Source: Pyropia yezoensis (lineage: Eukaryota; Rhodophyta; Bangiophyceae; Bangiales; Bangiaceae). From it: a stretch of DNA of 64,000 nucleotides. The notes beneath the pieces were generated by a model that saw only the letters and a list, made by a program, of their open reading frames with translations, ran no database searches and was not told where the DNA came from. The DNA lies in the NCBI GenBank assembly GCA_009829735.1, contig CM020619.1, positions 33,954,283-34,018,282 on the forward strand, in the 5' to 3' direction. Below, piece by piece: positions 1-64,000 of this stretch (its first letter is position 1; each line of letters starts with the position of its first letter). The position numbers and the translations under genes were made by a program.

Positions 1-1555
1 TTGACCGCCCGGTTTGAGATGTTCATGATATGGATCCGGAAGTCCCGCCGGGTCCGTACGTTAGCCAGGGCGTTATGCAGACGGAGCCCTTTCTTGGACA
101 TCTTGTGCGGTCGTTCATATAGTAAACAACGTCCATTCGTTCCGCACTTGACGTAGACCGCTTGGAGGGATCGGGGTGCTAAAGTTACACCCTTGGAGAG
201 GTACAGGGCAGAAGGATCTTGGCGTACGGGGTTACCCTTCACGGGAAAAGCGTTCTGGGTCTTTCCGTCCCACGTTCTCTTGGCGTAGGTCAGGAAACCC
301 AGGTTCCAAAGCACAGACTCTGTTCTAGGGTAGATCGCCTTATCGTGTTCCTTCCGAAAGTCCATCCCGAGGATCAATGGTACCGAGAGGGCCCTGACCA
401 CGAGGAACTCGAACTCTATCGTCTTCCCGTTCACGATTACCGATAGTTCCACGATCCCACGGGCCCGTAACAACTGACCCGAGGCGTCACACACATGCGT
501 CGACTTGGGAGCCCTTGACGCCAGTCGTCGCCACCCTTCAGGGAGGACATCCTCACGTACCACGCTTGGCCCAGCACCAGTGTCCAGGATAGCCGTGGTG
601 TCCTTCGGTTCCTCCTTGTCCAGTCGAACCAAAGCATTCAAAGCAAAGTTTCTCTTACGCAGTACAAGCAAGGTACCCTTGAACCCACAGGGCTTCTTCA
701 TCCCCATCCGACGTCGGAGCCCAGACTTGGATCGTCGTTGTGGCGTTCTGAGCCCCTGGGACCGTTGGAACCCGGGAGCCTGACTTGGGACCCGGCTGGC
801 AGCGTTACGTGGAACCACGCGCTGGCCGAGGATCCCTGCATCGGTGGCCCGGGGCAGTGGCGACACGCCCGGTGCCCTGATTGGTCACCCGGAGCGGTGG
901 ACTTGCCGGGTTGGGGCATACTGACCTTCGGGTTATTTGTTTGATTTTTCGCATTTGTATTCCTTGCGTGATTTCGTGTCTTTCCCCTTTTTCCCACTGG
1001 GTTTTTTTTGGGGATTGACATTTGTGTGTGGTGGGATTTTCGCTTGCTTTTTGTGTGTTGGCCCGGTGAGCGGCCGGTGCCTTGCTGGCACTTGGCCCGC
1101 TGGGGGCGCCCTCTGGGGGCCTCGCTCAGGGCCCCTGGAGGGGCCAGGGGGGGGAGGTTCTTGAGGGGTGCTCCGGGGTTCTCCCCGGGGCCATCTTGTA
1201 AAATCAACAGTACTTTGGGTTCCTTCTCCCTCGGGCTTTTGTCCTGTTTACCTTTGCCTCGTATCGTGGCGGGCGAGTGGATCAGCAAGGGCTCTTACCT
1301 GTTCCTTCCTGGGCTTCGGACTGTGGTCTCTGTGTGTGTGGTTGTGGTTTCTGGGTCCGGGAATCTGGGTCCCATTACGCTACAGTCGTGCCAGAGAGGG
1401 AAAACAGGAACAAGGGGTTTTTAAAGTAATAGGAGACTCAGAACGTACAGGTATAACGGTGCCCTTAAAGATCTTGGAGAACCCCAACGCAGTTGCAAAT
1501 GAGCAGGTACTATCCCGACGATGGGGAGGGGACCGTTTCGATCCGCCCCCCGCTA
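1..1555 (-). pseudogene. pol: B1 pol, N-terminal part with retropepsin, interrupted by a solo LTR
   Basis: On the minus strand the frame -1 to gag stays open from the gag stop (1553-1555) to 1389 and resumes at 738, continuing to base 1. The solo LTR at 739-1384 and one copy of its GTCGT target duplication split it; without them the frame is continuous. The retropepsin active site LDTGAGPS is encoded near 570-590, followed by the expected flap and ILGMDF-like region. Reverse transcriptase and integrase would lie left of the window. Apart from the insertion I see no stop or frameshift. The enzyme would process the Gag-Pol polyprotein inside the virus-like particle. Confidence 0.85.
739..1384 (+). 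repeat. Solo LTR of family B, nested in B1 pol in opposite orientation
   Basis: This 646-bp sequence starts TGTGGCGTTC and ends CGCTACA. It is the near-perfect reverse complement of the B1 5' LTR at 3401-4046; I noticed essentially one base change when comparing by eye. It is flanked on both sides by the 5-bp direct repeat GTCGT (734-738 and 1385-1389), the usual mark of integration. No internal sequence is attached, so a complete family-B element probably inserted here and later lost its body by LTR-LTR recombination. Confidence 0.93.
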
Positions 1556-3289
1556 CTCTTTTACCGAGGGTCCCGGCTCCTGGGAACCGTCGTTCACTTG
1601 GTACCCTTGGTCCGCCTCGTCATCCGAGAGGTTTATCCCTTCACAAAGGGCGTGAACCATAGCAACCCGGATCTGACGATGGAACTTGCGGTCCGCGTTC
1701 GGCTTTACATCGGTACTCTGACTCCGTCCACGAGTGGCCGCAAGGAACGAGTCCCGGGCCTGGAGAACTGCTTTCCGTTGGACCTCAGACAACATGGAAC
1801 ATTGATGGGCCATGTGGCCCGGTTCCCAACAAAGGTAACAACGGTACGGGCGTCGACTGTCCATGGTACGTACTCCCACGAGCTGGGGCGTGGGTCCCTT
1901 GAACCCAAACACTTGACCCGACCCGTTCTTCTCAGTTTCCTTCTCGAGGGGGCCCTTAAGGATTGTAGAGGGGCCCATAGGATTAACAGCCATCAACGGG
2001 GACGAGTCCAACGAACGATTGGGCCTCGGTTCAGTGGGTCTGCGGACGGTTCCAGAGGGGCCAGCCTTGGTCACAGAGGACCCTCGGGCCATCTTGGTAA
2101 CCTCGGTAGCCGCCTTGTTCTTGCCCGCAGAAAACGTTACCAGCTGCTGGTACGTACGGTCAGGGATATTGTAAACAAATGCGTCCGTACGTAGGTACTC
2201 AGGGAGCCCTTGAATCAGCTGCTGTTTCATGGTACCTTCGGTGTGGATGTTCCCACATAGTTCCGTCAGACCCCGTAAGCGTACCGCAAAGGCCTCGATA
2301 CCCTCATCTGGTTCCTTAGCGGCCCGACTGAACTTGTCCTGCGCCAGTGCCAACGCATGGGGTTCAGCGTACAATTCAAGGAACCAGTTAATAGCCTCAG
2401 GGTCACTCGTGATCGAAGCGCCACCTGACGCGCTTGAGGAGTCCGGAAGGGCCCGAGTGTACCGCAGTTCCGCGTCCCCAGACAGGAAATGAGGGATCGC
2501 GTACAGGGCCATGCCCTCGGAAACCCCGTTATCGTTACATGCCTTAACCAGTTTGCGGAGCCACGTGAACACCTTGAGGGCCTCTTTCCCAGAGAAAGTA
2601 GGGTGCCCAGCAAAAGAGTGTTTCATGTTACGAGCAACCCGTCCCATCTTACGTGCTTCTCGCGTTCCATAGGTCGATTTCTTGTTCCGTAGGCGATACG
2701 TACGATAGTCCAGGACCCGAGCAAAACGATCGTCGGAACACTTGATTACCTGGGGCTCGGATCGTGGGTTCTGAATGGGTTCCAGGTCCTCCTCGTCAAA
2801 GACGGATGAAAATGTGGTACCAGAGGAAGAAGAGGAAGAGGAGCCACTCGAATGATGACGACGCCGGTGACGGCGGGAACGAGAACGATCGGAACGACTG
2901 GTATCACGGGACCCACCCTGGCCAGCAGGACTCTGGCTCAGGGCCTGGGAAACAGTGGCCATAATCTCATCTCGAAACGTTTCCAGTGTGGACACAATGT
3001 CCGGGGACCCAGCAACAGTAGCCAAAGGTGGAACTCGGGTCGCTGACTCGGAACCCGCGTTCCCACGTAAATCCTGACCCATTGTAACCCGGATCCAACC
3101 CGGGGGCGCTATCCCCCGACGAGGAATCCCTGCCGGCCCGCCTGCACCACGGTTCGACGGACCCGAGGGACCGCCGCGGCCACAGCCAGCGGGAGTAACC
3201 ACGGAAACGTCCGACGGCGCACCACGGCCCCGACCGCCCGAAGGGACAGGGTCCGTCATGTTGGCCGTGCGGCACTCGACCTGAACCAA
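1553..3289 (-). CDS. gag: B1 gag polyprotein
   Basis: This open frame of 578 codons encodes the structural Gag protein of element B1. The N-terminal 130 residues are Gly/Pro-rich, followed by an Arg/Ser and poly-Ser stretch and a central retrotransposon-gag-like helical domain (roughly residues 215-400). Near residue 480 is one CCHC zinc knuckle, CYLCWEPGHMAHQC, which would bind RNA during packaging. I prefer the first ATG at 3289, about 90 bases downstream of the primer-binding site; a second ATG ten codons later is possible. The stop TAG follows GTA-AAA-GAG, so unlike the other families it lacks a textbook -1 slippery heptamer, although pol is in the -1 frame here too. The frame is intact. 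Confidence 0.88.
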   Translation of the reverse strand: MVQVECRTANMTDPVPSGGRGRGAPSDVSVVTPAGCGRGGPSGPSNRGAGGPAGIPRRGIAPPGWIRVTMGQDLRGNAGSESATRVPPLATVAGSPDIVSTLETFRDEIMATVSQALSQSPAGQGGSRDTSRSDRSRSRRHRRRHHSSGSSSSSSSGTTFSSVFDEEDLEPIQNPRSEPQVIKCSDDRFARVLDYRTYRLRNKKSTYGTREARKMGRVARNMKHSFAGHPTFSGKEALKVFTWLRKLVKACNDNGVSEGMALYAIPHFLSGDAELRYTRALPDSSSASGGASITSDPEAINWFLELYAEPHALALAQDKFSRAAKEPDEGIEAFAVRLRGLTELCGNIHTEGTMKQQLIQGLPEYLRTDAFVYNIPDRTYQQLVTFSAGKNKAATEVTKMARGSSVTKAGPSGTVRRPTEPRPNRSLDSSPLMAVNPMGPSTILKGPLEKETEKNGSGQVFGFKGPTPQLVGVRTMDSRRPYRCYLCWEPGHMAHQCSMLSEVQRKAVLQARDSFLAATRGRSQSTDVKPNADRKFHRQIRVAMVHALCEGINLSDDEADQGYQVNDGSQEPGPSVKE

Positions 3290-3379
3290 ACGATCTCGTT
3301 ACCAGAAACGGGATCCAAGGAACCAAACGCCACAGAGAAAGAAGAGGGCTGTCCCGATACGGGAGAAGAGTAAAGCCCT

Positions 3380-3396
3380 CCCCTGCTGCTCCACCA
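3380..3396 (-). promoter_or_regulatory. B1 primer-binding site
   Basis: Four bases inside the 5' LTR end, the minus strand reads TGGTGGAGCAGCAGGGG. TGG would pair with a tRNA 3' CCA. The same motif occurs at the same position in A1, C2 and, with changes, in E1 and D1. Confidence 0.75.
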
Positions 3397-3400
3397 TGAA

Positions 3401-4046
3401 TGTAGCGTAATGGGACCCAGATTCCCGGACCCAGAAACCACAACCACACACACAGAGACCACAGTCCGAAGCCCAGGAAGGAACAGGTAAGAGCCCTTGC
3501 TGATCCACTCGCCCGCCACGATACGAGGCAAAGGTAAACAGGACAAAAGCCCGAGGGAGAAGGAACCCAAAGTACTGTTGATTTTACAAGATGGCCCCGG
3601 GGAGAACCCCGGAGCACCCCTCAAGAACCTCCCCCCCCTGGCCCCTCCAGGGGCCCTGAGCGAGGCCCCCAGAGGGCGCCCCCAGCGGGCCAAGTGCCAG
3701 CAAGGCACCGGCCGCTCACCGGGCCAACACACAAAAAGCAAGCGAAAATCCCACCACACACAAATGTCAATCCCCAAAAAAAACCCAGTGGGAAAAAGGG
3801 GAAAGACACGAAATCACGCAAGGAATACAAATGCGAAAAATCAAACAAATAACCCGAAGGTCAGTATGCCCCAACCCGGCAAGTCCACCGCTCCGGGTGA
3901 CCAATCAGGGCACCGGGCGTGTCGCCACTGCCCCGGGCCACCGATGCAAGGATCCTCGGCCAGCGCGTGGTTCCACGTAACGCTGCCAGCCGGGTCCCAA
4001 GTCAGGCTCTCGGGTTCCAACGGTCCCAGGGGCTCAGAACGCCACA
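3401..4046 (-). repeat. B1 5' LTR
   Basis: This 646-bp LTR, read on the minus strand, begins TGTGGCGTTC and ends CGCTACA. It is directly followed by the primer-binding site and gag leader, which identifies it as the 5' LTR. It is nearly identical to the solo LTR at 739-1384, implying recent activity of family B. The antisense (plus) strand has a long open frame starting near 3497 that is rich in Lys and Arg. Confidence 0.92.
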
Positions 4047-5720
4047 CGAAGAGTCGCTTTTGGAACCGCCTACGGGAGAAGTTCTCCCGTAGGGTCGGGT
4101 TTCCTGCCGACTTCAAGACGGACCAGTTTGCCTTCCTGGATGAGGATGAGGTCGAAGACGTGCAGCGCGCCAAGAACTTGTTGGCCCGCGGGGGTGCCAT
4201 CGCGGGTACCGGCGACGTGCCGACCTTCACTTGGGATGCGGTGGCAACTCGCCCCTCGTACCTATGCGGCCTCGATCCGCACAGTCATCACTTCAACGTG
4301 CGGATGAAAAAGGACTACCGGCGAGGTCCCTACTTGATGACCTCGTCTCAAATCGAGTTCCCGCAGCAGTCACCTGCTAGCAAGGAGCAATACTACCCCA
4401 AGAAGCCCGAGTGGTGGCCTCAAGTCGAGGTCCTTTATGGGCCACCGGCGCAACTACCACGGTTGGTCGACCACTTCGGCTCCGTCATGTTGACGGCTAG
4501 CCCCGGACCACCCGGTGTTCGCCATGTTGGCAACCCAGTGGCTCCTTGAGGCAATGTCGACCTGGGTGTCTTGTGTACAGCGGCGGGGGATGTTCCGGCA
4601 TCTACCCCCTCGGCTTATTCAATGTTTGGAGCAGCTCACCCCTCAGCTAGTTGCTGAGGGGTGCCCATCGGGACAGCTCACTCTACTCGAGGAGATGCTG
4701 CGTCTCCACAAGCTCATCGAACGGGAGAGCATCGAGGACAATTTGCGCCGATCTTCCCGCGGGCCCAAGGACGATGGCACACTGCGCCAGTTCGTCTGGG
4801 TTGGCCGTGAAATTCACGACGGCCGCGTGGTAATCAAGGAGGAGTTGGGCATCGGGGACCTCCCGTATGCCCCGGGGGTGGAACGCCACACTGCGCCTCC
4901 CCCGGACAAGGCAATCGTGGTGGCCGTGGCCTCTCACGATGACTACATGACCCATCCCACTGCGGCGGCCCCGAGTAGGGTTCGCAGTTGCTCTCGGGCT
5001 CCGCCTACTCGGCGAAGCCCTCCGCTCTCTCCTGTCCCTTTCCAGCCGCACGGGGACATCCCGATAAGCGTTACCGTTGAGTCGTCCACTCCGGTGTCCC
5101 CCAACTTGGGGGCCACCCTACTCACGGTCTATCCCAAGTTGGTACTGCCGGCCGCGCCCTCAACTTCCGAGATGATTATCACCACGTTGGTGCGCACCAT
5201 TTCTTGGTTGGCCGCGTCGGCTGCAACACTCCAAGTATACGAGACTCCTGAACTTGAGGACCGCGTACGTACTGTTGTGGCGACCGCGAGTTGCGAGTCG
5301 GTAGCGGAGTTCATGACGACCGAGTTGGCTCGTATCGGGTCGATTGTGCCCCAGCCAGTCCCACTTTGGCGTGGCAAGCGTCGAGCACGCCGGGCACACT
5401 CGCCTCCTCGCCGTCGTCGCCGTCACTCGCGGCGGTCTCCCTCCGTGTCGGAAGACGAGTTGTCTCATTCCGTCTCGGAGTCCTCTACCCAGTCGGAGAC
5501 AGAGTCTGTCCGGCGTCTGCGTCGCCAACTCGCGCGCAAGATGAAGCAAAAGGGTAGCCGCGGTCGTCGCCACTCGCGCGACCGTGAGGTGCGCGACGAT
5601 TCCGACTCGGAGCCGCCGCCCCCGCAGACGGGTGCGGAACGTTATCGGCGTGGGTCTCGCCGCTCGCCTCCACTTGAGGGCGAGGGCCGTGGTGTTGGAG
5701 AGTCTAGTATGCATTCCTAG
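4047..5720 (+). pseudogene. A1 antisense gene (aORF), 3' portion
   Basis: This is the C-terminal three quarters of a protein encoded on the strand opposite to gag-pol and converging on the end of pol. It aligns throughout with the complete copy at 60772-62715. Visible parts are the core with PEWWPQVEV near 4410-4440, the block from 4580 to 4720, an EELGIGDLPYAPG-like block near 4840-4875, a helical segment, and an Arg/Ser-rich tail ending near 5717. The start is cut off by B1. An extra C in the run near 4502 shifts the frame compared with the copies in A2 and A3. I recognise no known family; the position is where env would lie in other elements, but no signal peptide or membrane segment is seen. 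Confidence 0.75.
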
Positions 5721-5831
5721 TTGGCATCTGCCTTTGTTGTGAGAGTGTGAGGGTTAGGGCTGTAGTTTAAAGCCACTCTGCGTACCACTTCGACTTGAAG
5801 CACTTTCTTGGCACTGTCACTTGGCCTTCCC
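5721..5831. other. Convergence zone between A1 aORF and pol, with hairpins
   Basis: The 111 bases between the two facing stop codons hold the near-palindrome CTTCGACTTGAAG. The pol stop itself lies in the palindrome CCCTCACGTTGAGGG. The same zone occurs at 13801-13911 and 62716-62826, so the hairpins are conserved between copies. They could end or protect both converging transcripts; that is inference. Confidence 0.5.
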
Positions 5832-8800
5832 TCACGTTGAGGGAGGGCAGTTAGGGTCGACATCATTCCGAGCGCAGTACGCCCGGACCATCTCAGCGGG
5901 AAGTTCCTCCACGTATTCCCACGTATCATCCTTGGCCTTATCGCGAAACCAACGCACCCTCAACATGAGGCGGTTAGTGTCCTAATCCCACCCGTGGTCG
6001 ATGAACTTATCAAGCACGTACTCCCGAGGGCCCTGTTTGGCCGCAGGTAGCGAAAGCAGGCGCCACGCCTTCAGCATGCGCGCCCAAGCCGCGTCGCCGG
6101 CCGGAGGTGGCGCAACTTTTACCACATCCTGTCCGTTTACTGTGCGGACGCCATCGTCTTTTTCGATGGTAAACCCTCGCCCGTCCGTACGAGGGACTTG
6201 GTATGGCCCCTTCGTTCGGAGCACCAACTTACCCCCGGTTGGGGTATGTGAGTGTTCCAGCACCCAGTCACCCTGCTCGGGGACGTGCTTGGCATTACGC
6301 ACCTCGTCAAAAGTACGTTTGTAGCGCTTTTACTCTTCGTCCATGTCAGCCCTGACTTTAGGGATGAGTTTAAAGAGCCTAGCGGCGAACTCCACCTTAC
6401 TCTCAGTGGGAGTAGGTGTACTGCCATCGGCCTCCATAATCGGGAGCGGCCGCCATATGGCAATAGACCGCACGCGACGAAGGGTCACAAAGGCGAGGGG
6501 TACTTCCCCGGTAGATGAGTAAACCTGCGAATTGTAGGCGGTTGTAAGAATAGAAATAAATTGGTCCCACGTTTTCACATGCTCACTCACAAAGTGGCGT
6601 AGCTGTCTAACAATAGTTTTGTTGAAGCGCTCTACCTGCCCATTAGTTTGTGGGCTGCAGGGGGTGGCATAGTTTGCCTAAGCCCCCAACATATCCAGCT
6701 GTCCCTGAAAAAGTACGGACGCAAACTGCGGTCCGTTGTCAGACAATTTACTGTCCGGGATGCCATAAGCGGCAACCCAGTGATCTAGGAAGGCTGACAC
6801 GACCGACATGGCCGTGATCTCTGCCAGGGGGATCGCTCGCGTAAGTTTCGTGAAGCGATCACAGATGACCAGGAGGTACTGGTTGCCCTCCTCGGTCACT
6901 GGCAGTGGCCCCAGGATGTCCCTTGCCAACGCGGCAAAGAGCTCCTGGGCCGGGAACAGCAACATAGCCGTAGTAGGCCGCCGTTCCATCAGACGGTTCT
7001 GTGCACAACTGGTGCAGGCAGCCACCCAACTGTAGATGTCCACCACCATGGATGGCCTGTAGTACCTGGTCCTCAGGGTCTGGTATAGTTTACTAGACCC
7101 CAGGTGTCCACCTGTGGGAGCGTTATGCTCCCTCTCAAGAATACTGTCCTTGAGGGATGCGGGGACGACAAGTTGTTCGGTCCCCTGGAATACCCCCCTC
7201 CTCAAGAGGAGGCCATCGTCTCCGACGAAGAACCGCGTCTCCACCACCGTATCAAGAGTATCCCTCTGCGACTTGCAGAAGGAGTCTTCGGCTTTGGCCT
7301 TGACAACCACGTCCAGGGACAGGGGCAAGTACTTCTTGTTCCCTGGCGCCTTGGGGTTCAACGCCTGACCCGAGCGCGTGACTGCCCTCACGACGGGCAT
7401 GTCCTCATCGACTGGGTTAGTGTCCAGCCCCTCGGTAGGTACCCGAGAGAGGCCGTCGGCATGGGCATGTTGCCTTCCAGGTCGGTACTCAATATCAAAG
7501 TTGAAGGGTGCCAGTCGCACCCTCCACCTGTTGAGGCGGGTGTCCGGTACAATCCGTCTTGAAGATGAACTGCAACGCGCGGTTGTCACAGCGGATGAGG
7601 AACTTCTCACCCTCCAGGTAGTGACGAAGTGACGTCACCGCCCACACCACTGCGAGTCCTTCCAACTCGGTGACTCCGTAGTTCTTCTCGGCCGAGTTCA
7701 GCCCCTTGCTGAAGTATCCCACCGGCAAGTACTCCTTGTCCGGCTGCCGCTGAAGCAACACACAACCAAGTTGGTCGTAGCTAGCAACCACGCCTAAGAT
7801 GTAGTGGCCTTCCAACCTGGGAATAGCCAAGATAGGGGGCTTCAGCAGTAGGTCCCGAAAAACATCACAGGATTCCTGCTCCACCCGACTGGGGGGACGC
7901 AGGTTCTTCGGTAGCGTCGAGCTCACTCACGCATTCAACGGTTTGGCCACCTTGGCGAAGCCCTTGGTGAAACGTCGGTACACGTTACACATCCCGAGGA
8001 AGCTCCTCATCTGGGTCTGGGTCCGGGGGTACTGAGCCTTACGGATGGCCCTCAAGTTTTTCTCGTTGACACTGAGACGCCCCGGACGGACAACATGTCC
8101 CAAGTATTCCACCTCTTGAGTGAAGAGGTGGCACGTGCTCACCTTCAGTGACACACCGGCGTCAGCAAGTAGCTTGAACACCTGGCCAAGATGGCCAATG
8201 TGCTCCTCCGGACTTGGGGAGAACACAATGATATCGTCTAGGTACGCGAGACCGATCTGCCACCGTACTCCGGCCAGAATCATGTCCATAGCGCGCTGGA
8301 AAGTTGCCGGCGCGTTACACAGTCCAAACGGTAGACGCTTGCACTGGTAGGTACCACAGTGACAGGTAAAGGTAGCTTTATGCCTGTCTTCCGGGGCAAT
8401 GGGTATTTGCCAATACCCGGCGTTACAGTCTAGGGTAGAGAACATGTTTACTTCCCCCAGAGAGTGCAGACAGTCGTCCATCCTAGGTAGGGGATAACTG
8501 TCCTTCACCGTGCTCTCGTTGAGCTTACGGTAGTCGATGCAGGACCATGGAGTCCCATCAACTTTTGGGACAATGACCACCGGACTCGCCCACTCGGCGT
8601 TGCTGGCCTCAATCACATCGAGGGTCTCCATGCGAGCAACTTGTTCCTTGACGAGGGCTCTTGAACGGGGTCCTCCCCTATACGGTTGTTGGCGTATAGG
8701 GGGTGCACCGGGCTTCAACTCGATCCGGTGTTGGGTAGCTCTCATGAGTCCCAATTGACCATCCCACAACTTGTGATATTGGTCTAAGAGGCGTTCAACT

Positions 8801-9813
8801 TGAGCCCTCAACCTGGGTGGAACACCCTCCATGTTCACATGGGGCCGAGGAGAGGCGGCGGACTTGGCTTGATGCTTCTCCTTTCCGGACTTCGGGTCGC
8901 ATCTCGCGCCCGCGTTGAGAGTGACCGCCTCTACCGGTCCCTCGTGTTGGTCGATATAGCCGAACTTGGCTCCCGACTTGAACTACTTGGGCGACGAGCT
9001 CAGGTTCATCACCTGGATCCTCCACGGGACTCCGGCTTTGGAGTCCATCGTGCCAAGGGCAACATGCACTTGATACTTACGAGCAAGACGGGGATAAGGG
9101 TGCACCAACCCGTTCCCCGTATAATCAGTTACAACGTCAACGTGCGCCACCGAGTTGGGAGGCAACGTGACCTTACGGGCTAAACACAGGGTAGCAGTAA
9201 ACCCTTCTCTCACACAGCAGACAGGCTTCAACTGTGAGATTGTCACAGGAGCCACAGACTTTCCCTTACCAAGGATGGGGATGGTTTCCCCATTCATCAA
9301 CTTGACCCAATACTCAGGGCCACAAATCAAAGGCACTTGTGTAACAACATAAGGGGTACCCAGAAGCAGGGGTACCGATAAATTCTCAGCTACACCATAG
9401 TTCACGTCGTCCTCATGGGTCCCCAACCTAGTTTGTAGGGTCTCGGCACCAACGATGGGAAGTACCCCGCCATTGATATCGATCAGATGGTCAGCTTTAG
9501 ACTTCCAGCGTTGGAGCTTTATCTCCTTTGGTAACAGCGACTTGTGTATCAAGGAGGCTCCTGACCCGGTATCAAGTACGATACGGGCACAATAGGCGCG
9601 GCCGGGGGCAAGTTGCACCCGGCCAGCCACCTGGAAGTTCTCACCCGTCAGCACCGCGATGACCCGACGTGGGTTTACGTTCTTGGGGAGTCCTACCCGA
9701 GGTGGGCGGACTCCCTTAGGTCGCCGCAGTATCCGGCACGGTCGGTTCGTCCTCTTAGCCCACTTGGCCGAGGCTGCCGCTGTGAGCTTAGGACGGCCAG
9801 CTGCAACGGTCAT
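5832..9813 (-). pseudogene. pol: A1 pol: protease, reverse transcriptase, RNase H, integrase, chromodomain
   Basis: In order on the minus strand are retropepsin with LDTGSGASLI (about 9560-9580), reverse transcriptase with CIDYRKLN (about 8525-8550) and YLDDIIVF (about 8230), RNase H (7500-7920), and integrase with its HHCC finger and DDE residues (6600-7110). The chromodomain is at 5840-6010, with KAKDDTWEYVEELP. The catalytic motifs are present, but the frame is broken: TAG at 8983-8985, TGA at 7927-7929, a frameshift near 7555, TAG at about 6678, a stop near 6330, and TAG at about 5979. The TAGs near 6678 and 5979 recur at the same codons in A2. Pol is in the -1 frame relative to gag, with an ATGA overlap at 9810-9813. 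Confidence 0.9.
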
Positions 9814-11780
9814 TCGTTTCCCGCCGACTTGGCGTCCGAATCTGAGGGCGGGGAGGAAGACGACGAGTCCGAGGACGACGTGTCCGCCTCCTCCGCCGAG
9901 GGTGTGGCGACCGCGACGACCGGTCGAGACCCACCCTCGCGGCGTGAACGTACTTCGTTCGTAGCCGACTTCTTACTTGCATTCCTAACAAGTTGTTGGA
10001 TGCGTTTACTCAACTTGGGGCAATCATATGCCCAGTGTCCATCGGAGTTGCAGTTCCAACACCGATTGTCTGTTCCGGGAGGGGTCTTCCCGACTGGGGA
10101 AGACGAAGAGATACCCTGGGAAGTTCCCACGGCAGCTACCACCCTCTCCTTGCGGATTCGGCGTGCCTCTCTCAACTCTCTGGCCTGGCGCGCCTCCTCA
10201 CGTTCCTTGGCCAACTCGGCCTGACGCTCCTGGCGTTTTTCCTCCCGCAACTTGCGGTAGGCCTCACCTCTGCGGTAAGCGAACCTAGCCAACTCGGCCA
10301 GGGTCGCCCGGGCAGTGTCATGCTCCCGGGTCTTCATCCGGACTGACCAATGGAGTCCCTCCACAAACCGACTCTTCACCACAGCCTTTGGATGAAGAAG
10401 CCCACAAAGATTGTTGAGCTTACGGACTCGCTCCGCAAACGACAACTCGTCCTCCGCCTCTTCCTGATGGGCTTGCGTAAACTCCTCGACTTGAGAAGCC
10501 AACGCCGCTTCATCAACCATGGCCCTCAACAACCAGTTGACGAGCTCCAAATAGAACGTCACCTCCCCAGCGCCTCCACTTGAGGAGCTGGGCATGACGG
10601 ACATAAGTTCTGTCCGCAGGTCTCCCTTCGTAAACTCCTGTAGCATGTCAAAAGCCATGCCTTCACTTATGGCATTGTCGTCACAGGCTTTTGTGAAACG
10701 ACGTAGGAACTCAAAGACACGGAGGGGGGGAGTTCCATCCCACTCCGCTTTGTGCCCAAAAGAGTGAAGTGCATTCTTCTTGGCACGGCCCATGGCTCGG
10801 GCCTGGACAGGACCATACGCCACCGACTTGTTGTGGAGGGCGTAGGTCTCACAATCAAAGATCCGCTGGTAGACCGGGTTGGCTACCTGGATCTTGGGCG
10901 GCGCCTCACGTTGAGGGAACAGCCGCTGTGGCACTGGGGTAAATTCACCCTCAGTGCCCATAGTCTGGCGCGGCGCGCTTGGTGTAGCCGCCGGCGTTTC
11001 CGGGGGAAACTCCCCCATGAAGGGCGTACGCCCCACCGAGTATGGTGTGGCTCCCTCGTTAAGAGTCACAGGTGTCGCCCCCTGTTCGGGGCGACCCGAG
11101 ATAGGCGTGAGGAGGGATTCCCCCTGCGCCTGCGGGCTCGAAAGCCCCGATCCGGTCTGGACATTAAGGCCATCTGGCAAACTCGCCACAATCTGATTCA
11201 GAATAGTATTCGTCATCGTGACCACCAGGTCCGGCAAAGTCTGCCGCAACACATGGGTCGCCTCCCGACGGACAGTTTCCGCAAGGAGTGGATTGACGAC
11301 TCCAGTTGAGTCTCGGTCCGCCTCCGGGAGTCCACCTGAGGGGTAACCACGTTCCTCAGGGGTCTCAACCGGGGGCATGGGCGCGAGCCCATCGCCGACC
11401 AACGGAGGTCCGCCGTCCTCCGAAAGCCTATTTGGCGACGGCTCCAAGCCAAAGTTGGCTCCAACCCGAGTGGAACCCGCGGGGACAGTCCTCACCCCTT
11501 GGGACGTTCCCGTTGAGTATACCACACGGTGGCCAGACTCCGGCCCACCCACATCAGAAATGTCACCCGAGTGAACTCCCGACTGAGTCGGGGTGGCCTG
11601 TTGCCCGCCCGCACTTCCAGTCCTGCTGGTTTGAGGGACCTCTAGTCCCTCTGCGACCCCAACTAAACCCACCTGTGTCTCACCAGTATTCAAATGCACT
11701 GAAGTACATGCGTCACCCGTGTACTCCCCGGACGACGGGGGGTCCGAGCTAGCAATGTTGGCTGACGATCCGTATGACAT
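9810..11780 (-). CDS. gag: A1 gag polyprotein
   Basis: This is an intact frame of 656 codons from the first ATG downstream of the primer-binding site (11780-11778). The open frame extends upstream into the LTR, but that part is unlikely to be translated. The N-terminal 250 residues are low-complexity Gly/Ser/Pro/Thr. A helical gag domain follows, then a charged coiled segment rich in Arg/Glu, a CCHC knuckle CWNCNSDGHWAYDC near residue 580, and a Ser/Asp-rich tail. The frame ends GGGAAAC-GAA-TGA, a canonical -1 slippery site with one codon before the stop. Gag would form the particle shell and bind element RNA. Confidence 0.88.
   Translation of the reverse strand: MSYGSSANIASSDPPSSGEYTGDACTSVHLNTGETQVGLVGVAEGLEVPQTSRTGSAGGQQATPTQSGVHSGDISDVGGPESGHRVVYSTGTSQGVRTVPAGSTRVGANFGLEPSPNRLSEDGGPPLVGDGLAPMPPVETPEERGYPSGGLPEADRDSTGVVNPLLAETVRREATHVLRQTLPDLVVTMTNTILNQIVASLPDGLNVQTGSGLSSPQAQGESLLTPISGRPEQGATPVTLNEGATPYSVGRTPFMGEFPPETPAATPSAPRQTMGTEGEFTPVPQRLFPQREAPPKIQVANPVYQRIFDCETYALHNKSVAYGPVQARAMGRAKKNALHSFGHKAEWDGTPPLRVFEFLRRFTKACDDNAISEGMAFDMLQEFTKGDLRTELMSVMPSSSSGGAGEVTFYLELVNWLLRAMVDEAALASQVEEFTQAHQEEAEDELSFAERVRKLNNLCGLLHPKAVVKSRFVEGLHWSVRMKTREHDTARATLAELARFAYRRGEAYRKLREEKRQERQAELAKEREEARQARELREARRIRKERVVAAVGTSQGISSSSPVGKTPPGTDNRCWNCNSDGHWAYDCPKLSKRIQQLVRNASKKSATNEVRSRREGGSRPVVAVATPSAEEADTSSSDSSSSSPPSDSDAKSAGNE
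9816..9822 (-). promoter_or_regulatory. Predicted -1 frameshift site of A1 gag-pol
   Basis: On the minus strand the gag codons read GCG-GGA-AAC-GAA-TGA, placing the heptamer G-GGA-AAC in the X-XXY-YYZ phase one codon before the stop. Pol lies in the -1 frame, exactly what slippage here would give. Confidence 0.7.
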
Positions 11781-11856
11781 GGTCCAAGTCCACCGTTCCT
11801 CTGAGACAGAGGGCCCCCTACACCCGGGTGCACCCGGAGGTAAAGTTTCCCTCTGT

Positions 11857-11873
11857 CCACTGCTGCTCCACCA
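11857..11873 (-). promoter_or_regulatory. A1 primer-binding site
   Basis: The minus strand reads TGGTGGAGCAGCAGTGG, two bases after the 5' LTR end. It differs by one base from the B1 and C2 sites. Confidence 0.75.
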
Positions 11874-11875
11874 AA

Positions 11876-12344
11876 TGTGGCAAAAACCACTTGCACACAC
11901 GACACCCAAGTTGGGGCGGTGTACAAGGGCTGCCTCCCGTGTCGGGGGAACCGGGAGAAGTGCAAGTCGCACACACTCTGTACCTGTTGTGGGGCAAAAC
12001 CCCCACTGACAAAGAAGAGGATGGTGTGTGGTCCAACAGTTTCTTGGTCGGGACGGGGACACAGGGCAAAGCCCCGTTGTCCCTCCCCTTATCCCCCCAG
12101 GGTCCCCTCAGAATCTCGCCACTCAGAATCTCCCACCCCAGCACCTGCCCACCGGGCCACACGAAAATTCAAGACGATAAATGCAGAAAACCCTCAAATC
12201 CAAGTTGGATTTACTACTAAGCTAACTATCCCAAACTTAGGGAATACGGACCCAAATGCAGGGGGAGGAACGGGTCAGGCTAGTGGCCTGCCGCCCCTTG
12301 CATAGCACGTGTTGCCCCCGTACCTAGGGGTCAATACTGCCGCA
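11876..12344 (-). repeat. A1 5' LTR (family A)
   Basis: This is a 469-bp LTR, the same length as the family-A LTRs at 16194-16662 and 59965-60433. On the minus strand it ends TTTTTGCCACA; its outer end reads GCGGCAG where other copies have GTGGCAG. The strand opposite to gag-pol is open across almost the whole LTR and encodes a Cys-rich segment (see findings). The right flank ATCCT is the expected target duplication, but its partner is outside the window. Confidence 0.9.
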
Positions 12345-13800
12345 ATCCTTGGGCCCCTGCCAGTGACCGCGGAGGGCCACCAGTACCTCCTGGTCATCTG
12401 TGATCGCTTCACGAAACTTACGCGAGCGATCCCCCTGGCAGAGATCACGGCCATGTCGGTCGTGTCAGCCTTCCTAGATCACTGGGTTGCCGCGTATGGC
12501 ATCCCGGACAGTAAATTGTCTGACAACGGACCGCAGTTTGCGTCTGTATTGTTTCAGGGACTGCTGGATATGTTGGGGGCTTAGGCAAACTATGCCACCC
12601 CCTGCCACCCACAAACTAATGGGCAGGTAGAGCGCTTCACTGAAACTATTGTTAGACAGCTTCGCCACTATGTGAGTAAGCATGTGAGAACTTGGGACCA
12701 ATACATTTCTATGCTTACCACTGCCTACAATTCGCAAGTTTACTCGTCTACCGGGGAAGTATCCCTCGCCTTTGTGACCCCCCGTCGCGTGCGGTCCACT
12801 GCCGTACAACGGCCGCTGCCACTTAGGGAGGCCGGTGGCAGTTGTAGCACAATAGGTTTTCGCTGCACGTCCACTCTCCGGGAACACTCACCAAGGGGGA
12901 TCGGCACCTACGTCACCGGGAGGCCATGGTTACTGTCCTTGGAGCACAAGCCACGGGACCAAGATGGGAGCCCAATTGGGAGGGGTTTGTTGTTCTACCA
13001 TGGCCGGTGGTGGATTCGCCGCCGGCCCCCTCGTTATAAACCCTCGGAGCCACTACTAACTACCCTCCACCCCATGATGTAAGTCCCTCTGGTGACACGA
13101 AACTTATAGATACCGTGCCCAGTACGGACTCCCAAATTGAAAATTAAGGGTTAGAAGTAGCCCCCCCAATATTGGGGCACACTACGGTCAACCATATTGC
13201 TCCAGCAGTACGCCTACTCCCACTGAGAGTAAGGCGGAGTTGGCTGCTAGGCTTGAAAACCTCATCCCTAAAGTCAGGGCTGAGATGGACAAAGCGCAAA
13301 AGCGCTACAAGCGTACTGTTGACAAAATGGTGCGTAACGCTAAGCACGTCCCCGAGCAGGGTGACTGGGTACTGGCTCACTCACACACCCCATCTGGGGG
13401 TAAGGTGGTGGTTCAGACGAAGGGGCCATACCAGGTCCTTCGTACAGATGGACGGCGGTTCACAATCGAATGTGACAATGGGGTCCGCACAGTAAACGAA
13501 CAGGATGTGTTAAAAGTTGCACCGCCTCCTGCAGGCGACCCGGCTTGGGCGCGTGCGCTGAAGGCGTGGCGCCTGCCTTCCTTACCTGCGGCCAAACAGG
13601 GTCCGCAGGAGTACGTGTTCGATAAGTTCATCGACCACGGGTGGGATTAGGACACTAACCGCCTCATGTTGAGGGTGCGTTGGTTTCGCGATAAGGCCAA
13701 GGATGATACGTGGGAATACGTGGAGGAACTTCCCGCTGAGATGGTCCGGGCGTACTGCGCTCGGAATGATGTCGACCCTAACTGCCCTCCCTCAACGTGA
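12345..13800 (+). pseudogene. pol: A2 pol fragment: integrase core to chromodomain, split by a solo LTR
   Basis: The fragment starts exactly at the ILGPLPV segment of the integrase catalytic domain, where A1 inserted. It contains the second catalytic Asp (SDNGPQF) and the NGQVERF Glu region, then a basic C-terminal part and a chromodomain. A solo family-C LTR with GCAGT duplications (12838-12842 and 13205-13209) splits it. In-frame TAG codons occur at 12582-12584 and 13648-13650, at the same codon positions as in A1; A3 has sense codons at both. Pol ends at the TGA 13798-13800, inside the palindrome CCCTCAACGTGAGGG. Confidence 0.85.
12843..13204 (-). repeat. Solo LTR of family C in A2 integrase
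   Basis: This 362-bp sequence, read on the minus strand, matches the C2 LTRs (36359-36721 and 46739-47101) over its whole length. It starts TGGAGC rather than TGTAGC. It is flanked on both sides by the direct repeat GCAGT, and comparison with A3 confirms a clean insertion into the integrase frame. It is more diverged from the C2 LTRs than those are from each other, so it is an older event. Confidence 0.9.
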
Positions 13801-13911
13801 GGGAAGGCCAAGTGACAGTGCCAAGAAAGTGCTTCAAGTCGAAGTGGTACGCAGAGTGGCTTTAAACTACAGCCCTAACCCGCACACTCTCACAACAAAG
13901 GCAGATGCCAA
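13801..13911. other. Convergence zone between A2 pol and aORF
   Basis: This spacer is nearly identical to the one at 5721-5831 in reverse complement. It holds the same small inverted repeats between two facing stop codons. Confidence 0.45.
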
Positions 13912-15857
13912 CTAGGAATGCATACTAGACTCTCCAACACCACGGCCCTCGCCCTCAAGTGGAGGCGAGCGGCGAGACCCACGCCGATAACGTTCCGCAC
14001 CCGTCGGCGGGGGCGGCGGCTCCGAGTCGGAACCGTCGCGCACCTCACGGTCGCGCGAGTGGCGACGACCGCGGCTACCCTTTTGCTTCATCTTGCGCGC
14101 GAGTTGGCGACGCAGACGCCGGACAGACTCTGTCTCCGACTGGGTAGAGGACTCCGAGACGGAATGAGACAACTCGTCTTCCGACACGGAGGGAGACCGC
14201 CGCGAGTGACGGCGACGACGGCGAGGAGGCGAGTGTGCCCGGCTCGACCGACGCTTGCCACGCCGAAGTGGGACTGGCTGGGGCACAATCGACCCGATAC
14301 GAGCCAACTCGGTCGTCATGAACTCCGCTACCGACTCGCAACTCGCGGTCGCCACAACAGTACGTACGCGCTTCTCAAGTTCAGGAGTCTCGGATACTTG
14401 GAGTGTTGCAGCCTACGCGGCCAACCAAGAAACGGTGCGCACCAACGTGGTGATAATCATCTCGGAAGTTAAAGGCGCGGCCGGCAGTACCAACTTGGGA
14501 TAGACCGTCAAGAGGGTGGCCCCCAAGTTGGGGGACACCGGGGTGGACGACTCAACGGTAACGCTTATCGGGATGTCCCCGTGCGGCTGGAAAGGGACAG
14601 GAGGAAGCGGAGGGGCTCTCCGAGTTGGTGGAGCCAGAAAGAAACTGCGACAGCTACTCGGGGCCGCCGCAGTGGGTTGAGTCATGTAGTCATCGTGAGA
14701 GGGCACGGCCACCACGATTGCCTTGTCCGGGGGAGGCGCAGTGTGGCGTTCCACCCCCGGGGCGTACGGGTGGTCCTCCCCGATGCTCAACCCCTCTCGA
14801 AGTACCACACGGCGGTCGTGAAGTTCACGACCGACCCAGACGAACTGGCGAAGTGTGCCATCGTCCTTGGGCCCGCGAGAGGAGCGGCGCAATTTGTGCT
14901 CAATGCTCTCCCACTCGATGAGCTTATGAAGACGCAGCATCTCCTCAAGTAGAGTGAGCAGTCCCGATAGGCACCCCTCCGCAACTAGCGGAGGGGTGAC
15001 CTGTTCCAAACCTTGAATAAGCCGAGGGGCGAAATGCCAGAGCATCCCCCGCCGCTGAACGAAAGACAGCCAGGTCGACATGACCTCGGGGAGCAACTGG
15101 GTTGCCAACATGGCAAACACCACGAGGTCCGGGCTAGCCGTCAACATGACGGAGCCGAAGTGGTCCAGCAACCGGCGTACTAATCCAGGAAACCCGTAGG
15201 GGACCTCAACTTGAGGCCACCACTCGGGCTTCTTAGGATAGTACTGCTCCTTGCTAGAAGGGGACTGCTGCGGAGACTCTAGCTGAGCCGAGGTCACCAT
15301 GTAGGGGCCTCGCCGGAAGTCCTTCTCCATCCGCACATCAAAGCGATGAGTGTGCGGATCGACGTCGCGAAGGTACGGGGGGAGAGTTGCAACCGCGTCC
15401 CAAGTAAAGGTCGGCACGTCGCCGATGCCCGGGATAGTTCCCCCGCGGTGCACCATGGCCTTAGCCCGCTGCACGTCATCGACCTCGTCCTCATCCAGGA
15501 AGGCAAACTGGTCCGTCCTGAAGTCGGGAGGAAACCCGACCCTACGGAGGAACTCTCCCGTAGGCGGTCCTATACACGACTCATCGCTCTGCCAAGCCGG
15601 CCACAGCGGAGAACAGTCAACCTCTTCTCATACAGAGGCCAAGCGGGGTAAAACCATTGCCCGAAGGCCTCCCGTGGGATGACGCGGCCCGTCCCCGGGG
15701 GAGATGCCGCCGCCAACCCAAAGCCGGGTGACGCGGGAGTCTTGTCCCCCGGAGCGATGGCGAAGCCCCCGCCGGATGTCCCGGCGGGCGCTACACCTCA
15801 AGAGGTGTCCTCCATGCGCTCGTCCATGGAGTCAGACTCCAACCCCTGGGTCACCAT
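13912..15857 (-). pseudogene. A2 antisense gene (aORF)
   Basis: The gene is on the minus strand, opposite to A2 gag-pol. The ATG at 15857 opens a peptide containing SMDERMEDTS, matching the start of the copy at 60772. The core, the EGLS block and the Arg/Ser-rich tail follow as in that copy. Two lesions are visible: one base is missing near 15545-15555 compared with the other copies, shifting the frame, and TAG at 14413-14415 replaces a Ser codon. The rest stays open and alignable, so decay is recent. Function is unknown. Confidence 0.75.
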
Positions 15858-16180
15858 GGCTCTCTACAAGTTAGGGAGAGGCAGGACGGTTGCAGCTGCA
15901 CGAAACTCGCCTCGAGTTGAGGGGGGGCTCGGATCGCGGGTAGATGGGTTGCCTCCCCAGCGAGGGGCGGCCCAGGGTAAGGTGAAGGGGATGTGTTGGT
16001 CGTGGTGAGGTGAGAATCGAGGAGAGCAAGCTGCCGAGTGGGAAAGCTTGAGAAGTGGAACGGTCAACGTGACCGCCTCCACGTCCACGTGACGCACCAG
16101 GGGGACAGCAAGTCGCGCCCCCAACGCCGAGACTTGCGTTTCTACGCCCCCTCGCAGGGCCGACCGGGTCAGTCGGAACT

Positions 16181-16193
16181 GAGGAGAGGGGAG
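16181..16193 (+). promoter_or_regulatory. A2 polypurine tract
   Basis: GAGGAGAGGGGAG lies immediately before the 3' LTR and would prime plus-strand DNA synthesis. The identical tract lies at 60434-60446 in A3 on the other strand. Confidence 0.75.
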
Positions 16194-16662
16194 TGTGGCA
16201 CTATTGACCCCCAGGTAGGGGGGCAACACGTGCCATGCAAGGGGCGGCAGGCCACTAGCCTGACCCGTTCCTCCTCCTGCATTTGGGTCCATATTCCCTA
16301 AGTTTGGGATAGTTAGCTTAGTTGTAAATCCAACGTGGATTTGAGGGTTTTCTGCATTTATCGTCTTGAATTTTCGTGTGGCCCGGTGGGCAGGTGCTGG
16401 GGTGGGAGATTCTGAGTGGCGAGATTCTGAGGGGACCCTGGGGGGATAAGGGGAGGGACAGCGGGGCTTGGCCTTGCTTGCCCGTCGCGACCAAGAAACT
16501 GTTGGCCCACACACCATCTTGTTGTTTGTCAGTGGGGGGACTGCCCCACAGCAGGAGCAGAGTGTGTGCGACTTGCACTTCTTCCGGTTCCGCCGACACG
16601 GGAGGCAGCCCTTGTACACCGCCCCAACTTGGGTGTCGCGTGTGTGAGTAGTTTTTGCCACA
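16194..16662 (+). repeat. A2 3' LTR (family A)
   Basis: This 469-bp LTR starts TGTGGCACTATTG and ends TTTTTGCCACA. It is preceded by the purine tract and followed by family-C pol sequence, so it marks the outer right boundary of A2 in C1. Confidence 0.92.
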
Positions 16663-16668
16663 GCTTGC

Positions 16669-18255
16669 ATGGTGGGTAACGCGAGCCAAGGTATGGTGGA
16701 CCATACCATGGCTCACCGCGCGTGCCCACTGACCCCCGCGGACTTCCGCGAGGGACAGGCCAATGAAGATTACTGTAGACGCCATCGCGCTACCCTCCTG
16801 GCCGCCACGGCCGGCATCTTTTCCGAGAATGAAGACGGACTCATATACCGGCGGGCACCCGCCGATGGTCGGCATTAGGTCGTGGTTCCCGTGTCCTTAC
16901 GACAAGCCGTCATGGATCGAGAACTTGACACTCCTAGAGCCGGACACCCGGGGGGTTCACGCATGTTCGCAGCAATGCGAAGGTTCTTCTACTGGCCAGC
17001 AATGGCCGTCGACGGAATCGACCACGTGCGGGGGTGCGTCCCGTGTGCACGGAATCGTATGAGTCTTCATAGGCGGGCATCTGCTATGAAACAAATCCCA
17101 CCCGATGGGCCCAACGAGCAAGTCGCTATCGACATACTGGAGCCTCTTCCGATAAAGATAGAAGGGAACAGGTACATCCTGTTCATGTCTGACCGCTTCA
17201 CCAAGTTGTCACGATCGGCAGCCATCCCAGATGATACGGCATACACCATCATGAACGCAGTGGTTGACCACTGGATCAGGGCTTACGGAGTGATGAAGCA
17301 CCCCCTATCCGACAACGGAGCAAGCCTGACTTCAGTATTCTGCACTAAGGTCATGGGCATGTTCGCGATCGAGCCACGTCGGGCGTCCGACTACCACCCG
17401 CAAACCAACGGGCAAGTGGAGCAGTTCAACCGCACCATCGTCAAGATGCTCCAATGCTACGTTGCTGAGCACAAGAATACGTGGGACAGGCTCCTGTCCG
17501 TACTCACACTGGCAAACAATGCCAGGCCGCACCGAAGCACGAACATTGCCGCACTGGAGTGGGTCATGCCAATGGGCGTCGGTAACCTGACGTTGCCACC
17601 GGGCAGATCCACTCGGAATGATATACCGAAGGGCCGTCCGGCCGAACGGATCCACCCGGCTTGGTTGGCCAAGCTATCGTGGATGATCCCTCAGCTCAAG
17701 GGTGCCCTTGACCGAACTCCACTTCGATACAGCAAGAACTTCGACGCCCGACTGCGGGTGCGCAACGCTGCCCTGATGACAGGTGACTGGGTCTATATCA
17801 GACTCCACAACTTCCGAGGGAACAAGCTGATGCAACCGGTCAAGGGACCATACCAGATACTCCACAGAGATGACCACTCTGTTATCCTCCACTCCGATAC
17901 GGATGTACAATGCATCAGTTTGAATGATGTCACACCGGCGCCGAGGCCGGAACATCCTCAACCGGTACCGGCTGGGTTGCTACATGAAGCTCTTACCGCG
18001 CACCGGTCGGATGACCCGGGGGAGCCGGATGGAATCCCATACCAGGTAGAGAGTATCGTCGAGCATACCGACCCGGACCTACAAGATCCCTGGTACGTCA
18101 AGGTAATGTGGGTCGGATACGACTCACCGACCTGGGAGCAGGCGGCGAATATACCCCGCCAACTCCTCATGCGTTACATGGGGCGACATCGCCTACAGTA
18201 CCAACCCATCCGACACCGACTTCGGCTGTCGGGGGGTGAGGCTTATACCTACTAA
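16669..18255 (+). pseudogene. pol: C1 pol fragment: integrase and chromodomain
   Basis: The fragment encodes the linker, the HHCC finger (HPGG, then CVPCARN near 17040), and the catalytic core with AIDILEPLP, LSDNGA and NGQVEQF. A GPY-like C-terminal part follows, then a chromodomain with VKVMWVGYDSPTWEQA near 18095-18140. TAG at 16876-16878 replaces the Gln codon found in C2, a CAG-to-TAG type change. Otherwise the frame is open to 18255. The start is missing because A2 inserted there. Confidence 0.85.
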
Positions 18256-18715
18256 GTAGGGTATGACATCGATTCGGCAAGACTTAAGTTCACTAAGTCG
18301 GAGCGAGCTTGCGCAAACTAAGTGGGCTACTGACCTGAACAAGTTTACTTGAAGAAGGGGAACAACTCCGAGATTTTGAAGGTAACCTGAGGCGTACACC
18401 AAGGTAGACCTTCAGCAAGGAGGCAAGTGACGGACCATGGAAGGTTGACCTTCATAAGTATCAACCAACCAGGATGGGTTGGGGGATGCGGGAAAGAACC
18501 GAGGCATGCCACGACTAAGTCAGACGGGGTACTCCCCAAAGCCAGGCATTGGTACCATGCAAACGCCCCAGCGGGGGATGAGTTTATACTCACTACTACC
18601 CGGCCACCATAAGGGTCGCCGGGTCCCTCTCCCTCACAAACAAGAGCACTCCTCAGTGGGTAGACCCACTGCGCGAGGGAGGCCACTCACGCGTAAGCGC
18701 GTACACCTCCATGCT
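18256..18715. other. C1 convergence zone with inverted repeats
   Basis: These 460 bases between the pol stop and the antisense-gene stop contain CCTACTAAGTAGG, ACTTAAGTTCACTAAGT-like repeats and other short stems. They correspond to the more regular hairpin series at 43306-43846. I see no gene. Confidence 0.45.
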
Positions 18716-18812
18716 TCACCGGTCGGCAATCTCACGACGGTCAATCACCCGAACTACCTCGGTGCATAGCTGAACGAGGGTGCTGCGACCAGCCTCCACC
18801 GCCTCCAGGGCT
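18716..18812 (-). pseudogene. C1 antisense gene, last ~32 codons
   Basis: The minus strand encodes the extreme C-terminus EAGRSTLVQLC, TEV, VIDRREIADR and TGA, nearly the same as the end of the C2 antisense protein. The rest is absent because C1 ends here. Confidence 0.7.
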
Positions 18813-18817
18813 AGCTG

Positions 18818-19168
18818 TCAAACGCGACCGACAGAAAGCGGCGCCCCCTCGCCGTCTGCCTCAACGGCCAGCCCCCGCACGCCCGCCGTGTATCGCGCGT
18901 ACGACTGTACCCACCGGCGCGCCCCCGCCGCCTCCCACACGCTAATCCCCCCGTCCAGTCCGCCCGCAAGGGACAGGTGGCCCGCCGGCGGCAGCCGCAC
19001 CGCAGCCGCCACGCCCCGGCTGCACACATCGTATGTGTGCACGACCGACTTGTAAGGCTCGTTGGAGCCAGGCTGCTCAGGTGGGCACGCGGACTGCACG
19101 CGTCTGTCCTGTGAGCGAGCAACCGCCTGAAGCTGTTTCTTCCTCTCCTGAAGCATCAGCAGTCGCAC
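18818..19168 (-). pseudogene. Prp17/CDC40-like WD40 fragment
   Basis: This 116-codon frame contains about one and a half WD40 repeats. The segment with VVHTYDVCSRGV, LPPAGHLSLAGGLDGGI, SVWE and then SYARYTAGVRGL resembles the first two repeats of the spliceosomal protein Prp17/CDC40, including its characteristic P-x-x-GHL-x-L-S-x-x-D spacing. The conserved GH dipeptides are altered and the frame stops just where C1 begins, so it is a truncated or decayed copy rather than a working gene. Prp17 acts in the second step of pre-mRNA splicing. The homology is by eye and needs a profile search. Confidence 0.5.
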
Positions 19169-19224
19169 AAGCGCTGTTCAAAAAGTCGAAGTGTCCCTGC
19201 ACGCACTTGCGGGCTGCATAAACT

Positions 19225-19566
19225 GTGGCGTCCCAGGAGATCGCCCAGGACCTGTCGACATGGCGAGCCCGCCTGTCGCCACCATGGTGGCCTCGGCGTC
19301 CGGAGTCCCGCAATGTATGGGCTCGTCAAATGTTCGTTCCTAATGAGCTTGCTGCTCTCAGGGACGGCAAGCATCGCCCATTGACAGGTAAGCAGTCTGT
19401 GGTGGTTCCTGCTTTCCAGGCATCACGAGCGCGAGCATCGTCGGTAGCGGAGCGGGTTGGTTACCTCCTGTTGCAAATTACGAAGGAGCCGCGTGCGCTA
19501 GATGCCGTGAGCAAGTTTGTGGATGGTCTGGATCGTGCTCTGTTGCTCAAGACCGGATCCTCGTGA
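19225..19566 (+). CDS. Hypothetical host open frame
   Basis: This 113-codon frame has no ATG at its start; it opens from GTG. The second half (VVVPAFQASRARA, VAERVGYLLLQI, LDAVSKFVDGLDRALLL) looks like an amphipathic helical protein and is the most convincing part. It could be an exon of a host gene disrupted by D1 about 50 bases downstream. I recognise no family. Confidence 0.25.
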   Translation: MASQEIAQDLSTWRARLSPPWWPRRPESRNVWARQMFVPNELAALRDGKHRPLTGKQSVVVPAFQASRARASSVAERVGYLLLQITKEPRALDAVSKFVDGLDRALLLKTGSS

Positions 19567-19617
19567 GTGACTCTCGTGGCTGCTATATCTGGCTTCGGCG
19601 AGAAAGCACGCGATGAA

Positions 19618-20024
19618 TGTAGCATATCCGCCCACCGTACCGATTTCCGGTATTTACGGGCAAGTAGCCCCCTTGACTGGTGGTCCCAGCCTTGTTGGTC
19701 TGGGTTCGCTTGTGGCTCGCCCTTTGGGGGACTACTTTTGTTTTGCATTGTTTACCTGTCCTTGCTTTGGAGAGATCTTTTATATTGTTTGCTATGCTCG
19801 TAGCGATCGGCCGTCCGGCCTTCGCTCGGTTGCTCGACCGGCATATTGTTTCGCCTGGTACAGGCGACGTGGGGGCTTGCCGCTGCCGTTTGGCCGGCTT
19901 GCTCCCCATCGAACGTCCTGGAGCTAAAGGTCTGTCTTCTTTGCCTTTACGGTAATAGCTCCCTCTTTGCCTTCCGGGCGCCGGTCGGTCCCATATCCTT
20001 TTATTGGGTAACACATATTCCACA
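19618..20024 (+). repeat. D1 5' LTR
   Basis: This 407-bp LTR starts TGTAGCATATCC and ends ATATTCCACA. The partner copy is at 49798-50204. The left flank ATGAA is repeated right of the 3' LTR. The antisense strand is open along the whole LTR and encodes a Lys/Arg-rich peptide. Confidence 0.93.
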
Positions 20025-20028
20025 TAAG

Positions 20029-20042
20029 TGGAGCAGCATGGG
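20029..20042 (+). promoter_or_regulatory. D1 primer-binding site (variant)
   Basis: TGGAGCAGCATGGG lies four bases inside the LTR. It matches the second part of the TGGTGGAGCAGCAGGGG site of the other families, but the leading TGG is replaced by AAG, so pairing to a CCA end is uncertain. Confidence 0.5.
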
Positions 20043-20242
20043 ATACTGCTCGTGTGCGGCGATGCCGTACACTCGTACGTGTTCCTTGGTGCCTTGTGGC
20101 AGCTGTGTTGCCGATTGCTTGATTGGGTGTTGCCGGGCGACATCACCGATCGGTGAAGGCTGGACGACGCCGGGCGTCGTGCCACGAGGACCTCTTGGTC
20201 GGCGACGCAGGGCGCGCCGACGCGAGTACGCCGGGTTGCGAT

Positions 20243-20439
20243 ATGGCTTTGGGAGACCCTGATGGCGCTCGGCGCTCGAAGGGTAAGGGGAATGCCCTGC
20301 CTTCGGGTTACACGCCACCAGGCGGAGGGAGCGGAACAAGCCGCCGTCCGGCACCCGATGCTACCCCCCCCAACCCTGACTCGGAGGATGTCACTACCTT
20401 CAAGTTGGAGAGCTTGAAGGCGGTGGTGGAGGCACTTCA
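20243..20439 (+). pseudogene. gag: D1 gag, N-terminal part, cut by E1
   Basis: The ATG at 20243 starts a Gly/Pro/Arg-rich N-terminus (MALGDPDGARRSKGKG) that runs into a helical segment. It is cut by E1 after the duplicated CTTCA (20435-20439). The same frame continues at 30183 once E1 and one target copy are removed. Confidence 0.8.
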
Positions 20440-21130
20440 TGTAGTGGTTTTACGTACCTTAGGCGCCTAGCACCCAGAACACACAGAGAAACGACCCACC
20501 AAGAATGCGGGGAGACCGGAGAGATACAGAACCGCCGACCGCCTGGCTGGTTCACGCGGGGATCCGCGACCAGGACGACAGTGTTCAAGCACACGCAAGT
20601 CTGTTTTTTTTCGAAGGGGGAAGCAACGCGCACCCCCACGCACACTATTACCCTCTCTCACCCGCACCCAGCAACCCTCCACACCGGGCCACGTGCGGGC
20701 CAATCAGAACCCTCCAACATGTCCGGAGGGCCCCCTCCCCCACGGATCATCCCTGCCAGCGGGGCAGGAATCTCCAGGATACGGGGGAGAAGAGCCGCGC
20801 CGGACATCAGTGCCAACACTCGAGATCTCCCCAATCTCACAATCACGCAAAATACACAATCAAAATCCAAACCCCAAATGCATCCCGTCCCGGATTATTG
20901 GCCAAAGGCCAATTCCGGTCGGGGAAAAATCCCATACACTGGGAATCCCAAAATGGGCCCCAGAATCAATGACGACCCGGTCCCGCCTCCATAGGAGTGG
21001 ACCAATCGGAAGCCAGTAAAATCCCGGGGGGCCAAGTCGGCCCCGTCCTCCTCATTAGGAAGGTGGACGCAGGGGTACCACGCGATCTCTACGAGGTCCC
21101 CCCACGTGGAGGGCCCATAGGGTCCCTACA
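20440..21130 (-). repeat. E1 3' LTR
   Basis: This is the 691-bp LTR at the left end of the minus-strand element. On the plus strand it starts TGTAGTGGTTTTACG and ends GGTCCCTACA. The plus (antisense) strand has a 155-codon open frame from 20505. Confidence 0.93.
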
Positions 21131-21772
21131 CTTTCCACACCTCCAGGGGGTTGCGACCTGCGACCCAGACACTGAGGGAAACTCCCCCCCCAAGCGCCAA
21201 ACGGGCGGTGGAGGCAATGCCACTTGGCATCATGCCGTCCCCACCGCCGAGTGTACCCATCCCCACGGGGGGAGTGGATGACACTGGGTCAGCTCGGTCT
21301 CATGGTTTTCTCCCCTGGGGAGACAATCGTGTCCGCCCCCGTTGAACGACCGGGGGGGGAATGTGTGGAGAGACCCCCCTGAAGACCACCACCTGAGGGG
21401 TGGGGGACGCAGCAAGGGTAGGGCCTGTCGCCTCCCACGGCCCTGCCCGCACAGGGTGGGGCCGTGAGAGGACTGGCTCTCCTGGCGTAGCCGGGAGCGA
21501 GGTGGTTTAGGGGCCTCTTGTGCACCCCCCCCTCGGCCCCTTGTCAGGGGGCTGAGGGGTAGAAGAGGGCCGCCTGACCACCCGAGAGGGGTGGATCGTA
21601 GCGAGGGGGGGGGCAACGGGTGCTCGCCGCGAGGACGGCCTCCGTCCCCACCACTCCCGCTACTCCTCCTCGCTGCCACCGGTCTGCGTGCGTCTCCCTC
21701 GCCCTCACCCTAAGGGTGGGGGTGGCACCCACACTCTTCCCCCCCCCCGTCCCCATTGGAGAGCGGTCAGTC
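21131..21772 (+). other. Leader between E1 3' LTR and antisense gene
   Basis: This 642-base stretch has no convincing gene. It begins next to the LTR with a purine-rich run on the minus strand (GGAGGTGTGGAAAG), the likely polypurine tract. It carries many short C-run/G-run inverted repeats and would be the 5' untranslated leader and possible promoter of the antisense gene. Confidence 0.4.
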
Positions 21773-23563
21773 ATGGCTACCCCGTCGGGACAGTTGGGCA
21801 ACCCCGCTGCCATGGTTGAGGGTGGCGGGTCCGCTTCTCCTCCGGCTCCTTCCTCCCCCCGTGGCCCTTCGGACACGGGGTTGCCACCCGCCTCTCCCGA
21901 CGACGTCCGGATGGACGACGCCAGGAGTGGCCGGGGTGATGCCGGTCCGGCTTCGCCGGCCGAGGTACCTATTCCGCCGTCGGCGGACTCACGGGGGCCG
22001 GGCCCCTTCGGGGAAGTCATCCCCATTCACAAGGAGTGGCCCTACTCTCATCCGCATCCCGGCGCGGTCACCGATCGGTGAGTTCAGGTGGATCCACGCC
22101 GCATGACAAGGGTGTGGACAACATTCCGCCATCTCTACATGGACCTCTACGAGGTCCCGATTGGGACGCCGACGGACTACCCCGTGCTCCGCTTTGCGGA
22201 GGATTGGAAGCTCGCTCAGCAGCTGGATGATGCGTGCTTGCGCCCCCCGTTACCATCGGGGACAATGCCGGTCTTGGACCTGGCGTATTACCCGGGTCCG
22301 TTACCGGTCATTGGGCGACGCCCTCGCGGTTACTTCCTACGCCAAGCGTTAACGGAGCATCGGCACCGTCGGCGCCATGGCATCTTCGCCTGCGCAGAGC
22401 AGCGGGAGGTAGAGTGCTTCTCCCACGGAGAGCGCCTCAAGTTGTACCCGTTCATCCCCTCTTGGTGGAGCGACTACGAGGTTCCACGCAGCATGGCCGC
22501 GCGTATTGGCAACTTAGTTGCCGTGCGGGGGAGTCGGCTGATGGCCGACGGCCCAGACTCGGCGGCCAGAGCAGCTCTGAACGCCTGCTGGCTGGTGGAG
22601 GTAGCCGACGTCTTGCTGTCTTCGGGGTTGTACTACGGACATGCTTGGCTTGTTCCGATCCCCCTTCTGCGGGCTCTCCAAGAGAGCCCCAATGACGTGA
22701 TGTGTCAGGGTTACCCTGACTCCGCGGCGTACCTGCGTGCACTCCTCCATCTCATCGAGAAGGTCCATCAAAAGGCCTTGCCTTCCTTCCTGGGTCTTCC
22801 TCTTCGAGCTCGTGCATTGGTACGATGCGCGAAGTCTTTGTCCGCGGACGGTGTTCTCTTCTTGGAAGAGGGGTTGGGTCACGAGGTGCTACCCTACCCT
22901 CCGGGGTTGATGGCCACCACGCGGGTGCCCAACCCGGAACCCCGCATGGAGGAGGCGGGGCCTTGTCTCCCAGGGTTTGGCCAGGAGCGGTATGGCCCGT
23001 CTATGCGGCCGAACTCCCCGAGGGGGAGTCGTGCTCAAGGCGCGTCATTTTCTGGGCGCTCCTTTGGAGCGCCCCCTCGGGGGAACTATCCCTCCGGTGA
23101 GGAGGCTCGGTCGCCCAGCGGACGGCGGGCAACGGTCCCTGAGCCAGTGGCTTCCTTCCGTTGGGGCGTTCCGCCTTTGGCGATGCCCCGGCCTATCCCG
23201 GGTACTACCGTAGCGGCATTGGGGCGGGTCTTTGACTCACCCCCCCCATCCCTTGGGGATGCCGTCGAAGACTCTTTCGTCATGGGGCTATGTCGGGCCC
23301 ACACGAGCCTGGCTAACGACATGGCGGCGATTGTCATCACACGTCGGGACTGGCGGGATATTCCGCCGGTGGCGTTGCCACTACTATCTCAGTCGGCGCT
23401 CTCCGAGCGCCTGGACCAAGAACTCGGGAGAGCTAACATGGATACCATGTTGCAGATCCCGAGTTTGTTCCTCCGGGGCGCAGCCGAAGCCGCATACGAA
23501 GGTGGAGGACATGGCCCTCGATACCATGATGGGTCCCAGCCCTATGGGCACCGGGGTTACTGA
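21773..23563 (+). pseudogene. E1 antisense gene (aORF), one internal stop
   Basis: The gene is opposite to E1 gag-pol. The ATG at 21773 gives MATPSGQLG, like the MATPG start of the family-A protein, and DDVRMDD parallels DERMED there. A single TGA (22079-22081) interrupts an otherwise continuous 597-codon frame. The core shows FIPSWWSDYEVP near 22450-22485, CWLVEVADVLLSS, HAWLVPIPLLRAL, then LEEGLGHEVLPYPPG near 22863-22908, corresponding to REGLGIGDYPYAPG in family A. A low-complexity Pro/Gly/Ser region and a helical C-terminus follow. It ends 79 bases from the pol stop. The family is unrecognised. Confidence 0.75.
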
Positions 23564-23642
23564 TGCATTGTAGGGCGCCTCGTAGAGGCGTCTCACGTAG
23601 TAGTCTGTTTCTTTTACCGATTTCCCTGAGGGAGATAGTTTG
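23564..23642. other. E1 convergence zone with hairpins
   Basis: The 79 bases between facing stops contain GCGCCTC-GTA-GAGGCGT and TTTCCCTGAGGGAGA. A further CCCCCTTGGGGG palindrome lies just inside the pol end. Same arrangement as in families A and C, with different sequence. Confidence 0.5.
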
Positions 23643-26600
23643 TTATCCTTCTTCTTCGATCCCCCCTTGGGGGAATAGTCGGGACACTTGGTCCCGTCCC
23701 TTGATGGGGAGCTTGTGCTTCCGGGCATACTTCAGGAGAGCTGCTCGTGGCACCCCCTTCTTGGGGTGCCAAGTATCCCCTTTGGATCCGTGGCCAAACC
23801 AACGGACCCGGAAGTCCAAGTCGGGTTTCCCGTTGTCGTCTTCCACCCATTGGTGGCCGACAATCTGCTCGAACACATCCTTCCCCGAGGTTTCCTCGGG
23901 GCACTCATTGAATGCGTCTCGGGCTTTCCGCGCCCGCTTCCACACAGGATCCCCTGCCTTAGGCGGGGGAGCGCGTGTGACATTGTCACTACTCTGGGTC
24001 TGTTCTCCCGTAGGGGTTTCGATGAGAAACCGTTGACCGTCGGTGCGTAGCACCATATATGGCCCCTTCGCCTTAGACGACATCTTGGTCCGCGCCTTAG
24101 TATAGGATTCCACATAAACCCAATCCCCTTGAGACATGGCCTCATTGTCTTCTCGAATACCCGCGTCATAGACACGCTTGTTGGCCAGTTGGGCCTTATC
24201 CAAGTTCGTCCTAATCCTTGGGATTAGGTTGCGCAACTCTATCACGTATTGAACCGCCGCCGAATCGGCGTCGGGTTCCTCCGCGTCCACTGAGCGTACC
24301 TTAGGTAAACGTTCAATATTCGAGGCCTCCAATCGCCGAGGGCTCACGAAGGTCAGTGGGGCAACCCCAGTCCTCGAATGTATCTGCATATTATATGCAG
24401 TCGGCAGTAGGGACACATAGCGATCCCATTCCCGTGGGTGCTCGGACGAGTACGTCCGTAGCTGTCGCATAATCGTCTTGTTATACCGTTCCACCTGACC
24501 ACTGGTATGGGGGTGATATGGGGTCGTGAAGTTGGTGGCGATCCCCAGGAGCCCCATGACTCGTTGGAAGTACACGGCCGCGAACTGAGGTCCGTTGTCC
24601 GTGAGCGTAGAATCCGGGATGCCGTAGGCAGCCACCCAATAGTCAAAGAATGCCGAAGCTACCCCACGGGCAGTGGTGTCCGACAGTGGGACGGCCCTCA
24701 CCAATTAGGTGAAGCGATCACACATTACCAGGAGCATGGTGTGACCATTCTCCGTCTTCGAGAGCGGGCCCAAAAAGTCCATCGCCACGGCTTGGAATGG
24801 CTCCCGCGCGGGGAACAGCTTCATAGGAGACGTGTGCCTCTTGTCCGTTATGCGATTCCGAGTGCATCCTGGGCAGTTATAAACATACCCGTCTACGTCC
24901 GCCACTAGGGCTGGCCAGTAAAAGTACTGCCGCAACGTACGATACATCTTCCGAGACCCCGAGTGACCCGCCGTGGGCGCGTCATGGTACATTTCCAGAA
25001 CACGCTTTTGAAGCGACTCTGGAACTACCCATTGGTTGTTCCCCCTGAGGAGGGAATGGCGACACAGTACACCATCGTCATCTTCGAAGAAGAAGGCATT
25101 GCGTTGCCAACGGGCATCCTTCGGAGAGACCATAGGCCCCTCCAAGCGACGCTGCTTGCAAAACTCATCCGAAGCCTGGGCCTCAATGAGCTCTCGGAGC
25201 GTAATCTTGCCGAGGCCCTTAGGGCTCCGGTCCGTAAGGGCCTTTGCTGACCTCGTCACCGCTAGAACGGGGATTTGATCATTCAGAGGCGTCTTATCCA
25301 AGCCGTCCGTAGGAAGGCGCGATAGGGCGTCAGCCACCTTGTGGTCCTTACCCGGCTTGTGCTTAATCTGGTACGAATATTCCGCCAAGCGGAGTCTCCA
25401 GCCCGTAAGGCGTTGATTGGGACTAGTACTCGTCATCACCGAAGTGAGGGCGCAGTGGTCACAACGTATAAGAAATTCGGTCCCTTCCAAGAAGAATCGC
25501 AGGTAAGTTACAGACCATACGACCCCTAGGACCTCAATTCCTGTGGCACACTAGTTCCGCTCCGCCGGGGAAAAACCCCGACTAAAATACCCAACGGGGA
25601 GATACTCCCCGTCCTCTTGCTGCTGCAGCAAGGCACAGCCCAGCTGCTCATAGCTGGCATGCACCTCCACAATATAATGAGCTCCCTCCCGAGGGATTTC
25701 CAAAATAGAAGGCTTCAGAAGACAGTCGCGGAGCTCCTCGAACGCCGCTTGAGTCTCCTCCGTAGGAGAAGATAGTTCCTTGGCCAGATGCGTACTAAAC
25801 AGCATGTTCAGCGGCCGAGCGATACGGGCGAAATTGGGGACAAACCTTCGGTATACCCCGCACATGCCCAAAAATCTCTTCAGCTGCGTCTGCGTACGCG
25901 GATAATGTAGCCCCTTCAGGGCCTTGGTGTTCCTCTCATTCACGGCCACCCGCCCTGGGCGGATTACATGTCCCAGATATTCGACCTCCCTCTGAGGAGG
26001 TGACACTTGGACGCCTTCAGCGATACGCCGTTCTCCTTTAGAAGGCTCAATACGTGCTCCAGGTGGTGCAGATGCTCCTCGTCCGAGCGAGAGAAGACAA
26101 TAACATCGTCTAGATATACTAGGCACGTCTGCCACTTCACGCCGGCCAGGATAATATCCATGGCTCGTTGAAAAGTCGCTGGAGCATTGCAGAGCCCAAA
26201 AGGCAACTGCGTACATTGCCACGTGCCCTTATGGCACGTGAAGGCCGTAAGGTGCCTATCCTCTGGGGAAATTGGGATTTGCCAATATCCGGCGTTGCAA
26301 TCTAGGGTGCTAAACACCCAGGCCTCCCCGAGTGAGTCCAAGCATTCATCCATCCTTGGGATGGGATACGCGTCCTTCACCGTGACGAGGTTGAGCCGCC
26401 GGTAGTCAATACAAAACCGGGGCATGCCGTCCTGCCTCGGGACGATCACCACGGGACTAGCCCACTCGCCTTTGACGGGTTCAATAACTTCCAGTTTTCG
26501 CATCTGTTCCACTTGTTCCCCTTCCAGCTGGCGGTGCTAGTGCCCTGCCTTGTAGGGATGTTGCCTTACCGGGGTTGCCGCGGGTTTTAAGCCGATACGA

Positions 26601-27664
26601 TGTGCGGTATTCTTGATGAGCCCAAGAGTACCATCCCATAGGGATTTGTATTTCTCCACCAGCTCCAAGAGCTGGCCACGTAGGGCTTCGGGGACCTCTC
26701 TCAGGTCCACCTCGGAATGGGCGCCCTCCGGCTTCGCCGCGGGACCTTCGCTCGGATTTTGCATCTGTTCTTGAGAAACACTCAGTATGGGTCCTTGATA
26801 GGAGGAGATTGACGCCACCACCGCCCCAACGGGGAGGCGGACAATCCTTGGCGTAGGATTCATCATTTGCACGGCGTACGGGGCGTCCCGGTTGAGCTCC
26901 GCAGGGCCGTTGGCCACGCAAACCCCATACCTGGAGGCGATCCGGGGCTGCCCGAAAATAATCCCGTGGCCCTGGAACTGCCCTTTCACCTTCACGTGGG
27001 AGATAACCCCAGGCTTCAGCTTCAGCTTGTAACACAACCTGAGCTTAGCGGTCTTGGCCTTAGGACAAGCGCACACAGAGCTCCACCTAGTGGGGCCGGA
27101 CTCCACGTCCTCCATATACCGAAGGATGGGGACGACCATCCCTGTCTTTAGGGTGACCGTTTGGTCCTCACAGTAGATGGTTTTCACTTCGGTATCTCCG
27201 AAGGAGTTACCTAATATGACGGGTACCGCCAGATTATCGATCACTCCAAAGCAGACGTAGGAAACTTGGTCTCCCACTTGTACGCCTAAGCGCACAGTTC
27301 CTCGAATGGGGAGCCACCCCCCATTCAGGTCAAAGTATAATATGTTCTCCAGCTCCCCTAGGGGCTGGAGCCTCAATCTCTTAGGGAGCAATGAGCTTCG
27401 AATCAGGGAGGGCCCACTGCCGGTGTCCAGGACAGCGTGTAGAGCATGCTCTACCCCTTCAGTAGCAAACAAGTGTACAGCCAGCTGATAGCTGCATGAT
27501 GGCATAAACGCGCAAATAACATTTTCCCGTTTCACCCCCTTAGGGAGTGCCAGTAATGCAGGCTTATTCGTCCGAGGGCGGCGCAATACCCTCATCGGTC
27601 TCCCCTCATCATTGGACGCATTGGGCGAAACCGTAGGGGAACCGCCCTTCAGGCGTTTCCCGAA
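23643..27664 (-). pseudogene. pol: E1 pol: protease, reverse transcriptase, RNase H, integrase, chromodomain
   Basis: Pol is in the -1 frame relative to gag. Domains in order are retropepsin with LDTGSGPSLI (about 27400-27430), reverse transcriptase with FCIDYRRLN (about 26400) and YLDDVIVF (about 26105-26130), RNase H, integrase finger (HSGS ... CPGCTRN), and catalytic core with AMDFLGPL, LTDNGPQF and SGQVERY. The last domain is a chromodomain with VRWFGHGSKGDTWHP near 23790-23830. Lesions are TAG at 26537, a frameshift near 26000, TAG at 25551 and TAA at 24705. Domain order and lengths are normal for chromoviruses, so the copy is recently dead. Confidence 0.9.
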
Positions 27665-29370
27665 GTTGATAACTCAGATGAGCTCCCCTTGGGGGAACTC
27701 GCTCGCTCTTCCTTCCCCGTCGGGGAGGGCACGACAGCAGCAACCGCCCCACTCGCACGAGCAGCGGCTCGAGCCGCTCTGTGCTCGGCGCGTGCCTTGG
27801 TCATCCAGTTCCGAGTCTCCTCAGGGAGGAGAGGGCAATCTGCCATCCAGTGTGAAGTAGTATTGCAGGTATGGCTGGGGAAGGGCTCTCGTTTCCCGTC
27901 CGTCCCCCGTGACCCCCCAGAGGGTCGTTATTCCCTGTAGGAAGAAGCAGACGCCTCCCCCACCTCCAGGTGGGACGACGTAACGGCTGCCAGAGCGCGA
28001 CGCGCTATACGCCGGCCGTGGCGCTCTGCGTCTTCCTTAACCTTAAGCTCTGCGGCGGCGGCCTGAATCCGCCGTCGAAAATCCGCTGCCCGTTGGGCAT
28101 ATTGCACCACCAGCTCAATAAGAGCATGAGGGTGGTCAGCTACGTAGTTCCGCACCTCGTGCCGAATCGCCCACCATGTGCCTTGCATAAAGCGGGCTCG
28201 GACATGGCCCGAAGTTTGTATGTATACACACTTAGCGCGAATTTCCATGAGACGGCCGTGAAACCCCGTCTCTGTCTCATCCTCCTCTTGGGAGGCGCCA
28301 TTAAAAATGGCCTCCTGTTCGTTCAGGAGATGCTCATCTGCGTACGTGCGCAAAAGCCAGTTCACATGTTCCAAATAGGAAGTTACTTCCCCAGTACGCC
28401 GGCCGTGATCGACGGACGGGCGGATTCGATATAGGTCCCTCTTCAAGGGATCCTGAGTAAATTCGTGGAGGAGGAGCAAAGCTCGCCCCTCTGAGAGGCC
28501 GTTATCATTCGCCGCCTTCATGAAGCGGTTGAGGAATTCGAAGACTCCCAGAGGAGGGTCTCCCCCCCATTCACAATCGCGACCAAATATGCTGGACAGG
28601 TCCTTACGCTTCTTACCCAGGCCTTTGGCCTCGGTTCCCGATACTCAGTTGTCCTTGTTCTTGAGAGCATAGGTCTCACAATCCAGAAGACTCGCATAGC
28701 GGTCATCAGCCGGAATAATCTTCGGGGGAATCTCCCGTAGGGGGACTCTCCCCGGTCCTGCCTAAGCGGAAACCGCTCGGACGACAGGTCGCGAGCGCCG
28801 ACGGCGCTCAGGAGGCGAAGCCTCCCCTCCGGAATAATCCGAAGTCGACTCAGATGACGAGCTGGGACGCCGGCCACGCTGGCGCTCTCGCTTCGTCACG
28901 CTTCGTTCCAAAAAACTCAACCGTTGGTTGAGCGGGGTCAGGAGGCCGCTAGCAGCTTCCGCCATCGCTTTCTTCCATTCCTCCGTAGGAGTATCCGATC
29001 CAGGAGCCACAAACGCTCGGGGGGGCTCCTTAGGAGACGATGCCCCCACAGCGGGAACAGGAGGGGTGGGCGTTCCCTCGGAGCCCATCCCCGCCACGGG
29101 ATGGACCCCAGGGAGGTCGCCGAGGCCGATTGAATTCCCCCCCTCGCGTCCGGTCCGCGGCGGGAAGAAAGGTTCGCCCAATGGGCCCTCCGAACCGATT
29201 TCCAGCGAGGGTAGACGAGTGGTCACCCTACGGGTGGCCAGGTCGTCCAGTCCAGCCCCGAGGGCGTGAGTCGGAAGAGCAGTTCCCGTCGCGTTCTCCA
29301 ACGTCACGGACGAACCGCCCTCAAGGACTCCCGTCTCCCCCCGAGGGGGATTCTGCTTGTTATCTGACAT
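27649..29370 (-). pseudogene. gag: E1 gag polyprotein, three internal stops
   Basis: It starts at ATG 29370, about 100 bases inside the primer-binding site. A Gly/Pro-rich N-terminus precedes an Arg/Ser segment, the helical gag domain (28000-28700) and a degenerate zinc knuckle near 27850-27880. There the first Cys of the CCHC pattern appears to be Ser. In-frame stops are TAG 28762-28764, TGA 28645-28647 and TAA 27928-27930. The frame ends GGGAAAC-GCC-TGA, a canonical -1 slippery site preceding pol. Confidence 0.85.
27655..27661 (-). promoter_or_regulatory. Predicted -1 frameshift site of E1 gag-pol
   Basis: Codons TCG-GGA-AAC-GCC-TGA on the minus strand place G-GGA-AAC in slippery phase one codon before the gag stop. 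Pol follows in the -1 frame. Confidence 0.68.
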
Positions 29371-29467
29371 CACCACAACCACATTCCCTTAAGGAAGCCA
29401 GAGCACAGCCACAGAAAGAGTACGAAGAAGGGATAGACCCCTTTGGCCAGAAGGAACCTAGTCCCCT

Positions 29468-29484
29468 CCCCCGCTGATCCACCA
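29468..29484 (-). promoter_or_regulatory. E1 primer-binding site
   Basis: The minus strand reads TGGTGGATCAGCGGGGG two bases inside the 5' LTR. It is a variant of the shared TGGTGGAGCAGCAGGGG site. Confidence 0.7.
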
Positions 29485-29486
29485 AA

Positions 29487-30177
29487 TGTAGTGGTTTTAC
29501 GTACCTTAGGCGCCTAGCACCCAGAACACACAGAGAAACGACCCACCAAGAATGCGGGGAGAACGGAGAGATACAGAACCGCCGACCGCCTGGCTGGTTC
29601 ACGCGGGGATCCGCGACCAGGACGACAGTGTTCAAGCACACGCAAGTCTGTTTTTTTTCGAAGGGGGAAGCAACGCGCACCCCCACGCACACTATTACCC
29701 TCTCTCACCCGCACCCAGCAACCCTCCACACCGGGCCACGTGCGGGCCAATCAGAACCCTCCAACATGTCCGGAGGGCCCCCTCCCCCACGGATCATCCC
29801 TGCCAGCGGGGCAGGAATCTCCAGGATACGGGGGAGAAGAGCCGCGCCGGACATCAGTGCCAACACTCGAGATCTCCCCAATCTCACAATCACGCAAAAT
29901 ACACAATCAAAATCCAAACCCCAAATGCATCCCGTCCCGGATTATTGGCCAAAGGCCAATTCCGGTCGGGGAAAAATCCCATACACTGGGAATCCCAAAA
30001 TGGGCCCTAGAATCAATGACGACCCGGTCCCGCCTCCATAGGAGTGGACCAATCGGAAGCCAGTAAAATCCCGGGGGGCCAAGTCGGCCCCGTCCTCCTC
30101 ATTTGGAAGGTGGACGCAGGGGTACCACGCGATCTCTACGAGGTCCCCCCACGTGGAGGGCCCATAGGGTCCCTACG
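29487..30177 (-). repeat. E1 5' LTR
   Basis: This 691-bp LTR differs from 20440-21130 at about four positions by eye. Its outermost base is G on the plus strand where the partner has A, so one terminal TG/CA pair is altered. The adjacent duplication CTTCA (30178-30182) leads directly back into the D1 gag frame. Confidence 0.93.
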
Positions 30178-30182
30178 CTTCA

Positions 30183-31731
30183 TGTCCGTCTTGAGGCCCA
30201 AGAGGCCGCCAACATGGAGGTGGAAAAGTCCAACGCCAAGCTGATGACCACTCTTGAGGGGCTGAGAAAGCCAACCTCATATAAGGCGTTTCGTCAATGG
30301 ACGACGTCGAACCGACAGTCGGTGGGCAAGATGGCCCGGGGACCTGCTCCAGGGGCGTCCCACGCCAGCCTGCCTATTGGCAATCTTCAGATGAAGAACC
30401 GTCGGATCCGCGTGTTGGAGCGCCAAGTCGAGGACCTGAAGGTCAAGGCCTCGACTAAGCGTTCGAACGCACGGGAGGGAGGCGCATCATCCGCTGAGGA
30501 CGGGATGTCATCCGACAACTCGTCGTCCTCGTCTTCCTCGTCTTCGGACGAAACTGATGACGGTCATTGGGACCCTTCCCCGCCGTCAAGCCCAAGCTCA
30601 TCGAGCAGTGAGTCCGTTTCGAACAGCTCGGACGCACACCGTCGACGTGCGCGTCGTCACCGGCGCCGACCGGCGCCCGCCGCTGGACTCACGGAGTTGG
30701 GTGACCGAAAGTTGGTCATTCGACCCGGCAACAGCCGCTTCAAGTCACTCCTGGATTACCGGACCTACTTCCTGCTCCGACGGAGCACCAAGTACACACC
30801 ATCCATGGTGAAGGACGCGAGCAAGATGAACAAGCGCCTTGACGGCGCGATCCAAGGTCAAGAGACCTTTAACGGTGGCGACCCCCTCGGTGTCTTCATC
30901 TTCCTCACCACCTTTCGCAGAGTTTGCGACTTGGCAGGGCTGACCCACGGCCGGGCGTTCCCCTTGATCGCCTTCCGGCTGGCGGGAGCCGCCAAGCGCG
31001 CATTCGCCAGCGCGGCCAACACGATTGTGAGTGGCAAGCACTACGAGCTTACCACCTATGGTGAAGGAGTCAACTGGCTTCTTAAGAAGTACGCAACTCA
31101 CGCCGGCCTGGCAGCAGCCTATCGCGACATGATTACGATGACTTAAGTGGACGCGGAGGTCCCGCACGTGTTTGCCTCCCGCGTGGAGGCGGCGTGCGAC
31201 TGCCTCTGCGGCCTGTTCTCCGCTCAAGACGTGAAGGACGTCTTCATCAACGGTCTTTCGGACCTCATCAAGCCAAACGTCCGCGTCCTGGACAGTCACT
31301 TCCCCGATCGCCCAATGGCGGACACAGTGGCAGCTGCACAAGGATTTTGGGAGGGCGCTACTCGCCTGCGGCAGTCCATCAAGGCCAGCCGGCCTGCCAT
31401 GGTCAAGGTTAGTCACGTTAACTCTACCCCGGGGCCCCAAGCGCGCACGGTCGATCGACCATTCGACCCCGTTAAGGCTGTCCGCACGGACACGCCAAAC
31501 CCGCGAGCTAACGACGTCTGTTACAACTGTAACGAGCGCGGGCACTTTGCCTCTCAATGCCCTAAGCCCCGTCGTGAACGACGTCAGGCACGAGTTATGG
31601 CACTCATCGACGACTCGGTCCGCAAGCAGATCAAAGCGATCGTCGAGAACGAAGTCCTGCCGGACTCGGAGGACGATGACGTCGGACGCGTCGACACCGG
31701 CGACGGCAAGGCCGACTCAAAAAACGAGTAA
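30183..31731 (+). pseudogene. gag: D1 gag, main part
   Basis: This continues the frame begun at 20243. It encodes a coiled-coil-like segment, a poly-Ser/Asp stretch (30500-30620), an Arg-rich run, the helical gag domain (30700-31390), and a CCHC knuckle CYNCNERGHFASQC near 31520-31560. One TAA at 31144-31146 interrupts it, consistent with a CAA-to-TAA change. The end reads TCA-AAA-AAC-GAG-TAA, a textbook A-AAA-AAC slippery heptamer one codon before the stop, with pol in the -1 frame. Confidence 0.87.
31719..31725 (+). promoter_or_regulatory. Predicted -1 frameshift site of D1 gag-pol
   Basis: The heptamer AAAAAAC lies in the phase A-AAA-AAC of the gag frame, followed by GAG and TAA. The same heptamer is used by several retroviruses for -1 frameshifting. 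Pol reads from here in the -1 frame. Confidence 0.75.
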
Positions 31732-34700
31732 GTCGAGGACCGAAGGGCAGTCTCCCCGACACATCCTTGCCTGCCCGGCAAGCTAGACCTAAGGTCACCA
31801 AGGTACTGAGCAAGGCTCACCGACACTATGAGATCGCTGCCTGTATCGGCATGGAGCTCGCGAATACGCGCAGTATGAGACCCATCCTCGACACCGGAGC
31901 TGGCGTCAATTTTATCCGGCCGGACGTCGTACCGCCACATTGACGCGATTACGCCTACACGTTAACCAGTGCACCGCACATTGTTCATGCCAACGGGCAA
32001 ACGATCGAGGCTCTACAAGCCATTCACTTGTTCATCGATATTGGGGGGGTTCAGGCCTTGGAACGTTTTTATGTTTCCCCCAACCTGTCGGTCAAGTGCA
32101 TACTCGGGACCGAGTTTACGGACAAGCACGTGGAGTCAATCTGGCCCCGACTCAAACGCATCGTTTGGCAATCCTCGAACGATCGATCGACGGCTAACTC
32201 TCCCATCTTAGGCATCCAGTACAACAATGTCATGGAACCTCAATGGACCGGGGGGTCGACTAAGGTCCGTGCTGGTAAGCAAACACGCCTCAAGGGCACG
32301 ACCGAGGAATGGATCATGGTCACTTGTGACGCTCCGGGGCTGGTTACTCTCCAACCAAACGCACAATTGTGCCGACACAAGACCATGGCAGTGGCCCGCG
32401 GACTGGCCACTTTCAAGCCTGACGAACCATTCCTGGTTAAGGTGTGCAACTTCGGGCGAAACACGGCCATCCTGCGAAAGAGGTGCGTCCTCGCGTTTGC
32501 CGAGCCCCACCTTGGGCAAGTCCCCGCCGCCCCGACGAAGGATAAGGGGTCATCCGACCCGGAGACCGAGCAACCCAAACCGTCTCTTGATGACATCAAC
32601 CTCGACGGGGCACCCCAACATTTGCATGCGAAAATCAAGTCGATGCTGGCCAAGCATGGCAAGACGTGGGACGGGACCCCCGGGGTCATCCACACTACAG
32701 AGCACGCCATCGTCACCCCACCTGGGGTTGCCCCTATAAGGGCCCTGCCCTACCGGACCGGCGCGTTCAAACGTGCGATCATTGTCGATCAAATCAACAA
32801 GATGTTGAAGCTCAAGGTTATTAAACCAAGTCACAGTGACTGGGCCAGTCCGCTCGTCATCGTCCCCAAGAAAAATAGGAAGGCCCGATTCTGCGTCGAT
32901 TATCGACGGCTCAACAGCATCACCAAGAAGGACGCGTACCCCCTCCCGCGCATGGAGGACTGCCTCGACTCCCTTGGAGACGCCAAGGTCTTCACATCTC
33001 TTGACTGTACCGCTGGGTACTGGCAAGTGCCATTGCGGCAAGAGGACCAAGAAAAGACGGCGTTCACCACGCACTATGGCATCTTCGACTGGACAACTAT
33101 GCCATTTGGCTTGACCAATGCCCCGGCGACGTTCCAACGTGCCCTGGATATTATCCTCTCCGGACTCAAGTGGCAGGTCTGCCTCGTCTATTTAGACGAC
33201 GTTATCATATTCTCGGCCAACGCCAAAGAACGCATCCATGATGTGGACAAGGACCTTACCCGACTACGGGAGGCTGGCGTGACTCTCAATCTTGAGAAGT
33301 GCAAGTGGTTTTCCAACGAGGTGGAGTACCTCGGCCACAGCATAACGCCTGGCAAGCTCCACGTTCTTAACAAGAACACCGACGCCCTGCGTCAAGCGAC
33401 GTTCCCCAAGACCAAGACTCAACTCAAAAGTTTCCTTGGCATGTGCAACGTCTATCGACGATTCGTAGTAGACTTTACCAAGAGGGCAAGACCGCTCAAC
33501 GCGTTGACAAAGAAGGACGTCCCACCGGACCTGCGACCACTCTTCACAGAGGAGACGGCAGCCTTTGAAAACTTGCGCGACGCCTTGGTGCACCCACCAA
33601 TCTTAGCCTTACCTAAGGCAGGTCGCGAGCTGACGCTCGACGTCGACGCAAGTACTTACCAACTCGGCTGCACATTGCTCCAGGCGGACGATGATGGCAA
33701 GGCACAGCCACTAGGCTACTGGAGCCGCGCCCCCAACACGGCAGAGCTCAACTACTCCACAACGAAGACAGAATGCCTTGGCATAGTGTGGGCCGTACTC
33801 AAGTTGAGGCACTTTCTCGAAGGACAACACTTCATCATCCGATCGGACCATCAAAGCTTGAGCTGGATATACAGCACCGCTGACTCTAGCGGTTGCTTGA
33901 TGAGGTGGCGTATGCGCCTCGCTGAGTTCGACTTCGAACTAAAGTACAAGCCAGGTGCCAGTCACCACCTCCCAGACTTCCTCTCTCGCGCGGACAACAA
34001 CGCGATGAGCGACACGATCAACAATGACATTCCATGTCTAGCGGTGGCCCAGACAGCACACGGCGTCCAAACGGTCAGGTACACGGGCACAACGGATCCC
34101 GAACCCCTTGACTTCTACGAAGTCATTGACAAACAACAATCGGATGATTTCTACAAGTCGATCATCGACAGTGTCGCAAACGGAGGCCACAAGTCATTTT
34201 ACCTCGATGACAACAACGCGCTACGTTGCAAGACTGCGTATGGAGACCAACTGGTCATCCCCAAGTCGCAACAAGATGTCATATTGAAGCTCCAACACAT
34301 GGCCAACACGGCCGCCCAGCCGGGCATGAACAAGATGTACTTCACAATGAAAACAAAGTTCTACTGGCCAGCCATGATATCGGATATCCACGACACCATT
34401 ACCAACTGCACCACTTGTGCCCAGAACCGCCTGGCGTTGCGTAAGCACACGACGCCGATGACCTTGTTCCCTGCGTTGGAACCGCTGACGGAATTCTTAA
34501 TTGACATCCTCGGTCCCTCGCCGGCAAGCAAAAGCGGCAACCGATTCATCTTGGTCATTATCGACCGCTTTGCAAAGCTAACTAAGTGCATAGCACTCAA
34601 GACCATCACGGCCATCTCCGTCTCCTCCGCTGTTATTGAACATTGGATAGCCTGCTATGGCCCACCGGACAAGATCTTGTCCGACCAAGGACCCTAGTTC

Positions 34701-36203
34701 ATGTCAAACTTTTTCATTGCCGTGATGAAGGTGCTCGGAGTGGAGACGGTACGCACCACCGCGTACCATCCTCAGACCAACGGTCAAGTCGAGCGGTACA
34801 ATCGTACCATTGCGACGCAACTACGTCACTACGTGACCGAGGACGCCAAGCGCTGGAACGAGCTGCTGCCCGTCCTCACGATGGCCTACAACAGCCAACC
34901 ACACCGGTCCACTGGACTAGCACCCTTCGAACTCGTCATCCCACGACGCATCCCACACTTATCGGTCCGTAACCTGCCACCCGGCACGTCGGTAGCCCAA
35001 CAAGGAACCCTCAACGACGGCTCGCCGCTCGCGAGGAAGCGCGAGTTCATGGCCCGACTGCGGTTGCAGATCCCGGCCGTCGTCAAGGCCCTCGTCAAAA
35101 CTCAGCAACGTTACAAGCGCAACTTCGACGCCCACATTGGGGAACGCAATCGCAAGATTAAGATCGGCGACTGTGTCTATACGACAAACCACCAACGAGC
35201 CAACAAACTGCAGAGCAAGGCCGTAGGGCCATTCATCGTCGTCGACGCTGACGAGTCTACGTTCGTCATCGACGTCGATGGCATCGAGAAGCGCATCAAC
35301 AGCGACCACGCCACGGCGGCACCGAGCCCGGACGACTGTGACGAGTCCACTCCACATCCACTTCTCGATGGGTTTGACAAACCACGGCCGGAGCCAACCA
35401 TCCACGACGAATACGTCATCGACAAGCTCATGCCCCATCGACGGTCCGGGGATTCTTACGAATTCAAAGTCCGATGGTATGATTATACCCCGAAGGATGA
35501 CACCTGGGAACCGGTTGAAAACTTGCCACGTAACTTGGTGATAAGACACCTGCGTTCCAAAAAGGTAGAAATACCAGGATACACGTGGCGAAAAACCACA
35601 GAGACATCGGCTCGAGTAACTCTCGCAACAAGTGTTGCGGACATCAAGACTGTGACTCCTAAGTCATGGGACCCCACCATCATGGCGGTCTACGTCGACC
35701 CATGGGGGGTGATAGAGGCTATTGTCCAATGGGACAACGCAGACCGCTCCATTATGGAGAGCATCCCTGTCTACTTCATGAAGGCAACATTGCCATCGGC
35801 AAGTCGTAACTTTACCTTCCCCATATGGGGCCAACACAGGGAGCTACCGGAGCTCACCCGGCGGTACGGTCCCTTGGTATACCACGCAGGTACAGGCGTC
35901 ACCACCACTGAGCAACCTCACTCAAAAGGCACACGCCTGAGAATACCCCTAGCACACACCCGCGACCAAGTGGTCACAGACCTGCAAGTTACTTCAACGG
36001 ACACACTCTTGGTCACTCCCCGCTGGGAACACGCCACCTGGTTTACAAAGGCCAAACGGCTTTGCTGCGAGTACATACTCTTGAATCCGACATCACACGA
36101 CAACTCGGTGTCAACACCATGGGCAAAGACTGCCTTGCACTTTCAATACAAACGCACAAGAAACAAGCACGCCAGTCGGCAAGGCAAGACAAAGCTAGAC
36201 TGA
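31726..36203 (+). pseudogene. pol: D1 pol with long extension past the chromodomain
   Basis: Domains in order are retropepsin ILDTGAGVNFI (31884-31916), reverse transcriptase with FCVDYRRLN (about 32890) and YLDDVIIF (about 33190-33215), RNase H (33630-33990), integrase finger with CTTCAQN (about 34411), and catalytic core with LIDILGPS, LSDQGP and NGQVERY. A chromodomain follows, with FKVRWYDYTPKDDTWEPVENLP near 35464-35527. About 215 further residues follow it to the TGA at 36201-36203, an unusual tail. Two stops break the frame: TGA 31941-31943 and TAG 34695-34697, both readable as C-to-T changes (CGA, CAG). Otherwise open for 4.4 kb. Confidence 0.9.
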
Positions 36204-36249
36204 CAAGACGCCAATAGGCACAATACTCGACACATCGTCAAACAACACC
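36204..36249. other. D1 convergence spacer
   Basis: Only 46 bases separate the pol stop (36203) from the stop of the opposing antisense gene (36250). No long inverted repeat is seen here, unlike the other families. Confidence 0.5.
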
Positions 36250-36358
36250 TCAAGTACCACGACGGTAACGACCACGCACGTCCTCGTCGTATGACGGACT
36301 GTGCGAACGCACGTGGCGAGCCGGCGCCGGAGTAGCCGGCTCCTCCTCGTCGTCCGAC
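36250..36358 (-). pseudogene. D1 antisense gene, C-terminal end separated by C2
   Basis: On the minus strand a short Asp/Glu- then Arg-rich tail runs from the C2 insertion point to the TGA at 36252-36250. Removing C2 and one CCGAC copy joins it in frame to the part at 47102-48866, so it is the original C-terminus. The 5-bp target duplication is 36354-36358 here. Confidence 0.75.
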
Positions 36359-36721
36359 TGTAGCAATATGGTTGACCGTATTGTGACCCTAATGTTAGGG
36401 GGGCTACTTCTAATCCTTGTCTTTCAATTTGATAGTCCGTACTGGTCACGGTATCTACAAGTTACGTATGACCAGAGGGACTTGCATCTTGGGGTGGAGG
36501 GTAGTTAGTAGTGTCTCCGAGGGTTTATAACGAGGGGGCCGGCGGCGAATCCACCGCCGGCCGAGGCAGAACAACAAACCCCTCCCATTTGGGCTCCCAT
36601 CTTGGTCCCGTAGCTTGTGCTCCAAGCACAGCAACCTTGGCCTCCCGGTGACGTTGGTGCCGATCCCCCTTGGTGAGTGTTCCCTGAGAGTGGACGTGCG
36701 ACGGATCCCTATTGTGCTACA
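36359..36721 (+). repeat. C2 5' LTR
   Basis: This 363-bp LTR starts TGTAGCAATATGG and ends TTGTGCTACA. It is followed directly by the primer-binding site. A solo relative lies at 12843-13204. Confidence 0.94.
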
Positions 36722-36722
36722 T

Positions 36723-36739
36723 TGGTGGAGCAGCAGGGG
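36723..36739 (+). promoter_or_regulatory. C2 primer-binding site
   Basis: TGGTGGAGCAGCAGGGG lies one base inside the LTR and is identical to the B1 site, although the LTRs are unrelated. Confidence 0.78.
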
Positions 36740-36946
36740 ACGGGTTTCCGTCACCCTTGTGGTGACGCCGTCTTCGGCCCTGGCACACGGATAGGGATCC
36801 GGTCCTTTTCTTGTACTCGTGGTGTTGCGACCTGATCGATTGTGTTGAGTTTTTACCTTTGACTGTGATCTACTGTTACTCTCCCCAATCTACCCCCTCG
36901 CTCTCTTATTCGTGGTGATTGTTACGTCGGTTGACTGATTGTGACT

Positions 36947-39130
36947 ATGTCTACCCAAGAGACGGGGAACGTTCAAGATGACGGATCGGCGTCGACGCCG
37001 ACCCCGGAGGTGACTACGGGAACCGGGATCGGGAACCCGATCGACAACATTGAGACGCCCATGCTTTCCGGTGCCGGATCGACGTTTGGCACGGCTCGGA
37101 CGGCAGGAGGCGGGGGTCCGCCTCAACTGTTATCGACCGACCTCACTCCGCCGCCTCCTTCACCAGGGGATTCCCTGATGGCATCATTGGCCCGCATCGA
37201 GGCCCGGTTTTCCGGACTCGACGCCCGTCAAGATCGGACGGAGGACGCAATGGCAGTGTTGATGTCAACACGCCACACGACGGGACCCCGACGTGTTCCT
37301 CCCACACCGGTACGGTTCGAACCGGCCGGACTACTTTCGGAGTCCACCAGGGTCAACCCCGGTGTTGCTACTCCTGGACAACCCCCGGACACAATGGGGT
37401 ATGGATCCGACTCGTCGGCAGAGTTGGAACGGAGCCACACGGAGCGATACGCTCGGAGCACCCGAAGCGGACTCCGCGGACACGACCCGGCGGATACTTA
37501 CGCCGGTGGAGAGTCGGTTATTGGCGGAGGGGGTACCCTCTCACAGTACCCCCACGACGAAGGAGGCCAGGCAACTCGGGTTCCCGAAGTGCCGACGCCT
37601 GAAGTACCATCTTCAGTGGTGGAAGCTATGACCGCGCAGGTCACTGCGAGCCTACTGAAGCGGATGGAGTCCGATGATTTTGCTCATCAACTGGCTAAGC
37701 GACTGGATATCCAGGACGCTGACACGGAGATCGTGAACGAGGTCTTCCGGTCAGTACTGACTCCCGAACGTTATCGTTTGGAGGACCGATCTACCACCGT
37801 ATCGGAATCGATGCGTAATACGTCGCACCGAGCGATTCGCTCTATGCAGACCCTTATGAAGGGAGTCCCTATGTTCGGGGGCCCCAACGGACGTCCGTTG
37901 GCAGTCATCGGCTTCTGGACTAGCTTCAAGGCAGCCGCGGACAAGGCGCTCGTCAACGAGGGGCTGGCCCTGGACATCCTCCCGTTCTTTGTTGATGAAC
38001 GGGTGCGAGGCATTCGTCGCCAGGCATCCCCGATGCCGGGAATGAGGGTCGCAGTCACCCCCATGGATTACCGTGGGATTCACAAGGAGCTGCTGAGCAG
38101 TTACCTCAGTGAGGACAAGTGCGAGGACCACTACCGGGCCCTGCACACTGCCACCGCCCAGAGCTGGGAGGATGAGGAGCTGTTTGGACGCCGGATCCAA
38201 GAGCTCGACTACGAGCTGGGGAAGCTCCTCGGTGAAGGGGAACTACGGGCCATCCTGTTCGCAGGAGTACCCAACTACGTGCGGATATCCGCACGGGGAG
38301 CCAATACGGCCCGGACGAACTTCAGTCGACTGATGCATATGTGCAAGTCCCTAGGGGACGCCTACCGGGTTCTACACCCGGAGTGTGCCTTGGCCCCGAA
38401 GCCCAAAGGTGAGGGAGGCAAGCCCAGTCTTACCCCGGTACCGAGGCAAGAGAAGGTGGAACGTAAGGCCGCACCAGTACTGGTGGCGACCGAACATACC
38501 CCTACGGGCGAGGATGAACCTCTAGTTGACCAACAGGGCCACCTGTTGCTACCGGCGACGCCGGTAATTGATGAGCACGGTACGGTAGCGTACATTGCTC
38601 CGGCGGTGACCCAGTTCCGGGTCAACGAGGGAGCGGGACGGCGCGTCCCGTATGTGCGGACTACGGGGTATGCCCCGGTTACGGGTAACCCCAACCAGCC
38701 CCTGCCTACATGGGCAGTACGTACGGAGGCACCTCCGCAGATTGCGGGCCGACCCAACCGGTTGGGGGAGTCCATGTTCCGGTTGACCCAAGGACCCAAG
38801 GCCTACCAGGGAGCAGGCACTCGGGCGCCCGAGGGAGGCAACCGCAGCTACGGGGCTACCCCGATGCGAACTCAAGGAGGGACCGGCACGTCCGGATGTA
38901 TGTTGTGTGGGGATCCCCAGCACTGGGTGTCTTCCTGCCCACTCATCCCCGAGGAGTCTCGGCTGGCAGTGGTGCAACGCAAGACATCCACCGGGGAGTA
39001 TCCCGCCAGAGCACCCGCACCCGCACCGGGTAGGCAGCCAGCTCCAGGTGGAGTACTGGCCATCGAGGAGGCACCTCCGCAGCCGGATGTCCCGGCGGAC
39101 AGCGCCCTACCAAGGGCGGGAAACGAGTAA
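36947..39130 (+). CDS. gag: C2 gag polyprotein
   Basis: This intact frame has 727 codons from ATG 36947; an upstream in-frame GTG is not preferred. The first 240 residues are Gly/Thr/Pro-rich and probably disordered. A helical gag domain spans about residues 245-480, then a Pro-rich linker, and a CCHC knuckle CMLCGDPQHWVSSC near 38897-38938. The Pro/Ala-rich end reads GCG-GGA-AAC-GAG-TAA, a slippery GGGAAAC one codon before the stop. Gag would assemble the particle and bind RNA. Confidence 0.9.
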   Translation: MSTQETGNVQDDGSASTPTPEVTTGTGIGNPIDNIETPMLSGAGSTFGTARTAGGGGPPQLLSTDLTPPPPSPGDSLMASLARIEARFSGLDARQDRTEDAMAVLMSTRHTTGPRRVPPTPVRFEPAGLLSESTRVNPGVATPGQPPDTMGYGSDSSAELERSHTERYARSTRSGLRGHDPADTYAGGESVIGGGGTLSQYPHDEGGQATRVPEVPTPEVPSSVVEAMTAQVTASLLKRMESDDFAHQLAKRLDIQDADTEIVNEVFRSVLTPERYRLEDRSTTVSESMRNTSHRAIRSMQTLMKGVPMFGGPNGRPLAVIGFWTSFKAAADKALVNEGLALDILPFFVDERVRGIRRQASPMPGMRVAVTPMDYRGIHKELLSSYLSEDKCEDHYRALHTATAQSWEDEELFGRRIQELDYELGKLLGEGELRAILFAGVPNYVRISARGANTARTNFSRLMHMCKSLGDAYRVLHPECALAPKPKGEGGKPSLTPVPRQEKVERKAAPVLVATEHTPTGEDEPLVDQQGHLLLPATPVIDEHGTVAYIAPAVTQFRVNEGAGRRVPYVRTTGYAPVTGNPNQPLPTWAVRTEAPPQIAGRPNRLGESMFRLTQGPKAYQGAGTRAPEGGNRSYGATPMRTQGGTGTSGCMLCGDPQHWVSSCPLIPEESRLAVVQRKTSTGEYPARAPAPAPGRQPAPGGVLAIEEAPPQPDVPADSALPRAGNE
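39118..39124 (+). promoter_or_regulatory. Predicted -1 frameshift site of C2 gag-pol
   Basis: G-GGA-AAC is in the gag reading phase, then GAG and the TAA stop. Pol is in the -1 frame, with its first ATG at 39139. Confidence 0.72.
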
Positions 39131-39138
39131 GAGGAAGG

Positions 39139-42100
39139 ATGACCGGGGGGCGCTGGGGTAACCCAAGCAAGCCACCCCGGAGTACCGCGGGGAAAGCCCC
39201 ACGGAGAGCGCGGTTGAGCCGACGCCGCATCAACCCCCGGGTACACCTTCCGGCCCCGACGACACGGCGTCAGGGGATTGATGACCAACCACCAAGGTTG
39301 GGAGGAGAGGACGGGAAGCCCCGTCACATGGAACCAGACAAGGGCCCTGTTCAGGATGCCCGAGCTACACCGGATATCGGTGTAGGCCACGTGCTGTTTA
39401 CCTTGGAGAACTTCAAGGTATCAGCCACACTGGGGGTTGACCCCCAATCGACACGATCGTACTACCCTGTACTGGATACAGGGGCTGGACCCAACCTTAT
39501 CCGGAAGGATACCCTCCCGGACAAGTGGCTTCCGCGAGTCAGAGTGACTCGGGGACCCACCATCAAGGACGCGAATGGTCGCCTCATTCGTACGACCGCA
39601 GCGATGTCGCTGCGGGTTACCATCGGGGAACTCACCACGGAAGTCGACTTCCTGGTGTGTGAGACCCTATCGGTGCCCTGCATACTGGGGTGCACCTTCA
39701 TCAACGTTCACGTGGATGCAATCCGGCCAGGCCGGAGGACCGTCGAGCTTCAAGAAGCCGACGGGACGAAGCGAGGACATACGGCTATCGTCAGGGACCT
39801 GACGCTACAAGGGAGCCACGTTGACGTGGATGAGGTGTACCCAAGTGTCGAGCCTAAGACACTTCGGTTGGCCAAGCGAACTCGCTTTGAGCCGTTGTCG
39901 GAGACAGTCCTCCCGGTGAACTGTGACCTCGCAGGCATCTGCGGAGTCAAGTCCAACTTGCGGACGTACAAGCGCCATGGGTTGACCATGGCCAACGGTC
40001 TCATAGACCTCCCATCAGGAGGGTCGTCCCTCCTAGTGATGGCGAACTATCGCCGTAAGGCAGTCACCCTCCCGAAGGGCACTATCCTCGGGATTGCCGA
40101 GCTCTAAGAAGGAGATATCCTTACCCCTGACAAGGAAGGTCAAGTGGACCCACTTGAGGTGCTGGCGGTCGCCGAGACCACCGAGCGACAGCAACCCGAT
40201 GACGGGAAGCCTAGTCGACCATCATTACCGGCGCATATTCCGCCGAAGGACCAAGAAGCATTGAAGGCACTGGCCGAGGCTGACCTCGACCACCTTGCCT
40301 CTTCCGTAGCCTAAGGGGTACGACGGATGTTAAAAAAGCATGACGTCGTTTGGACAGGCGGAGCCCTGGGTACCATTGGGGCAACCCAACATCGTATAGA
40401 CCTGGTACCAGGCGCACGCCCCGCCCGGTCACAACCGCACCGAGCGGGACCTATGCAACGAGAGATCGTTGATGGAGAAGTGAAGAGGATGAGTGAAGCG
40501 AAGGTGATACGACCTTCGATGTCGGAGTGGGGTGCCCCAGTCGTTATCGTACCGAAGAAGGATCAAACCCCTCGGTTTTGCATCGATTATCGACGCCTCA
40601 ACTTGGTTACCAAGAAGGACTCATACCCTTTACCAAACATGGATGAATGCATCGACTCCCTGGGGGAAGCTACGGTGTTTACCACCATCGACTGCAATGC
40701 CGGATACTGGCAGATCCCGGTGGCGGACGAGGATATCCCCAAGACGGCATTCTTCTGTCACAGTGGAGTGTACGAGTTCCCAAGGATGCCTTTCGGATTC
40801 TCCAACGCCCCCGCTACATTCCAGCGGGCTATCGACATTATACTGTCGGGGGTGAAGTGGCGTAGTTGCCTAGTGTACCTCGATGACGTCATCGTCTTCT
40901 CGCGGAACATGGATGACCATGTGCAACATGTTGACGAGGTACTCACCCTCTTGAGGAACGACGGGGTAACCCTGCGTCTGAAGAAGTGCGCCTTCTTCCA
41001 ACAGACGGTCGAGTATCTGGGCCACCAGATATCCCCTGGTAAACTAGGGGCACTCGAAGCCAATACCCGGGCACTCCGGGATGCCCGGTTCTCTAACACC
41101 CAGACACAGCTCAAGAGCTTCCTGGGAATGTGCAAGGTATACCGACGGTTCGTCAAGGACTTCGCTCGGATAGCTAAACCGTTAACGGTTCGTACGAGCA
41201 GTACCCTGCCCAAGGTACTCCAACCCCCTTCGCCTAGCGAAGAGGAGGCATTCGAGTCGCTGAAGCGAGCCCTACTATCCCCACCCGTCCTTGCGTTACC
41301 GCACCGACGGGGTACCTTCGTCATCGATGTCGATGCGTGCGACACCCAAGTGGGATGCACCCTGCTACAGGGAGAGACGTTGATCGGTACCGATAACGTT
41401 CTCCCGGACCTACGTCCGGTAGGATACTTCAGCCGGACACTCAACCCGGCTGAGCGTAACTATAGTGCCACCGAGCGTGAATGCCTCGGAGTTATATGGG
41501 CAGTGCAACTGCTCCGTCCATACCTGGAGGGCTCCAGGTTCATCGTGAGGTCCGACCACGAACCCCTACGATGGCTCCTCAACCTTGGTGACAAGGATTC
41601 CGATAGCCATGGGAGGCTAGCCCGATGGAGGCTAAAAATGGCCGAGCACGACTACCGTACCGTGTATAAGGCTGGGTCAACCCACCATCTCGGAGACGCA
41701 TTGTCTCGACTCGACACCCCGAGCGGGGATACCCGCCCGGTGGACGAGGACATCCCGGTGGTACCGGTCTGCATGGTGGGTAACGCTACCCAAGGTATGG
41801 TTGACCATACCATGGCACACCGAGCCTGCCCACTAACCCTCGCGGACTTCCGCGAGGCACAAGCCAATGACGACGACTGTAGACGTCATCGCGCTAACCT
41901 CCTGGCCGGTACGGCCGGCATCTTCTCCGAGAACGAAGACGGACTCATATACCGGCGGGCACCCGCCGATGGACGACATCAAGTCGTGGTTCCCGTGTCC
42001 TTACGGCAAGCCGTCATGGAACGAGAACACGAGAACCCCACAGCCGGACACCCGGGGGGTTCACGTATGTTCGCAGCAATGCGAAGGTTCTTCTACTGGC

Positions 42101-43305
42101 CAGCAATGGCCGTCGACGTGGTCGACCACGTAAGGGGATGCCACCCCTGTGCACGTAACCGCATGGGTCTACATAGGCGGGCGTCTGCCATGAAGCTATT
42201 CCCACCCGATGGGCCCAACGAGCAAGTCGCTATCGACATACTCGGGCCACTTCCGGTAACGGAAGACGGGAACAGGTACATCCTGGTCATGTCTGACCGC
42301 TTCGCTAAGCTGTCACGAGCGGCAGCCATCCCGAATGATACGGCATACACGATTATGAACGCAGTGGTTGACCACTGGATTAGTGCATACGGAGTCATGA
42401 AGCAACTACTCTCCGACAACGGAGCATACCTTACGTCAGCCTTCTGCACTAAGGTCTTGGGCATGTTCGGTATCGAACCACGTCGGGCATCCGACTACCA
42501 CCCGCAAACCAACGGGCAGGTGGAGCGGTTCAACCGCACCATCGTCAAGATGCTACAATGCTACGTGGCCGAGCACACAAACACTTGGGACAGGCTTCTG
42601 TCCGTACTCACCCTGGCATACAATGCCAGGCCACATCGGAGCACGAACATCGCTCCGCTGGAGTGGGTCATGCCACTAGGCGTCGGTAACCTGACGCTGC
42701 CACCAGGCAGGTGCACTCGGTATGATACACCGAAAGGCCGACCGGCCGAACGTATCCACCTAGCTTGGTTGGCCAAGCTATCGTGGATGATTCCTAAGCT
42801 CAAGGGTGCCCTTGACAGAACACAACTTCGTTACAAGAAGAACTTCGACGCCCGACTACGGGTGCGCAATGCTACCCTGATGACAGGTGACTGGGTCTAC
42901 ATCAGACACCAGAAGTTCCGGGGGAACAAGCTCATGCAACCGGTCAAGGGACCGTACCAGATTCTCCACAGAGATGACCACTCTGTTATCTTACACTCCG
43001 ATACGGAGATCCAACGCATCAGTGTGAATGATGTCACACCTGCTCCGAAACCGGAACAGCCTCAGCCGGTACCGGCTGAGTTGCTACATGAAGCTCTTAC
43101 AATCCACCGGTCAGATGACCCGGTGGGACCGGATGGGATTGCATACCAAGTAGAGAGCGTGGTCGGACACACCGACCCGGACCTACCAGGACCCTGGTAC
43201 GTCAAGGTTATGTGGGTCGGATACGACCCACCCACCTGGGATCAGGCGGCAAATATACCCGGCCAACTACTCATGCCTTACATGAGGCGACGACGCCTAC
43301 TGTGA
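39139..43305 (+). pseudogene. pol: C2 pol, intact except two stops in the PR-RT linker
   Basis: Retropepsin (PVLDTGAGPNLI near 39460-39500) runs to TAA 40105-40107. The same frame resumes and meets TAA 40312-40314, then stays open for 992 codons from 40327. That part encodes reverse transcriptase (FCIDYRRLN near 40576, YLDDVIVF near 40877-40900), RNase H (FVIDVDACDTQVG), integrase (HPGG finger, CHPCARN, AIDILGPLP, LSDNGAY, NGQVERF) and a chromodomain with VKVMWVGYDPPTWDQA near 43204-43250. The two stops lie between domains, which would give separate proteins unless read through. The downstream part is fully open, the best preserved pol in the window. Confidence 0.92.
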
Positions 43306-43846
43306 CAACCCAACCGACACCGACTTCGGCTGTTGGGGGGTGAGGCTTATACCTACTAAGTAGGGTGTCACATGGTAACGGCAGACTTAGGTTTCTAAGT
43401 CAATTCAGACTTAGGTTTCTAAGTCGAACCAAGCTTAGGTAACTAAGTAGAGTCAAGCTTAGGTAACTAAGCAAAACCCGAACCTTAATAAGTTAACTTA
43501 AACGTAAAGGCTAACTCCGATAATATCGGAGTAACTAGGGGGCCTACACGGGAGGAGGACCTCCCCAAGCCAAGACACAAATTGAGGGAGGATGACCTTC
43601 CCAAGCATGAACCAACCGGAAGAAGTTGGACGGGAGGCAAGGCACCACTGAGCCGGAAGGGGTACTCCCCAGGGCAGCAAACAGAGGCAAGCAATGCCCC
43701 CGTAGGGGATGAGTTTATACTCACTACGACCCGGCTACCATAAGGGTCACCGGGGCCCTCCCCCTCACAAACAGTAGCACTCCTCAGTGGGTAGACCCAC
43801 TGCCCGAGGGAGGCCACTCACGCGTAAGCGCGTATACCTCCGTGCT
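43306..43846. other. C2 convergence zone with a series of hairpins
   Basis: Between the facing stops are four near-identical hairpins with the core CTTAG-GTTT/GTAA-CTAAG at 43384-43401, 43408-43425, 43434-43447 and 43457-43472. There is also CCTACTAAGTAGG near 43351 and a perfect palindrome ACTCCGAT-AAT-ATCGGAGT at 43514-43532. A 541-base spacer with this density of stems is likely structural, perhaps ending or processing both converging RNAs. No gene is seen. Confidence 0.65.
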
Positions 43847-46153
43847 TCACCGGTCGGCAATCTCACGACGGTCAATCACCCGAGTTACCTCGGTGCATAG
43901 CTGAACGAGGGTGCTGCGGCCAGCCTCCACGTTCTCCAGAGCTCTCTGGAGGCGGTCAAGCACGCCACCGAAGGAACGCGCTGACCCAACCAGCGCAGCA
44001 CCTGGGGGGATATCCCCCCAGCTAACAGAGAGACCCTCCCGCATTGCGCGGGCAACAAGGGCGTCAACGCCCTCATACCAGAGAAGGGGACTCCCGTCAT
44101 GTAGGACAGGGGCGGGAGGTGACACTGACGCAGCCAGAGGAGCCACAGGAGCCGACACGGCCACCATTGGAGCCGGTGGCGCCTGATATGAGGCCCGGTA
44201 GGACCCCACCCAAGGGGCTCCACCGTAACCCCGTCGGGGCTCCGCCCGACGACGGGACATCTCACGCTCCCCACCCGCAGAGCCCCACTCTCGGGGACGA
44301 CGGCCAACCGCCGCCGGTATCGGGTAACCGAACCACGAGGCAAGGACCTGAAGAGGGTCATGGATAACCATGGGAATACCCAGGTCAGCAACAGCCTCGG
44401 TGGACGCCCACCCATGGCAACTGGGCTCACCCGGCTGACTACGCCGGATACGCAACGAGTGACGAGGCAAGGGGGAAGCCCCAGCCTGCGGGTCCCGGTA
44501 CGGGGGAAGGGCCAACACCCGAGCCCAGTTCACGGCATCGTGAAGAGCCAGCAGGGCCTCGAACTCCCGGGCCAACCCGGTCTTGGCGGCTATCAGGTCC
44601 ACGCCCAACTGCGCGATGTGCCGACGGACACCCGTCGGAAGATGAAACAGGCGCCCCTGCCGGCGGACGGACAGCAAGAAGGAGGAAGCCTGCCCAAGGG
44701 TAACCTCAAGGGTGAAGGTACCCTGCAACGGGTGGACCGGCCGTGAGGCCAACACACTCCCGAAGTATCGGAGACAGGAGCCGGTGTCAAACCGGAAAGA
44801 AGGGGCGGGTTCCCACCCCTCCTGCCACAGAGGAGGGCGCACGGGAGTGTATACCGGCGCACGACCGTTGCCGGTCTGCAACGCACACGTTATATCCGTG
44901 CGAAAGGCATCCGCCATGACACCATGGTCACGTCGCCAGCTCGACGCCGACTTCAAACCCGCCATAGGCGGGTAGGGAGCCGTCAACGACAGATACGGGG
45001 ATACCCCCGGGTAGTAATCAAAGTCGGGATACCGACCGGTACTGCCCACCGTCTCCCCAAACGCAACCGGCTCCGCCGCCGCCGCAATCCCCCGAGCACT
45101 AGCCGGGTAGTCAATCTCCCGCGGCAACGCGGGGGCAATCAGGTCGCATACCCCGAAGGCGGGGTCGAGGTAGACCTCACCCCGTCCCACCCGGGTGCGC
45201 CAGAGCTGCGCATGCCGGTCGTCCGGCTGACTCAGCATCCAATGGTGTTCCACTCGCACCGCGTTCGGCTGGTTGACCAGCCGCACCAACTCCCGCTCCC
45301 AACTCGAGTCCACCTTGACGCGCCGGGAGGACTCTCCACGGGGATGGGGCAGGTGGAAGTCCACCCGCATCCGCCCATCGGACTCCATTGACTCTGGCAC
45401 AGTCAGGCTGCGAACCCGAGCCACCAAGTCGGACATCGACATGGCGGGTTGACCCGCCGCCACGGTGACGCCGCCACCCAACGGGGCAACCCGGGCAGGA
45501 CCAGGAAGAATAGGGGGCGCCGGGGGAAGACCCACCAGCAGATGGACCGGTGCCGGAGGTGCACGGGGCCGAGGAGGAAGAAGAAGGGCGGGCGCCCGCC
45601 CGGAGTAACTACCGGAGTCCACTGCCATCGGTGTAGACCCACCTTGACCACCAGACGCCCGCGGCACCGCGGGCAGAGCAACGCCGCCACCCGAGGCCGA
45701 CGGGAACACCTCGGGGGCAGCAGGGGTAGACCCGCTACCCGCCGCAGCGGACACACCACCCGGGCGGGCACCCGCGCCGTCTTGACCCGCCGTCCCGGTC
45801 GGGGTGCCACCATAACCGCCCGACACGCCGGCAACGCCGTCTTGAGGTTGAGCCGCGCCGGCACCGGCGACAGGAGCCATTTGGGCCGCCGGAGGAGTAG
45901 GGGTAGACGCAGCAGCTACCCGCGGTTGCCCGCCACCCGACGGAGCCGTCGTGCCGCTGCACACGGACGACAAACCGCCCGGAGCATCGTCCGGAGCCAC
46001 GCGAACGGTCACCCGGTCGCCCTCGTCTTCGGACGAGCTCACCAAGAAGCACTCGGCGGCAGTGGCAGAGATGGGAACGTCGTCCACCATCACCTCCTCC
46101 TCCTCCTCAAGCAGGAGGTCGTCCTCGCCCCCGGGTACCTGGGGGTCCGACAT
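43847..46153 (-). CDS. C2 antisense gene (aORF), intact
   Basis: This is an intact frame of 768 codons on the strand opposite to gag-pol; the ATG at 46153 gives MSDPQVPGGEDDLLLEEEEE. The frame extends further upstream, but this ATG precedes the acidic start. The N-terminal third is Gly/Ala/Pro/Ser-rich. The core has PLWQEGWEP (about 44800-44830), FGSVLAS, then RQGRLFHLPTGVRR (about 44610-44655) and FEALLALHDAVNW, matching RRGMLWHLP and LLEEMLRLHKFIEW of family A. The C-terminus is helical, ending VIDRREIADR. No transmembrane or catalytic motif is seen. It probably comes from an antisense transcript starting near the 3' LTR. Confidence 0.8.
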   Translation of the reverse strand: MSDPQVPGGEDDLLLEEEEEVMVDDVPISATAAECFLVSSSEDEGDRVTVRVAPDDAPGGLSSVCSGTTAPSGGGQPRVAAASTPTPPAAQMAPVAGAGAAQPQDGVAGVSGGYGGTPTGTAGQDGAGARPGGVSAAAGSGSTPAAPEVFPSASGGGVALPAVPRASGGQGGSTPMAVDSGSYSGRAPALLLPPRPRAPPAPVHLLVGLPPAPPILPGPARVAPLGGGVTVAAGQPAMSMSDLVARVRSLTVPESMESDGRMRVDFHLPHPRGESSRRVKVDSSWERELVRLVNQPNAVRVEHHWMLSQPDDRHAQLWRTRVGRGEVYLDPAFGVCDLIAPALPREIDYPASARGIAAAAEPVAFGETVGSTGRYPDFDYYPGVSPYLSLTAPYPPMAGLKSASSWRRDHGVMADAFRTDITCALQTGNGRAPVYTPVRPPLWQEGWEPAPSFRFDTGSCLRYFGSVLASRPVHPLQGTFTLEVTLGQASSFLLSVRRQGRLFHLPTGVRRHIAQLGVDLIAAKTGLAREFEALLALHDAVNWARVLALPPYRDPQAGASPLPRHSLRIRRSQPGEPSCHGWASTEAVADLGIPMVIHDPLQVLASWFGYPIPAAVGRRPREWGSAGGEREMSRRRAEPRRGYGGAPWVGSYRASYQAPPAPMVAVSAPVAPLAASVSPPAPVLHDGSPLLWYEGVDALVARAMREGLSVSWGDIPPGAALVGSARSFGGVLDRLQRALENVEAGRSTLVQLCTEVTRVIDRREIADR

Positions 46154-46738
46154 GATGACCGGGGTAGCAGGGGCGCTCCGTGCAGAAAAGCCGAGGCCGG
46201 CTCGACCCGGTACAGAGGACGCTCGCACGGACGAGCCAGGGAAGCGCGGGCACCCGCGCTTATAACCACACAGTTCAGCACGAGCGATACGGCAGCGCGG
46301 GACGACCCGCGCCAGCCGGGCTACGAGGGCGCTCCACCCAGGCACCTGGACCGGAGCCACGCCCCCGTGTGGAGGGGGCGTACCAGGAGGGTCACTCCCA
46401 ACCGCCCCCACGCAACGCGGGCAACCCCGCCACCCACTCAATCGTCTCACGAGAGGGGCTCCCCTACCACCAGACACCTGGTGGCGGATCCACTTGCACA
46501 CCCCTCCGAAAGGGGGGTCGTGAACAGAAACCCGCATCGGGAAATTAACGGTCCGGAAAACGGATCGTGTGTGTACCACACAAAGGGGGGCACCCCCCTC
46601 AGGCAACCTCGAAAAGGGGTGTCTGTCGCGACGGGGCGCAAAGCCCCACCCGACTGGTAAACGGTCACGCGACCCACTTACATTCGGTAACCCGACTGCA
46701 ACTCGACCCGAGGACGGGCCGAATCTAAGGGGGGGATA
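46154..46738 (-). other. C2 antisense leader and polypurine tract
   Basis: These 585 bases between the antisense-gene ATG and the 3' LTR contain no separate convincing gene. The frame upstream of the ATG stays open for 150 codons with Arg/Gly/Pro composition. At its right end, AAGGGGGGGATA (46727-46738) is the plus-strand polypurine tract next to the LTR. Confidence 0.5.
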
Positions 46739-47101
46739 TGTAGCAATATGGTTGACCGTACTGTGACCCTAATGTTAGGGGGGCTACTTCTAATCCTTGG
46801 CTTTCAATTTGAGAGTCCGTACTGGTCACGGTATCTATAAGTTACGTATGACCAGAGGGACTTGCATCTTGGGGTGAAGGGTAGTTAGTAGTGTCTCCGG
46901 GGGTTTACAACGAGGGGGCCGGCGGCGAATCCACCGCCGGCCAAGGCAGAACAACAAACCCCTCCCATTTGGGCTCCCATCTTGGTCCCGTGGCTTGTGC
47001 TCCAAGGACAGCAACCATGGCCTCCCGGTGACGTTGCTGCCGATCCCCCTTGGTGAGTGTTCCCTGAGAGTGGACGTGCGACGGATTCCTATTGTGCTAC
47101 A
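46739..47101 (+). repeat. C2 3' LTR
   Basis: This 363-bp copy of 36359-36721 has about a dozen substitutions. It is followed by CCGAC, the target duplication, and then directly by the interrupted D1 antisense gene. Confidence 0.94.
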
Positions 47102-48866
47102 CCGACACGGGCCGCCGGCGCCGACCAAGAATGGCACTGACGTCGACGCAACGAGGACTCTCACCCCGCGCCTCCACCACGCGAGCGTGACGCAGCTCAG
47201 CGAGCACGCTGTCTCGAATCCGAGAGGGGTCCGCCATACGGGACATGGCCAGGAGAAGCTCCTCCACCGCCTGAGACTCGGTCATACCACCAACCCGACG
47301 GATAACGTCCTCCATCCCGACGGTCTGGCGCGACCACGCAACTGCCAAGGAACCGGCCGTCGTACCGCGAGGCACACTACGGCCAGCCAAGGCATCAACG
47401 CGCTCCGCGCCCAACAGGGCAATCGCTCTCACGCGAGCCCAGTCGGACGGCCAGATCGGCTCATCGCCACCGCGGCATGTCGACGGCTCAGCAGCACGGT
47501 CACGTGACCCACCAACCACCGGCGCCGAAGGCGAACGAGTGCGATCACGCACTCGACGACCCGCATCACGGCCTCCACGGTCGACCGACCGGCCCACACC
47601 GGGTGACTCCGCCGAAGTGGCATCGTACTTCCAGTCGAACAAGCCGCACGGCTGGCGAAGAGCAAAGCCATACTTGGCGGACGGGTCAAGCTTGACATAC
47701 ACCTCAAGAGCGGCCTTCGTGTGGTAGTCACGACGACGAACGTCCACGACCACGGTGGTCCAAGGAAAGACGGAGTGCGCCTCCCGCATACGCTGGGACG
47801 TCAACAGACGCTTGTCACCGCCGGGGCCGTCAGCCAGGTGGCTTACGCTCAAGCCGTCCAACCACCCGACCACTTGGTCACTCAACCGGCAAAACAGTCC
47901 GTCGTGGAACAACCAGTGTACCCAAGCGGCAAGCAGGAAGCAGAAGAACTCGTCGAAAACGATGCCCCACGCCGCGTTATCCGCCTCAGTCAGCCGAGTG
48001 GCAACGTAAGACAGCGCCACCGGTGTCTCCATGTATGGACCATACTCGGTCCACCAGGACGGGCGACACGGAAGCCAGCGCTTCAAGTCGAAGAACGGTC
48101 GCGCACGGACCAGACTCGAGGCCCAGGCAGGGGCCAGCAAGCCCCGACGCTCAATCGACGCGAGGTCGTTCGACCGACGGAAACGAATGGACGTCGTCGG
48201 CACCCGGAAGGGCTGCGGGAGGTCGCTCAACGACGGACCAAAGCCGAGCTCAGGCGGAGGGTTGCCGGGGTACGCCTTGTCGACCAGCATGGTCAAGTAC
48301 CCCTCCATGCCAGGATCCTCCGCGATCGGGACGTCCAGCCGATCGGCCAAGTCGCGTCCAAGGAACACCGCACACGTCCATAAGCAGCGCAGCCGCCCAA
48401 AGTTATTGGCAGCGACCACGAAGGTTTCGGTGCTCCCAACCCGGAACCGCAGTGCCCAGGCGTGAAGGCGCCGGTGATACACGTGCAGAGCACCGGTGGA
48501 CGGGTACCGCAACAACTCGTTGCTCAACGACAAGACCTCGTACGCCTGCCGCTCCGGGCCTTGTCGGCCAAAGTCGGCATCCCCGTGCGCATCCGAGACG
48601 GACTCGCCTGCGTGAAACGCCCCGCCAACGGACACGTCCCGGAACTTAGGCAACGCTGCCCACCGCGCGTCAGGGATGCGCTGCAGCGCCAACAAGCGGT
48701 TGGAACGCGCCGCCTCCAACAACGGCGCATCCGCCACGAAGCCGACACCATCGACCATGTAGGTCGCCTGTGGGCTACGGTAAAACCCGCGCACCGGCCG
48801 CTCGGCCTCCGAGCAGTCCACCTCCGGGGTAAGCGCCGGCACGGCGGGAGCCATCTCGTCAGCCAT
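47102..48866 (-). pseudogene. D1 antisense gene (aORF), main part
   Basis: The frame is open from ATG 48866 (MADEMAPAVPALTPEVD) to the C2 insertion and continues at 36353-36250, about 622 codons in total without internal stops. The upstream open frame crosses a minisatellite and is probably leader. The core includes CRPSWWTEYGPYMETP near 48030-48070, LLAAWVHWLFHDGLFCRLSD, and a block resembling the LHKFIEW segment of family A. The C-terminal third is helical, then Arg-rich. The only lesion is the C2 insertion, whereas D1 gag and pol carry three stops, suggesting purifying selection or greater youth of the coding frame. Family unknown. Confidence 0.75.
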
Positions 48867-48920
48867 AATGGCACCACCTTCAGACTGGCTAAGCCTTTTG
48901 GGCATCGCACGGCGCCCTGG

Positions 48921-49096
48921 CCGCCTTGGCAACCTGCGCCGCCTTGGCCACCCGCGCCGCCTTGGCCGCCCTTGTCGCCTTGGCCGCCCTTGCCGCCTTG
49001 GCCACCCTTGTCGCCTTGGCCGCCCTCGTCGCCTTGGCCGCCCTTGTCGCCTTGGCCGCCTTTGTCGCCTTGGCCGCCCTTTTTGCCTCGGCCGCC
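48921..49096. repeat. 18-bp minisatellite in D1 antisense leader
   Basis: Nearly ten units of about 18 bp, consensus CGCCTTGGCCGCCCTTGT, lie just upstream of the D1 antisense ATG. All three minus-strand frames are open, encoding either G-G-Q-G-D-K collagen-like, R-P-R-R-Q-G or A-A-K-A-T-R histone-H1-like repeats. I take these as by-products of a GC-rich repeat. Confidence 0.85.
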
Positions 49097-49149
49097 AACC
49101 GGCAAACGCGTGCAACGGGCCGACGGGCCGAGGATGACACGCCCGGTAA

Positions 49150-49428
49150 CCCGCGCGTCGACCGACGCGCGGGAAGGCCAACTGGCCACCGGGCGACTCA
49201 ACTCAAGCATGATGCCGAACGGCCCGAGATGCCAGGTGGCTAATTTGGAGCACAAGTGCCAGCCGGCAATCTCTCTCCCCTCCCCGGACCCGCGCGTCGA
49301 CCGACGCGCGGGAGGCCGACCCGGCCGAGGCAACGGCAACTAGTCGACGCCCCGCCGATTGGCACCAACGACCACCAAGCCACGCGGCTGCCCACCCCAC
49401 AGACCCCCACGCGTCGGCCGACGCGCGG
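49150..49428. repeat. Three copies of a long GC palindrome in D1
   Basis: The arm CCCGCGCGTCG, a two-base loop AC and its reverse complement form a perfect 24-base hairpin at 49150-49173 and again at 49289-49312. A slightly degenerate third copy lies near 49408-49428. They lie 370-650 bases inside the 3' LTR, in the putative promoter or leader region of the antisense gene. Confidence 0.8.
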
Positions 49429-49797
49429 AGGTAGGGGGAGACCCGACGCGACGAACACTACGGTCAACGGCTACAACGCCGACCCACACCCGGACGCCAC
49501 GCGCCAGAGGCCGGCCGGCCGCGGCACGAGTACCGGCTGGCGTAGCTCAGCCACGGGTCGGTCCACGCGAGCCCGCGTAACCGCCTCGGCCACACGGCCC
49601 CGCCGCACACCCGAGAGGGTACCACACCGCGCGCGCGGCGGACCGACGCTTCAACAACAACACCGACCGGTGCTGGCGCGACCCCCGGCAAGATTGCAGG
49701 CGGCCGCGCCACGACCCCGCCCAACTGGGCGCGCGCGGCCCTTACGTTGCACCCAGCCGGACCTCGCCGGAACGGCTCGAAGCTGGCAACGGGGGTA

Positions 49798-50204
49798 TGT
49801 AGCATATCCGCCCACCGTACCGATTTCCGGTATTTACGGGCAAGTAGCCCCCTTGACTGGTGGTCTCAGCCTTGTTGGTCTGGGTCCGCTTGTGGCTCGC
49901 CCTTTGGGGGACTACTTCTGTTTTGCATTGTTTATCTGTCCTTGCTTTGGAGGGATCTTTTTTATTGTTTGCTATGCTCGTAGCGATCGGCCGTCCGGCC
50001 TTCGCTCGGTCGCTCGACCGGCATATTGTTTCGCCCGGTGTAGGCGACGTGGGGGCTTGCCGCTGCCGTTTGGCCGGCTTGCTCCCCATCAAACGTCCTG
50101 GAGCTAAAGGTCTGTCTTCTTTGCCATTACGGTAATAGCTCCCTCTTTGCCTTCCGGGCGCCGGTCGGTCCCATATCCTTTTATTGGGTAACACATATTC
50201 CACA
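49798..50204 (+). repeat. D1 3' LTR
   Basis: This 407-bp partner of 19618-20024 is preceded by the short purine tract CAACGGGGGTA and followed by the ATGAA duplication (50205-50209). It marks the right end of the whole middle stack. Confidence 0.93.
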
Positions 50205-51092
50205 ATGAAGGCGCACTTGCTGGCAGGTTGGCGGGCGGCGCGGCGGGCCCGTCGGCCTTGGGCGCGGCTGCCGGCGCTGCGGGCGCGTGGCGGCAGGCGC
50301 GGCGGCGAGCGCGGCGGGCGCGTCGGCGGCGGGCGCGGCGGCGGGTGCGGCAGCGGCTGCGATGGACGGAATTCCGCCAAGTGAGCGAGCTGGCGTGTGG
50401 GCGGACGGGACGGCGGGATTGCTGGCGGACGAGCCGGAGGACGATCCGGCAATCGAATCGGCAGGGGACTTGGCGGGAGAGGCGGCGGGTAAGATGGCTT
50501 GTGACTCGACGGGTGATGCAGTGGCCATGAACGAGAATCCGTCCACGCGTGGCTCGGTGGTCGCTGCGGTTGGTGCGGCGGCGGCGGTTGTCTCGACGAC
50601 CGGCAACTCAACGAGCCCAAAGACGAAAAAAGCGTCGAAAAGATAAAAGGCAGTTGCGGTGCGCTCAGTCAGGGCTGCGAAAAGACCCGGTGGAAAGGGC
50701 TCTCCCCATTCATCCGGAACAGGAGTAGAAGTCGGCTCATTCTCGCGGTCTGCACCGTCGAGTGACTGTGATGCTGCGGCAGTTGTAGCGCACTTGTGTG
50801 GGGTCGGCCGCTGTTGTGCGGCTAGAGGTGGGAGTATGATGTGTGAAAACAAAGGTACTTGTGTTGGTTTTCCTATCCATGAGCCCTCCATCGCCTCGAA
50901 GGCGCTCTACAAATAGTGTGTTTCGACTCCCCGTGTGTGCACACACAGCTCACTCACAGACCCCCACCAAATCAAAGCAAGGATCACATCAAGCGACTCG
51001 AAACGAGGATCACGTCCAGCAAGTTTTAACGCACTCATCGAATTCACCAATAAGTAGTCTCAATCCCATGCGGTAGCAAACCGTGAGGAATC
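50205..51092 (+). other. Host flank right of D1 with Ala-rich open frame
   Basis: The sequence is very GC-rich up to about 50640. The best frame is 50287-50646, about 119 codons, Ala/Gly-rich then acidic, ending KTKKASKR; it could be an exon or chance. From 50650 to 51092 the base composition drops and I see no gene. This flank is continuous with 19612 once D1 is removed. Confidence 0.3.
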
Positions 51093-51172
51093 GCAAGGGT
51101 GGCTTAGTGGTAAGAGTCCAGGACTAAGGAATGAACGCGTCTCCGAGGTCGCTGGCTCGACCAACAATTACT
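51093..51172 (+). pseudogene. tRNA-Leu(AAG)-like pseudogene
   Basis: The 5' half reads like a tRNA-Leu: acceptor strand GCAAGGG, an A-box TGGCTTAGTGG, and an anticodon loop CTAAGGA with AAG at 51126-51128. The 3' half is eroded. The anticodon stem does not close, the B-box is only approximated by GCTGGCTCGACC, and no CCCTTGC pairs with the acceptor strand. It is too damaged to be functional. Confidence 0.45.
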
Positions 51173-52339
51173 TGGTTTTCTTGAAGCTCATTTCGCATGA
51201 ACCTTGACACATATCGCCCACAGGACGAAGAGCACTTGTTCTCCAACAGCAGCTGGGGCCAATATCTCAGCGGAAGAAGACACGCGGCAGTCTTCCATTG
51301 CTGTCGCAGCTGGAAAACGAGCAGCGGCGGGAGTGCTCGAACTTGAGTTCAATGTACTCTCTCCAGCGAAGACCTTCAAGAAGTACCAGCAGCTGGCGCA
51401 ATCATCCCGGCTCGCGAGAGCGGAACATGCGGCTGGGGACCCTTCGAAGGCGCCTGCTCGTGCTACAACCACATCTCAAGCAGCTGAACAGCCTCGTTGT
51501 GCCCGGCCGACTATCGGTAAGAGTACTGCTAAAGGACGAAAACGTATACCGCCGCTGTGCAAACCGCCTGGGTAACCGCGAATCGACGGGCACCCTTTCG
51601 GGTGACCTGATTTCTCTGTGCAGCGGCTCTGTATCTGTCCCTTTGTTTGGAGCTGCTGGTCCCCCGACGTTTCGGAAGGCCCAGGCCCGTATTTCGGGTG
51701 TGCCCTTTTCTCCGGGGACCCGGGGGGCGACCGGCGCCGGTAGCTGTGCCGGTCCTGATCAAGGGGCGCTCCCCGGCGCCGGCGAATATGGTAGGCAAGA
51801 CGACAGTCATGGCCGTCCCCCTACGGCCGGTGCCTGTGGTAAAGAGCTCGATCCTCTCAGACACGTATCAAGCATCCCTCGGGGACGGGAACAGGTAACA
51901 CGGAAACGGGAACTACGAGAGCCGTACGCCTGTTGTCTCATGTGCCTGTCTGCAGAGCAGGCAGATACGCACGGTAGTGCACACAGGAAAGGGGAAAGCA
52001 AACGCGCAGCTGTCTTGCTTCCTGGGGGCACGGGCCACAGGCACCTCGCTGTCCTTCTACACGTGCCTCTGGAATTACCCCGGCACACTGGCCCGGCAGC
52101 CCCCCCCGAGCCCTGGGTGGCCCGGACCCGTGTCCAACCTCTTTAGGTCGGGGGGCCACTGCCACTACTTATTCTGTTCTCCTTCACACATCTCACGCTC
52201 AAGCTTCTCAATTCAAGTATCCCACATGTCAGGCAAAACTCCATCGAAACTCCGTCTCTCATACGGGAATGGCATAGCCCGCGGCATCCCAGTGCTGGGC
52301 ACCGGCCACGGCCGCCTCCCACCCCCCCACGGCGGTCGT
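51173..52339. other. Unassigned host region
   Basis: Several overlapping open frames (for example 51204-51575 and 51298-52146 on the plus strand) lack recognisable domains and start or stop signals I can defend. A Pro-rich stretch at 51647-51898 may belong to the same old element as the remnant that follows, but I cannot show it. Confidence 0.25.
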
Positions 52340-52758
52340 GTTCTGGCACCTGGTGTCCCCCTAGTCGGCATCCCGGGTGGCCGCCATGTCAGGGCCGAGG
52401 ATGCTACAGTGCCGGCCAAAACGGTACCGGTACCGGCGCTCCGAGGACTTCGGTGGATGGGATGGCGGCGGTGCCGCCCGACATAGTTGGCAGTGGGGGG
52501 GCTGGTCTTCCTCAAGTGCTTCTCGGGAGAAAGATGCCTCCGCTGGTGTCTGTGGGTCTTCCCGTTGTGCCCGGGGTGTCCGTCGGTGCCGGCGGTCCGT
52601 CGCAGATGATGGTGGACGGTGGGTCTTTCTCAGGCCGGGGGCAAGCTTTTGTACTTGCTCCCCGTCCCCGCGTGGCGGTACTGCCTCGGGTGACAGCGCC
52701 TGTCGAGGCCGTGGCCTACACTAACCGAGTTCACTCAATACTTGGACGCTTGGCATAA
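52340..52758 (+). pseudogene. Remnant of an aORF-like protein in host DNA
   Basis: The frame ending at 52758 contains LPVVPGVSVGAGGPSQMMV, then DGGSFSGRGQAFVLAPRPR. This parallels the C2 antisense protein segment LPAVPRASGGQGGSTPMAV followed by DSGSYSGRAPALLLPPRPR. The order and spacing of L-P-x-V-P, G-G-x-x-x-M-x-V-D-x-G-S-[FY]-S-G-R and PRPR agree. It is therefore probably the N-terminal part of a related antisense gene from an old insertion with no LTR or pol left nearby. Alignment is by eye over low-complexity sequence. Confidence 0.45.
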
Positions 52759-52807
52759 AGTGGTACGCTTGACAACTGCTGACGCACAGCCGCCAAATTT
52801 TGTAGGA

Positions 52808-53725
52808 CCGCTGCAAACGGTCACTTGAGCTGGCGGCGGCGCTCGCCGCCGACGCCACCGACCCGGAGGTGGTTGGCTCTGCCGGCGCCGCGGCGGAGGA
52901 GGCCTGGCTCACGGGCTGGCGGCGCCTCCTGGCCGACCGCATGTGGGCGGCGAGGCCGCGGGGGTTTGGCGCCATCGTGCTGGTTGGCCCGCCTACGAAG
53001 GGGAAGTGGGGTGGGGCTGAGGGCGCCTTCGCCGTGGGTAAAGACTGGGTGGCCGCCCTTTTTGTGTCGGCCGACGCGCCCGCCGCGGCGGGAGCCACCG
53101 CCGCTGTTGAGGCTGCCGACGCGCCGCTGTCGCTGGCCGACGATGCGGGCAGCGGTGCTACGGACGTGGTTGCGGCGGGCCTTCTTCATGACGTCCGCCG
53201 ACGTGTTGTGTGGACTTTCAGCTGGCCACCGCAGCCGGGCCCTTTCGTGAGGAGCCCCTACACGCCGTGGCGGCGGTCGTCTTTTCCGGGACCGTTGGGG
53301 AAGTTGGCGGCGGCGTCGGAGGTGGTGGTTGTGGTGGCAGCTGGGACGGCCCACCCCCCGCTCCGGCCGTCCCTGCGTGCCCCCTGATGAATGGGGTACG
53401 CGCGGCGACTCGTCCGGCCAACCCCGATGCCAAACCCTGCACTGGGGAAGCGCAGCTGGCCGTAACCGTCCAGGTGTCTGCTGACGGCCTGGGTGGCACG
53501 TGCAAGGAGTTCGACGGCCGCCGCGGGCGCGTGATCCTAGATGCGCTCGCTGATGACCGGTCGAGCGTCTTTCCGTTTGACGCCGAGTTGCGTATCCGTG
53601 CGTCCTTTTGCTTCGATGCCGAGCCCCTGAAGACCTCCAGCGGCGCCGTGCGCCCGCAAAAGGTCCTTTGCCGCTTAGCGGTGCTTACCGCCGACCGACA
53701 CTGGGTTCCCTCTACCAAAAATTAA
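52808..53725 (+). CDS. Hypothetical host gene, two frames
   Basis: The first open segment (about 52808-53220) encodes an Ala-rich, well-mixed protein with WLTGWRRLLADRMWA and KGKWGGAEGAFAVGKDWVAALFV. A second segment in another frame (about 53225-53725) encodes VTVQVSADGLGGTCKEFDGR and FPFDAELRIRASFCFDAEPL, ending at TAA 53723-53725. Both look coding. The change of frame near 53215 could be an intron (a TTTCAG acceptor lies at 53216-53221) or a frameshift. The second part looks beta-rich. I recognise no family. Confidence 0.4.
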
Positions 53726-53830
53726 CGCAAGGAGCTGGGGCTGGAGGACGGCGCGGCGGCAGGCATATTCCTGGCACGCTAGCCGGAAAATTAAGGAGGG
53801 AAAAGGGGGGGGGGGGAGTATACATAGAAA

Positions 53831-54364
53831 CTACACAGCTGGGCGGCTGCGTAGCGCTGTTGGTGGGGGACTCGCGGGTGTGTGCGTGGGTGGATGTGCA
53901 TGCTGCGGTCGGTAAGGACGCCGACAATCCCCCCTCCCCCTCTCGCTCTCCCGCCCCTTCCCTCTGTGTGTACGCCGCCGGCGACGGCGGCCCCGCAGGA
54001 GATGGCGCCGCCAACGAACGGCTTTCACGTCGGGGGACGGTTGCGACGGCGCGGCCGCCCCACCGCGGGCGTCCGTCGTCTTGGCCTTTCGCGTCGATAC
54101 GAGCCGTTCCGACAGCGCCAGCCGCTGCGCCAGCACCGCCATCTGCTGGTGTTCTTCAATAAGGGCGACAGCAAGGTCGGCGACACGCTTGCTCGCCAAC
54201 ACTGCCGACATGGTCGACTGCGTAAGCGCCGATTCAACCACCGCAGTGTTTGCGGCGGCGCCCTTCATCGCCGCCTCCATGCGAGCGACGAGTGTGTGAG
54301 AGATGGCGGCTGCGACCGCGTTGGTGGCGACCTCGGTCACGTGCGGAAGGATTGATCGAGGCAA
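53831..54364 (-). CDS. Hypothetical helical protein or exon
   Basis: This is a 177-codon frame. Residues 1-95 form an Ala-rich, strongly helical segment (VTEVATNAVAAAISHTLVAR, then MSAVLASKRVADLAVALIEE) with heptad-like spacing. The remainder is Arg/Pro-rich and less convincing. It may be an exon whose 3' end lies near 54050. Function unknown. Confidence 0.3.
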   Translation of the reverse strand: MPRSILPHVTEVATNAVAAAISHTLVARMEAAMKGAAANTAVVESALTQSTMSAVLASKRVADLAVALIEEHQQMAVLAQRLALSERLVSTRKAKTTDARGGAAAPSQPSPDVKAVRWRRHLLRGRRRRRRTHRGKGRESERGRGDCRRPYRPQHAHPPTHTPASPPPTALRSRPAV

Positions 54365-55321
54365 CGGCGAGAAGGTTCCATCGGGATTCGTGTGCGGTCG
54401 CGCCAGGGGGAGAGGGTGTCAAGGAGAGATAAAAGAGAACGAGGCCGCCAAGACGGATGGGCGAACGGCAGCAGGAGAAGACGAGGGGAACGGAGTGGGG
54501 AAAGCTGCCAGCCGCGTCAGTAGGGATGCGGTCCGGAATCACCCCGACCCGCGACGGCCCTGATCGACAGGGGTGACACCGAGGGCGCCGCGCGTCCCTT
54601 GAGCCGCTCGACGAGTCCGCGCCACTCAGGCGCCTGGAGAGTACGATGGGGACAGCGAACGGTCGAGGCCGTTGGCGTGGCGCACTCGCCCAGCCGCAGC
54701 GACAGGGGCGGCGCACAGTGGCAGGGCAGCGGCAGGTGGGGGGCGCGGAGAACACAAGCGGGCGGCGGCGGTGGGGCTGGTCGTGGTGGGGCTGGTCTTG
54801 GGTCTCGAGCACGAGGGGCGCTTCGCTTTCGCACCAGGGGAGCTCGCATTGTTCAGATTCGGGGGATCACGAACCGATCGCCCGAAGTGCCCATAACGGA
54901 GCCTCCGACTCAAGTCCAATTCTCTGTCAACACACGCAATTCGTCAGAGCAGCTCTGCCGCGCATTGGCAGTGCAGCTGGGGGGGGTAGTGGGCGTGGAG
55001 GAACGCGCCTGCCACCCGGTGCACTACCACGCCCGACGCCGCCGCCTCCCTCCCCCCCCGCCAAGCGGGTTTCGCCGCCTTTCCTCCATTGCCAGACCGC
55101 CTCAACAGTTCCTATACCGTTCTCGCACCCCCTCCACACTTCCCTGCGACTGTGGGTGGCGGGATGTGCAGCTGCGCTGCGTGTGGCTTGTGCGGCACCG
55201 TCGCAGCTTCGGTGTCGCCGCCGGTGCGGCTGCCGCCACCTTCCTGCCGCTCGCGACACTCCCTACAGCATCGCCGCCCATTGTCGGCTTGTTCTTTTGG
55301 CGCCCGCCGGGGCGTGCTCTT
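54365..55321. other. GC-rich unassigned host region
   Basis: Long overlapping frames exist on both strands because stops are rare in this GC-rich DNA. None shows a recognisable domain. A frame on the plus strand runs from 54599 through into the duplicated segment that follows. Confidence 0.25.
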
Positions 55322-56313
55322 TCTCGTCGACGCCGTCACGCAGCGCTCCCGCACTCTACGCGAGCTGCCATGGGAGTAGGCACATCGCGGGACATGTCGG
55401 CGGCCGTGGCGTGCCCTCCTACGTACAACGCGCTGGAGAACACGCAGGTGGTCTGCGCGCCAGCGTGTCTGGCCGAGGTCATCCGAACGACGAGAGCCTT
55501 GTGCGATGCAGCGGTAGCACATGTACTCCGCAGCGGCGCTCGTCCGTCATCGTCTACATCACCGGGGTGTGAGGCGCTGCTTGGCGCCCGCTATGGCCTC
55601 ATTGACGCAATTTCGACGTTTAATGCATTTGCGGAGCGGCACAACGTGACGCACTCCCAAGCTGTGAGCGAAGCAGTTACCTTGCGGCTTGCGGCGCTTA
55701 ACAAATTCATTCTACAGGCACTGGCGCCGTGGGAGGAACGCCTGGCAGCAGTCGCGGACCTGGCCACCGCCGCAAGTTCTAGCGGTGGTAGATCTCTGCC
55801 ATCAATGAGTGTGTGTGTCTCGTCGACGCCGTCACGCAGCGCTCCCGCACTCTACGCGAGCTGCCATGGGAGTAGGCACATTGCGGGACGTGTCGGCGGC
55901 CGTGGCGCGCCCTCCTACGTACAACGCCCTGGAGAACGCGCGGGTGGTCTGCGCGCCAGCGTATCTGGCCGAGGTCATTCGAACGACGAGAGCCTTGTGC
56001 GATGCAAGGGTAGCACATGTACTCCGCAGCGGCACTCGTCCGTCATCGTCTACACCACCGGGGTGTGAGGCGCTGCTTGGCGCCCGCTATGGCCTCATTG
56101 ACGCAATTTCGACGTTTAATGCATATGCGGAGCTGCACAACGTGACGCACTCCCAAACTGTGAGCGAAGCAGTTACCTTGCGGCTTGCGGCGCTTAACAA
56201 ATTCATTCTACAGGCACTGGCTATGTGGGAGGAACGCCTGGCAGCAGTCGCGGACCTGGCCACCGCCGCAAGTTCTAGCGGTAGTAGAGCACTGCCTTCA
56301 ATGAGTGTGCGCC
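55322..56313 (+). repeat. 496-bp tandem duplication
   Basis: The unit TCTCGTCGACGCCGTCACG... at 55322-55817 is directly repeated at 55818-56313 with a few percent substitutions. 496 is not a multiple of three, so the two copies are read in different frames. Each copy retains the same open frame (see the two entries for these frames). Confidence 0.88.
55371..55816 (+). CDS. Hypothetical protein, duplicate copy 1
   Basis: The frame from ATG 55371 encodes MGVGTSRDMSAAV, LAEVIRTTRALCDAAVAHVL, a Ser-rich loop, LLGARYGLIDAISTFNAFAE, and a long helix EAVTLRLAALNKFILQALAP. It then passes into the second repeat unit in a different frame. The composition is that of an all-helical protein. The frame also extends upstream to 54599. 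Function unknown. Confidence 0.35.
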
Positions 56314-56324
56314 GCCGAAGGTAG
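55866..56324 (+). CDS. Hypothetical protein, duplicate copy 2
   Basis: This is the second copy of the same frame (MGVGTLRDVSAAV to SMSVRRRR, TAG at 56322-56324). Substitutions relative to copy 1 are mixed and keep the frame open, with no stop or indel, which favours it being coding. The C-terminus is complete here, so this copy probably shows the original end. Confidence 0.38.
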   Translation: MGVGTLRDVSAAVARPPTYNALENARVVCAPAYLAEVIRTTRALCDARVAHVLRSGTRPSSSTPPGCEALLGARYGLIDAISTFNAYAELHNVTHSQTVSEAVTLRLAALNKFILQALAMWEERLAAVADLATAASSSGSRALPSMSVRRRR

Positions 56325-56820
56325 AGACTGAGGATAGCTTACTGGTAACATCCTTATGACCGGCGACTGCCGGATGTCAGGCGCCAATCTTCTTCACCCA
56401 CGTGCTCATGCTACAAGTGGTCGGCCGCCATGTACGGACGACTTGCTCCTGAGGCATGAAACGCCCACCTTCGGCAGACGGGGTGAGTAACTCGGTTTAC
56501 CCAGTCCCCGCGGCTTTCGGTTGCTCCGTTCCGATGCCGAGCAGGCCAAGGCCTTATGAAAGTACAGAAGACCAAATCCCCCGCGCAGTCGGACGCACAT
56601 TGTCCATCTGCGATAGCACCTGATTCACCTAGCCGTCGACTTGGCGAACGGCAAAGAATGCGTGCGGGATCATGGCTGCAAGTACAAGGCAGAAAATTAA
56701 AGAAAAGCGAACGACGACGGCAACAGCGGCCAGAGCGCTCTTGACGACTGCGGGGGGTCTGTGACACGAACGAATGAAAAGAAGGAAAGACGTGGTACCT
56801 ACAATAAAAAAAACTCTCAC
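56325..56820. other. Intergenic host sequence
   Basis: No convincing gene. Composition is more balanced than to the left. There is a repeated CACCTAGCCGTCGACTTGGCG / CCCAGTCCCCGCGGC-like pair of short similar segments, but nothing I can name. Confidence 0.3.
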
Positions 56821-57300
56821 TCAGTCGCGTAAAGGAGCCCTCGGGCTGCTATCCAAGCCAGCAGCAGCCACAGCGGCGCCACTGGTCCTCTCGTTCATGG
56901 CAATCTGCTGGGCGGGTACGACGCCGTGCAAGCGGAATCCCGGGCATCGGTCATTGCACAGGTAGGCAACCGTGGCAATGGACAGCTCGAAGAGCAATAT
57001 GATGTAGACGGTCAATCCGTTCATGTCATGCGCAGGGACGCTGGGTAGCATGCGCGTAATAATAACGCAGAAGTACGCGAGCGGGTTAAATGCGCACGTC
57101 GTGTACAACGTCGCCAGCGCCGCATGGGCGCCTCTCATGTCGCCGAAAATGACCGATGAAGATGTGGCCTCGGCATGCACGTTCCGCAGGATGTATATGA
57201 AGACGTGACTGGCCAATATCAGGTACCCCTGAATTGCGCCGGTCTCCGCCCAGTCTTCCGTCAAACTCTGGATGTGCCCTACTGTAGAGGGGATGTCCAT
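56821..57300 (-). CDS. Putative membrane protein
   Basis: This 159-codon frame starts at ATG 57300. Three hydrophobic stretches are visible: GYLILASHVFIYIL (about residues 25-39), a longer one around LATLYTTCAFNPLAYFCVII (about 61-82), and LTVYIILLFELSIATVAYL (about 93-111). The C-terminal 40 residues are hydrophilic. It could be a complete small membrane protein or one exon of a larger one. No family is recognised. This is the most protein-like single frame in the host segment. Confidence 0.42.
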   Translation of the reverse strand: MDIPSTVGHIQSLTEDWAETGAIQGYLILASHVFIYILRNVHAEATSSSVIFGDMRGAHAALATLYTTCAFNPLAYFCVIITRMLPSVPAHDMNGLTVYIILLFELSIATVAYLCNDRCPGFRLHGVVPAQQIAMNERTSGAAVAAAGLDSSPRAPLRD

Positions 57301-59964
57301 ATCAGGCAGCCTGCGCGTCTAAGCCACAAAACACATACACAGTGGAGTGCCGCAAAGAGACACGCGCTGGGCAGTCAGTCTCCGTGGAGCGAGAACTCAC
57401 GCACACTGTCCCGAATCCATTGGCAACGCTCCAAGAAAGCGTCACACCAAGGGACTAAAGAATCTCAGCCCAACGCACCGGGAAAAGGTAGAGCGTCCGC
57501 GGTAGGCGAAGAGCCCGGCGAGCAGAGACGAAGCTTGAGAAACCGAGCTACAGGTGCGCAACCTGACAAAAAGATGTTCAGGTGGAGCGCGAAGGACAGG
57601 AAGCCAAGGGAGGCGTGAAGGCGATCCAGCAGACACCCAGCCGTGATGGAAAGTCGAGCCAAGAGCGGGCATGCCACGCACAAATTAGGTAGCCCGGCAG
57701 TCTGCGAGGGATGCACGGTGTGTGCTCTGAGGCAAGTATCGCGCCAGTTGTTCTCAAGCCCGAACGCAAAAACTTTGCCCGAAGTACATACATAGCTAAA
57801 TAACGGGATCATACGCGAAAAAGCTGCCAGAAGATCTTTTGGATTTGGATGGCAACAATAAAATTGACCACTACATGAGTACAAATAACGATAGCCTAGG
57901 TATGAATTAATCAGTTCGCACTTTTCCAATATTTCCTGTGTTTTTTACTCAATGCTGGGTGTGCTCCCCCCCTCCCCCACCCCCCGTTTCTCCCCAATGC
58001 CCTTTACCATGTTCGTTCTTTGATTACTTTCCCGCGCTACGTCACGCAGCAGCCACAGCAAGACTGGCGTTGCGCGGCGGTCAGTCGCGCACGCGAACAC
58101 TTTCACTTCTGCAACCGCTGCTGTCGCTGACTTCGCATACTTCATCGCCGCCGCCCTGGCCGACGATCCACCCACTCTGAAGGTTGCACGTGCCAAGCAC
58201 CGTCGGAGGTCGGTGCGACTCTGAAGAACACGAGTGCCGAGCCTGCTTCGGCCGCTGGCTGTGTCGGCCTTGCCGCCACGTCGAAGCGTGCAGCCAGCCC
58301 ATCGCCGCCTTGAGCACCGTTCTGGACTGCAAACAGATCAGCAACGAGAGTGCAAGGAGCGAGGAGGTCTAAAGTGAAGCTTCTGAGCGACGACGTGAGG
58401 GGCGTGCCCCACGATGTCGCGGCAGTGAGGATCTCACCGAGTCCAGCAAGATTCAATAGATGAATTGAAACATGATGCGTAAACTTAATTTATAGATCGA
58501 TCTATCTGGTGTATGAAAAGTCCCGATTTTTCGATCCATAAAGTAAGTATTCAGGGTGGCCAATTGCGCCTTTCTCTGTGGCAGCCAAAGGCGCGACCAT
58601 CAATTCGCGCCCGAATACTAAGACACCCTCCAAAGTGCCGTCGCGCCCGGAATCGCCCCTTGTAGCCGCCCCATATCTCGATAGTTCATTCAAAAATGAA
58701 GCACTGTACAAGCGCATGTCCAATACTTAGTTCAGATTTTGGCATTTGCCTTGGTCTTGCCCTGGTTGCGCGCGTGGTGCAGCTCGTTGGCGGACCGCTG
58801 GTATCACATTGTGTCAACCACGTGGGCAAGGCATGACCCTCGGCTCAATGTACATGTAATGGAGAGACAGCCCGGTCGTTCGATCCATTGGTCGCCACGG
58901 CACCGCCTCTGCGGCCGATTGAGTGGCACAGTCAACAACTGCGAAAATGCAACCATCCCGAGAAAATGCCCAAAACATTGATTGCGCCACAGACGCGTCC
59001 ACGGAACTGCTGGGTGCGAGAGCACGTAGCGGCCTAAGAGTGCCTTATGCGTGCCGAGTCCGATCATGTCGATGGCCCCCCTGGGGTGCTGCACAGCCCT
59101 ACTCCTGATTGGCGACGAGGAAACAATCAGGGATCGATCCCCATCGGTCGAGGCGCGCGAGAACTACTTAGCCACGTGCCCTCACAACCGTCCCCATGGT
59201 CGCCAAACCCCAGCCGCTTCTCACCGCATTTCCCCTCCCAGCTCCTCCAAGAGCCCCGTCCACCAAACGTTTTGTGCCTCCCCGACCAGTTGTACTTGTA
59301 GCTGTCCTGAGCGTGCCATCAGGACTCAAGGCCGGCATGCGATGTGTACAAAAAATTGGAGAGTTCAGTAGTAGTTCTTTATCATTCGTGCACGGCGGAT
59401 GCGGCCCAATGACGGCGCGGTGCATCTTCAGAACATCTGAAAGCTTCAGTCTGCACAAGCCAAATTAAAACTGTCCAGCGCTGCGTTGCGCGACAGAGCA
59501 CATGTTGGAGGCCATAGGGATGGGCCACACACGGCAATGGTTATGTCGCGTTCTAATCGTGTCCTGCCCGCTCGAATATTTATTAAGAAGCCTGAAAGGA
59601 GGCGCCAGTTTGCATTTGGATCTGCGCTCCGCTGTGGGTGGCTCTGAGCCCCTGTCGAGCTTAACATCCGCATGTCTTGCTCAAAAAGCAGGTCCCACAC
59701 GCACTGGCTCCTCACTATATCTGTTAGAATCGCGAGGCCTCGTGCTTTGCTAACGAAGGCACGTCAAGGCCCCTTGAGAGGCCAGAAAGAGTACGAAGAC
59801 GTGCAGTATGACGGGTAGCGAACTGGCCGCGGCTGAAATTGCGCTGTCGGTGACGTCGCACGTCGAAGGACTCGGGACGCTCGTAAACAGATTGGGATGT
59901 TGGTGCCTCTCCGCACCTTGCTCAGCCGTAAAACTTGCTAGGCAGAAGCTCCAGCACGACGCCC
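57301..59964. other. Intergenic host sequence left of A3
   Basis: These 2.7 kb have lower GC and no open frame I would defend. A frame at 58142-58456 on the minus strand has protein-like composition but no ATG. Short AT-rich runs occur at 57790-57960 and 58460-58520. The last five bases, CGCCC (59960-59964), are the candidate target duplication for A3. Confidence 0.35.
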
Positions 59965-60433
59965 TGTGGCAAAAACCACAAGCACACACGGCACCCAAGT
60001 TGGGGCGGTGTGCCAGGGCTGCCTCCCGTGTCGGGGGAACCGGAAGAAGTGCAAGTCGCACACACTCTGTCCCTGTTGTGGGGCAAACCCCCCACGGACA
60101 AACAAGAAGATGGTGTGTGGTCCAACAGTTTCTTGGTCGGGACGGGGACGCAGGGCCAAGCCCCGCTGTCCCTCCCCTTATCGCCCCAGGGTCCACTCAG
60201 AATCTCGCCACTCAGAATCTCCCACCCCAGCACCTGCCCACCGGGCCACACGAAAATTCAAGACGATAAATGCAGAAAACCCTCAAATCCAAGTTGGATT
60301 TACTACTAAGCTAACTATCCCAAACTTAGGGAATATGGACCCAAATGCAGGGGGAGGAACGGATCAGGCTAGTGACCTGCCGCCCCTTGCATGGCACGTG
60401 TTGCCCCCCTACCTGGGGGTCAATACTGCCACA
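59965..60433 (-). repeat. A3 3' LTR
   Basis: This 469-bp LTR reads TGTGGCAAAAACC ... ACTGCCACA on the plus strand. It is the same length as the A1 and A2 LTRs. The plus strand, opposite to gag-pol, is open across the LTR and encodes the Cys cluster discussed in the findings. Confidence 0.92.
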
Positions 60434-60446
60434 CTCCCCTCTCCTC
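60434..60446 (-). promoter_or_regulatory. A3 polypurine tract
   Basis: The minus strand reads GAGGAGAGGGGAG directly before the LTR, identical to the A2 tract. Confidence 0.75.
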
Positions 60447-60771
60447 AGTTCCGACCGACCCGGTCGGCCCTGTGAGGGGGTGCGTAAACGCACGTCTCGG
60501 CGTTGGGGGCGCGACTTGCTGTCCCCCATCGAGTACGTAACACGGATGTGGAGGCGGTCACCTTGACTGCCCCCCTCCTCAAGCTTGCCCACTCGGCAGC
60601 TTGCTCTCCTCAGTTCACACTTCACCATCACCACCACCTCCCCTTCACCTTCCACTGGGCCGCTCCACGCTGGGGAGGCCACCCGTATACCCACGATCCG
60701 AGTCCCCCTCAACTCGAGGCGGGTCTCGTGCTGCGATAGCCAGAGCGTCTCTCCCCAACTTGGGGAGAGCC

Positions 60772-62715
60772 ATGGCGACCCCGGGAGTAGAGACAGACTC
60801 TCTTGACGAGCGCATGGAGGACACCTCCTACGGTGCAGCACCCGTCGGGACCTCCGGCGGGGGCTCCGCGATCGCTCCGGGGGATGGGACTCCCGCGTCA
60901 CCCGGCTTTGGGTTGACGGCGGGGTCTCTCCCGGAGGCGGGACAAGTTGTCCCGCGTGAGGCCTTGGGGCGGTGGTTTTACCCCGCTTGGCCTCTTTATG
61001 AGGAGGGGTTGACTGTTCTTCGCTGTGGCCGACTTGGCGCAGCGATGGGCCGGGTATGGGACCGCCTACGGGAGAAGTATCCCCGTAGGGTCGGGTTCCC
61101 GGCCGGCTTCAGGACGGACCAGTTTGCCTTCCTGGACGACGAGGAGGTTGAAGACGTCCAACGTGCCAAGGCCATGGTGGACCGCGGGGGAACTATCCCG
61201 GGTCCCGGCGACTTGCCGACCTTTACTTGGGACGCGGCGGCAACTCGCCCCCCGTACCTTCACGAGGCCGATCCGCACACTCATCACTTTGATGTGCGGA
61301 TGGAGAAGGACTTCCGGCGAGGTCCCTACTTGGTGACCTCGGCTGAACTTGAGTTCCCTCAGCAGTCTGCTGCCGGTAGAGAGCAGTACTATCCGAAGAA
61401 GCCCGAGTGGTGGCCTCAAGTTGAGGTCCCCTACGGGTTCCCGGCGTTGTTGCCCCGGTTGCTTGACCACTTCGGCTCCGTCACGTTGACGGCTGCCCCT
61501 GATCACCTGGTGTGGGCCATGTTGGCCACCCAGTGGCTCCTCGAGGTCATGTCGACCTGGGTGTCTTGTGTTCAGCGGCGCGGGATGCTCTGGCATCTCC
61601 CCCTCCGGCTCATCCAGGGTTTGGAACAGCTCACCCCTCAGCTAGTTGCTGAGGGGTGCTCATCAGGACAACTCACTCTACTTGAGGAGATGCTCCGGCT
61701 CCATAAGTTTATCGAGTGGGAGAGCATTGAGCACAAGTTGCGCCGCCCCACTCGTGGGCCCAAGGACGATGGCGCACTTCGCCAGTTCGTGTGGGTCGCT
61801 CGTGAACTTCACGACGGCCGTGTGGTCCTACGAGAGGGGTTGGGCATCGGGGACTACCCGTATGCCCCGGGGGTGGATCGCCACACTGCGCCACCCCCGG
61901 ACGAGCCCATAGTTATGGCCGTGCCGTCCTATGATGACCACATGACTCAACCCACTGCGGGAGCCCCAAGTCGGGGTCGCAGTTACACCCGGGTACCGCC
62001 ACCTCGGCGGGCCCCTCCGCTTCCTCCGGTTCCTGTCCAACCTCACGGGATTATCCCGATCAGCGTGGCCGTGGAGTCTTCCACCCCGGTGTCCCCCAAC
62101 TTGGGGGCCACCCTCCTGACGGTACACCCCAAGTTGGTGTTGCCGCCCACGCCTCTAACCTCAGAGATGATGATCACCACGTTGGTGCGCACCATTTCCT
62201 GGTTGGCCGCGTCGACCGCAACCCTACAGAGTTCCGAGACTCCTCAACTTGAGGAGTGCGTTCGTACTGCAGTAGCGACCGCGAGTTGCGAGTCGGTGGC
62301 GGAGTTTATGACAGCCGAGTTGGCTCGTATTGGGGCTATTATGCCCCAGCCAGCCCCACTTGGGCGTGGCAAACGTCGCGCGAGCCGGGCATACTCGCCT
62401 CCTCGCCGTCGTCGCCGACACTCTCGGCGCTATCCCTCCGTGTCGGAAGACGAGTTGTCTTACTCCGTCTCGGAGTCCTCTACCCCGTCGGAGACGGAGT
62501 CTGTCCAGCGTCTGCGTCGCAAACTTGCGCGCAAGACCAGGCAGAAGAGTGGCCACGGTCGGCGCCACTTGCGCGACCGTGAGGGGCGCGACGGTTCCGA
62601 CTTGGAGCCGCCGCCCCCTCCAACGAGTGGAGACCGTTATCGGCGTGGGTCTCGCCGCTCGCCTCCACGTGAGGGCGAGGGCCGTGGAGTGGGAGAGTCT
62701 AGCATGCGTGCCTAG
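60772..62715 (+). CDS. A3 antisense gene (aORF), intact
   Basis: This is the complete reference copy, 647 codons, from ATG 60772 (MATPGVETDSLDERMED) to TAG 62713-62715. The open frame extends upstream, but this ATG is conserved in A2 and resembles the E1 start. Residues 1-90 are Gly/Ser/Pro-rich. The core spans about 90-370: PEWWPQVEVP near residue 212, FGSVTLTAAP, RRGMLWHLP near 269, LLEEMLRLHKFIEW near 303, VVLREGLGIGDYPYAPG near 352. Then come a Pro-rich linker, a helical segment (residues 460-525), an Arg/Ser-rich tail resembling SR domains, and a charged end. Pol of this element has a stop and a frameshift, but the aORF has none. Function unknown; the basic tail suggests nucleic-acid binding or nuclear localisation, an inference. 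Confidence 0.82.
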   Translation: MATPGVETDSLDERMEDTSYGAAPVGTSGGGSAIAPGDGTPASPGFGLTAGSLPEAGQVVPREALGRWFYPAWPLYEEGLTVLRCGRLGAAMGRVWDRLREKYPRRVGFPAGFRTDQFAFLDDEEVEDVQRAKAMVDRGGTIPGPGDLPTFTWDAAATRPPYLHEADPHTHHFDVRMEKDFRRGPYLVTSAELEFPQQSAAGREQYYPKKPEWWPQVEVPYGFPALLPRLLDHFGSVTLTAAPDHLVWAMLATQWLLEVMSTWVSCVQRRGMLWHLPLRLIQGLEQLTPQLVAEGCSSGQLTLLEEMLRLHKFIEWESIEHKLRRPTRGPKDDGALRQFVWVARELHDGRVVLREGLGIGDYPYAPGVDRHTAPPPDEPIVMAVPSYDDHMTQPTAGAPSRGRSYTRVPPPRRAPPLPPVPVQPHGIIPISVAVESSTPVSPNLGATLLTVHPKLVLPPTPLTSEMMITTLVRTISWLAASTATLQSSETPQLEECVRTAVATASCESVAEFMTAELARIGAIMPQPAPLGRGKRRASRAYSPPRRRRRHSRRYPSVSEDELSYSVSESSTPSETESVQRLRRKLARKTRQKSGHGRRHLRDREGRDGSDLEPPPPPTSGDRYRRGSRRSPPREGEGRGVGESSMRA

Positions 62716-62826
62716 TTGGCAGCTGCCTTTGTTGTGAGAGTGTGAGGGTTAGGGCTGTAGTTAAAAGCCACTCTGCGTACCACTTCGACTTGAAGCACTC
62801 TCGTGGCACTGTTGCTCGGCCTTCCC
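62716..62826. other. A3 convergence zone
   Basis: These 111 bases between facing stops are nearly the same as in A1 and A2, including CTTCGACTTGAAG and the CCCTCACGTTGAGGG palindrome over the pol stop. Confidence 0.5.
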
Positions 62827-64000
62827 TCACGTTGAGGGAGGGCTGTTAGGGTCTATCTCATTCCGGGCACAGTACGCCCGGACCTTCTCAGCAGGAAGGT
62901 CCTCCACATACTCCCATGTATCGTCCTTGGCTTTGTAGCCAAACCAACGCACCCTCAACATGAGGCGGTCAGTGTCTTCATCCCATCCGTGGTCGATGAA
63001 CTTATCGAACACGTACTCCTGCGGGCCCTGTTTGGCCGCAGGCAGTGAGGGGAGGCGTCACGACTCCAACGCACGTGCCCAAGCTGGGTCGCCTGCAGGC
63101 GGTGGTGCAACTTTGACCACGTCCTGTCCGTTCACTGTGCGGACCCCATCGGCACTTTCGATGGTGAAGCGCCGCCCATCAGTACGAAGGACCTGGTACG
63201 GTCCCTTCGTCTGGAATACCAGCTTACCCCCAGTTGGGGTGTGCGAGTGTACCGGCACCCAGTCACCCTGCTCGGGGACATGTTTAGCATTGCGCACCTT
63301 TTTGTGAAAGGTACGCTTGTAGCGCTTTTGTGCTTTGTCCATCTTAGCCCTGACTCTAGGTATGAGGCGTTCAAGCCTAGCAGCGAACTCCGCCTTACTC
63401 TCAGTAGGAGTAGGCGTACTGCCACCATCCTCCCTAGTTGGGAGCGACCGCCGCACGGCAATAGACCGCACACGACGGGGGGTCACAAAAGCGAGGGGTA
63501 CTTCCCCTGTAGATGAGTGAACCTGCGAATTGTAGGCAGTAGTAAGGATAGAAATGTATTGTCCCACGTCTTCACGTGCTCACTCACATAGTGGCGCAGC
63601 TGCCTAACAATAGTTTTGTTGAAGCGCTCCACCTGCCCATTAGTTTGTGGGTGGTAGGGAGTGGCATAGTTTGCCTTAACCCCCAACATATCCAGCACTC
63701 CCTGAAACAGTACAGACGCAAATTGCGGTCCATTGTCCGATAGTGTACTATCTGGGATGCCATACGCGGCAACCCAGTGATCTAGGAAGGCTGACACGAC
63801 CGACATGGCCGTGATCTCTGCCAGGGGGATCGCTCGCGTAAGTTTCGTGAAGCGGTCACAGATGACCAGGAGGTACTGGTTGCCTTCCTCGGTCACTGGC
63901 AGTGGCCCAAGGATGTCCATCGCCAACGCGGCGAAGGGCTCCTTGGCCGGGAACAATAGCATAGCCGTACTAGGCCGCCGTTCCATCAGACGGTTCTGTG
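62827..64000 (-). pseudogene. pol: A3 pol, integrase and chromodomain (continues right)
   Basis: The minus strand encodes the integrase core with AMDILGPLPV, LSDNGPQF and NGQVERF. The basic C-terminal region follows, then a chromodomain FGYKAKDDTWEYVEDLP (about 62895-62945), ending at TGA 62827. One base is missing near 63560 compared with A1 and A2, shifting the frame. TGA at 63058-63060 replaces a Trp codon. At the two codons where A1 and A2 share TAG stops, A3 has sense codons. Confidence 0.88.

Follow-up and report, generated by a model that had tools for sequence, protein, structure and literature searches.

A protein family encoded antisense to pol in Ty3/gypsy retrotransposons of the red alga Pyropia yezoensis

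The window, that is, the whole stretch of 64,000 nucleotides that was analysed, comes from the genome of Pyropia yezoensis, in which repeats make up 48% and LTR retrotransposons predominate, according to the accessible part of PMC7423979. It holds four families of Ty3/gypsy LTR retrotransposons, designated A, C, D and E, each with a long antisense gene between pol and the 3' LTR that is convergent with pol. The sequence-only reading had placed such a gene downstream of pol in all four families, and the frames were indeed found, with 647, 768, 602 and 597 codons, respectively. The A copies occupy about 4055-12348, about 11876-16662 and the stretch from 59965 to beyond the window end. The features are the following:

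4055-5717, plus strand: antisense gene of A copy 1 (tblastn), N-terminus lost to an insertion
9135-5868, minus strand: pol of A copy 1 (tblastn)
11780-9813, minus strand: gag of A copy 1 (tblastn)
13912-15857, minus strand: antisense gene of A copy 2, disrupted by frameshifts and stops
about 19617-50204, plus strand: element D, with E and C nested inside it
about 20439-30180, minus strand: element E (pol matches), nested in D
21773-23563, plus strand: antisense gene of E, 597 codons, interrupted in the window copy by a single in-frame stop at codon 103
27595-23643, minus strand: pol of E (pol matches)
30214-31143, plus strand: gag of D
32232-36203, plus strand: pol of D, with Pfam reverse transcriptase, RNase H, integrase zinc domain and chromodomain
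36250-36353, minus strand: C-terminal tail of the D antisense gene, severed by the C insertion; in one frame it matches the tails of L023 and L024, two copies of D
36359-47101, plus strand: complete element C (Pfam domains), inside the antisense gene of D
36947-39130, plus strand: gag of C
39139-40107, plus strand: protease of C
40327-43305, plus strand: pol of C
43847-46153, minus strand: antisense gene of C, 768 codons
about 47097-48905, minus strand: main part of the D antisense gene, 602 codons
59965-60437, minus strand: 3' LTR of A copy 3, from repeat matches to 11876-12348 and 16190-16662
60772-62715, plus strand: antisense gene of A copy 3, an intact open frame of 647 codons, with pol on the minus strand
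62854-63998, minus strand: integrase end of pol of A copy 3 (tblastn), convergent with the antisense gene; the element continues beyond the window end

The gene at 4055-5717 belongs to a third A copy, additional to the two that had been recognised from the sequence alone. The LTRs of C (36359-36721 and 46739-47101) are 96% identical, those of D (about 19617-20024 and 49797-50204) 97% and those of E (about 20439-21133 and 29486-30180) 99%, and each of these elements has a 5-bp target duplication, as read by eye. Several other E copies lack the stop at codon 103 and have an open frame. Reverse transcriptase, RNase H and the integrase zinc domain score above the Pfam cut-offs in pol of both C and D, and the integrase core falls just or well below its own. 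A chromodomain in the D integrase reaches 35.3 bits against a Pfam cut-off of 25.1, a value that E (19.1) and a C-like copy (16.4) do not attain. The distance from the ATG of the antisense gene to the 3' LTR is about 0.33 kb in A, 0.58 kb in C, 0.64 kb in E and 0.9 kb in D.

Three further structures were observed in the window. An insertion at 739-4046, which sits in the antisense gene of A copy 1, contains a gag-like gene (1553-3259, minus strand) flanked by two 652-bp arms that are 99% alike and mutually inverted; for an LTR element, whose ends are normally direct repeats, this inversion is unusual. Within the broken A copy 2, a stretch at 12830-13204 resembles the C LTR (90%) and is probably a solo LTR. 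At 55322-56309, a 496-bp unit is tandemly duplicated, with the two units 95% alike.

The antisense proteins had been proposed to form one divergent family, and direct comparison with A bears this out for each of the other three: BLASTP aligned A with E at 27% identity over 299 residues (E 7e-17), with C at 25% over 230 residues (E 4e-11) and with D at 22% over 178 residues (E 2e-8). With 200 local shuffles per protein pair as control, the z values were 10.1 for A-C, 12.1 for A-D and 22.6 for A-E, none of the 200 shuffles reaching the real score. Including the related proteins D', F and G, the A-C, A-D, A-D', A-E, A-F and A-G pairs all beat every shuffle, with z from 8.4 to 27.0. The C-D, D-E and C-E pairs taken alone were unconvincing (z of 0.6, 2.0 and 3.0 on 200 shuffles each). 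Profile comparison matched environmental E-like proteins to A with a probability of 99.2 and to G with 99.0. The environmental E-like set with A and G gave 9.3 against C, and 94.8 was obtained once A, E, F and G were in the profile, so that C joins only a profile containing A. The expected profile-profile similarity is therefore present among A, the E-like proteins and G, and for C through A, and fails for D, whose comparisons with the others returned 0.2 and 0.5 against 0.1 for a gag control. On these comparisons the antisense proteins of A, C, D and E are related beyond what composition explains and belong to one family, of which D is the weak member, tied in through its match to A, the position of the gene and the element that carries it. 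Kinship with gag or pol was rejected, as neither the profile comparison nor the shuffle test, run with the A protein against both, gave a signal. The motifs listed earlier stood in part: inspection by eye showed a hydrophobic stretch and P-x-W-W or P-L-W, together with E-x-P, in A, C, D and E, and only A and C come close to R-x-G-x-L-[WF]-x-L-P.

To place these genes in the genome, we searched 107,475,971 bases in 11 contigs; only the best candidates were scored, and the copy counts are lower bounds. The A gene lacks an internal stop in 64 of 68 scored copies, including the window copy. A search with E returned at least 90 matches at 30-100% identity, families F and G among them, and several of those at 30-36% have stop-free frames of hundreds of codons. 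G gave at least 22 near-full matches at 86% identity or more and, among the matches listed, another set 25-26% identical to it with frames of up to 900 codons. The protein family is thus wider than the four element families, since F and G of the same genome carry it. G (L057-L064) is a short version of 342 codons, with pol absent within 1.5 kb in all eight loci, and possibly represents non-autonomous elements. Beyond this assembly, where about 8000 candidates were scored in each protein search, P0001 is 95% identical to A, and the fragments P0002 and P0003, the latter from EukProt, are 64% and 70% identical to it over about 30% of its length. The JGI and ENA sets supplied P0004, 76% identical to E, and P0005-P0010, at 31-39%. 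Short-pattern scans of IMG/VR and of prokaryotes yielded no relatives, leaving a viral or prokaryote origin without support.

Orientation was uniform across the loci. Of 64 loci, 53 have pol in the 1.5-kb flank, and in all 53, three of which are the window's own, the antisense gene runs opposite to pol. Conversely, 33 of 41 D-type pol ends carry the gene: in 32 it follows pol within 0.5 kb on the opposite strand (at a distance of 152-162 bp in 22 of these), and the remaining one is the window's own, split by C; for the other 8 pol ends there was no antisense gene among the matches listed. Trees of integrase and antisense protein for 13 chosen elements have an identical family-level order, their only differences lying near the open forks of F and L049; this agreement indicates that the antisense gene was inherited together with pol; the tree program flags long branches for C, A and D, so the deepest joins are unsure. 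Pairwise identities of the two proteins have a rank correlation of 0.88, a value that none of 5000 permutations attained. The antisense protein diverges faster than integrase, with identities of 20% against 43% between A and D and 26% against 49% between A and E.

The dS of the antisense gene exceeds that of integrase for D/D' and E/E' and is similar to it for E/L040. D and D' share an LTR stretch (window 49797-50204; L029 295-741) that is 92% identical despite an antisense-gene dS of about 1, and the upstream regions of E and E' are 81-89% identical; both may reflect exchange between subfamilies or constraint. The dS contrast and the D/D' stretch are suggestive of recombination of the gene between subfamilies, and no more than suggestive.

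Selection was estimated as dN/dS by the NG86 method on stop-free pieces, any below 750 nt being dropped; comparisons of E with F and G were saturated and left out. Among family-A copies the ratio lies well below 1, as anticipated: it is 0.13-0.21 in 7 of 7 copies, with a median of 0.14 and a range of 0.03-0.69 over all 28 pairs. The window A copies gave 0.25 and 0.27, the former for copy 1 against copy 3 over 406 codons. Between D and D' it is 0.20 in all four rows, and between E and its diverged subfamilies 0.14-0.15 (L043-L046), 0.23-0.27 (L040, L041), 0.37 (L042) and 0.41 (L048); integrase in such pairs gives 0.15-0.33. Within young subfamilies the values are higher, at 0.36-0.89 for C (13 rows), 0.60-0.87 for D (8 rows) and 0.60-0.84 for E (6 rows), and the medians are 0.59 for G with flat codon positions, 0.40 for F and 0.51 for D'; we read the higher values within young subfamilies as decay of dead copies. 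The claim of selection in four lineages accordingly holds among A copies and between most subfamilies (0.13-0.27); within young C, D and E, selection is weak or absent.

A six-frame reading of the same columns, in which the antisense frame was stop-free by choice of rows, gave dN/dS of 0.93-3.33 for the four out-of-register frames and 0.24-0.38 for the mirror frame on the pol strand, which contains 8-25 stops per sequence. Chance long frames in GC-rich DNA that mirror coding on the pol strand would fit the window GC of 55-67% and the low ratio of the mirror frame. The stops of that frame, set against an antisense frame open in nearly all scored A copies and alignable between families, reduce this explanation to a negligible probability. 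The antisense frame is genuinely coding, and purifying selection acts on it about as strongly as on integrase. Selection kept it intact while the elements diverged, and the gene therefore probably helps the elements to live in their host.

As had been suspected, the protein has no convincing counterpart: Pfam, NCBIfam, PHROG and PDB supplied no DNA-binding or other known domain. Weak Pfam matches to Phage_attach, BRI3BP, DUF6214, RNA_pol_L and Phage_pb10_N (best E 0.035) were attributed to chance. An identity with TRP28 was rejected, because PF04195 had no match at E up to 1 in 11 members each of A1 and A2. The tails of A, D and D' are Arg-rich or Arg/Ser-rich, several tails contain Arg-Gly and Arg-Ser dipeptides, and a simple scan located no basic cluster in C, E, E', F and G. 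The central hydrophobic stretch has a 19-residue Kyte-Doolittle mean of 1.2-1.9 in eight family proteins and 2.18 in the fragment P0002; it is within membrane-span range in D, G and several relatives and below the usual 1.6 in A, C, E and F. The upstream regions have no common TATA-like box and no cross-family match beyond chance, except for an A LTR inserted near L045. A tandem array with a 9- or 18-bp repeat (window 48913-49096) lies immediately 5' of the ATG of the D antisense gene; D is the only family with an array near the gene.

Antisense frames in this place have precedents, some of which had already been invoked. The accessible part of PMC7264820 describes an antisense ORF between pol and the 3' LTR (aORF-3R) in maize Grande (gene23), rice RIRE2 and PvRetro13, as well as in Boty of the fungus Botrytis, and reports that the Grande protein locates to the nucleus and is expressed from a promoter of its own. 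The likeness to the red-algal gene is one of layout: aORF-3R occupy the same place and orientation, occur in most copies and are conserved about as other element proteins, and here the gene lies on the opposite strand between pol and the 3' LTR, accompanies 33 of 41 D-type pol ends and has integrase-like dN/dS between subfamilies. The hosts differ, being land plants and a fungus in those cases and a red alga here. Retand elements with TRP28 (PF04195) likewise combine a long region between pol and the 3' LTR, antisense ORFs and a proposed nuclear regulatory role, as far as the accessible part of PMC11963269 goes; Retand is a non-chromovirus lineage, whereas here PF04195 is unmatched and the D chromodomain exceeds its cut-off. 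In the portions available, both papers propose plant antisense ORF proteins as nuclear regulators. In the literature searched, which covered subscription journals thinly, no such antisense gene is reported for a red alga. The layout is therefore known, and what is new is the protein family, the host branch and at least one carrier element with a chromodomain. HTLV-type retroviruses carry an antisense gene at the 3' end of the retroelement that has a regulatory role. It resembles the red-algal gene in 3' position and, on the reading put forward below, in regulatory role; such genes are named in the accessible part of PMC11963269. A functional analogy is offered by the VANC proteins of Arabidopsis VANDAL elements, which bind noncoding regions of the elements that encode them and strip silent marks (PMC10398659, in the part accessible) and serve as a model for a fast-diverging, element-encoded accessory protein. 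VANC proteins are presumably unrelated to the red-algal protein, VANDAL elements are DNA transposons and VANC targets are tandem repeats, whereas here the carriers are LTR elements with a single array near D; as there is no shared upstream motif and the array is found near the D gene only, no VANC-like target is seen.

We tentatively regard the gene as an accessory third gene of a red-algal Ty3/gypsy lineage that, by analogy, may have its own promoter and encode a nuclear, trans-acting regulator or anti-silencing factor. An antisense gene must be read from an antisense transcript, and expression would start from a promoter within the few hundred bases between the ATG and the 3' LTR, independently of genomic RNA. 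The protein would then enter the nucleus and act in trans on the chromatin or transcription of its own element, which is the least certain step, and the effect could be relief of host silencing or regulation of the LTR, as has been suggested for plant antisense ORF proteins and reported for VANC. Divergence faster than that of integrase, the Arg-rich tails in A, D and D', a separate antisense mRNA, and the examples of Grande and VANC make a regulator a possible, if far from secure, assignment. Against it stand the lack of a known domain, of a basic cluster in C, E, E', F and G and of a shared upstream motif, the borderline membrane stretch, the G loci without pol within 1.5 kb and the 8 of 41 pol ends without an antisense gene among the matches listed. 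Rather unlikely, on present evidence, is the more ambitious version in which the protein represents a new superfamily, independent in origin of the plant ORFs, that the ancestor of a deep red-algal, chromodomain-related Ty3/gypsy lineage already carried as an antisense third gene and that serves element-specific anti-silencing.

Similarly doubtful is an accessory factor of the virus-like particle or of reverse transcription, such as an RNA chaperone or an assembly or nuclear-import factor made from antisense mRNA. Integrase-like selection, co-inheritance with pol and the Arg-Gly and Arg-Ser dipeptides would suit such a factor; it has no gag or pol similarity, and antisense coding uncouples its expression from gag-pol. 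An antisense gene need not rely on the genomic RNA for its expression, and this fits a regulator better than a particle component. An Env-like or other membrane protein for cell-to-cell spread could account for the central hydrophobic stretch (1.2-1.9, and 2.18 in P0002), yet Env-like third ORFs lie on the gag-pol strand, and the red-algal gene is opposite to it in 53 of 53 loci; with A, C, E and F below 1.6 and with Arg-rich tails, this reading is improbable on orientation, the hydrophobicity being borderline and not decisive. Still less probable is that the antisense RNA is what matters, through double-stranded RNA control of the element, with the protein as a by-product. The transcript would be complementary to genomic RNA, and the accessible part of PMC7264820 raises the idea for plants; selection acts on amino acids, however, with dN/dS of 0.13-0.27 against 0.93-3.33 in the four out-of-register frames. 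This codon-level selection opposes the RNA reading; the RNA may still act alongside the protein.

Plants and a fungus were already known to harbour extra antisense genes in their LTR retrotransposons, without an established function; in the red alga, such a gene shows clear selection at the amino-acid level and was inherited with pol across deep divergence. Should such genes have been retained independently in distant hosts, a protein expressed in antisense probably answers a need common to LTR elements. With so many copies intact, the expression and location of the protein can be tested directly.

A separate observation concerns L065, where positions 1-1691 hold an SSU rRNA locus that scores just 772 bits to the eukaryotic model and, by eye, is missing its usual 3' end. 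It is unexpectedly divergent for a red alga and is perhaps a degenerate or foreign copy.
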